Both the position numbers and the translations under genes were made by a program. From positions 1 through 34,345 of the forward strand of contig CADATP010000021.1 of assembly GCA_902790935.1 (NCBI GenBank): a DNA stretch of 34,345 nt. The letters are read 5' to 3'. Below, piece by piece: positions 1-34,345 of the stretch (positions within the stretch are counted from its first letter, which is position 1; every line of letters begins with the position of its first letter). Origin of the DNA: an uncultured Lachnospiraceae bacterium (GTDB lineage: Bacteria > Bacillota > Clostridia > Lachnospirales > Lachnospiraceae). The notes beneath the pieces are model-generated. The model was not told the origin of the DNA and made no database searches. It saw only the letters and a program-made list of their open reading frames with translations.

Positions 1-542
1 CTATTAATAAGAATATCCTTATACTGCTCAAAGAGCTCCTTTATATGAGCCATTCTCTCAGGCTCCCATCCGGGAAGGATGGCGCCGTTTGCATCTCCCG
101 CGATCATATCAAACATATTCTCGGGCTTTATGGCATCAACGGCCTCCTGGGTGTAGGCAAGAACAGTAGATCCGTCGGGGCGGACTCTTGCAAGCTCGGT
201 TCTCGTCCAGTCGAATACAGGCATAAAGTTGTAGCAGACAAGGTGGATATCCTCTTTACCGAGGTTTTCAAGTGTCTCGATGTAATTTGCGATATACTGC
301 TCTCTCTCGGGGGCTCCGGTCTTTATCGCGTCATGGACATTAACGCTCTCAATACCGGAAATATGAAGGCCTGCTGCCTCTACTTCGTCCTTAAGAGCCT
401 TTATTCTCTCTCTTGGCCAAACTTCTCCGGGCTGAGTATCGTAAAGAGTTGTGATAACTCCGGTAACTCCGGGGATCTGTCTGATCTGTTTTAATGTGAC
501 GGTATCGAACTTCGATCCGTACCAGCGTAAGGTCATTTCCAT
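1..542 (-). CDS. uxuA: Mannonate dehydratase, N-terminal half (cut by window edge)
   Basis: Dehydrates D-mannonate to 2-keto-3-deoxygluconate in the hexuronate (glucuronate/pectin) pathway; a cytosolic metal-dependent TIM-barrel enzyme. The reading frame is open from the ATG at 540-542 to the window edge, giving about 180 of the usual roughly 360 residues. It begins MEMTLRWYG and contains the family stretches GVTGVITTLYDTQPGEVWP, SGIESVNVHDAIKTGAPERE and DIHLVCYNFMPVFDWTRT. I chose this ATG because AGAGGAA (551-557 on the complement) sits 8 nt upstream; a second Met two codons later has worse spacing. The missing half lies to the left of the window. It is separated from the upstream GGDEF gene by two terminator-like hairpins, so it probably has its own promoter, next to an 8-bp inverted repeat. 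Identification is confident from sequence similarity recalled for the family; regulation by a hexuronate repressor is inference. Confidence 0.93.
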   Translation of the reverse strand, partial: MEMTLRWYGSKFDTVTLKQIRQIPGVTGVITTLYDTQPGEVWPRERIKALKDEVEAAGLHISGIESVNVHDAIKTGAPEREQYIANYIETLENLGKEDIHLVCYNFMPVFDWTRTELARVRPDGSTVLAYTQEAVDAIKPENMFDMIAGDANGAILPGWEPERMAHIKELFEQYKDILIN

Positions 543-572
543 AATTAATCTTCCTCTTTTTGTTTATTTGCC

Positions 573-599
573 ATTTGTCAAAGGCAGACTATGACAAAT
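573..599. promoter_or_regulatory. Inverted repeat, candidate operator of uxuA
   Basis: ATTTGTCA (573-580) and TGACAAAT (592-599) are perfect 8-bp inverted copies 11 bp apart. On the uxuA strand a -10-like TATACT lies at 602-607, so the dyad would cover the predicted transcription start. That is where a repressor of GntR or LacI type would bind. The -35 is poor, so the promoter call is weak; the dyad itself is certain. Confidence 0.45.
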
Positions 600-620
600 A
601 CAGTATATGTTAGGGCTTAC

Positions 621-642
621 AAAAAAACTTCCCACCGGGAGT
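621..642 (-). terminator. Second rho-independent terminator-like hairpin after the GGDEF gene
   Basis: On the minus strand ACTCCC, a 3-nt loop and GGGAAGT form a short stem with one bulged A, followed directly by seven T residues. It lies about 70 nt past the stop of the GGDEF gene, downstream of the stronger hairpin at 683-708, and about 80 nt before uxuA. It could be a back-up terminator or a leader element of uxuA. Confidence 0.5.
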
Positions 643-676
643 CTGTAATATCTCAAATATTGCGCAGATTTAAATA

Positions 677-708
677 GCACAAAAACCTCCGCGGCAGAGC
701 GAAGGTTT
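677..708 (-). terminator. Rho-independent terminator of the GGDEF gene
   Basis: A 10-bp stem (AAACCTTCGC with GCGGAGGTTT, one G-U pair) closes a 6-nt loop and runs into a T-rich tail (TTTTTG). It begins 5 nt after the TGA stop at 713-715. Confidence 0.85.
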
Positions 709-712
709 CAGG

Positions 713-2485
713 TCATTTTTTATTTAAGATCTCGTAAATAAGGGATCCGAAGAGGCCGAGGTTACTCACCTCCGCATCCGACCATTTATGATTTCTGTTA
801 AGCATATTGCAGCTAAAGAAATACTTCGGATCGTCTACGGGCAACGCGATCTGTATCATTGACATGCACTTTTTCTCATCGAGCATATTAAATATCGCTT
901 CGTTAGTATGTCTGAGGGAATGGAGCAGATTAAGCACATACACCCCGTTTATGTCAAACATATCCATATACGAGGAGTCAGCCAAAAAGTCCCTCGCCTT
1001 TAAACCGGAAGGATACTTACCGCATGTATAGAGAGCGCTGTCCATATCCCCGTAGAAAATATCGATGCTGTCCAGATCAAAACTCTTTACGATATCTTTC
1101 AGACTTTCATTAATAGCGCTTTCTCCCTCCTTGAACAGACTTTTAATGACGCGGTTAATGGATTTCGACTGCTCATCGTAGGAAGAGATATTCTTTTTAA
1201 CAAGCCCCGTCTGTATATCGCTGTGCATCTCGGGGCGATAGATGATATATCTGTCCTTTCCCTTTTCCTTGGCAATATAAAGGCATTTATCCGCAGTCGA
1301 CAAAAGATCCTTGTAATTGTCGCCATGCTCCGGGTATGCGGACACACCGATGGAAAGAGTCATTTTCTCGATTCCGAGAGTTTCCTTTGCAATCATCGCG
1401 ACATTGTTTCTGATCCTTCGAAGGAGGCTTCTTAGGGTTTCCTCATCCTCCACCATATCCGTCAGGATAAAGAATTCGTCACCGCCGTATCTTCCTACCA
1501 TTCCCAGGTCTCTAATCATATCCGACAAAACATTGGCAAGGATGGATATAGCCGCATCTCCCACCTGATGTCCGAAATTGTCGTTGATACTCTTAAAGTC
1601 ATCTATGTCAAGAAGGACCATGTAGTGCTTTCTGTGCTTGGTAGCCTCGCTGGAAAACACATAATCCGAGTACTCGATCAAAGCTCTTTTACTTAAAAGT
1701 CCCGTGGCCGAGTCAAGTCCCGCCGTCGTAAGATAAAAAGGCAGATCGTTGTCATCCCCGGAAAGATTGCTTATGATGCCGTACATCATGCGCCGTCCGC
1801 TGAAAGTTTCATGTCTTGCTCTGAAAAGGAGCTTCTGAACTTTTCCGTCAACATGTAAAACCCCGCTCTTTAAGGTAATATCAATATTACTCTTACCGCC
1901 GGATAGCTGCTCCTTAAGGCTGTCTATCAAAAAGAGGTTATGCTCGTTTTTATCTCCGTATTCTTTTATCTTGTCGATGAAGGCGTCGAAAGTATCGTAG
2001 AAAAGACGGATGGATTTTCTACCCACATATCTGTAGGCAGATACAAGATTCTCATCCATATAATAATCGAAAAAGATCTGTGAAGAGAGTCCCATCATTC
2101 CCTTGTACTTGAGCATATTGTTAAGATATTCCATGCAGTTTTTCTCAAGGTTTGGGATGTCCCAGAGTTTTATGGCATAGCAAAGCTCCTCACCCTGTCT
2201 GTAGCTTCCGTAAATATCGACAAGATGAGGCTTTTCATTTCGGTTCATGATAAAGGTAATGATCCTTGCACTACCTTTATCACTTACTTCCCTGAGGAAT
2301 TCCTCTATTTCGCTTTTGCATTTTGCATCAATTCCAAGCTCATAGAATTTAGACTTGATGTTATCCCCAATAAACTCTCTTCCGTCGTTATCGTATTCCC
2401 CGATACGATAGTCTCTGTCCAGAGAAATATTGAAAGATAATATCGGAGATGCATTTATCTCCAAATCATTTCTTTCGATCTTCAA
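713..2485 (-). CDS. GGDEF diguanylate cyclase with PAS-like and GAF-like flanking regions
   Basis: Probably makes cyclic di-GMP from two GTP. The GGDEF domain occupies about residues 255-420, with the active-site motif GRYGGDEFF (GGDEF at 334-338 counted from the 2485 start) and the upstream metal-binding LDIDDFKSINDNFGH. The usual RxxD inhibitory site five residues before GGDEF reads RDLG (325-328), so product inhibition through the classical I-site is likely lost. The N-terminal 250 residues look PAS-like (GRRMMYGIISNLSGDD just before the cyclase domain), and the last 150 residues look GAF-like; both are inferred. No membrane segment or signal peptide is visible, so it should be cytosolic. 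No ATG is suitable: TTG at 2483-2485 has AGAGG 9 nt upstream, whereas the TTG at 2492-2494 abuts the Shine-Dalgarno sequence. It is a single-gene unit with its own promoter and terminator. Confidence 0.87.
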   Translation of the reverse strand: MKIERNDLEINASPILSFNISLDRDYRIGEYDNDGREFIGDNIKSKFYELGIDAKCKSEIEEFLREVSDKGSARIITFIMNRNEKPHLVDIYGSYRQGEELCYAIKLWDIPNLEKNCMEYLNNMLKYKGMMGLSSQIFFDYYMDENLVSAYRYVGRKSIRLFYDTFDAFIDKIKEYGDKNEHNLFLIDSLKEQLSGGKSNIDITLKSGVLHVDGKVQKLLFRARHETFSGRRMMYGIISNLSGDDNDLPFYLTTAGLDSATGLLSKRALIEYSDYVFSSEATKHRKHYMVLLDIDDFKSINDNFGHQVGDAAISILANVLSDMIRDLGMVGRYGGDEFFILTDMVEDEETLRSLLRRIRNNVAMIAKETLGIEKMTLSIGVSAYPEHGDNYKDLLSTADKCLYIAKEKGKDRYIIYRPEMHSDIQTGLVKKNISSYDEQSKSINRVIKSLFKEGESAINESLKDIVKSFDLDSIDIFYGDMDSALYTCGKYPSGLKARDFLADSSYMDMFDINGVYVLNLLHSLRHTNEAIFNMLDEKKCMSMIQIALPVDDPKYFFSCNMLNRNHKWSDAEVSNLGLFGSLIYEILNKK

Positions 2486-2526
2486 TTCAATCAACCTCTT
2501 GGTGTGAGTATGAATTATTTTATTCT

Positions 2527-2555
2527 ATTTTACTAAAAGAGACCGAAATAGTAAA
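2527..2555 (-). promoter_or_regulatory. Sigma-A type promoter of the GGDEF gene
   Basis: On the minus strand TTTACT (2550-2555), a 17-bp spacer and TAAAAT (2527-2532) predict a start near 2520, about 35 nt before the TTG codon. Four of six and five of six bases match the consensus. Confidence 0.55.
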
Positions 2556-2581
2556 CAATTTATTGATTTTTAGGCATTTTC

Positions 2582-2594
2582 GGAAACGGTTTCC
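2582..2594. promoter_or_regulatory. Perfect dyad GGAAACGGTTTCC, operator-like
   Basis: Two 6-bp arms flank a single central base. An RNA hairpin cannot form with a 1-nt loop, so a protein-binding site is more likely than a terminator. The sequence resembles LacI-family (sugar-responsive) operators. It overlaps the last base of the GH3 stop codon and lies about 60-75 bp upstream of the predicted start of the GGDEF transcript. Its function is not shown by the sequence. Confidence 0.35.
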
Positions 2595-5449
2595 TATCCC
2601 TTTATATAATCCGAATAAGCGTCCCATCCTGCCTCGGGATCAAAGTCCTTTTCAAATGTAAACTTAAGGTCTTTCAGCTTTAGTCCGTTTCCGCCGAAAT
2701 AGAACCGCATAACGCCATATCTCGAAGAAAGGAGTATCTTTCTCTCCAGGCTCTTCCACTCTCCTCCGGTACCGTTAAAGGTAAAGCTTCCGGAAGGAAC
2801 GCTCTGGAAGAAGATTCCGATAGGAATCTGGGCAAGCTCTGAAAGGTCGCTCTTTCCCGTGATCTCTATCTTATAGCATCCTCTCTTTAAGACATCAAGT
2901 CCAAAGGCATATACACAGCCCTGAATAGAAAGAACGTTTGAAAGATCGATAACAGTGCCATCGGTTATTTCAAAGTACTCCACACTTGCGGCATCAACCG
3001 AGGAATCGCCCTCGTCAAAGCCTTCTAATTCCAGCTTAGGTTCCTCTCCCACAAATTTCTCCATAGCGTGAGTCTTTACAAGGAAGGAACAGATATTTGA
3101 AGCACATCTGACCAGCTGTCCTCTTGTAATAGTACCCTCGTTAAGGGAAGAAAGAAGATTGTCATCGGTTGAATTTACCGAAGCATCGGCACAGACCGCA
3201 TAAAAATCGTTCTGTGCAAGAACGCATCTTGCAAAATCGTTCCTTGAGATCTTTCCGTCTACGTCACCGATCTTTGCCCACCAGTCGGTCATAACGATTC
3301 CCTCAAAGCCCCACTCGCCTCGGAGGATACAGGTATTAAGGTCATGTCTTGAGTTGGTCCAGGTGCCGTTTACAGCGCCGTATGTGGTCATAACGGAATC
3401 CGCGCCGCCCTCTTTTATGGCAATCTCAAAGCCTTTAAGATAAACCTCTCTTAAGGCTCTCTCTGAGATAACGCTGTCGATATCGTGTCTGTGGGTCTCC
3501 TGGTTATTTCCGCAAAAATGCTTTAATGTACCGCTTACTCCCGCGCTCTTAAGCCCTCTAAACTGTGCTGCAGCCATGCGTCCGGTAACGAGAGGATCTT
3601 CGCTGAAATACTCGAAGTTTCTTCCGTTTAATGGATGACGATGAATATTGATTCCGGGTCCTAAGAGAACGTCGATCTTGTTCTTTGTCATCTCTATTCC
3701 GAGCATACCAAAGAGCTCTTCGTTTAAAGCCGTATTCCATGTGCAGGCAAGAAGAGTTCCGTTAGGAAGGCTGAAGGCTCTTGTTCCGCAGTCCATACGC
3801 ATTCCGGAAGGACCGTCAGAACAGCAACCGCAAGGGATTCCAAATCCTTTAAGGTTTCCACTTATACCGCCGAAGGCAGCCGCAGTACCTGCGGTAACCT
3901 TGGGGCTTCCCATACCCTCTCCCCTTACGATAGCCGTAAGGTCCTCATCGGAAAGCTGGGCAATGAACTGCTCCATAGTTGCCTTTCCGTTTTTAACGTC
4001 TATAAGCTTTATGCCCTTATCCCCGCTGTAAGGAAGGCACTGGGGCTTATCATTTTTAGCAATCTCGATGTCTCTACTCTTAGCAAGAGGAACATCCTCG
4101 TAAGAAACCGTAAATCCGTCTCCCGAAGTAACAGGGTGAACTCTCTTAAACGCCTTTATGGGAGCCATCTGTGAGCTGAGCTTCTTTATAACGATAGTTT
4201 CGGAAAGAGTAAACTCTCCCACCTTTTCAAGGCTTACGGAGGAGTCTCCTGCGAGGAATTCATACTTTCCGTCCTCTAAAACATAGGAAAAAGGATTTCC
4301 GGTAACCCCGGAGTCATCATAAGACGAGATAAGATAAGGACTTACCTCAACGCTTACAAGACACTTTTCACCGGGAGCAAGGCTCTTTGTCTTGGTAAAT
4401 CCCGCAAGGGATAAAGCGGCTTTTCCAAGCTTTCCCTGAGGAGCCTTTAAGTACACCTGAACAACCTCCTTGCCCTCAAAGGAACCTGTATTTTCAACCT
4501 CAAAGGTAAGTGAGAATCTTGCACCCTCATCGTCTATGATCTTGCTCACGAAAAGTTCATCCTCCAATGAGATGATCTTTCCGATTGATTCCTTAAGGAT
4601 GCATTCCCTTGGGCTTATCTTAAATGTGGTATAGGAAAGTCCGAAACCGAAGGGGTAAAGAACAGCATCCTTGTTAAAGGTTTCGTACCACTTATATCCT
4701 ACATAAATGTCCTCTGCGTAGCAGTTATAATCGCTCCTTCCGAAGTTGGGGAATGCAGGTGTATCCTCAATTCTTTTTGCGATGGTGTCAGTAAGCTTAC
4801 CTGAAGGGCTTACGTTTCCGGTTAATACATCTGCGCATCCAAGAGCGCCTACTTCTCCGCCCTGCCATGCATAAAGGATAGCATCGGGGAGTGCCGCTTC
4901 AATATCTTCCATATCGAGTACCGCGCTTACGTTCATAAGTACGATCATCTTTGAAAAGGCTGCTCGGACAGTATTAAGCATATTCTTTTCGGTGCCTGAT
5001 AATCTGTAAGCTCCGGGAGCATCTTTATAGTCCTGTTCCTCACCGGCGGTTCGGCCGATTATAACGATGGCTACTTCAGACTTTTCTGCCGCCTTTTTAG
5101 CTACTGCCTCCTCAAGTGGCATCTCGTCCTGGCTCCAGGGCTCGCTTCCAAAGCCCATGCCCATATCGTAGGGATGGTCCTTGTCAAACTGCGCATATAT
5201 GTTTTTAAGATCCTCGTCAAGTACGATCCCCTCTTTTTCAAGAGCCTCTGGAATAGTCCATACCTTACCTGCATTTACCATTCCTCCGGAGCCTGTTCCG
5301 GACTTGTAATAACGGCTCTGAATACGTCCGAAAAGCGCAATATTTGTTCCTTTTTCCAAAGGGAGCACACCGTTATTCTTAAGAAGTACTACGCCCTCTG
5401 AAACCGCTCTTCTCGCTGTAGCCTCATAATCGCTGTATTTTAATTTCAT
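2594..5449 (-). CDS. GH3 beta-glucosidase with inverted domain order
   Basis: Hydrolyses terminal beta-glycosidic bonds, most likely cello- or xylo-oligosaccharides. No signal peptide is seen, so it acts in the cytosol on imported sugars. Domain order is reversed relative to ordinary GH3 enzymes. The (alpha/beta)6 C-terminal-type domain comes first (about 1-270, with GRTAGEEQDYKD; Glu137/138 are acid/base candidates). A fibronectin-III-like region follows (about 305-410), then the TIM-barrel domain (about 485-790) with LLGPGINIHRHPLNGRNFEY, TLKHFCGNNQE and GIVMTDWWAK. Asp722 in the last motif is the expected nucleophile. A further beta-rich region (about 825-935) may be carbohydrate-binding. 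The length of 951 residues and the inverted order match what is known for Ruminococcus albus and Butyrivibrio fibrisolvens beta-glucosidases. AGAGGA precedes the ATG. Substrate preference cannot be read from the sequence. Confidence 0.93.
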   Translation of the reverse strand: MKLKYSDYEATARRAVSEGVVLLKNNGVLPLEKGTNIALFGRIQSRYYKSGTGSGGMVNAGKVWTIPEALEKEGIVLDEDLKNIYAQFDKDHPYDMGMGFGSEPWSQDEMPLEEAVAKKAAEKSEVAIVIIGRTAGEEQDYKDAPGAYRLSGTEKNMLNTVRAAFSKMIVLMNVSAVLDMEDIEAALPDAILYAWQGGEVGALGCADVLTGNVSPSGKLTDTIAKRIEDTPAFPNFGRSDYNCYAEDIYVGYKWYETFNKDAVLYPFGFGLSYTTFKISPRECILKESIGKIISLEDELFVSKIIDDEGARFSLTFEVENTGSFEGKEVVQVYLKAPQGKLGKAALSLAGFTKTKSLAPGEKCLVSVEVSPYLISSYDDSGVTGNPFSYVLEDGKYEFLAGDSSVSLEKVGEFTLSETIVIKKLSSQMAPIKAFKRVHPVTSGDGFTVSYEDVPLAKSRDIEIAKNDKPQCLPYSGDKGIKLIDVKNGKATMEQFIAQLSDEDLTAIVRGEGMGSPKVTAGTAAAFGGISGNLKGFGIPCGCCSDGPSGMRMDCGTRAFSLPNGTLLACTWNTALNEELFGMLGIEMTKNKIDVLLGPGINIHRHPLNGRNFEYFSEDPLVTGRMAAAQFRGLKSAGVSGTLKHFCGNNQETHRHDIDSVISERALREVYLKGFEIAIKEGGADSVMTTYGAVNGTWTNSRHDLNTCILRGEWGFEGIVMTDWWAKIGDVDGKISRNDFARCVLAQNDFYAVCADASVNSTDDNLLSSLNEGTITRGQLVRCASNICSFLVKTHAMEKFVGEEPKLELEGFDEGDSSVDAASVEYFEITDGTVIDLSNVLSIQGCVYAFGLDVLKRGCYKIEITGKSDLSELAQIPIGIFFQSVPSGSFTFNGTGGEWKSLERKILLSSRYGVMRFYFGGNGLKLKDLKFTFEKDFDPEAGWDAYSDYIKG

Positions 5450-5464
5450 ATTTCCTCTTTTCCA

Positions 5465-5496
5465 AAACGCCGCCCCATAAAAATGAGACGGCGTTT
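5465..5496 (-). terminator. Strong hairpin between carB and the GH3 gene
   Basis: Two 14-nt arms (5465-5478 and 5483-5496; eight Watson-Crick pairs at the base, two G-U pairs above) close a TTTT loop. The minus-strand tail is only TTTTGG. It lies 75 nt past the carB stop, and the predicted GH3 promoter lies between carB and this hairpin. It may therefore end carB transcripts, or sit in the GH3 5' leader as a stem or attenuator. Confidence 0.55.
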
Positions 5497-5522
5497 CTGG
5501 TAACGCTTTCTCTACGATCCTA

Positions 5523-5528
5523 ATTATA
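5523..5528 (-). promoter_or_regulatory. Candidate -10 box for the GH3 gene
   Basis: A perfect TATAAT on the minus strand lies inside the near-palindrome CCTATAATTAGG. No good -35 is found at 16-18 bp, so the promoter may need an activator. ACGCTT/AAGCGT arms flank it and could be an operator. Confidence 0.4.
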
Positions 5529-5570
5529 GGTTGAGGAGAAGCGTATTTTATATAAAATTTGTTCCAAAAA

Positions 5571-8500
5571 TTACATATCCGTAATCTCAGAATGAAGCTT
5601 CTGAAGTGACTTGATCTCGTTATGAGCTCCGGATTTCATATATCTGATACCGTCTGCTGCTGCGCTTGCGGCCGCGATGGTTGTGATATAAGGGATCTTC
5701 TTTCTTACGGCTGCCTTTCTCAAGTAGCTGTCATCATTTACGCTGTCCTTGCCGACAGGTGAATTGATGATAAGATCTATCTCTCCGTTCTCAATAGCAT
5801 CCAGCACATTGGGTCTTCCCTCGTAAAGCTTCTTGATAAGAGTAGCCTTTACTCCGGCCTCCGTAATGATCTCATAGGTCTTTCCGGTAGCAAGGATATT
5901 AAATCCGTCCTCCGCAAACTGCTTTGCAACCTTTGCGACCTCTGCCTTGTCCTTTCTGTTTACGGAGATAAGTACGGTTCCCTCCATAGGAAGAGGTGAC
6001 TGAACGGCCTCCTGTGCCTTTACAAAAGCTTCTCCGTATGAAGGTGAAAGCCCAAGCACCTCACCTGTCGATCTCATCTCAGGTCCTAAGATAGGGTCAA
6101 CCTCCTGGAACATATTGAAGGGGAATGCAGCTTCCTTTACGCCGTAGTAAGGGATCTTCTTCTCCTTAAGTCCGGGAACGGGTGAAGGCTTTCCGGTAAG
6201 CTCCGATGTAATGATTTCTGTAGCAAGAGGAACCATTCTTATATCGCAAACCTTAGATACAAGAGGAACAGTTCTTGATGCTCTGGGGTTAGCCTCGAGA
6301 ACAAATACCTTTCCGTTCTCGATAGCATACTGCATATTCATAAGACCTCTTACATGCATTTCCTCAGCGATCTTTCTTGTGTATTCCTTGATAGTCTTAA
6401 CGTTCTCTTCCGGAATATGAGCCGAAGGGATGATGCAAGCCGAGTCTCCGGAGTGTACACCCGCAAGCTCGATATGCTCCATAACCGCAGGTACGAAAGC
6501 ATGTGTTCCGTCGCAGATCGCGTCGGACTCACACTCCATAGCATGGTTAAGGAATCTGTCGATAAGAATGGGTCTGTCGGGGGTAACACCTACTGCGGCG
6601 CGCATATAATCCGCCATAGCTTCATCATCATATACAACCTCCATTCCTCTTCCGCCAAGTACGTAAGAAGGACGTACCATAACGGGATAGCCGATCTTAT
6701 TGGCGATAGCAATAGCCTCTTCAACCGTAGTAGCCATTCCTGATTCGGGCATAGGGATTCCGAGCTTGTCCATAAGGGCTCTGAACTGATCTCTGTCCTC
6801 CGCAAGGTCAATTACCTCGGGAGAGGTTCCAAGGATCTTTACGCCGTTTTTCTTAAGCTCAGCCGCAAGATTAAGAGGAGTCTGTCCTCCGAACTGTGCG
6901 ATAACTCCGAGAGGCTTTTCCTTCTCGTAGATCGAGAGAACGTCCTCAAGTGTAAGGGGCTCGAAGTAGAGCTTATCGGAGGTATCGTAATCTGTAGAAA
7001 CAGTCTCGGGGTTGCAGTTTACGATTATAGTCTCAAATCCAAGCTTCTTAAGAGCCATAGCCGCATGTACGCAGCAATAGTCAAACTCGATACCCTGTCC
7101 GATACGGTTGGGTCCGCCGCCGAGGATCATGATCTTTTTGTTCTCGGATACGGGATCCTTATCCTCCGAATTGTATGTTGAATAGTAGTAAGCACTGTCC
7201 TTTGTTCCGCTGACGTGAACGCCCTCCCAGCACTCGGTAACGCCGATAGCCTTACGGCGGTTTCTGATATCCTCCTCGGGGATCTCAAGGAGCTTACTTA
7301 AGTACTTATCTGAGAAGCCGTCCTTTTTAGCCTTTGTAAGAGCCTCATCGGAAAGCATATTGCCCTTATTCTTAAGGATCTCCTCCTCTTCCTCTACAAG
7401 CTCTCTCATCTGGTCAAGGAAGTAATGCTTAACCTTTGTTATATCAAAGATTTCCTGCGAGGTAGCGCCCTTTCTTAAGGCCTCGTAGATAAGGAAATAT
7501 CTCTCGCTTGAAGGAACCGAAAGCTTATTAAGGAGCTGCTCCTTTGTAAGAGTGTCAAAGTTTTTAACATGTCCGAGACCGTATCTGCCGATTTCAAGAG
7601 AACGGATTGCCTTCTGGAAAGCTTCCTTGAAGTTTTTACCGATACTCATAACCTCGCCGACGGCGCGCATCTGAGTTCCAAGCTTATCTTCAACGCCTTT
7701 GAATTTCTCGAAGGCCCATCTTGCAAACTTGATAACGACGTAATCACCATCGGGTACGTACTTGTCTAAGCTGCCGTACTTTCCGCAGGGGATGTCCTTA
7801 AGAGTAAGTCCGCAGGCAAGCATCGCCGAAACAAGGGCAATAGGGAATCCCGTTGCCTTTGAAGCAAGGGCAGAGGATCTTGAGGTACGGGGATTGATCT
7901 CGATTACGATGATCCTGTCTGATACGGGATCGTGCGCAAACTGTACATTGGTACCGCCGATTACCTGAACCTTATCAACGATCTTGTAAGCCTGCTCCTG
8001 AAGCCTGTCCTGGCACTCCTTTGAGATGGTAAGCATAGGCGCTGCGCAGAAAGAGTCTCCGGTATGAACTCCGAGAGGATCGATGTTCTCGATGAAGCAG
8101 ACGGTGATCATATTGCCTTCGCTGTCTCTTACTACTTCGAGCTCGAGCTCTTCCCATCCGAGGATGGACTCCTCGACAAGAACCTGACCTACAAGGGAAG
8201 CCTGAAGACCTCTTGCGCAGACGGTCTTTAATTCCTCTTTGTTGTATACAAGGCCGCCGCCGGCTCCGCCCATTGTGTATGCGGGACGAAGTACAACGGG
8301 GTATCCGAGTTTGTCTGCGATTGCAAGGGCCTCATCCACCGAGTAAGCAACTTCGGAGCGAGCCATCTCGATTCCGAGACTGTCCATAGTCTTCTTAAAC
8401 TCGATACGGTCCTCGCCGCGCTCAATGGCATCAACCTGGACGCCTATAACCTTAACATTATACTTGTCAAGGATTCCGGCTTTGTTGAGCTCTGCACAGA

Positions 8501-8792
8501 GGTTAAGTCCGGACTGTCCTCCCAGATTGGGAAGCAGGGCATCGGGGCGCTCCTTGGCGATGATCTGTTCAAGCCTCTTTACGTTGAGAGGCTCGATATA
8601 TGTAACATCAGCAGTCTCAGGGTCAGTCATAATAGTTGCGGGGTTTGAGTTAACAAGTACGATCTCGTAGCCGAGCTTCTTTAAAGCCTTGCAGGCCTGA
8701 GTGCCTGAATAGTCGAACTCGCAGGCCTGTCCGATGACGATAGGGCCGGATCCGATAATAAGCACTTTGTTGATGTCTTCACGTTTAGGCAT
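5571..8792 (-). CDS. carB: Carbamoyl-phosphate synthase large subunit
   Basis: Makes carbamoyl phosphate from bicarbonate, ATP and ammonia delivered by the glutaminase subunit CarA, feeding pyrimidine and arginine synthesis. At 1073 residues it has the full family length. The two homologous ATP-grasp halves are complete: the first begins KVLIIGSGPIVIGQACEFDY, the second KKIMILGGGPNRIGQGIEFD (near residue 550). The C-terminal MGS-like regulatory domain (about 935-1073) ends the protein and normally binds UMP/ornithine-type effectors. The ATG at 8790-8792 follows AAGGAAGG with 8-nt spacing. No carA lies next to it; the next gene upstream is uraA. The 158-bp gap to uraA contains several hairpins, the last with a T run only about 27 nt before the start codon, which suggests transcription attenuation. 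Confidence 0.97.
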   Translation of the reverse strand: MPKREDINKVLIIGSGPIVIGQACEFDYSGTQACKALKKLGYEIVLVNSNPATIMTDPETADVTYIEPLNVKRLEQIIAKERPDALLPNLGGQSGLNLCAELNKAGILDKYNVKVIGVQVDAIERGEDRIEFKKTMDSLGIEMARSEVAYSVDEALAIADKLGYPVVLRPAYTMGGAGGGLVYNKEELKTVCARGLQASLVGQVLVEESILGWEELELEVVRDSEGNMITVCFIENIDPLGVHTGDSFCAAPMLTISKECQDRLQEQAYKIVDKVQVIGGTNVQFAHDPVSDRIIVIEINPRTSRSSALASKATGFPIALVSAMLACGLTLKDIPCGKYGSLDKYVPDGDYVVIKFARWAFEKFKGVEDKLGTQMRAVGEVMSIGKNFKEAFQKAIRSLEIGRYGLGHVKNFDTLTKEQLLNKLSVPSSERYFLIYEALRKGATSQEIFDITKVKHYFLDQMRELVEEEEEILKNKGNMLSDEALTKAKKDGFSDKYLSKLLEIPEEDIRNRRKAIGVTECWEGVHVSGTKDSAYYYSTYNSEDKDPVSENKKIMILGGGPNRIGQGIEFDYCCVHAAMALKKLGFETIIVNCNPETVSTDYDTSDKLYFEPLTLEDVLSIYEKEKPLGVIAQFGGQTPLNLAAELKKNGVKILGTSPEVIDLAEDRDQFRALMDKLGIPMPESGMATTVEEAIAIANKIGYPVMVRPSYVLGGRGMEVVYDDEAMADYMRAAVGVTPDRPILIDRFLNHAMECESDAICDGTHAFVPAVMEHIELAGVHSGDSACIIPSAHIPEENVKTIKEYTRKIAEEMHVRGLMNMQYAIENGKVFVLEANPRASRTVPLVSKVCDIRMVPLATEIITSELTGKPSPVPGLKEKKIPYYGVKEAAFPFNMFQEVDPILGPEMRSTGEVLGLSPSYGEAFVKAQEAVQSPLPMEGTVLISVNRKDKAEVAKVAKQFAEDGFNILATGKTYEIITEAGVKATLIKKLYEGRPNVLDAIENGEIDLIINSPVGKDSVNDDSYLRKAAVRKKIPYITTIAAASAAADGIRYMKSGAHNEIKSLQKLHSEITDM

Positions 8793-8818
8793 AAATATAT
8801 CCTTCCTTTTTTATGTTT

Positions 8819-8848
8819 TAAAAAAGCGCATCGCTTTGCGATTTCGCG
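8819..8848 (-). terminator. Terminator-like hairpin in the carB leader (candidate attenuator)
   Basis: On the minus strand GCGAAATCGC-AAA-GCGATGCGC folds into a hairpin (alternatively AAAGCG/CGCTTT) followed by a run of six T. There is no room for a promoter between this T run and the carB ribosome site, so carB transcripts must pass through it. CGCTTTTTT here (8820-8828) is exactly complementary to AAAAAAGCG at 8887-8895 upstream in the same transcript, which would form a competing structure. Confidence 0.5.
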
Positions 8849-8864
8849 TCCTTGCGGAGCGTGC

Positions 8865-8905
8865 TTTGCTTAGCAAAAAAACTCACCGCTTTTTTGCTAA
8901 GCAAA
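8865..8905. repeat. 16-bp perfect inverted repeat between uraA and carB
   Basis: Arms 8865-8880 and 8890-8905 are perfect reverse complements around a 9-nt loop; each arm contains TTTGCTTAGCAAAAAA or its complement. On the minus strand it can end uraA transcription or act as the alternative stem of the carB leader. Confidence 0.8.
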
Positions 8906-8906
8906 A

Positions 8907-8938
8907 CAATATCTCAGTCGCAAGCAACTGAGATATTG
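8907..8938 (-). terminator. Terminator-like hairpin after uraA
   Basis: A 12-bp perfect stem (arms 8907-8918 and 8927-8938) with an 8-nt loop lies 12 nt past the uraA TAA stop and is followed by TTTT on the minus strand. Confidence 0.65.
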
Positions 8939-8950
8939 AAATCGCCTTTA

Positions 8951-10309
8951 TTACTCCTCTTCGGGAGCTTTCTTTAAGATCAGATTGGTAAGAATACCAA
9001 GGATAAGAGCACAAGCAACTTCGGTAATTGTAACGGAACCGAAGTGAAGCGTAAGTCCGCCGATACCGGCGATAAGGATTACGGATACAACGAAGAGATT
9101 CTTGTTCTTGTTAAGGTTAACATTCTGGATCATCTTAAGACCGCTTACTGCGATAAATCCGTAAAGAGCCATACATACGCCACCCATTACACAGCTGGGA
9201 ATTGAATTAACAAATGCGATGAAGGGAGAGATAAAGGAAATGATTATCGCTCCGCAAGCTGCGGTGATGATGGTGTAAACAGAAGCGTTCTTTGTAATGG
9301 CAACACATCCGATTGACTCACCGTATGTGGTGTTGGGACATCCGCCGAAGAAAGCACCAACCATAGAGCCGATACCGTCTCCTAGAAGAGTTCTGTGAAG
9401 ACCGGGATCCTTTAAAAGATCCTTCTCGATGATGGTTGAAATGTTCTTGTGGTCAGCGATATGCTCGGCAAATACAACGAATGCAACAGGGACATAAGCT
9501 GCTGCGATGGTTCCGATATAGGATGCGTTAAGCTCTCCGAATCCTGCATGAAGGAAGGTAAAATCGGGAACTGCAAGGAAGGTCTTGATGCTTACACCGC
9601 CGTCAACAAGATTCTTGAAAGAATCAAAGGAAAGGATCTTGATGGCATCGATGCCTGCTGCATTTCCGATAAGAGTAAGGCAAAGAGCACATGCATATCC
9701 GGCGAGGATACCGAAGATAAAAGGAATAAGCTTTGCGGTCTTCTTTCCGTAGGTTGAGCAAAGCATTGTAACTGCTAAAGTAACAAGTCCGACGCAAAGA
9801 GAAGCGATAGGGCTGGCAACTGCAGCGCCTTCCGCGTCCTTAACTCCGCCGGTAAGGATATCTCCTACAGCGTTTCCCGCAAGGGAAAGTCCGATGATGG
9901 CAACGGTAGGTCCGATAACAACTGCGGGCATAAGCTTGTTGATCCAATCAACACCTACAAGCTTAACGATAAGAGCGATAACTACATATACAAGTCCGGC
10001 AAAAACGGCACCAAGGATAAGTCCTACATATCCGAGGCTCATTGAAACGCCGCCGGCAAAAGCCGCTGCCATAGAACCTAAAAATGCGAAAGATGAACCG
10101 AGGAACACGGGGCTCTTTCTCTTAGTAAAGAGAACATAAATAAGGGTTCCTACGCCGGCACCGAAAAGAGCTGCCGCGGGGCTCATGTTATTGCCGATGA
10201 TAATGGGAACAACAAGAGTAGCTGTCATGATAGCAAGAAGCTGCTGAATTGCGAAGACGACGAGAGGTCCGAATTTAACCTTGTCATCTACGTTGTAAAT
10301 GAGTTTCAT
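8951..10309 (-). CDS. uraA: Uracil permease, NCS2 nucleobase:cation symporter
   Basis: Imports uracil across the cytoplasmic membrane with a cation. The 452-residue protein is largely hydrophobic, with about 12-14 membrane segments. It carries NCS2 features, including the N-terminal FAIQQLLAIMTATLVVPIIIG and NTTYGESIG at residues 326-334, typical of UraA/PyrP. The frame is open upstream to 10399, but I chose the ATG at 10307-10309: AGGAG lies 6 nt before it, and the protein then starts MKLIYNVDDKVKFG as family members do. A clear promoter lies 105 bp upstream. The neighbouring carB gene suits a pyrimidine-salvage/synthesis role. Xanthine or another base is possible, but the motif favours uracil. 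Confidence 0.92.
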   Translation of the reverse strand: MKLIYNVDDKVKFGPLVVFAIQQLLAIMTATLVVPIIIGNNMSPAAALFGAGVGTLIYVLFTKRKSPVFLGSSFAFLGSMAAAFAGGVSMSLGYVGLILGAVFAGLVYVVIALIVKLVGVDWINKLMPAVVIGPTVAIIGLSLAGNAVGDILTGGVKDAEGAAVASPIASLCVGLVTLAVTMLCSTYGKKTAKLIPFIFGILAGYACALCLTLIGNAAGIDAIKILSFDSFKNLVDGGVSIKTFLAVPDFTFLHAGFGELNASYIGTIAAAYVPVAFVVFAEHIADHKNISTIIEKDLLKDPGLHRTLLGDGIGSMVGAFFGGCPNTTYGESIGCVAITKNASVYTIITAACGAIIISFISPFIAFVNSIPSCVMGGVCMALYGFIAVSGLKMIQNVNLNKNKNLFVVSVILIAGIGGLTLHFGSVTITEVACALILGILTNLILKKAPEEE

Positions 10310-10353
10310 AGATTTCTCCTCCAAATTGTAAATACCTTGTCTTTTGGTTATAA

Positions 10354-10369
10354 ACACAAGATGTTGTGT
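10354..10369 (-). other. Small hairpin in the uraA leader
   Basis: ACACAA (10354-10359) and TTGTGT (10364-10369) form a 6-bp stem with a 4-nt loop in the roughly 100-nt uraA 5' untranslated region. I see no PyrR-binding consensus or known riboswitch in the leader. Confidence 0.3.
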
Positions 10370-10414
10370 AAAAGTTGACATAATATAAGCTATGACCACT
10401 ATTTACCGACATAA

Positions 10415-10444
10415 ATAATAGCATAGCCCATACACAATTGTAAA
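10415..10444 (-). promoter_or_regulatory. Extended -10 promoter of uraA
   Basis: On the minus strand TTTACA (10439-10444), an 18-bp spacer and TATTAT (10415-10420), with TGC directly before the -10. The predicted start is near 10408. The rest of the 10310-10515 gap is AT-rich, and no GC-rich terminator for rsgA is visible. Confidence 0.7.
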
Positions 10445-10515
10445 TTATATTTATTTGCTAAATCTTAGTACCATTAATTGTAAAATAATTATAGGATATT
10501 ACAAAAATTACAAAA

Positions 10516-11409
10516 CTAATACTTTTTTCTTGACTTTAATCCTTCGTATAAAAGTCTGTAATTTTCGTACCTTTCCTTTGCTATACGTCCCTCTTCCACG
10601 GCTTTTTTTACTCCGCAGTCCGGCTCAGCCATATGGGCGCATCCCGCGAACCTGCAATAAGGCTCCTCCGGCACAAATTCCGGATAGCATTTCCAGAGGT
10701 CTTCCTTTTCAATACCGCAAACGTAGAGCTCAAGGCTTGAAAATCCCGGAGTATCGCAGATAAAGGTCTCCCCGTCGTTCCAAAGAGAAAAAAGCTCCGA
10801 ATGCCTTGTGGTATGCTTTCCCCTTTCGATCTTTTCCGATATCTCCCCGGTCTCCATAACCTGTTTCCCAGCAAGGAGATTTATAAGAGAGCTTTTGCCG
10901 ACTCCGGAAGGTCCCGCTACCGTCGTGGTCTTTCCTTTCAGATATTCGCGAAGCTCATCAAGTCCCTTTTTCTCTTTGGCGCTTACGATAAATACCTTAT
11001 ATCCCGCTGATTCGTAGATTCTTTTAAAGTTCTCTCCCGCTCCGCCCTCGTCAAGATCCGATTTATTAAAGACAACGGCGCAGGGGAGGCCCTGCTGCTC
11101 TAAAAGGATCAGCATTCTGTCCACAAGTCCCAGAGGGGGCTGGGGATGTGCAATGGCAAAAATAACAAGAGCCTGATCGACATTGGCTACTGCCGGACGT
11201 ATCAGCTCATTTTTTCTTTCATAGAGCTCTGTTACGTTACCGATCTTTTTATCTTCGTCCGTAACCTCCAATAGGCAATCATCACCCACCAGGGGCTTTT
11301 TGTTGTCCTTTCTAAAGACGCCTCTGGCTTTACATTCATATATGCACTCGGCGGTCTTTACATAGTAAAAACCGCCGATTCCTTTTATGATCTTTCCTTT
11401 AACCTGCAT
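10516..11409 (-). CDS. rsgA: Ribosome small-subunit maturation GTPase RsgA (YjeQ/CpgA)
   Basis: A circularly permuted GTPase that checks late 30S subunit assembly and releases from the subunit on GTP hydrolysis. The 297-residue protein starts with an OB-fold (about 1-65). The GTPase motifs follow in permuted order: NKSD at 115-118 (G4), SAK at 143-145 (G5), GPSGVGKSS at 166-174 (G1) and DTPG at 219-222 (G3). The C-terminal zinc site is C252-x4-C257-x-H259-x5-C265. The ATG has AGGA about 7 nt upstream, overlapping the end of prkC; the two genes are 3 nt apart, so they are co-transcribed. It is the last gene of the run. rpe, which follows in Bacillus, is absent here. Confidence 0.96.
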   Translation of the reverse strand: MQVKGKIIKGIGGFYYVKTAECIYECKARGVFRKDNKKPLVGDDCLLEVTDEDKKIGNVTELYERKNELIRPAVANVDQALVIFAIAHPQPPLGLVDRMLILLEQQGLPCAVVFNKSDLDEGGAGENFKRIYESAGYKVFIVSAKEKKGLDELREYLKGKTTTVAGPSGVGKSSLINLLAGKQVMETGEISEKIERGKHTTRHSELFSLWNDGETFICDTPGFSSLELYVCGIEKEDLWKCYPEFVPEEPYCRFAGCAHMAEPDCGVKKAVEEGRIAKERYENYRLLYEGLKSRKKY

Positions 11410-11412
11410 GCA

Positions 11413-13716
11413 TTATTCCTGTACAAAAGTAACGGGTCTTGTAAATGTCTTAATTTCTTCAGACGGAGGAGTAGTTACATTGCCTGCATCATCCGTAACT
11501 TCAGGATGCTCGACCTTATAAGTCATCTCAATAGTACCGCTGGCTGTTTGTATTCCATAACATGTAGCGGGCTTGTAAGGGAAGCTTACGGTAGATGCCT
11601 CGATAAACGCTTTTCCGTTTCCATCCTTTACTACTATACTTACCGACATTCCTGCGACATAATCTGCAGCTTCTGTCGCAGTAGGTGCAGTGATTTCCGC
11701 ATCGTACTTATAAGTAACCGCCTTAGGTCCAAGGCTTATCTGAAGATCCACAGCCGTACCTTTTTCAACATATGTATCGGCGGTAACACCTTGCTGACAG
11801 ATCATATCCTTTTCAATTGTATCGCTGTTTACGGAAGTGGTCTTTCCGACGGTCAGGCCTGCCTCTATAAGCTTTGCGAGAGCGTCCTCCGTAGGGATTC
11901 CAACGACATTTGGAACCTTAACGGTCGTATCCTCAACTCCCTTGCTTACGATTATCTGGATAGTACTTCCCTTGGGAACTGTGGATCCGACTTCGGGGAT
12001 TACACCCACTACATATCCCTCGGCGATATTGTCATCAAACTGTTCGATCTTGGTTACGTTGAATCCTGCCTTGGTAAGAGCGTTAACAGCGGATTCGTAG
12101 GTAGCTCCGGCAACTGCGGGGATCTGGATTCCGCTGACACCGCTGCTTACTTTAAGATTAATGATGGTTCCCTTTTGAACCTCGCTTCCCTCGCTGACTC
12201 CGTCCGCCTCGATAACAAGGCCGGCATCAACGGTTGAAGACTCTTCATATACGGGATTTACGGTAAGTCCAAGAGCGAAAAGCTCATTTCTTACGCTGTC
12301 GATATCTTTTCCCACCATCGCAGGGAGCTTAACCATCTCTACTGTAGGCTGTACCTGCTCGTCCTCTCCGATAACGGGGCTTGTAGTCTCGGTCTGAGTA
12401 TCTGCGGGCTGCGCAGGAGTTTTTGATCCCATCTTTCCGATAATGGTTACTGCAAGAACAATAATGATTCCCACGATGATCACACCCGCCGCAATAGCGA
12501 TGATGGTTGTGATCTTTTCCATCTTGGGATTGTAATCCTCTTCGTTCTCAAGTCCGCTCTCGCTGTTATAAACCTCGTTATAAGCGTCATTATAACCTTC
12601 GGTTTCATATCCTTCTTCGCGATAGCCCTCGGACTCATATTCTCCGTTTTGATAATCCGAAGAGTACTCTCCCTCGTTATAGCCTTCCTCATAGTTTTCG
12701 CCGGAATAGTTATCCTCGTAATACTCCTCTTTGGGAAGGCTTCCCGTAGCTCCGGGAGCCAGTTTCATCATATGTGAATCATCCTCATCGTAAAGTCCCC
12801 TGCCGGATGAACTTTTTATCTTCGCCATATCCTCGTCGGAAACCGTCCTTGTTCCGCCTAAGATATCCTGTTCATCTCTGACAACGAAATCAACATCAGG
12901 AGTAAGAAGAGCCTGCTTTAAGTCCTTGATAAGGTCGCCCATACTCTGGTATCTTCTGTCCGGAGACTTCTCACAGCACTTAAAGATTATTGACTCTACG
13001 CACTTAGGTATCTCGGGAACGTACTCTCTCGGCGAAGGCATAGGCTCCTGAATATGCTTTATGGCGATGGCAACGGTAGTCTCTCCGTTAAAAGGAACTC
13101 TTCCCGTAAGCATCTCAAACATAGTAATACCTAAAGAATAGATATCGCTCTTTTCATCGGAGTATCCGCCTCTGGCCTGCTCGGGAGATGTATAATGAAC
13201 AGAGCCCATAACATTGGAGGTAATTGTATTGCTGGTAGCGGCCTTGGCGATACCAAAGTCCGTAACCTTAACCTTTCCGTCTCTTGAGATGATTATATTC
13301 TGAGGCTTGATATCTCTGTGAATGATCCTTGCGGCGTGGGCCGACTCGATTCCGAGGCTGACCTGAATAGCGATGCTTACAGCCTCCTTGTAGGTAAGCC
13401 TTGCCTTTTTCTCGATATACTTTTTAAGTGTGATACCCTCTACAAGCTCCATAACGATGTAATGGATATCGTTTTCCTCTCCTACATCGTAAACATTGAC
13501 GATATTGGAGTGCATAAGGCCTGCTGCCGCCTGGGCTTCTACTCTGAATTTGGACACAAAGTTCTCATTTTCTCCGAATTCAGCCTTTAAAACCTTAACC
13601 GCAACATTTCTGTTAAGCTTTGTATCAAGAGCCTTATAGACATCGGACATTCCGCCTGTTCCGATCTTTTCTATAATCTCGTATCTGTCGTTTATTATCA
13701 TTCCTATCTTAACCAT
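11413..13716 (-). CDS. prkC: PASTA-domain Ser/Thr protein kinase
   Basis: Membrane kinase that senses peptidoglycan fragments or lipid II and phosphorylates wall, division and translation proteins. The cytosolic kinase domain (about 10-275) has the glycine loop IGTGGMSDVYKA, the lysine in VAVKVL, HRDIKPQN with catalytic Asp135, DFGIAKA and GSVHYTSPEQARG. A Tyr/Glu/Gly-rich linker (about 328-394) leads to one membrane helix (about 402-427). Outside are three PASTA domains (about 455-665: VKLPAMVGK, IQIPAVAGA, VKVPNVVGI) and a beta-rich tail of about 100 residues ending in PVTFVQE. I start at the ATG 13714-13716, which has GAGG 10 nt upstream; an in-frame TTG at 13723-13725 overlaps the prpC stop but has no spaced ribosome site. 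It sits between its cognate phosphatase and rsgA, as in Bacillus. Confidence 0.95.
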   Translation of the reverse strand: MVKIGMIINDRYEIIEKIGTGGMSDVYKALDTKLNRNVAVKVLKAEFGENENFVSKFRVEAQAAAGLMHSNIVNVYDVGEENDIHYIVMELVEGITLKKYIEKKARLTYKEAVSIAIQVSLGIESAHAARIIHRDIKPQNIIISRDGKVKVTDFGIAKAATSNTITSNVMGSVHYTSPEQARGGYSDEKSDIYSLGITMFEMLTGRVPFNGETTVAIAIKHIQEPMPSPREYVPEIPKCVESIIFKCCEKSPDRRYQSMGDLIKDLKQALLTPDVDFVVRDEQDILGGTRTVSDEDMAKIKSSSGRGLYDEDDSHMMKLAPGATGSLPKEEYYEDNYSGENYEEGYNEGEYSSDYQNGEYESEGYREEGYETEGYNDAYNEVYNSESGLENEEDYNPKMEKITTIIAIAAGVIIVGIIIVLAVTIIGKMGSKTPAQPADTQTETTSPVIGEDEQVQPTVEMVKLPAMVGKDIDSVRNELFALGLTVNPVYEESSTVDAGLVIEADGVSEGSEVQKGTIINLKVSSGVSGIQIPAVAGATYESAVNALTKAGFNVTKIEQFDDNIAEGYVVGVIPEVGSTVPKGSTIQIIVSKGVEDTTVKVPNVVGIPTEDALAKLIEAGLTVGKTTSVNSDTIEKDMICQQGVTADTYVEKGTAVDLQISLGPKAVTYKYDAEITAPTATEAADYVAGMSVSIVVKDGNGKAFIEASTVSFPYKPATCYGIQTASGTIEMTYKVEHPEVTDDAGNVTTPPSEEIKTFTRPVTFVQE

Positions 13717-13721
13717 AAAAA

Positions 13722-14453
13722 TCAATCCTCATATTTAACGAGCACAACCGAAATATTGTCTTTACCACCCTGCTCGTTCGCAGAATCAATAAGGGTCTCC
13801 ACCGCGCTTTTTAAATCGGAAGAAGACTCGATTATCGCTGCTATTTCATCGTCATCAAGCATATTTGTAAGTCCGTCGGAGCAAAGCATAATTATATCGC
13901 CGCCCGTAAGCTCCTCGGTGTAGACGTCGCATTCAACATAATCCTTGACGCCGACTGCTCTTGTGATGATATTTTTATCCGGGTGATTTTTGGCCTGTTC
14001 TCTGGTGATCCCTCCGCTTCGGATCATATCCTCCACAAGGGAATTATCAACGCTGATCTGTCTGATCTTTCCGGCCCTGAGTATATAAATACGGCTGTCT
14101 CCAACGTTGACAGCCTGTAAAAATCTGCCTACAAAAGTAGCAGCCACAACGGTGGTTCCCATGCCTTCGTACTGCTTATTTGCACCGGCTCTGGCAAACA
14201 CTTCGCTGTTGGCTGATTCAACCGCTTTTACGAGAAGAGTCTGTGAATTCTTCTCAAAGGAGGATTCGATGAACTGCTCCATAACATCTACCGCAGTCCT
14301 TGATGCGTAATCCCCTGCCGCATGTCCTCCCATACCGTCGGCGACGATAAAGAGGTTGGAGAGATTTCCTATCTTCTCCGTGAGGGCATACACATAATCC
14401 TGATTTATTTTTCTTTTCTTTCCAATGTCCGTTCTGGAAAAGCTAGTAAGCAC
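13722..14453 (-). CDS. prpC: PP2C-family Ser/Thr phosphatase
   Basis: Metal-dependent phosphatase that reverses phosphorylation by the adjacent kinase PrkC; cytosolic. The 243 residues are a complete PP2C domain: RTDIGKKRKINQDYV at the start, VADGMGGHAAGD (metal-binding Asp39), CSDGLTNML and GGKDNISVVLVKYED at the end. The start is GTG at 14451-14453, with GGAG 7 nt upstream (ACGGAGACCAAAC before GTG). It follows rlmN by 34 nt and ends 5 nt before the prkC ATG, so the pair is translationally close. Confidence 0.95.
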   Translation of the reverse strand: MLTSFSRTDIGKKRKINQDYVYALTEKIGNLSNLFIVADGMGGHAAGDYASRTAVDVMEQFIESSFEKNSQTLLVKAVESANSEVFARAGANKQYEGMGTTVVAATFVGRFLQAVNVGDSRIYILRAGKIRQISVDNSLVEDMIRSGGITREQAKNHPDKNIITRAVGVKDYVECDVYTEELTGGDIIMLCSDGLTNMLDDDEIAAIIESSSDLKSAVETLIDSANEQGGKDNISVVLVKYED

Positions 14454-14487
14454 GTTTGGTCTCCGTTTCGAAAATGGCGTGTGAATA

Positions 14488-15516
14488 TCAGTCTCCGGTC
14501 ATAACTTTACGTCTTAGCTGACCGCAGGCTCCGTCGATATCCCGTCCCATTTCCCTTCTAATAGTAACATTTATTCCATTTTTTTCAAGTTTATTTTGGA
14601 AAGCCCTGATATTACGGTCTTTCGAGGGCACAAAATCCCTTTCCTTGATAGGATTTACAGGGATAAGATTAATATGCGCATGAAGGGGCTTTGCGATCCC
14701 CGAAAGCCTCTCCGCTTCCTCTTCGGAGTCGTTAACGCCTCCCACAAGACTGTATTCAAAGGTGATGCGTCTGCCGGTCTTTTCAAAATAGTAAGCGCAG
14801 GCATCCGTTATTTCTTTAATGGAATATCTGTTTGCAATAGGCATCAGCTGCCTTCTGGATTCATCGGTGGTAGCGTGAAGAGATATGGCAAGAGTGATCT
14901 GAAACTGCATATCCGCAAGCTGCCTGATCCTATCTACAAGTCCGCAGGTTGAAACGGTAAGGTTTCTCTGGCTGATATTGAGGCCTCTTTCGTCCGTCAG
15001 CATACCGATGAACTTTACTATATTGTCAAAGTTGTCCATGGGCTCTCCGCTTCCCATAACAACTACGTTCGATATTCTCTCACCGATGTCGGAGCTGATA
15101 GCGTAGATCTGCCCTAACATCTCTCCGGGGGTAAGGCTTCTTACAAGGCCGTCCAGGGTCGAAGCGCAAAAGGCGCATCCCATTCTGCAGCCAACCTGGG
15201 AAGATATGCAGACAGAGTTTCCGTGATGATAGCGCATCAGCACGCTTTCTATCATATTCCCGTCGCCTAAAGCAAAGAGATACTTTCTTGTACCGTCTAT
15301 CTTAGACTCCTGCATCCTGACGATCTCGAAACGCCCGAAATCATATTTTTCGAAAAGTTTATTTCGAAGGGCCACGCTTATATTCGTCATCTCGTCCATA
15401 GACTGAATATGCTTTTTATGGAGCCATTCATATATTTGATTTGCTCTGAAGGGCTTCTCGCCCATCTCTGCCAAAGAATCCTTTAATTCTTCGTAGGAAA
15501 GAGAACGTAGATCCAT
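14488..15516 (-). CDS. rlmN: Dual-specificity rRNA/tRNA adenine-C2 methyltransferase
   Basis: Radical SAM enzyme methylating C2 of A2503 in 23S rRNA and A37 in some tRNAs. The 342-residue protein has the iron-sulfur motif C110-x3-C114-x2-C117 (in VGCRMGCAFCAST), GSGEPMDNFDN, and the C-terminal DGACGQLRRK with Cys331 as the candidate methyl-carrying residue. All key residues are present. The ATG at 15514-15516 has AAAGGA just upstream, overlapping the rsmB stop codon, which is 9 nt away. It is not Cfr-like as far as I can judge: it keeps RlmN length, and its context is the conserved housekeeping run. Confidence 0.96.
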   Translation of the reverse strand: MDLRSLSYEELKDSLAEMGEKPFRANQIYEWLHKKHIQSMDEMTNISVALRNKLFEKYDFGRFEIVRMQESKIDGTRKYLFALGDGNMIESVLMRYHHGNSVCISSQVGCRMGCAFCASTLDGLVRSLTPGEMLGQIYAISSDIGERISNVVVMGSGEPMDNFDNIVKFIGMLTDERGLNISQRNLTVSTCGLVDRIRQLADMQFQITLAISLHATTDESRRQLMPIANRYSIKEITDACAYYFEKTGRRITFEYSLVGGVNDSEEEAERLSGIAKPLHAHINLIPVNPIKERDFVPSKDRNIRAFQNKLEKNGINVTIRREMGRDIDGACGQLRRKVMTGD

Positions 15517-15525
15517 TATTATCCT

Positions 15526-16827
15526 TTATATTCTTTCAAGTACGCAGTAGAAAAATCCGTCACAGCCATCCTTATCCGGAAAGAGCTGAATCGGTCCCTT
15601 AACTATCTTAAAGGGAAGTTCTTTGCAGATCCTTTCTACCTGATCTTCATTTTCAAAACGGTTTATTGTACATGTACTGTATAAAAGCCTTCCGCCCTTC
15701 TTTAAGTACTTATATGAGCTTTGTACGATTTTCCACTGAAGGTCCTTAAGACTTTTTAAGCCATCCGGAGAGGCATTATACTTTATATCTCTCTTTTTGC
15801 CAAGTATCCCCAGTCCGCTGCAGGGAACGTCAAGTATCAATCGGTCCGCCTTCCCTGCCATATTCTCGTCCGCCTCGGCAGCGTCAAATACTCTTGCGGT
15901 AAGGTTTTCGGCCTTCATCCTTTCGGCGTTTTCAAGGATAAGCGAAACCTTTTCTTCGCTTACATCGTTTGATAAGACTTTTCCGTTCTTTCCGCACTTT
16001 TCGGAGGCCAAAATGCTCTTTCCTCCCGGTGCGGCGCAGGCGTCGTATACGAAGTCTCCTTCTTTTATATCAAGAGCTTCTATCGCAAGGCAGGAGCTTA
16101 TATCCTGAATTGCGAAAATACCTTCCTCAAACCCCGGCAGGGCACTGATGCGCTCTGTATGCTCGGCGGTATATAAGTAGGGGAGCCTGCTGTCTTTCGT
16201 AAGCTTAGCCCCGGTATTTTCTATATTCTTTACTGCTTCTGATATTTCTTTAGCGGTAAGAGTACTTTTAAATCTGATGGAAACGGGTTTGATATCCAAA
16301 AGGGCCGAAAGGATACTCTCCGCTTTTTCAAAGCCGTATTCCTTTTTCCACTTTTCGCAGATCCATTCGGGAACGGAGTACTTTACGGATAAATACTTTA
16401 AGGGCTCCTTCTCTTTATCCGGGAGCTTAAGATTATCCTTTTCGGAAGAAATCTTTCGAAGGACCGCGTTTACAAATCCGGAAAGCTTTGAAAAGCCTCT
16501 CTTTTTGGCAAGGCCTACAGCCTCGTTTATCGCCGCTCTGTCGGGGATATTATCCATAAAAAGTATCTGATAAATGCCCATTCTCAAAAGGTTTCTGATA
16601 AGTGGCTTTAGTTTCTTTACGGGCACTGACGAAAAAGAACCGATATAGTGGTCAAGCTCTATCTGTCTTTCAATGCAGCCCTCAAAAAGGCGCTTGATAA
16701 ATGCCTTGTCACGCGCCTCTAAATAATCATATTTATCTAATATATTTCCTATAAGTTTATTGGAAAAACTAAGCTCCTTCTCGAAAGTAAGGAGCCCGTC
16801 TAAAACTATTTCTCTTGTCTGTTCCAT
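15526..16827 (-). CDS. rsmB: 16S rRNA cytosine-C5 methyltransferase (Sun/RsmB)
   Basis: Methylates C967 of 16S rRNA using SAM. The 433-residue protein has an N-terminal NusB-like RNA-binding domain (about 1-140) and a Rossmann methyltransferase domain with the SAM loop DACAAPGGKS and the catalytic LDVPCSGLGILGKK (Cys336). The final YSTCTINRFENEDQV motif holds the second conserved cysteine. The start is ATG at 16825-16827. No good Shine-Dalgarno precedes it, but the fmt stop lies only 7 nt upstream, so translation is probably coupled to fmt. Confidence 0.95.
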   Translation of the reverse strand: MEQTREIVLDGLLTFEKELSFSNKLIGNILDKYDYLEARDKAFIKRLFEGCIERQIELDHYIGSFSSVPVKKLKPLIRNLLRMGIYQILFMDNIPDRAAINEAVGLAKKRGFSKLSGFVNAVLRKISSEKDNLKLPDKEKEPLKYLSVKYSVPEWICEKWKKEYGFEKAESILSALLDIKPVSIRFKSTLTAKEISEAVKNIENTGAKLTKDSRLPYLYTAEHTERISALPGFEEGIFAIQDISSCLAIEALDIKEGDFVYDACAAPGGKSILASEKCGKNGKVLSNDVSEEKVSLILENAERMKAENLTARVFDAAEADENMAGKADRLILDVPCSGLGILGKKRDIKYNASPDGLKSLKDLQWKIVQSSYKYLKKGGRLLYSTCTINRFENEDQVERICKELPFKIVKGPIQLFPDKDGCDGFFYCVLERI

Positions 16828-16834
16828 TTACTAT

Positions 16835-17776
16835 TTATCCAAGTATGCTTCCGACTTCGGGTTTAGCCCCAAGTAAAAAATCCTTTGCCGCCATACGCTT
16901 TTTTCCTTCAAGCTGAAGCTCCAGGATCTTAACAGATCCCTTGCCGCATTTAACGGTAATGCCATCCTTTGTAAGTTCAACGATCTCACCGGGCACAGCT
17001 TTACCGTTATTTTCATCTGTCTGTGGCAGCACAGAAACCCTCCAGACCTTCATCTGCTTTCCGGAAAGGAAGGTATAAGCGCTTGGCCAGGGGTTCATGC
17101 CCCTTACAAGCCTTGATACTTCCTCCGCGCTCTTATTAAAGTCAATCTTTCCCATCTCTTTTTTAATAAGCTTTGCATAGCAGCTTTGGGAATCATCCTG
17201 CTTTTCGGGGACAAGCTCGCCGCTTTCTATCAAAGGCAGAGCCTCAACTATAGCTTCGGCTCCAATACCTGTCAGCCTGTCATGTAAAGTTTCAAAAGTA
17301 TCTTCGTCAGAGATTTCGGTCTCTACCTTATAAAGCATATCGCCGGTATCGATGCCCGCATCCATCTGCATGATCGTAACTCCGGTCTTTTTCTCGCCGT
17401 CTAAGATAACTCTCTGAATAGGGGATGCCCCTCTGTATTTCGGCAGTAAAGATGCATGTATGTTAACGCATCCGTACCTTGGCATATCAAGGATCTCCTG
17501 GGAGATGATCTGTCCGAAGGCCGCTACGACAAAGATATCGGCATCGTACTTTCTAAGCTCGGCCACGGCCTCGGGAGTCTTTATCTTAAGAGGCTGAAAT
17601 ACGGGGATATTGTGTTCAAGGGCAACCTCTTTAACCGGGGAAGGTATAAGCTTATCGCTTCTTCCCTTGGCCCTGTCCGGCTGGGTAACAACGAGAGTCA
17701 CTTCATGTCCCGCTTCTATAATTGCTTTTAAGGCTCCGGCTGCGAAGTCCGGAGTTCCCATAAAGACTATCTTCAT
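16835..17776 (-). CDS. fmt: Methionyl-tRNA formyltransferase
   Basis: Formylates Met-tRNA(fMet) with 10-formyl-tetrahydrofolate for translation initiation. The 313-residue protein has the N-terminal catalytic domain (about 1-190) with the folate/catalytic motif NIHASLLPKYRGASPIQ (Asn105, His107) and the C-terminal tRNA-binding OB-like domain (about 200-313). Its ATG overlaps the def stop codon by one base (TGATG), so the two are translationally coupled. Length and motifs are normal. Confidence 0.97.
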   Translation of the reverse strand: MKIVFMGTPDFAAGALKAIIEAGHEVTLVVTQPDRAKGRSDKLIPSPVKEVALEHNIPVFQPLKIKTPEAVAELRKYDADIFVVAAFGQIISQEILDMPRYGCVNIHASLLPKYRGASPIQRVILDGEKKTGVTIMQMDAGIDTGDMLYKVETEISDEDTFETLHDRLTGIGAEAIVEALPLIESGELVPEKQDDSQSCYAKLIKKEMGKIDFNKSAEEVSRLVRGMNPWPSAYTFLSGKQMKVWRVSVLPQTDENNGKAVPGEIVELTKDGITVKCGKGSVKILELQLEGKKRMAAKDFLLGAKPEVGSILG

Positions 17777-18255
17777 CAGTCCTCAGTCTCCTCATATCTG
17801 GTCTCGTATATATCGCCTTCAACCTTCTCGGTGTAAAGGTGGCCGTCTAAGTGGTCGCATTCATGGCAGATGGCTCTTGCAAGAAGGCCCTCTCCCTCTA
17901 AGGTAAATTCGTTCATCTCCACATCATAAGCTGTGCACTTAACCTTCATAGGTCTTGTGACATTTCCGGCCTTTCCGGGAAGGGACAAGCATCCTTCGGA
18001 GCCACACTGCTCGCCCTCTGTATAGATGATCTTGGGATTGATCAGAATATGGGGATCTTCGCCCGTTGTATCGATAACAACGATCCTCTTTAAGATTCCA
18101 ACCTGGGGCGCCGCAAGTCCGACACCGTTTGCAGCATACATAGTATCGAGCATATCTTCAATAAGCTCCCTGATCCTCGGGGTTACCTCCGTAACCTCTT
18201 TACAAACCTTATTAAGTACGGGATCTCCAAACTCCCGAATATTTCTTATTGCCAT
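17776..18255 (-). CDS. def: Peptide deformylase
   Basis: Removes the N-formyl group from nascent proteins; a cytosolic Fe/Zn metalloenzyme. All three family motifs are intact in 159 residues: GVGLAAPQVG (44-53), EGCLSLPG with metal ligand Cys89, and HECDHLDG with ligands His131 and His135 and catalytic Glu132. AAAGGAG lies upstream of the ATG. It lies 14 nt after priA and overlaps fmt, its functional partner in the formyl-Met cycle. Confidence 0.97.
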   Translation of the reverse strand: MAIRNIREFGDPVLNKVCKEVTEVTPRIRELIEDMLDTMYAANGVGLAAPQVGILKRIVVIDTTGEDPHILINPKIIYTEGEQCGSEGCLSLPGKAGNVTRPMKVKCTAYDVEMNEFTLEGEGLLARAICHECDHLDGHLYTEKVEGDIYETRYEETED

Positions 18256-18269
18256 ATATAAATACTCCT

Positions 18270-20519
18270 TTAAATCATGTTTACGGGATCAAAATCGAAT
18301 TGTATAAATTCTCTGCCCGGCGGATTGTCTTTTAAATATTTCTCAAGAAAATCCTTAACCTCTACAAGTATATCATACCTTTCAGCTTTTATGTATAATG
18401 CAAAACGATATAAATCCTTAATACGCCCGATGACAGCGCTTGCAGGGCCAAGGACAACTATCTCCTGTCCTTTTTCTGCATGGGCCTCGGTACTGAAATA
18501 GCGCGCGCTATCCGCAATCCTGCCGGCTACTTTTCCCGTTTCCTCCTCCGAGGGCCCCATAACCATAACTGCCAGCATATGCGCCTCCGGGGGATAGCCC
18601 AGCATCTTTCGGTAGGCAATCTCCTCGTCAAAGAATCCTTCATAGTCCTGGTATTTTGCAAAGCCTATAGCGTAATGCTCCGGCTTGTATGTCTGGATAA
18701 CAGCCTCTCCGGGTCTGTCTCCTCTTCCCGCTCTACCCACAGCCTGAGTAAGAAGCTGGAAAGTCCTCTCGGCGCTTCTGAAAGATGCGCTCTGCAAACT
18801 CATATCCGCGGCGATTACTCCCACAAGAGTAACCTTCGGAAAATCATGTCCCTTAACTATCATCTGGGTTCCCACAAGGATCTGTGCCTCTTCGTTTGCG
18901 AAGGCCGAAAGGATCTTCTCGTAGGATTCCTTTGTACTTGTGGTATCCGCATCCATCCTAAGGGTCTTCACCCCCGGGAACTCTTTTTGTAAAAGTTCTT
19001 CTATCTGTTCCGTTCCCGCTTTAAATCCGGCTATATACTTAGAGCCGCAATTGGGGCAGAGGGAAGGTTTTCTTATCTCATATCCACAGTAATGGCAGAT
19101 AAGCCTTCCGCCTTTATGCTCCGACAAAGACACATCGCAGTGAGGGCATTTGATAACCTCTCCGCAGGATCTGCAGGAAATAAATCCCGAATATCCGCGA
19201 CGGTTTATAAAGAGCATGCTCTGCTCACCTTTGGTTATTCTATCCTGTAAAAGGCTTCTTAGCTTTCTTGAAAAAACAGATTTGTTTCCGGCATTAAGCT
19301 CGCTTCTCATATCAACAACGGTTACATTTGGAAGACTTCCTCCCGTAAGACGCTCCGTAAGCTTAAAAAGACGCATCTGTCCGTCCTTTGTCATACGATA
19401 GCTTTCAAGAGAAGGAGTCGCAGACCCAAGTACAAGTGCAGCCCCTGTGATTTCCGACAGATACTTCGCTACTCCAAGCGCATGATACTTAGGGGTAATC
19501 TCTGATTTATAGCTGCTTTCGTGCTCCTCATCCATTACGATCATGCCCAGGTTTTTAAAAGGAACAAAAAGTGCGCTTCGTGGCCCGATAACAATATCTA
19601 TCTCCCCCGATGCGGCTCTCATACACTGATCGTACTTTTCTCCGGGTGAAAGGGTCGAGTTCATAACGCTGACTCTGTTTCCGAATCTTTTGTAAAACCG
19701 AAGCAGGGTCTGGTAAGTAAGGGCAATTTCCGGGATAAGAAAGATGGCCTGCTTTCCCCTCTTTACCACATTCTCGATAAGGGACATATAGACTTCGGTC
19801 TTTCCGCTTCCGGTTATTCCGTGTATAAGATACTTTCCGGGCTTTCCGGATTCAAAGTCCTTTTCCACCTCATCTACGATAAACTGCTGCTCAGAGCTTA
19901 GATGCTTTCGATCATCCGAAACCTCACCTATCTTAACGGGATTACGGTACTGCGTAACTGTATTTATCTTAATAGCTCCGGCTTTTTCAAGGGAGGATAT
20001 AGTCGTTCCCGAGACTCCAAGCTTTCCCGTTATCCATTCGTATGGGATGGTCTCTTCCTCCAAAAGAGCATCAAGCAGCTTTGCCTTGGCGGTCTGGCGC
20101 TTTCTTAAGGCCTCACCTTTAAGAGAGATAAGTTCGTTTCTCTCCATCAGTCTCTCCACTTCCCTAAAGACCAGCTTTTTAACCTTTGTCTTTGCGGGGA
20201 GAACTACTTTAAGAGCCTGGCTCATAGTTCCGCCGTAGTTTTTTCTGAGGAAAGCTGCGAGCAGGAACTGTCTTTCAGTGGCTGAAACAGCATCCTTGGC
20301 GATATCTATGATTTCTTTAACCCTTGAAGGGTCATAAGCCGTATCCTCGCTAAGGGCTATGCAATAACCCTTTCTTACGGTATTACCCTGTCCGAAGGGA
20401 ACGAGTACTCTCATCCCTACCTCCAGGCATCCCATAAGCTTATCCGGAATACGATAGGAAAAAGGCCTGTCCAGCTTATCAAGCGATATATCAATTATTA
20501 CATCAGCATATCTGTACAT
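18270..20519 (-). CDS. priA: Primosomal protein N', replication-restart helicase
   Basis: Superfamily 2 helicase that reloads the replisome at stalled forks. The 749-residue protein has an N-terminal DNA-binding region, Walker A GITGSGKT at 234-241, the DEEH box (VMDEEHESSYK), and the zinc-binding block (about 440-485) with four CxxC pairs (CRSCG, CPHC, CHYC, CPNC). The C-terminal helicase half carries GTQMIVKGHDFPKV and QAVGRAGRGDRPGE. I start at the ATG 20517-20519, with AAGGA 6 nt upstream; a TTG directly before it is less likely. It lies 29 nt after murE. Confidence 0.96.
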   Translation of the reverse strand: MYRYADVIIDISLDKLDRPFSYRIPDKLMGCLEVGMRVLVPFGQGNTVRKGYCIALSEDTAYDPSRVKEIIDIAKDAVSATERQFLLAAFLRKNYGGTMSQALKVVLPAKTKVKKLVFREVERLMERNELISLKGEALRKRQTAKAKLLDALLEEETIPYEWITGKLGVSGTTISSLEKAGAIKINTVTQYRNPVKIGEVSDDRKHLSSEQQFIVDEVEKDFESGKPGKYLIHGITGSGKTEVYMSLIENVVKRGKQAIFLIPEIALTYQTLLRFYKRFGNRVSVMNSTLSPGEKYDQCMRAASGEIDIVIGPRSALFVPFKNLGMIVMDEEHESSYKSEITPKYHALGVAKYLSEITGAALVLGSATPSLESYRMTKDGQMRLFKLTERLTGGSLPNVTVVDMRSELNAGNKSVFSRKLRSLLQDRITKGEQSMLFINRRGYSGFISCRSCGEVIKCPHCDVSLSEHKGGRLICHYCGYEIRKPSLCPNCGSKYIAGFKAGTEQIEELLQKEFPGVKTLRMDADTTSTKESYEKILSAFANEEAQILVGTQMIVKGHDFPKVTLVGVIAADMSLQSASFRSAERTFQLLTQAVGRAGRGDRPGEAVIQTYKPEHYAIGFAKYQDYEGFFDEEIAYRKMLGYPPEAHMLAVMVMGPSEEETGKVAGRIADSARYFSTEAHAEKGQEIVVLGPASAVIGRIKDLYRFALYIKAERYDILVEVKDFLEKYLKDNPPGREFIQFDFDPVNMI

Positions 20520-20548
20520 CAAAAATCCTTCGTAAGTTTCTTTAATCT

Positions 20549-22018
20549 TTAAAGATTCTCTTCTTTAATGATTTCGGAGATAAGTACCCTTTCATCCATC
20601 GGATACTTTACGCCCTTTATCTCCTGATAGTCCTCGTGCCCTTTTCCCGCAAGGACGATAATATCCCCATGCTTTGCATTCTTAAGAGCGTATCTTATAG
20701 CCTCTTTCCTGTCGGGAATCTCAATATATTTGCCATCCGTTTTCGAAATGCCGGTCTTAATGTCAGCGATGATATCAAGTGGCTCTTCAAACCTCGGGTT
20801 ATCGGATGTGATAATGGTAAAATCGGCAAGGTGGCCGCTTACCTCTCCCATCTCAAAACGCCTTGACTTTGCTCTGTTTCCGCCGCATCCAAAGAGGCAG
20901 ATGAGCCTTCCGGGATCGTACTCCTTTAAAGTCTTTAAAATACTCTCAAGAGCCATAGCGTTGTGAGCGTAATCTATAAGAACCGTATAATCGTCGGATA
21001 CTTTAACCTTTTCGATCCTTCCTTTAACCTGCGTCTTTAAAAGGGCTTCCTGTATGTCCTCCTTCGATATATCGAAATGTCTGCAGATTGCGATGGCGCA
21101 AAGGGCGTTATATACGCTGAATCTTCCGGGGGCTGAGATTTCTACATCCATCTTCAGGCTGCCACCTGTCTTAAAAGTAACTCCAAGTTTTCCCGCAGTC
21201 TTGACAAGGTTAATATCTGTAGCGCGAAGATCGCACTTTTCGGAAAGACCAAAGGTCTCGAGGCTGCAGGTATGGCCCGAAACTATCCTGTCAAAATGCT
21301 CGTCGTCGAGATTTGCTATCCCAACTTTGCACTGCTTAAAAAGCATAGCCTTGCAATCTATATATTCCTCAAGGCTTGAATGCTCATCGGGTCCGATATG
21401 GTCAGGCGAAAGGTTTGTAAATACTCCGATATCGTAAACAAAGCCCTGGCATCTGTGCTGCATAAGGGCCTGGCTTGATACTTCCATAACAACGGTGTCA
21501 AGGCCGGCCTCTACCATCTTCGCGAAGGTTTCCTGCAAAATATAAGACTCAGGCGTTGTGTTTTTGGCAGGGATATGTTCATCTCCTATTATGGTCTCTA
21601 TAGTACCGATAAGACCAACCTTTCTGCCGGCGTGCTCAAGTACGTTTTTGACAAGGCAGGTGGTAGTTGTCTTTCCTTTTGTACCTGTAATGCCGATGGT
21701 TGTAAGCTTCGAAGCGGGATGCCCAAACCAGGCCGCCGACATAAATGCCAGAGCATATCTTGTGTCCTTACAGATTACAAGGGTTGCTCCGAGTCCCCTT
21801 ACTCCTTCTATTTCGTGCTCCGCTACTATGACCTTAGCTCCGGCTTTTACGGCATCTATTGCGGCGTCGTGACCGTCAAACTTTGCGCCCTTAATGCATA
21901 CAAAGGCGCTGCCGTCCGTAACCTTTCTCGAATCGTAAACAAGAGCTGAAATCTCAGGGTCTTCTTCCCCGAAAAGTATTTTATTTTCAAACTCCCCTGT
22001 CATCAAACTTAATCTCAT
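20549..22018 (-). CDS. murE: UDP-MurNAc-tripeptide synthetase, meso-DAP-adding
   Basis: Adds the third amino acid to UDP-MurNAc-L-Ala-D-Glu in peptidoglycan synthesis. The 489-residue Mur ligase has the ATP loop GITGTKGKTTTT, the central-domain EVSSQAL and HRCQGF, and the C-terminal DNPR motif (Asp406, in TSDNPRFEEP). That motif marks meso-diaminopimelate rather than lysine specificity, so the wall is probably of DAP type. The start ATG at 22016-22018 has a near-perfect AAAGGAGG 7 nt upstream; the frame stays open further up, but without a ribosome site. It lies directly upstream of priA rather than in a dcw cluster, and a long imperfect hairpin precedes it (22042-22081). Confidence 0.95.
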   Translation of the reverse strand: MRLSLMTGEFENKILFGEEDPEISALVYDSRKVTDGSAFVCIKGAKFDGHDAAIDAVKAGAKVIVAEHEIEGVRGLGATLVICKDTRYALAFMSAAWFGHPASKLTTIGITGTKGKTTTTCLVKNVLEHAGRKVGLIGTIETIIGDEHIPAKNTTPESYILQETFAKMVEAGLDTVVMEVSSQALMQHRCQGFVYDIGVFTNLSPDHIGPDEHSSLEEYIDCKAMLFKQCKVGIANLDDEHFDRIVSGHTCSLETFGLSEKCDLRATDINLVKTAGKLGVTFKTGGSLKMDVEISAPGRFSVYNALCAIAICRHFDISKEDIQEALLKTQVKGRIEKVKVSDDYTVLIDYAHNAMALESILKTLKEYDPGRLICLFGCGGNRAKSRRFEMGEVSGHLADFTIITSDNPRFEEPLDIIADIKTGISKTDGKYIEIPDRKEAIRYALKNAKHGDIIVLAGKGHEDYQEIKGVKYPMDERVLISEIIKEENL

Positions 22019-22041
22019 AAGTCCCTCCTTTAGACCTAAAC

Positions 22042-22081
22042 AGGCAGCTACCATTCCGATATAATCGAACAGTAACTGCCT
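22042..22081 (-). other. Long imperfect stem-loop ahead of murE
   Basis: AGGCAG(C)TAC... and its imperfect complement ending in CTGCCT pair over about 17 positions, with G-U pairs and one bulge, around a TTATA-type loop. It lies between the stop of the double-receiver gene and the murE ribosome site. No T run follows on the minus strand, so an ordinary terminator is unlikely; it may be a leader or mRNA-processing structure. Confidence 0.5.
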
Positions 22082-22095
22082 CTTTGCAAAATATT

Positions 22096-22854
22096 TTATC
22101 CGAGGATTCTCTTTTTCTCGAAAAACTCATCAATTGCCTGTACAAAGGCTTCCGAGGACATCGATTTAAGCAAATATCCGTCGGGCTTAAGTCCCACAAC
22201 GTCCATTATAGTATTGCGGTCGTTTTTACCTGTAAGGAAGATTACCGGAACTCCGGCAAAATCCTGTTCGGTACGGACTATCTCAAGAACCTGCTTTCCG
22301 TTGATTATAGGCATCTCGTAATCAAGAAGCACAAGATCCGGTTTATCAAGGCTAAGGTATTTAACTGCCATAGCGCCGGAATTTGCGAGGATTACCTGAT
22401 ATTTGCCTCCAAGTAGATTCTTGACATTTCTCAGCATTACGCCGGAATCGTCAACCACAAGTATTTTCTTTTTGATAATATTGCTCTTGCGCTCCAAAAA
22501 CTCATCAATATGCGCCGCAATCTCTTTAACATCGAAGGGTCTTAAAAACTCTTCTTCAATCGCCGACGAGCTTATGACACTGCGAATTTCTTCGATGTCG
22601 ATGGGATACCCAAGCAAAAACAGCGGGATATCATTCTCTATCGTCATATCTCGTAGGAAAACAAGGGCCTGGGATTTCTCGCTCATAGAGGATTCCACGA
22701 TCAACATACATATATCGGGGTTTTCCGTAACCGAGCTGATTGCTTTGATGTCAGGCTCTATCTCTATTATGTTGTGACCAAAATTCTTTATATGGTCGAG
22801 AAGTGAAGTAGTAAGATACTTCTTGCCCTCCCTGATCACTAAAACATTCGCCAT
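22096..22854 (-). CDS. Double receiver-domain protein without output domain
   Basis: A 252-residue protein made of two CheY-like domains. The first (about 1-123) is degenerate: the phospho-acceptor position reads LIVESS with Glu54 in place of Asp, and the paired N-terminal acids are lacking. The second (about 130-250) is canonical: KILVVDDSGVML, LVLLDYEMP with Asp178 as phospho-acceptor, FLTGK, and the conserved lysine in LLKSM. No DNA-binding, GGDEF or HD domain follows, and no histidine kinase is adjacent. It may act by protein-protein contact or as a phosphate sink. The ATG at 22852-22854 has AGAGGG 5 nt upstream. It has its own promoter (22915-22944). Confidence 0.85.
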   Translation of the reverse strand: MANVLVIREGKKYLTTSLLDHIKNFGHNIIEIEPDIKAISSVTENPDICMLIVESSMSEKSQALVFLRDMTIENDIPLFLLGYPIDIEEIRSVISSSAIEEEFLRPFDVKEIAAHIDEFLERKSNIIKKKILVVDDSGVMLRNVKNLLGGKYQVILANSGAMAVKYLSLDKPDLVLLDYEMPIINGKQVLEIVRTEQDFAGVPVIFLTGKNDRNTIMDVVGLKPDGYLLKSMSSEAFVQAIDEFFEKKRILG

Positions 22855-22914
22855 ATTTTCCCTCTGGCACCAAAAAGAGCGGGTGCTCGAAATCATCATC
22901 CATATATTTAATCA

Positions 22915-22944
22915 ATTTTACTATTTTTCATGATTGACTGTCAA
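22915..22944 (-). promoter_or_regulatory. Promoter of the double-receiver gene, with palindrome over the -35
   Basis: On the minus strand TTGACA (22939-22944), 18 bp and TAAAAT (22915-22920). The -35 is part of the perfect dyad TTGAC-A-GTCAA, which could be an operator. The predicted start is near 22908, leaving a 50-nt leader with small GC-rich stems (GAGC-ACCC-GCTC). Confidence 0.65.
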
Positions 22945-22964
22945 GCACCAGTAAGTCCCCGGTA

Positions 22965-23747
22965 TCAGGACATTTCCTTTACATCGCTGAAGTTCCAGGA
23001 TTTAATATTAAGCTCAACGATAGGAGTTCCGCAGTAGGAACACTTTTTAGCACCGAGCATTCCCAAAGGAGCGCCGCAGTTCGGACAGTTGATACCCATT
23101 CCGGCCTGATAGTTGTCATCTCCCCCGTCTCTGTTCTGGACATATATCATGTCCACATTGTACTTACTCTGCTCACGTATCTGCTCATCTCCGGCGATCA
23201 CCTTACCCTCTTCGTCCTTAAGGTAATGGATATACTCGATGGCCGTCTGGAAAGTAATAATGCACCTTCCCTTTGATTTATTGTAGTTGTTGATCTCGGT
23301 CCTGTGTATTTTAATATTGTCAAAATACTCTGTCTGATTTTTGTTTAAAAGGTCTCTGATCTTATTCTCAAGTTTATTCTTCAGTTCATCATAACCTTCG
23401 GTTAAGATATTCTTATCCTTAGCCGCCACAGCCTGAAGGAAAGACGTAAGCACACCCTCGGCTCTTGCCTTTGCCTCGTTGTAGTCAAACTCCGGAAAAT
23501 CCCGTGTGATGGCGGGGAGAATGATACTTGTGACTCCGGATACGGATTTGGGAGGCTGTTCGTAAACATCCGCCCTTGTAACTCCGGAATCCTTGACCGC
23601 CTTAGCAAGCTCCGCAACATCAGATATTGTGGAGGCGACACTTTTGGCCGCCCCCGCAATCTTTGAAACAACTTTTACTATGATGAGAGCTCCTACAGCT
23701 ATTCCGATAGCCACAAGCACGATGGGAATCAGATTATAAAATTTCAT
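22965..23747 (-). CDS. Membrane-anchored zinc-ribbon protein, Tim44/NTF2-like core
   Basis: I cannot assign a precise function. The 260-residue protein has one N-terminal membrane helix (about 5-25), a central alpha/beta region (about 75-205, from DFPEFDYNEAKARAEGVL) resembling the Tim44-like/NTF2-like fold, and a C-terminal zinc ribbon with Cys221, Cys224, Cys236 and Cys239 (CPNC...CSYC). The N-terminus has no cleavable lipobox, so the body probably faces the cytosol, where zinc ribbons are usual. AAGGAG precedes the ATG. It starts 14 nt after a small membrane protein gene and is probably co-transcribed with it. Fold assignment is by eye and moderate. Confidence 0.75.
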   Translation of the reverse strand: MKFYNLIPIVLVAIGIAVGALIIVKVVSKIAGAAKSVASTISDVAELAKAVKDSGVTRADVYEQPPKSVSGVTSIILPAITRDFPEFDYNEAKARAEGVLTSFLQAVAAKDKNILTEGYDELKNKLENKIRDLLNKNQTEYFDNIKIHRTEINNYNKSKGRCIITFQTAIEYIHYLKDEEGKVIAGDEQIREQSKYNVDMIYVQNRDGGDDNYQAGMGINCPNCGAPLGMLGAKKCSYCGTPIVELNIKSWNFSDVKEMS

Positions 23748-23761
23748 CTTCTCTCCTTAGC

Positions 23762-24220
23762 TTAGTAATATCTGATCTCGTCGAAGATCTCCTCGATGGG
23801 AGTATTTCTAAACTGCTCGAAGAAATCGCTTCCGGCATATCCGCTTACGGATATAAGGATAACTACCCAGAGAACCGTAAAGGCGATTGCAAGGCAGACT
23901 GCTATGATCGAGATAATAAGCCCTGCTCTTGCAAGTTTCTTGCCGTTCTTTATCTTGTTGGTAATAACGGATAAATAAAAAAAAACCTTATTTGAAAGAA
24001 CAAAGGTAACGATGGCAAATACGATTCCAAAAGTTCCGTAGATGCCTCCGAAAAACAGTCCGTAAAAAGGGATCCACGCAAGCATAAGAGCTAGGATTCC
24101 CCAAACAAGGGCATTGATACCGAAAACAAGTCCGGAGATCTCCTTACCGGGGCATTTAACCTCAGGTGTCCGGCTGATCTGCTGATAAGGTTCCTGTGTA
24201 TAAATAGTGTTGCTGTCCAT
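23762..24220 (-). CDS. Small polytopic membrane protein, DUF4190-like
   Basis: Function unknown. The 152 residues comprise a polar N-terminal tail of about 28 residues (MDSNTIYTQEPYQQ...), two close hydrophobic helices (about 30-75), a short basic loop (NKIKNGKKLARAG) and a third long helix (about 97-125), then an acidic tail (PIEEIFDEIRYY). The polar tail, hairpin of helices and KLARAGLI-type loop fit the DUF4190 group of small membrane proteins often found beside zinc-ribbon proteins. AAAGGAGGAG precedes the ATG. It is the first gene of the pair with the zinc-ribbon gene. Confidence 0.75.
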   Translation of the reverse strand: MDSNTIYTQEPYQQISRTPEVKCPGKEISGLVFGINALVWGILALMLAWIPFYGLFFGGIYGTFGIVFAIVTFVLSNKVFFYLSVITNKIKNGKKLARAGLIISIIAVCLAIAFTVLWVVILISVSGYAGSDFFEQFRNTPIEEIFDEIRYY

Positions 24221-24252
24221 TAATAACTCCTCCTTTTTTAATGTACTGTTTC

Positions 24253-24261
24253 ATTATACCA
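24253..24261 (-). promoter_or_regulatory. Extended -10 promoter of the small membrane/zinc-ribbon pair
   Basis: TGGTATAAT on the minus strand gives a perfect -10 with an extended TG. No convincing -35 is seen. The predicted start is about 25 nt before the ATG at 24220. Confidence 0.6.
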
Positions 24262-24312
24262 TAAATGATATAAATTAGCTTATAAATATGAAAAGACAAG
24301 GGGGATAATTCG

Positions 24313-24342
24313 TTTACACGCTCAGCGCATGTGTGCTATAAT
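24313..24342 (+). promoter_or_regulatory. Promoter of the HD-GYP/BMP unit
   Basis: TTTACA (24313-24318), an 18-bp spacer and TATAAT (24337-24342), preceded by TGC. The layout is the same as the uraA promoter. The start should be near 24349, leaving a 120-nt leader. Confidence 0.75.
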
Positions 24343-24352
24343 CGAGCCAAAG

Positions 24353-24426
24353 GCACTTATGCTCTACATATCGTAATTTTAAGGTTCTAAAGAGTTTTGC
24401 ACTTAAAAACTTTGGATTTGCACTAA
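24353..24426 (+). repeat. Repeated GCACTTA/TTTGCACT motif in the HD-GYP leader
   Basis: TTTGCACT occurs at 24396-24403 and 24417-24424, exactly 21 bp apart, each followed by an A-rich tract. GCACTTA also occurs at 24353-24359. The repeats lie downstream of the predicted start, so they could be a DNA operator (two helical turns apart) or an RNA element. No c-di-GMP riboswitch pattern is recognisable. Confidence 0.4.
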
Positions 24427-24469
24427 AATTTGTTCTTCATATAAGTAGTAAGTACGAGGAGATCGAGTT

Positions 24470-27400
24470 ATGAAAAGATGGAAGACCTGGCAAATCGTTC
24501 TTTTTATTGCATTATCAGTCGGGCTGAATATAGGCGGTAAGCAGATCACGACGCATTTTAACCTGCCGCTTTGGGGAGATTCCGTTGGAACTGTCCTCTG
24601 CGCATATATCGGCGGCCCTTTTTGCGGCGGAGTAGTCGGACTTACAAGTAACCTTGCCTACAGCGTTGTAAACTTACGCTCTGCTTTTTATTCCGTTACG
24701 AGTATTGCTCTTGGCCTTATCATCGGCTATGGTGCCAAGAAAAAATGGTTCAAAGAATTCTACGGGTTTATGAAAGCCGCCTCTCTCGCTATGCTCATAG
24801 GCCTTGTCGTATCCGTCCCCCTAAACATTATCCTTGACAACGGTTATACCGGAAACACCTGGGGAAACGGCATCATCGATTATCTCTCAGACAAAAACTT
24901 CCCACATTTCCTGGCTTGCATCATAGGTCAGCTGGCTCTGGAGTTTGTTGACAAGATCATTACTGTTTCCGCAGTCTATATTGTTATCATTATAAGGCGT
25001 TTCAATAAGAGCACAAAACTCTCGCAAAAAACCGTATCAGCCGTTCTTATAGCGGCTCTTTGCTTTTCTTTCTTTTCTTTTTTCCAAAGTGATCTTGAAG
25101 CTGACGAGGCCGCATCCGACGTTTCTGCGGTTTCTGATATTTCTACGGATCCGAGGGATTACAATGACTACGTTCAAACCGTATACAGCAGCAACAACGG
25201 TCTTCCCTGCGGCGAGGCAAACGATATCGTCCAGACCAATGACGGAGTCATCTGGATCGGAACCTACGCGGGACTTTACCGCTACAACGGCCGTGAGTTT
25301 CGCTGGATAGACAATTATGAATCCGTCAAAAACGTCAACTGTCTTTATGTAGATGAAGAGGGTCGTCTTTGGATCGGTACCAATGACAACGGTCTTTCAA
25401 TTTCAATTTCCGAAAATATCGTAAATGTCATTGACGCAGAATCCGGTCTTCCTTCAAACTCTGTACGCTGCATCACGAGAGCAACCGACGGTTACTACTA
25501 TGTCGGAACAACGAGCAGTATGCAGATCCTTGTTCTGAACAACGGTCTCAAAGCCACAAACACCTTAGAGGAAATATCCGGCGCCGACAGTATTTCGGCC
25601 AACGAAAGCGGATTTGTTGCTACTATCGATTCTGCGGGACGTCTTTATCTTTTAAATAGCGGAAATATCGTCGGCTCCATCACATCCCCGGATGAAAACG
25701 AAGCCTTCAACTGCTGCGTCTTTTCTCCCGACGGAAAGCTTATGGTCGGCTCTTCTACAAATCATATCTATCTTTACGATATAAGCGGAAACAAGTTTAG
25801 TCTTATCGAGCAAAAAACCTGTGAAGACGTAGCCGGTATAAATAATATCAATTACCTTGAAGACGGTACCCTCTTTATCTCAACGGACAGCGGAGTATCC
25901 TATATTGATGAGGCGGGCTACCACAAAATAAATACAAACGATTTTAACAATTCCATCGACAATATGCTCTATGATTACCAGGGTAACCTTTGGTTCACCT
26001 CTTCAAGGCTTGGACTTCTTCGTATGGCGAGATCTCCCTTTAAGGATGTATACGGCTCGGTAGGTATGGAGCGTAAGGTCGTAAACGCAATAGTCCTTTG
26101 GGATGGCAAGTACTATATAGGAACGGACAAGGGGCTTGACGTTGTAGACAAGGCCTGCCGGAAAAGCTACGAAAACGAGATAACTGAAGAGCTGCGTGAT
26201 AAACGTATCCGCTGCATGTACGTTGATTCAAAGGATCACCTTTGGATATGTACCTACGGAAGCGGACTTGTGGAGCTTGCTCCCAAGGGAAGCTTTTGGA
26301 CCTACAACGCCGAAAACGGCAGCTTCGGAAACAAGGCAAGGATCGTTACGGGGCTTTCCGACGGCACAATACTGGCTGCCGGTGATAACGGTCTCAGTTT
26401 TATTAAAAACCATACAATAGAAAAGACTATCAGCAACGAATCCGGCCCTATCAATTCTATGATACTTACGGTTACGGAGCTTAAGGACGGAACAATCCTT
26501 GCGGGAACCGATGGTGATGGTATCGCCCTGATAAAGGACGGCAAAGTTACTGATATGCTTACAAGGGATGACGGTCTTAGCAGCGACGTGATCCTCCGCA
26601 CAGTAAAGGATCCAAAGTCCGAAGGCGTGTTTATCGTTACAAGTAACGGCCTTTGCTATATGGATGAACAGGGGCAGATACGCACACTTGACAAATTCCC
26701 ATATTATAACAACTACGATATCTGGGTAAAGGATGAGGATACCCTCTTTATCATGTCCAGTGCGGGAATCTATGTTGTTGAAAGAGATGAACTCGTATCC
26801 GGAGGTGAAATGGCCTGGGAGCTTTTGGATGCAAAGAAAGGTCTCGGAACCTCCCTTACCGCCAACTCCTGGAACTACTACAACGGAAAAGGGGAGCTTT
26901 TCCTTCCCTGCGATACAGGTGTATATATAATCGATGTTGAAAAATACAACAGCGATGTCCGCTCATATCGAATGCAGCTTGCCTCCGTAAAGACAGACGG
27001 CAATCTCATTCCGATGGCCCGCACGGGTGCAATAACCATCGGTCGCGGAGTAAATCGTGTTGAGCTCTCTCCCGAAATACTAAACTACACGATCCAGGAG
27101 CCTAATGTGGGTTACTTCCTTGAGGGCTTTGACTCCCAGTGGACCATCATCCCGCAAAATAATCTCAACAACATAATCTACTCAAATCTGCCTGCGGGTA
27201 ACTATGTCTTCCATCTTGCCATATTTGACAGCGCCGGAGATCACATCCTTGAAGAAAGGGAATTTGATCTGGTAAAAGAAGGAGAGATTTACGAGCAGTC
27301 CGGCTTTACCTTCTATATGCTCCTTATCCTTTCTTTGATGATCGTCTGGTTTACGTGGCTGATCGTTCAAAGACAGCTTCACCAGCAGCAGATAAAGTTG

Positions 27401-28129
27401 AATATGGCCAACGAAACAGTTATGGCTATTGCAAACGCAGTCGATGCTAAGGATGTCCGCACCCACCAGCATTCCACAAGAGTAGCGGAGTATTCAATGC
27501 TTATCGCTGAAGAAATGAACTGTTTTAAGTGGTGGCAAAGACGAAAGGCTATCTCAAATATAGGAAAAGCAGCCCAGATGCACGACATCGGAAAGATCGC
27601 GATCCCCGACAGAGTCCTTAATAAAGTCGGAAGACTCGACGACGAAGAGTACGCTATGATGAAATCCCATGTAATCCGCGGCGCGGAAATACTTAAGGAC
27701 TTTACTCTTGTTGACCATGTTCTTGACGGTACAAAATACCACCACGAAAGATATGACGGAAAAGGCTATCCCGACGGGCTTTCCGGCACAGATATTCCTC
27801 TTTTTGCAAGAATCATCAGTGTAGCGGATAGCTTTGATGCCATGACCTCAAACCGTGTCTACAGACACCATATGGATACGGACTATGTTATGAATGAAAT
27901 GCGGCGAGGCCGGGGAACACAATTTGATCCCGATGCCCTCGATGCCTTCCTCAGACTTGTAGATAAAAAGGTTATCGATCTTGATAAGATATACGCCCAA
28001 AAGCGTATGGAGATTGACCAGGCTGATGAAGCAGCTCAGTCCGAATTAAAAAGAAGGGCGGAAGAAGATAAAAAGATTCAGCAGGAAGAAATAAAGCAGT
28101 CAGCTGATGAGAAAGGAGCAGGGAAATGA
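24470..28129 (+). CDS. HD-GYP c-di-GMP phosphodiesterase with S-component-like membrane domain and propeller sensor
   Basis: Predicted to hydrolyse cyclic di-GMP in response to an outside signal. The 1219 residues run in this order. About 1-180 is a polytopic domain resembling ECF-transporter S components (GDSVGTVLCAYIGGPFCGG). A further membrane helix lies near 190-207. About 230-820 holds roughly 14 Reg_prop repeats (GVIWIGTYAGLYRYNG, GRLWIGTNDNGL, HLWICTYGSGL), enough for two seven-bladed propellers. A Y_Y_Y domain (about 830-935, YFLEGFDSQW) and a membrane helix (about 946-966) follow. The HD-GYP domain (about 985-1170) has MHDIGK (His1038, Asp1039), YHHERYDGKGYPDG (GYP 1099-1101) and DSFDAMTSNRVYR, all canonical. 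A charged tail ends the protein. GAGGAGAT precedes the ATG. The stop overlaps the next ATG. The propeller layout matches hybrid two-component sensors, but the output is a phosphodiesterase. Confidence 0.9.
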   Translation: MKRWKTWQIVLFIALSVGLNIGGKQITTHFNLPLWGDSVGTVLCAYIGGPFCGGVVGLTSNLAYSVVNLRSAFYSVTSIALGLIIGYGAKKKWFKEFYGFMKAASLAMLIGLVVSVPLNIILDNGYTGNTWGNGIIDYLSDKNFPHFLACIIGQLALEFVDKIITVSAVYIVIIIRRFNKSTKLSQKTVSAVLIAALCFSFFSFFQSDLEADEAASDVSAVSDISTDPRDYNDYVQTVYSSNNGLPCGEANDIVQTNDGVIWIGTYAGLYRYNGREFRWIDNYESVKNVNCLYVDEEGRLWIGTNDNGLSISISENIVNVIDAESGLPSNSVRCITRATDGYYYVGTTSSMQILVLNNGLKATNTLEEISGADSISANESGFVATIDSAGRLYLLNSGNIVGSITSPDENEAFNCCVFSPDGKLMVGSSTNHIYLYDISGNKFSLIEQKTCEDVAGINNINYLEDGTLFISTDSGVSYIDEAGYHKINTNDFNNSIDNMLYDYQGNLWFTSSRLGLLRMARSPFKDVYGSVGMERKVVNAIVLWDGKYYIGTDKGLDVVDKACRKSYENEITEELRDKRIRCMYVDSKDHLWICTYGSGLVELAPKGSFWTYNAENGSFGNKARIVTGLSDGTILAAGDNGLSFIKNHTIEKTISNESGPINSMILTVTELKDGTILAGTDGDGIALIKDGKVTDMLTRDDGLSSDVILRTVKDPKSEGVFIVTSNGLCYMDEQGQIRTLDKFPYYNNYDIWVKDEDTLFIMSSAGIYVVERDELVSGGEMAWELLDAKKGLGTSLTANSWNYYNGKGELFLPCDTGVYIIDVEKYNSDVRSYRMQLASVKTDGNLIPMARTGAITIGRGVNRVELSPEILNYTIQEPNVGYFLEGFDSQWTIIPQNNLNNIIYSNLPAGNYVFHLAIFDSAGDHILEEREFDLVKEGEIYEQSGFTFYMLLILSLMIVWFTWLIVQRQLHQQQIKLNMANETVMAIANAVDAKDVRTHQHSTRVAEYSMLIAEEMNCFKWWQRRKAISNIGKAAQMHDIGKIAIPDRVLNKVGRLDDEEYAMMKSHVIRGAEILKDFTLVDHVLDGTKYHHERYDGKGYPDGLSGTDIPLFARIISVADSFDAMTSNRVYRHHMDTDYVMNEMRRGRGTQFDPDALDAFLRLVDKKVIDLDKIYAQKRMEIDQADEAAQSELKRRAEEDKKIQQEEIKQSADEKGAGK

Positions 28130-29316
28130 AGCGAGTATATATAACCACAGTAGTAACTTGCATTATCATATTGGCCGCTCTTATGACCTGTCTTAAGCTA
28201 ATGAATTTAAAAGGCACAAAAGATCACCTGACCATCGGCTTTATCTATGACAACGACGAAAGCACCCCTTACACATACAACTTCTCTCTTGCCAAGGATG
28301 CCCTTGAAAAGGAATACGGGGACAAGATCGATATACTAAGCTGCAGCAATGTACTTGATGATGAGATGGAGGAGCCCTTAAGAGAGCTTGCCGAGAGCGG
28401 TTGCGATATCATCTTCTTTAACGGATACAGCGAGATGGTTATGCAGCTTGCTCCGGATTACCCGGATACACAGTTTTGCCAGACTTCATATATGGATATG
28501 AACGGCGTTGCCGTCCCCGAAAACTACCACACCTTTAAAGGCGAGGCTTATCAGGGAAGGTATGTCAGCGGAATCGCTGCCGGGATGAAGATCAATCAGC
28601 TTATCGAAGAAGGAACTATAAACGCAGATGAGGCCCTTGTAGGATTCGTCGCCGCCTTTCCAACATCCGAAGTCATCTCCGGCTACACGGCTTTTATCCT
28701 CGGAGTACGCTCTATTGTTCCGGAAGCCAGGATGGAAGTATCCTACACAAATACCTGGAGCAGCTACGCTCAGGAAAAGGCAGCGGCCAACAAACTGATA
28801 TCCGACGGATGCACCGTCATCTCCCAGCACACCGATACCATCGCTCCCGCAATCGCCTGCGAAGAAGCCGCCGGCACAAAGCCCGTTTACTTTGTCGGTT
28901 ATAACCAGAGTATGTCAGAGGTAGCCCCGGAAACAAGCCTTGTAACTTCAAGGATATGCTGGGAACCCTATATTCTCTCGGCTGTAGACGCCGTTATGAC
29001 GAATAAAAAAATTGAGAAAAATGTTGCAGGCCGTGTTCACGGCTCAGATATTTCCGCCGGATTTGAAAAGGGATGGGTTGAGATGATAGACCTAAACCTC
29101 CCGGTGGCCGCTCCCGGTACAAAACAGGCTATGAACAGCGCCATCGACAGCTTTAAACGCGGCAACAGAGATTTTGTATTTCGCGGAGACTACACCGGCG
29201 TAAAGCATGACGACCCCTCCGTTACAATAGACCTCCATAACGGCTATATCGAAAACGAGAACACCTCATACCCGCTCTTCGATTACATCCTCTCCGACAT
29301 CATCACAATAGTATAA
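28126..29316 (+). CDS. BMP/PnrA-type substrate-binding protein, membrane-anchored
   Basis: Periplasmic-binding fold protein of the BMP family, whose known members bind purine nucleosides. The 396 residues have an N-terminal hydrophobic helix (about 5-24), then the two-lobed binding domain: LTIGFIYDNDES, ESGCDIIFFNGY, YQGRYVSGIAAGM, GFVAAFPTSEVISGYTAF, NKLISDGCTVISQHTD. The position before Cys22 (ALMTC) is a poor lipobox, so it is more likely a helix anchor than a lipoprotein. It starts by ATGA overlap with the HD-GYP gene, with AGGAG 7 nt upstream inside that gene. No ABC ATPase or permease of a nucleoside importer lies nearby, so a sensing role with the HD-GYP protein is inferred. The ligand is unknown. 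Confidence 0.87.
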   Translation: MKRVYITTVVTCIIILAALMTCLKLMNLKGTKDHLTIGFIYDNDESTPYTYNFSLAKDALEKEYGDKIDILSCSNVLDDEMEEPLRELAESGCDIIFFNGYSEMVMQLAPDYPDTQFCQTSYMDMNGVAVPENYHTFKGEAYQGRYVSGIAAGMKINQLIEEGTINADEALVGFVAAFPTSEVISGYTAFILGVRSIVPEARMEVSYTNTWSSYAQEKAAANKLISDGCTVISQHTDTIAPAIACEEAAGTKPVYFVGYNQSMSEVAPETSLVTSRICWEPYILSAVDAVMTNKKIEKNVAGRVHGSDISAGFEKGWVEMIDLNLPVAAPGTKQAMNSAIDSFKRGNRDFVFRGDYTGVKHDDPSVTIDLHNGYIENENTSYPLFDYILSDIITIV

Positions 29317-29323
29317 TAAAGAG

Positions 29324-29351
29324 TTGACACCCCCCCGTCCCCCTGTGTCAT
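29324..29351 (+). repeat. GC-rich REP-like repeat, copy 1
   Basis: The unit begins TTGACAC, passes through a C-rich tract and ends CCCGTCCCCCTGTGTCAT. TGACAC (29325-29330) and GTGTCA (29345-29350) are inverted, so each unit can form a stem. It starts 8 nt after the BMP stop codon. Confidence 0.85.
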
Positions 29352-29352
29352 C

Positions 29353-29383
29353 TTGACACCCCAACCCCGTCCCCCTGTGTCAT
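29353..29383 (+). repeat. GC-rich REP-like repeat, copy 2
   Basis: Same unit as copy 1, three bases longer in the C-rich part, and 1 nt away. The shared 17-mer CCCGTCCCCCTGTGTCA lies at 29366-29382. It ends 2 nt before the stop codon of the convergent permease gene, so the two units fill nearly the whole 69-bp intergenic gap and may serve as a bidirectional terminator. Confidence 0.85.
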
Positions 29384-29385
29384 TT

Positions 29386-30600
29386 TCACGACCTAAGCGC
29401 CTCTATAGGCGTCATTTTGGCTGCTTTTTTTGCGGGATAGAATCCGAAAAATATTCCTATAGCCATTGAGAATACCGCGGATAATAGTATAAGTGCAATG
29501 TTAAAATCAGGTAAAACCGATATATTTGCCGCGCTTTTTGCAATCAGGCTGATAAGAAGTGAAAAGCCATATCCGCTTATTATCCCTATTACTCCTCCGG
29601 TCAAGGATATAAGTCCCGATTCAATGAGAAACTGCCAGAGGATCGCTTTAGTTCCGGCTCCGAGAGATTTCCTTATTCCGATCTCCCTTGTCCTTTCGGT
29701 AACCGATACAAGCATAATATTCATAACTCCGACTCCGCCTACAAAAAGAGAAATAGCGGCGACGAGCATTACAAAAACGGTAATACCCGTCATTATAGAC
29801 GAAAACTGCGATACACCGGAATTAAGCTCATATGTCTTAACCTTTTCCTCTCCTCTTTCGTTTAAGGCCGCAGCCACATACATCTTCCCCTTTGCCGCCA
29901 TCTGTGGAGCGCTCTCGGGTTTATCCACAAAAACCATAGCATCATATATGGCATCCGGATCGATTCCGAAGAGATTATAGAGAATAGTGGAGGGCATCTC
30001 AAGTGTATGGGTATTTCCTCCAAACATCAAAGCAGAAATAGCCGACGCAGACTTCCTGATCCCCAAAACCTTTACATCAACTTCTCTTCCGAGGATATCA
30101 AGAGATATCGTTTTCCCGATAGCATCAGTATTGCCGAAAATCTCTATGGCAGTGTTTTCATCTATGATGCAGACTTCCTTGGCTAAATCGTAATCAAATT
30201 CATCAAAATATCTTCCCTGCACGATCTCGGCAGAATTTTTAAGCTCAAGGCTCGGGGATCCGCTGCTTATCCTGATCTTAACTTCTTCTTTTTTACCCTT
30301 TGCCGTAGCATTTACGCTAAGTACTTCCGTATAGCTTATATTCTCGTCGTACTTTGAAACAAGATTGTCAAGGATCTTTCTGTTCATAGGCTTTCCTTCG
30401 TTCGTATAGATCTCATAATACGAACCGGCCAAGGAGCTTAAGGAACCTGATATAAAATTACTCATTCCCTTTCCGATGGACATGATCGTTACAACGCTTG
30501 ATATACCTATGATGATACCAAGCATAGTAAGAAACGCACGAACCTTGTTTGAACGTACATTAAAAAATGCCATTTTCCAATAATCAAGAAAAATACCCAT
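29386..30600 (-). CDS. MacB/FtsX-type ABC transporter permease 2
   Basis: Membrane subunit of a MacAB/YknXYZ-like exporter, a family that moves or extracts peptides, antibiotics or envelope substrates by mechanotransmission. The 404-residue protein has one N-terminal helix (about 18-45), a large outside MacB_PCD domain (about 50-265), and three C-terminal helices in the FtsX domain. VSVTERTREIGIRKSLGA lies in the coupling region, and FFGFYPAKKAAKMTPIEALR is at the end. It lacks a fused ATPase domain. It follows the first permease by 3 nt and is the last gene of the operon. Ribosome-site sequence before its ATG is weak (CAGGAGTAGACA region overlapping the previous stop), consistent with coupling. 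Confidence 0.93.
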   Translation of the reverse strand: MGIFLDYWKMAFFNVRSNKVRAFLTMLGIIIGISSVVTIMSIGKGMSNFISGSLSSLAGSYYEIYTNEGKPMNRKILDNLVSKYDENISYTEVLSVNATAKGKKEEVKIRISSGSPSLELKNSAEIVQGRYFDEFDYDLAKEVCIIDENTAIEIFGNTDAIGKTISLDILGREVDVKVLGIRKSASAISALMFGGNTHTLEMPSTILYNLFGIDPDAIYDAMVFVDKPESAPQMAAKGKMYVAAALNERGEEKVKTYELNSGVSQFSSIMTGITVFVMLVAAISLFVGGVGVMNIMLVSVTERTREIGIRKSLGAGTKAILWQFLIESGLISLTGGVIGIISGYGFSLLISLIAKSAANISVLPDFNIALILLSAVFSMAIGIFFGFYPAKKAAKMTPIEALRS

Positions 30601-30603
30601 TGT

Positions 30604-31845
30604 CTACTCCTGCCTAAGGGCTTCGATTGGATTTAACTTTGCCGCCTTTTTTGCGGGGTATATTCCGAAGAAGATACCGATCGCCGCAGAAAAGAACGTT
30701 ACCGCTATAATAACCTGCGGTGTTACTAACGCAACCACATTTATCCCGATGACCTTACTCATAATAAAACAGATCAGCTCTCCCCCGAGATACCCGAAAA
30801 GAATTCCAAAAATCCCTCCGAGGCACGTAAGTACTCCGGCCTCCGCAAGAAATTGTATCATTATTGATGATGTCCTTGCTCCCAAGGATTTTCTGATTCC
30901 GATCTCTCTTGTCCTTTCGGTTACTGAAACCAGCATAATATTCATTACTCCGATACCTCCGACCATCAAAGAGATGGCGGCTACGAAAGAAATAAAGATC
31001 GTGATATAGTTTATGACTTTCATTATGCTTTCCATATAGGACGTGAAGGATATATATGAAATCTTTTTTTGTCCTACCAGTTTTTTTCTTGCCTCAAGAA
31101 AGCTGATGATCTTTTTAATAGTCCCTTCAGCTTCCTCGGCAGAGTCAGGCTTAAAGAGGATCTGTTCGAATGAGTCATCTTCATTTCCGATGATCGCGTT
31201 GTATGTGGAGTAGGGCATATCGAATTCCACTTCATCCTCAAAATAAACCATTTCATACAGCTCCGAATCGGACTTTCCCTTTACTCCCACAACTTCAAGC
31301 TCGCAGCTTGTGCCCTCAATTTCAAATGTGAAGGTCTGTCCTACAACATCCGTATGTCCAAAGAGATTCTTGGCACTGTTTTGAGCAAGAACGCAAACCC
31401 TCGCTTCGGAGTCATATTCCTCTTCTGTAAAGTATCTTCCCGCCACAAAGGGCTTCGGATTAGCAATGATGTAATCCGGAGTTACGGCACAGTAGTATGT
31501 GACAAATTCTCCCTTTTTTGACAAAGACGTAGCATAGCCGGCTTTTTCCATGGATAAGGATGCCACATGATCTATCTTTTCCTTAGCACTTTCCACATCC
31601 CCCCGGTTAAAAAAGGCCTCGGGAAAGATCTCCCCCAAAAGGTTTCCGGCCATTATGTAGGTCTGTCCGCTGAAGGCATTGTTAAGCTGTCCCGATACGG
31701 AATTCTTTACGCCGTTTCCTACAGATACGATCATAATAACGGACCCGATTCCGATTATGATCCCAAGCATCGTAAGGACCGACCTCATCTTGTTACTCCA
31801 TATGCTTTTTAATGAAATTTTCAAATATTCCAGAAGCTGGCCCAT
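30604..31845 (-). CDS. MacB/FtsX-type ABC transporter permease 1
   Basis: Paralogue of the permease that follows it. The 413 residues have the same plan: a first helix (about 20-42, SVLTMLGIIIGIGSVIMIVS), an outside domain to about 275, three helices, the identical VSVTERTREIGIRKSLGA motif and a GIYPAKKAAKLNPIEALRQE end. The two permeases probably form a heterodimer with two copies of the ATPase. It starts 1 nt before the adaptor's stop region ends, so it is in the same operon. Substrate is unknown. Confidence 0.93.
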   Translation of the reverse strand: MGQLLEYLKISLKSIWSNKMRSVLTMLGIIIGIGSVIMIVSVGNGVKNSVSGQLNNAFSGQTYIMAGNLLGEIFPEAFFNRGDVESAKEKIDHVASLSMEKAGYATSLSKKGEFVTYYCAVTPDYIIANPKPFVAGRYFTEEEYDSEARVCVLAQNSAKNLFGHTDVVGQTFTFEIEGTSCELEVVGVKGKSDSELYEMVYFEDEVEFDMPYSTYNAIIGNEDDSFEQILFKPDSAEEAEGTIKKIISFLEARKKLVGQKKISYISFTSYMESIMKVINYITIFISFVAAISLMVGGIGVMNIMLVSVTERTREIGIRKSLGARTSSIMIQFLAEAGVLTCLGGIFGILFGYLGGELICFIMSKVIGINVVALVTPQVIIAVTFFSAAIGIFFGIYPAKKAAKLNPIEALRQE

Positions 31846-31846
31846 A

Positions 31847-33445
31847 TTAGTTACCTGCGGTTATTAAAGACATACTTTCGGGAGAAACCATCGCGGGCAT
31901 TCCCTCAGTGATCGTTCCGGTATATGTGCTGATGATAATATCTCCCTCCTCAAGTCCGGACTTTATCTCTATATAGAAATCTCCGGATACTCCCGTCTCG
32001 ACATACTTCTTTCCGACTATCATAGTGGCCGGATCCATTGTGTAAACAAACTCTCCGGTATTATCTACATTGACGCTCTCAACAGGGATCCTGATACAGT
32101 CGGCCAGGGTCGCAAGTGTGATAGTACACTTGGCATCAATTCCTAAGTAAATATTATCATCAGGATCGTCGATGGATACCGTGACCATAACAAGGGAAGA
32201 ATTACCGGTCTGGGTAACCATATGATTGATGGTCTTTACCTCGCCGTTATATGTATTTCCAAGTATTTTTATCTTTGCCTTCTGACCCTCTTTTAGATGT
32301 TCAAGGTCGGTCTTAGTAACACCGATGGTTACATGAACATCATCAAGACTTGAGAACGTAACAAGTGGCGTACCGGCTACCGTTGTATCGTCTTTCGTAT
32401 AGCCTACCGAAGTAACTACACCGTCAAAAGGAGCGATAAGTCCTTCGGCAAACATCTCTATTGAATCATAATAGTTTTCATTTTGAATACTCTGCATCTC
32501 CTCGGAGATTTCAAGAGACTTTTTGTCATACTCGCTGGCTATTGTTGCCTTGTAGGATTTCATCTCGGATTCGGCTGCAGCTTTTTCAGCCTTATACTCT
32601 GCAAGAAGAGCATTCGCTTCCGAAACTTTTTTCTGGTTATCATAGGCTGCGGCGGAGGAGCTCTGTTCCTGTATCTGACGGCTTATATTTGATATCTCAG
32701 CCTGCTTTTTATATACATAATCCTCGTAGTTTTTAAGCCATTCGGTCTCTTCCGCCGTGGGGGTATACATAAAAGCCGTAACCTTTGAGTACATTTCTTT
32801 ATTCTTAAACTGATAATCAGAAAGCTCATTGTTTGAAATAGAAAGCTGGGTATTCAGTGCCGCAGTCCAGTGGGCAGACGCATCGGTAACGTCCTTTTCG
32901 AGCTGGTCTACAACCGCCTGCTGGTCATTTACAAGCTGAGAATACTTTTTAAATCTTCCCGCAGCCTCGTAGTACTTGTTTTCATTATCCTTATTTTTCG
33001 CAACCGCGCCCTCGTAGGAGCTCTCCGCGGACTGGGATTTAAGAAGCGCAAGACGAAGGGATGTGTTATAGGAATCCTCATTGAAAAGAAGGATTGGTTC
33101 ACCCTTTTTTACAAAGCTTCCGCTTCCTTTGATATCATCAATAAGGATTGCATCGGGAGCGGTATAATGTATTGTCTTTTCGCTCTCCACATTACCGGAG
33201 ATAGTCACATCGCTGATAAGCTCCCCTCTTGAAACCTCCTCTAAAGTAACCGTTCCTCCCATCATGGACTTCATCGCTTTTCTCGCTCCGAAGATGATTA
33301 TCCCGATAAAGATTGCTATTACGGCCAGAATAGAGAAAACTATTATGAGAGCGGTTTTCTTCTTTCTCTTTTTCTTTTTTATCTCAAGCTTTTCCTGTGA
33401 ACTGAGATTTGCATCAAGTTCCCTGTTTCTACTCTTAACAGACAT
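31847..33445 (-). CDS. Membrane-fusion adaptor protein, MacA/YknX-like
   Basis: Periplasmic-adaptor-type subunit that binds the FtsX permeases outside the membrane. The 532 residues have a very basic N-terminus (KKKKRKKK at 23-30) and a membrane helix at 31-53. A split lipoyl/barrel-sandwich region follows (GELISDVTISGNVESEKT, later APFDGVVTSVGYTKDDTTVAGTPLVTF; quoted in parts). Between the halves is a long coiled-coil hairpin (about 125-330), rich in Lys, Glu, Ala and Gln. Beta-barrel and membrane-proximal domains end the protein. The start is ATG 33443-33445, with AAAGGAG 6 nt upstream and 1 nt after the ATPase stop. The frame is open further upstream but only inside the ATPase gene. Confidence 0.93.
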   Translation of the reverse strand: MSVKSRNRELDANLSSQEKLEIKKKKRKKKTALIIVFSILAVIAIFIGIIIFGARKAMKSMMGGTVTLEEVSRGELISDVTISGNVESEKTIHYTAPDAILIDDIKGSGSFVKKGEPILLFNEDSYNTSLRLALLKSQSAESSYEGAVAKNKDNENKYYEAAGRFKKYSQLVNDQQAVVDQLEKDVTDASAHWTAALNTQLSISNNELSDYQFKNKEMYSKVTAFMYTPTAEETEWLKNYEDYVYKKQAEISNISRQIQEQSSSAAAYDNQKKVSEANALLAEYKAEKAAAESEMKSYKATIASEYDKKSLEISEEMQSIQNENYYDSIEMFAEGLIAPFDGVVTSVGYTKDDTTVAGTPLVTFSSLDDVHVTIGVTKTDLEHLKEGQKAKIKILGNTYNGEVKTINHMVTQTGNSSLVMVTVSIDDPDDNIYLGIDAKCTITLATLADCIRIPVESVNVDNTGEFVYTMDPATMIVGKKYVETGVSGDFYIEIKSGLEEGDIIISTYTGTITEGMPAMVSPESMSLITAGN

Positions 33446-33446
33446 T

Positions 33447-34199
33447 TTATTCTCCTTTTGCTTCTTCCTGTGCTCTTGCCAATTCTTCTCTGATTTCCTC
33501 TTCGCTCTTGCCATCTGCGGATGTCTCATCCTTATAGATCTCACCGTCCATAATGTGGATGATCCTGTCAGCCTTTGCCGCAATAGTTGGGTCGTGGGTG
33601 ATAATGATAACCGTTCGTCCCTCGTCATGCAGCTTCTTAAGGATCTCAAGGATCTCTGCGCTGGACTTTGAATCAAGGTTACCTGTGGGCTCATCCGCAA
33701 GTATGATAGGCGGAGCCTGGGCAATCGCTCTTGCTATCGCAACTCTTTGCTGCTGTCCTCCGGACATTTCAGACGGCTTATGGGTCATTCTTTTTTCAAG
33801 TCCGACTTTCTTTAACGCTTCCCTTGCAAGTTCAATCCTCTTTGCCTTCGGAACCCTCCTGTATATAAGCGGCAGCTCAACATTTTCAAGGGCCGTCAGG
33901 GACGGTATCAGATTGAAACCCTGAAAAATAAAGCCTATCTCCTTATTTCTTATATCCGAAAGTTCATCATCAAGCATCTCCGCCACGTCCCTGCCGTGCA
34001 AAAGGTACGTACCCGAAGTCGGCACATCAAGACATCCAAGCATATTCATAAGAGTAGATTTTCCCGAGCCCGATTGACCGATTATGGCTACAAACTCCTT
34101 CTCTCCTATTTTTAATGAAATATGATTGAGCGCTTTTACTTCATTTTCTCCCGGGTTATATATCTTCGACATATCCGAGATCTCTATCAGTTCCGGCAT
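33447..34199 (-). CDS. ABC transporter ATPase, MacB/LolD/YknY type
   Basis: Cytosolic motor of the exporter. The 250 residues contain Walker A GQSGSGKST (41-49), Q-loop FQGFNLIPSLTALENVELPL (Gln93), signature SGGQQQRVAIARA (from 146), Walker B IILADEPTGNLD (Glu170) and the switch His202. These motifs place it in the LolD/MacB-type exporter ATPase group. An acidic C-terminal tail (SEEEIREELARAQEE) follows. I chose the ATG at 34197-34199 because AGAGGAAA lies 7 nt upstream; an in-frame start at 34265 has no ribosome site. It is the first gene of the four-gene operon, and its upstream region carries phased direct repeats. Confidence 0.95.
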   Translation of the reverse strand: MPELIEISDMSKIYNPGENEVKALNHISLKIGEKEFVAIIGQSGSGKSTLMNMLGCLDVPTSGTYLLHGRDVAEMLDDELSDIRNKEIGFIFQGFNLIPSLTALENVELPLIYRRVPKAKRIELAREALKKVGLEKRMTHKPSEMSGGQQQRVAIARAIAQAPPIILADEPTGNLDSKSSAEILEILKKLHDEGRTVIIITHDPTIAAKADRIIHIMDGEIYKDETSADGKSEEEIREELARAQEEAKGE

Positions 34200-34254
34200 T
34201 TTAGTTTCCTCTTTTTGTTTGTTTTCGCTACGTATAAACCTGTCTTTTATTCTG

Positions 34255-34260
34255 ACTATA
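34255..34260 (-). promoter_or_regulatory. Candidate -10 box of the exporter operon
   Basis: TATAGT on the minus strand, 55 bp before the ATPase ATG. The -35 position overlaps the 34280-34300 palindrome and does not match consensus, which suits an activator-dependent promoter. Confidence 0.35.
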
Positions 34261-34279
34261 CCCATAATAACGCAAAAGG

Positions 34280-34300
34280 AGTTTCCATAAAATGGAAACT
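34280..34300. promoter_or_regulatory. 9-bp palindrome upstream of the exporter operon
   Basis: AGTTTCCAT (34280-34288) and ATGGAAACT (34292-34300) are perfect inverted copies around AAA. It may be an operator or, in RNA, a stem. It lies between the phased repeats and the candidate -10. Confidence 0.5.
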
Positions 34301-34301
34301 T

Positions 34302-34328
34302 CTTAATCTTACCTTAACATAACCTTAA
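34302..34328 (-). promoter_or_regulatory. Three TTAAG direct repeats at 11-bp spacing
   Basis: TTAAG on the minus strand (CTTAA on plus) occurs at 34302-34306, 34313-34317 and 34324-34328, exactly 11 bp apart. Two copies read TTAAGG. One-turn-phased direct repeats upstream of a poor -35 are typical binding sites of OmpR/PhoB-family response regulators. No such regulator gene lies in the window. Confidence 0.55.
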
Positions 34329-34345
34329 TGACACAGGGGGACGGG
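34329..34345 (-). repeat. GC-rich REP-like repeat, copy 3 (inverted, cut by window edge)
   Basis: TGACACAGGGGGACGGG is the exact reverse complement of the 17-mer at 29334-29350 and 29366-29382. It continues beyond the window. It lies on the far side of the exporter operon from copies 1 and 2 and in opposite orientation. Confidence 0.85.

Follow-up and report, generated by a model that had tools for sequence, protein, structure and literature searches.

The locus described here lies in a window of 34,345 nucleotides (the whole stretch of DNA that was analysed, in whose numbering all coordinates are given) and raises the question of whether parts typical of nutrient importers have been turned into a receptor. 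A sequence-only reading had interpreted its two overlapping genes as a receptor made of reused transporter parts, and the follow-up supports this interpretation in part. The genes are really paired, and their domains are as described (Table 1). Together, they may encode a receptor at the cell surface for which nucleosides or nucleobases are the likely ligands and through which c-di-GMP breakdown would be controlled, a reading to which we give close to an even chance.

A conserved gene pair

Both reading frames were recovered on the same strand with the ATGA overlap, and each ATG follows a putative ribosome site (GAGGAG at 24456-24461 for gene 1, AAAGGAG for gene 2). Promoter-like sites are not enriched in the window (6 found versus 8.2 expected in shuffles), and Rfam, tRNA and PHROGs scans found nothing. 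The claim that no ABC importer genes adjoin the pair also holds, as the neighbors in the window are the sensor and, on the opposite strand, MacB/FtsX-type export genes.

The two genes run in the same direction and are co-inherited. A search of relatives found sensor and BMP genes together, adjoining in dozens of related genomes, with the -4 overlap in 15 of 22 pairs (window included) and in 68 of the 77 loci measured. At 3 of these 77 loci the sensor frame ends early, leaving gaps of 73, 287 and 666; two genomes (G009 and G248) carry the sensor without the BMP gene, and one seeming exception (L171) has a longer tail behind HD-GYP. No further gene is common beside the pair, the next commonest occurring in 8 of 25 loci. 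Chance neighborhood was rejected as an account of the pair because of its conservation across loci. By their titles, many relatives come from rumen samples.

Table 1. Features of the gene pair in window coordinates
Feature	Position	Strand	Basis
Promoter-like site TTTACA-18-TATAAT, TG before -10	24313..24342	+	consensus match only
Gene 1, 1219 aa: S-component-like / propeller / Y_Y_Y / HD-GYP, predicted pre-polyprotein	24470..28129	+	
S-component-like membrane domain, residues 5-182	24482..25015	+	
Membrane helix 7, putative internal signal peptide; signal peptidase I predicted to cut at LEA↓D, behind residue 211	25028..25102	+	
Propeller region, residues 230-845, Reg_prop repeats	25157..27004	+	Pfam, PDB matches
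Y_Y_Y domain, residues 882-924	27113..27241	+	Pfam
Membrane helix running on into signaling helix, residues 946-993	27305..27448	+	
HD-GYP domain, residues 988-1155, HD and GYP signature residues intact	27431..27934	+	
ATGA stop/start overlap, gene 1/gene 2	28126..28129	+	
Gene 2, 396 aa: BMP/PnrA-family binding protein	28126..29316	+	
N-terminal hydrophobic anchor of BMP protein, residues 1-30, no lipobox match	28126..28215	+	

Ectodomain and output of the sensor

Pfam assigns Reg_prop (82.1 bits; cut-off, 20.4), Y_Y_Y (35.6 bits; cut-off, 26.6) and HD_5 (123.6 bits; cut-off, 27.2) to gene 1 and BMP (PF02608; 92.8 bits; cut-off, 24.1) to gene 2, which bears out the domain make-up proposed for the 1219-residue protein and its partner. 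Of the roughly 14 Reg_prop repeats first proposed, the family and the two-propeller matches stand; only five stretches pass singly, and the figure of 14 is provisional. The best PDB matches of the full-length model (3ott, 4a2l and 3v9f) are two-propeller ectodomains, as expected of a Reg_prop/Y_Y_Y sensor; at a pTM of 0.43, the relative placement of domains in this model is not trustworthy.

Instead of the histidine kinase and receiver of Reg_prop hybrid systems, the sensor ends in a canonical HD-GYP domain, as had been read, with both signatures and the metal-binding His/Asp residues in place. This supports an output of the c-di-GMP type, a predicted phosphodiesterase. An Arg occupies what we take to be the position of the third-metal Glu185 of PmGH.

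The ectodomain also brings in a ligand class that competes with nucleosides. The ectodomain matches the Bacteroides Reg_prop sensor BT4663 and its relatives, and the PDB title of 4a2l names heparin as the ligand of this sensor. A glycan could thus be what the propellers sense, as with the hybrid sensors of Bacteroides, the S domain and the BMP protein only modulating the response and the nucleoside link being incidental; the rumen origin of many relatives, a glycan-rich habitat, would fit. We consider this quite unlikely, since the constant partner of the sensor is the BMP protein and no other gene is common beside the pair.

The binding protein

The paired BMP protein shares its conserved core with importer-type BMP proteins, and among solved structures the atrazine-binding 6pi5 and 3s99 are closest to it (a search for AtzBP in the open-licence literature found nothing). 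In a HMMER alignment with Lbp (7x0r), N260 takes the place of an Asp taken for the ribose-binding Asp225 of BmpA, and thus the protein may bind a nucleobase or a different kind of compound. No lipobox match was found in the window protein or in any of the 22 proteins of set A1. A wider claim, that a lipobox is absent from all paired BMP proteins, was given up, as 37 of 120 close homologs match the pattern (18 strictly and 19 loosely), with the hydrophobic stretch continuing behind the lipobox.

Gene 2 does not encode a lipoprotein accompanied by an ABC ATPase and permeases. A complete BMP-ATPase-permease-permease operon is present on another contig, and this, together with the importer-type core, would suit an extra binding protein for that importer, with the sensor merely an operon-mate. 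Such a role is very unlikely: the distant operon already encodes a BMP lipoprotein (40% identical to the gene 2 product), the paired protein has a hydrophobic anchor near its domain and lacks the lipobox, and its gene keeps its position behind the sensor. Since the distant operon has a BMP gene to itself, its genes were rejected as the true partners of gene 2 in the sense first stated. None of the three outcomes that the sequence-only reading had named as refuting was realized as stated: besides this one, the pair proved to be conserved and the N-terminal fold to be that of an S component.

An S-component fold in the membrane domain

The NCBIfam model NF045596 (CD3073-family ECF S component) matches residues 11-178 of gene 1 (E 3.5e-17) at 62.6 bits, below the curated cut-off of 180, and equivalog status is not assigned; five free-standing S relatives likewise fall below it (68 to 153 bits). 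Pfam ECF_trnsprt (PF12822) has no listed match to gene 1 at E<=1, and one free-standing relative passes it (34.5 bits; cut-off, 30.7). The S-component fold proposed for the N terminus agrees with the predicted structure, a six-helix domain whose helix 6-30 aligns to the core of S components, beginning at residue 5. A plain 5TMR-LYT domain was ruled out because PF07694 reaches 16.9 bits (cut-off, 24.6) and the extra N-terminal helix H0 is absent, the model beginning with helix 6-30. For the N-terminal 215 residues of the full protein, 161 homologs were found at E<=0.001, and thus the match is not due to chance; set A3 makes up 62 of the best 120 of these 161. The S piece alone as the query found 18 short homologs, none of them a free-standing S component.

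The S domain is more variable than the rest of the protein, with 34 of 178 columns invariant versus 194 of 616 in the propellers, and other propeller sensors of the same genome do without it (L028, 8473-12720; L029, 4176-8168). Both observations would suit a ligand-free membrane anchor or folding aid. That role is highly improbable, given that the best-conserved polar and aromatic residues of the domain are those common to free-standing S components. The AXXXA motif of helix 1 (EcfT coupling) is not evident by eye in the alignment, either in gene 1 or in the free-standing relatives.

Concerning the ligand, the nearest free-standing S relatives, about one third identical or less, often share operons with nucleoside enzymes. 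The domain is therefore not best viewed as a vitamin binder, the role first considered. Nucleosides are also the ligand class of BMP proteins, in agreement with these neighborhoods. A nucleoside enzyme within 1.5 kb is missing at 8 of the 20 free-standing S loci, which are akin to one another and supplied the seeds of the enzyme search themselves. Twenty regions were picked by frame length, 13 of them best scoring (frames of about 205 to 222 aa) and 7 lower scoring; L224 has no S gene below 260 aa and L213 has two, which leaves n at 20. For each control family, the 30 loci with the best scores served as controls. On the substrate of CD3073-type S components, nothing was found in the open-licence literature.

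A probable cut behind helix 7

The junction between S domain and propeller resembles a signal peptidase I site; in the window, gene 1 carries only a loose motif (LEA↓D). In a looser shuffle test with the strict pattern [AVST]xA, in which several sequences were limited to 270 residues, sensors showed a weak excess (59/63 with 46.7 expected, 14/17 with 10.7 and 9/9 with 6.2), compared with 1/6 (2.0) in the second receptor type and 3/120 (3.0) and 7/22 (4.2) in BMP anchors. Requiring position -2 to be bulky or polar gave a sharper motif; as this was defined after the sequences had been inspected, its test is not blind. The sharper motif occurred in 53 of 63 sensors (shuffled mean, 24.0) and in 21 of 26 of the diverse set (9.3), neither value being reached in 1000 shuffles, and a whole-sequence rerun of the diverse set again gave 21/26 (9.3 expected). 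A clear excess was absent from the controls: BMP anchors gave 0/120 (2.1 expected), those of set A1 gave 4/22 (2.7 expected; reached by 294 of 1000 shuffles), and whole sequences of the second receptor type gave 0/6 (0.9 expected). These motif counts suggest that signal peptidase I probably cleaves the gene 1 product at the junction of S domain and propeller. In LtaS, a signal peptidase cleaves behind a polytopic domain. The single receptor of 1219 residues first described stands as one open reading frame; because of the probable cut, it may be two chains.

A released S component might import a nucleoside-type compound through a shared EcfA-EcfA-EcfT, the fusion fixing expression only and the BMP protein and propeller sensor alone sensing. 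The A-x-A-type site at the junction speaks for such import, as do the EcfA-EcfA-EcfT-truA module elsewhere in the genome (82.7% complete, with a single EcfT) and the free-standing relatives, which are ECF subunits by context. We find it unlikely, because these relatives mostly have their own EcfT adjoining (17/20), whereas the sensors have no common third gene and gene 1 is followed by the BMP gene in place of EcfT/EcfA partners. Furthermore, in a branch separate from the free-standing relatives (95/86), one side consists of the S domains fused to propellers.

Proposed mechanism

In the preferred reading, a nucleoside or nucleobase receptor, the six-helix domain would be an S component in fold, with the polar and aromatic residues of S components from ECF operons. 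With helix 7 as an internal signal peptide, cleavage behind it would likely leave the S component in the membrane and separate it from the mature sensor, in which the propellers and Y_Y_Y are followed by a single membrane helix and HD-GYP. The anchored BMP protein may capture the ligand and dock on the propeller/Y_Y_Y region, by analogy with NspS on MbaA. The dimer would change upon docking, and the effect would travel along the continuous helix to alter the c-di-GMP phosphodiesterase activity. As for the S component, it could act as a coreceptor or could load the shared EcfA-EcfA-EcfT, which would tie uptake to signaling. Against this reading stand the origin of the nucleoside link, drawn from neighbors of distant homologs, and the looseness of the cleavage site in the window.

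If the receptor is real, CD3073-type S components would gain ligands, as would two further orphan parts, a c-di-GMP receptor with propellers and a BMP protein with an anchor. It would also be an instance of importer parts made into a receptor, with importer relatives available for comparison, and of an internal signal peptide that connects a membrane protein of transporter type with a sensor, and it would link nucleosides to c-di-GMP in rumen bacteria. Doubtful, in our view, is a further version in which signal peptidase I would split the polyprotein into a functional S component for nucleosides and the HD-GYP sensor with its propellers, and both products would join the anchored BMP protein in a transceptor of three proteins that sets c-di-GMP. 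Under it, two unrelated importer-type binding devices, in the membrane and outside, would read the same nutrient, and nucleoside supply would be tied to lifestyle in rumen Lachnospiraceae.

Comparison with known systems

The combination had been thought to be without characterized precedent, which needs qualification, as S-component-fold receptors are already in print and that element is not new. According to Partipilo and Slotboom (2024; PMC11109136), this fold occurs in signaling proteins, including GGDEF and EAL fusions; HD-GYP, propeller and BMP do not occur in the main text of that paper. The S-component fold in signaling is common to these 5TMR-LYT receptors and the present protein, which differs in lacking H0, in matching NF045596 rather than passing PF07694, and in a next domain that is extracellular (theirs is cytosolic) behind a junction that looks cleavable. 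Searches of the open-licence literature found no combination of S component, HD-GYP and ECF transporter, nothing on BMP with adenine/guanine, and no binding protein with HD-GYP in Lachnospiraceae; for Reg_prop with HD-GYP, the architecture of gene 1 is not described in the portions of text available.

The Reg_prop/Y_Y_Y sensors BT4663, BT4673 and BT3049 have the same two-propeller and Y_Y_Y ectodomain, whereas here the output is HD-GYP, an S domain stands in front and a BMP protein is paired. Reg_prop/Y_Y_Y also occurs on proteins of the c-di-GMP-type GdpX (GGDEF) series, GdpX2 and GdpX3 of Xanthomonas (PMC6637768). Gene 2 belongs to the family of the nucleoside-binding ABC lipoproteins BmpD and BmpA and shares their conserved core (PMC7093131 and PMC13325309), as well as to that of Med-type 2hqb, a BMP-family regulator named transcriptional activator of comK. 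Unlike importer BMP/PnrA proteins, it is anchored and sensor paired, and ABC importer genes are not conserved alongside. The S domain shares its sequence family and pocket-type residues with CD3073-type ECF S components, for which NF045596 is the nearest model; those are free-standing, mostly with their own EcfT/EcfA, in operons with nucleoside enzymes. 

In layout, the pair resembles NspS-MbaA of Vibrio cholerae (PMC5646818, PMC8967002), in which a periplasmic binding protein makes up the receptor jointly with a c-di-GMP enzyme of the membrane, as is predicted for the present pair; here too the binding-protein gene adjoins that of the membrane enzyme. The likeness is one of arrangement, as the families differ: polyamines are the ligands of NspS, and MbaA combines GGDEF with EAL, without the S component, propeller and HD-GYP of the pair described here.

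Gene pair and its conservation

The sensor and BMP genes lie on one strand with an ATGA overlap, as the sequence-only reading had described them, and a ribosome site precedes each. Domain searches recovered every domain it had named, and an S-component fold is predicted for the N-terminal domain of the sensor. Solved HD-GYP enzymes can be aligned with the sensor's HD-GYP domain, in which both signatures, HD and GYP, and the remaining conserved His and Asp residues are invariant across 63 sequences.

The S-domain query matched in 104 of 299 genomes sampled from the window's family and the BMP query in 83 (E<=1e-40), with the BMP matches split into two sets by a gap between 367 and 227 bits. The pair proposed from the sequence is conserved there: all 23 genomes of the upper BMP set carry the sensor, which adjoins the BMP gene in 22 and is separated by contig ends in G112, where the BMP piece is cut. 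An S-domain match below E 1e-29 occurs in 26 genomes, and the BMP gene adjoins the sensor in 22 of these; of the other four, G112 is the case just given, G151 has its sensor locus on a short contig and the frame is broken, and G009 and G248 have the sensor but lack the BMP gene. Furthermore, in the best 80 of 567 relatives in the genome collection, which are close ones (71-78% identical), the BMP gene directly follows S, propeller and HD-GYP matches in 69, contig ends cutting the other 11. A distance of -4 separates the sensor stop from the aligned BMP start in 68 of 77 measured loci, and an early sensor stop gives 73, 287 and 666 in three. Neighbour clustering of 25 loci placed the sensor and the BMP family in 24 loci each; no other neighbour occurred in more than 8. 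By record name, the 80 close loci are mostly Lachnospiraceae or Butyrivibrio, chiefly from ruminant samples; a few MAGs are named Ruminococcaceae, Oscillospiraceae, Christensenellaceae or Clostridia. These names suggest that the window, too, comes from a Lachnospiraceae. Sampling the class as a whole (391 genomes) turned up the BMP clade in three, namely the window's genome and two others of the same family, and the six close S-domain matches beyond that family are free-standing genes.

Features of the window and of related loci
Feature	Location	Remarks
Sensor gene	window 24470-28129, +	1219 aa
BMP gene	window 28126-29316, +	396 aa
Two MacB/FtsX-type permeases, HlyD-type protein	window 29386-33724, opposite strand	directly behind BMP gene
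GGDEF protein	window 713-2494	candidate diguanylate cyclase
Xanthine/uracil permease-family gene; carbamoyl-phosphate synthase large chain	window 8951-10399; 5571-8792, opposite strand	side by side, ~14 kb from unit
BMP importer	L003 6905-11991, own genome C1	BMP, ABC ATPase, two permeases
EcfA-EcfA-EcfT-truA-type module	L292 3-3109, own genome C5	sole EcfT found in genome
Second-type receptor cluster	L028 6319-15081, own genome C8:30318-39080	S domain + HD-GYP, 713 aa
Propeller hybrid kinase; another HD-GYP protein		1415 aa; 782 aa; just behind 713-aa receptor
S domain + propeller + histidine kinase + receiver + Hpt	L121 5735-10537, own genome C53	1600 aa; HD-GYP gene directly upstream
S domain + propeller + GGDEF	L125 7438-11427; L118 1996-5829	same input module, c-di-GMP-making output

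Ligand class

Comparison with eight importer-type BMP proteins, one of which is verified in an ABC operon, gave 59 shared conserved columns and 7 at which the paired BMP protein differs, so it probably retains ligand binding. Opposite its conserved aromatic residue W211, pneumococcal PnrA has a Phe, and opposite N260, Lbp (7x0r) has an Asp. The paired BMP protein begins with a hydrophobic anchor, without the long linker of the three importer-type lipoproteins inspected. The ABC parts behind the BMP gene are of export type, not an importer.

The nearest free-standing S-domain relatives (25-35% identical) belong to ECF operons, and EcfT immediately follows the S gene in 17 of 20. Pfam recognised EcfT and the S component itself among ten representative neighbours, along with purine/uridine phosphorylase-family proteins, inosine-uridine hydrolases, PfkB kinases and DeoC. 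Of the 20 free-standing S genes, 12 have a phosphorylase or hydrolase at <=1.5 kb, versus 0/30 FolT-type and 0/30 BioY genes (Fisher p 2e-9, which ignores relatedness; the test loci had supplied the search seeds). The receptors themselves do not adjoin such enzymes, as the 1.12 Mb around 80 sensors gave no match. BMP-family proteins of solved structure bind nucleosides, according to the available text of PMC7093131 and PMC13325309. Together with the operon neighbours of the S relatives, this makes both importer-like parts point to nucleosides. In view of the residues at W211 and N260, the exact ligand may be a nucleoside, a nucleobase or something else.

CD3073-type ECF S components (L211-L223, L225-L230), mostly with EcfT/EcfA and often adjoining nucleoside phosphorylases or hydrolases, are likely a nucleoside ECF importer family, on which searches of the open-access literature yielded no paper.

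Receptor family and a putative internal signal peptide

In the window's genome and relatives, the S domain is also fused to propeller plus histidine kinase/receiver/Hpt and to propeller plus GGDEF, and a second receptor type joins it to HD-GYP or a hybrid kinase without a propeller. In the unrooted tree of 53 S domains, a branch (support 100/99) separates the 27 propeller-type receptors and 12 free-standing S components, eight of which are phosphorylase-linked, from the rest. Six second-type receptors, within which two long branches meet, group with three free-standing S components (97/88), two of them hydrolase-linked; the 713-aa receptor is in this group. Since the two types group with different free-standing sets, at least two joins of the S domain to receptors are implied, provided transporters came first. 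A profile search of the window's genome gave 28 GGDEF matches, of which 27 exceed the cut-off, and 11 HD_5 matches, and behind the C5 module an EAL-like protein was read on the opposite strand.

Although no position within sensor residues 183-229 is invariant among 63 sensors, the segment retains a hydrophobic core, positive residues and an end of the small-x-Ala type. In its loosest form this pattern occurs in 63/63 close sensors and in 14/17 and 9/9 diverse ones. The sharper motif, with a bulky or polar residue at -2 and defined after the sequences had been seen, occurs in 53/63 close and 21/26 diverse propeller fusions versus shuffled means of 24.0 and 9.3; neither observed count was reached by any of 1000 shuffles. 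The second receptor type lacks it (0/6), and BMP anchors show no enrichment (0/120; in another set 4/22 versus 2.7 expected). At the window sensor's candidate site, LEA|D, only the loose form is present. Because the S domain already sets the topology, cutting of the chain behind it would make most sense of the retained motif.

Proposed mechanism and known systems

We favour a nucleoside-type receptor in which the BMP protein and S component would feed the propeller HD-GYP sensor. The data establish anatomy, co-inheritance and genomic association; we infer the ligand, the cleavage, the docking and the enzyme output. Neither an internal signal peptide in such a sensor nor the union of S-component-fold receptor, binding-protein coupling and propeller HD-GYP sensor was found in searches of the open-access literature. 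S-component-fold receptors are already known from the accessible part of PMC11109136. Binding-protein-coupled c-di-GMP receptors are known too. In Vibrio cholerae, as far as the available text of PMC5646818 and PMC8967002 goes, NspS feeds MbaA, and the BMP protein and S component may feed their sensor likewise.
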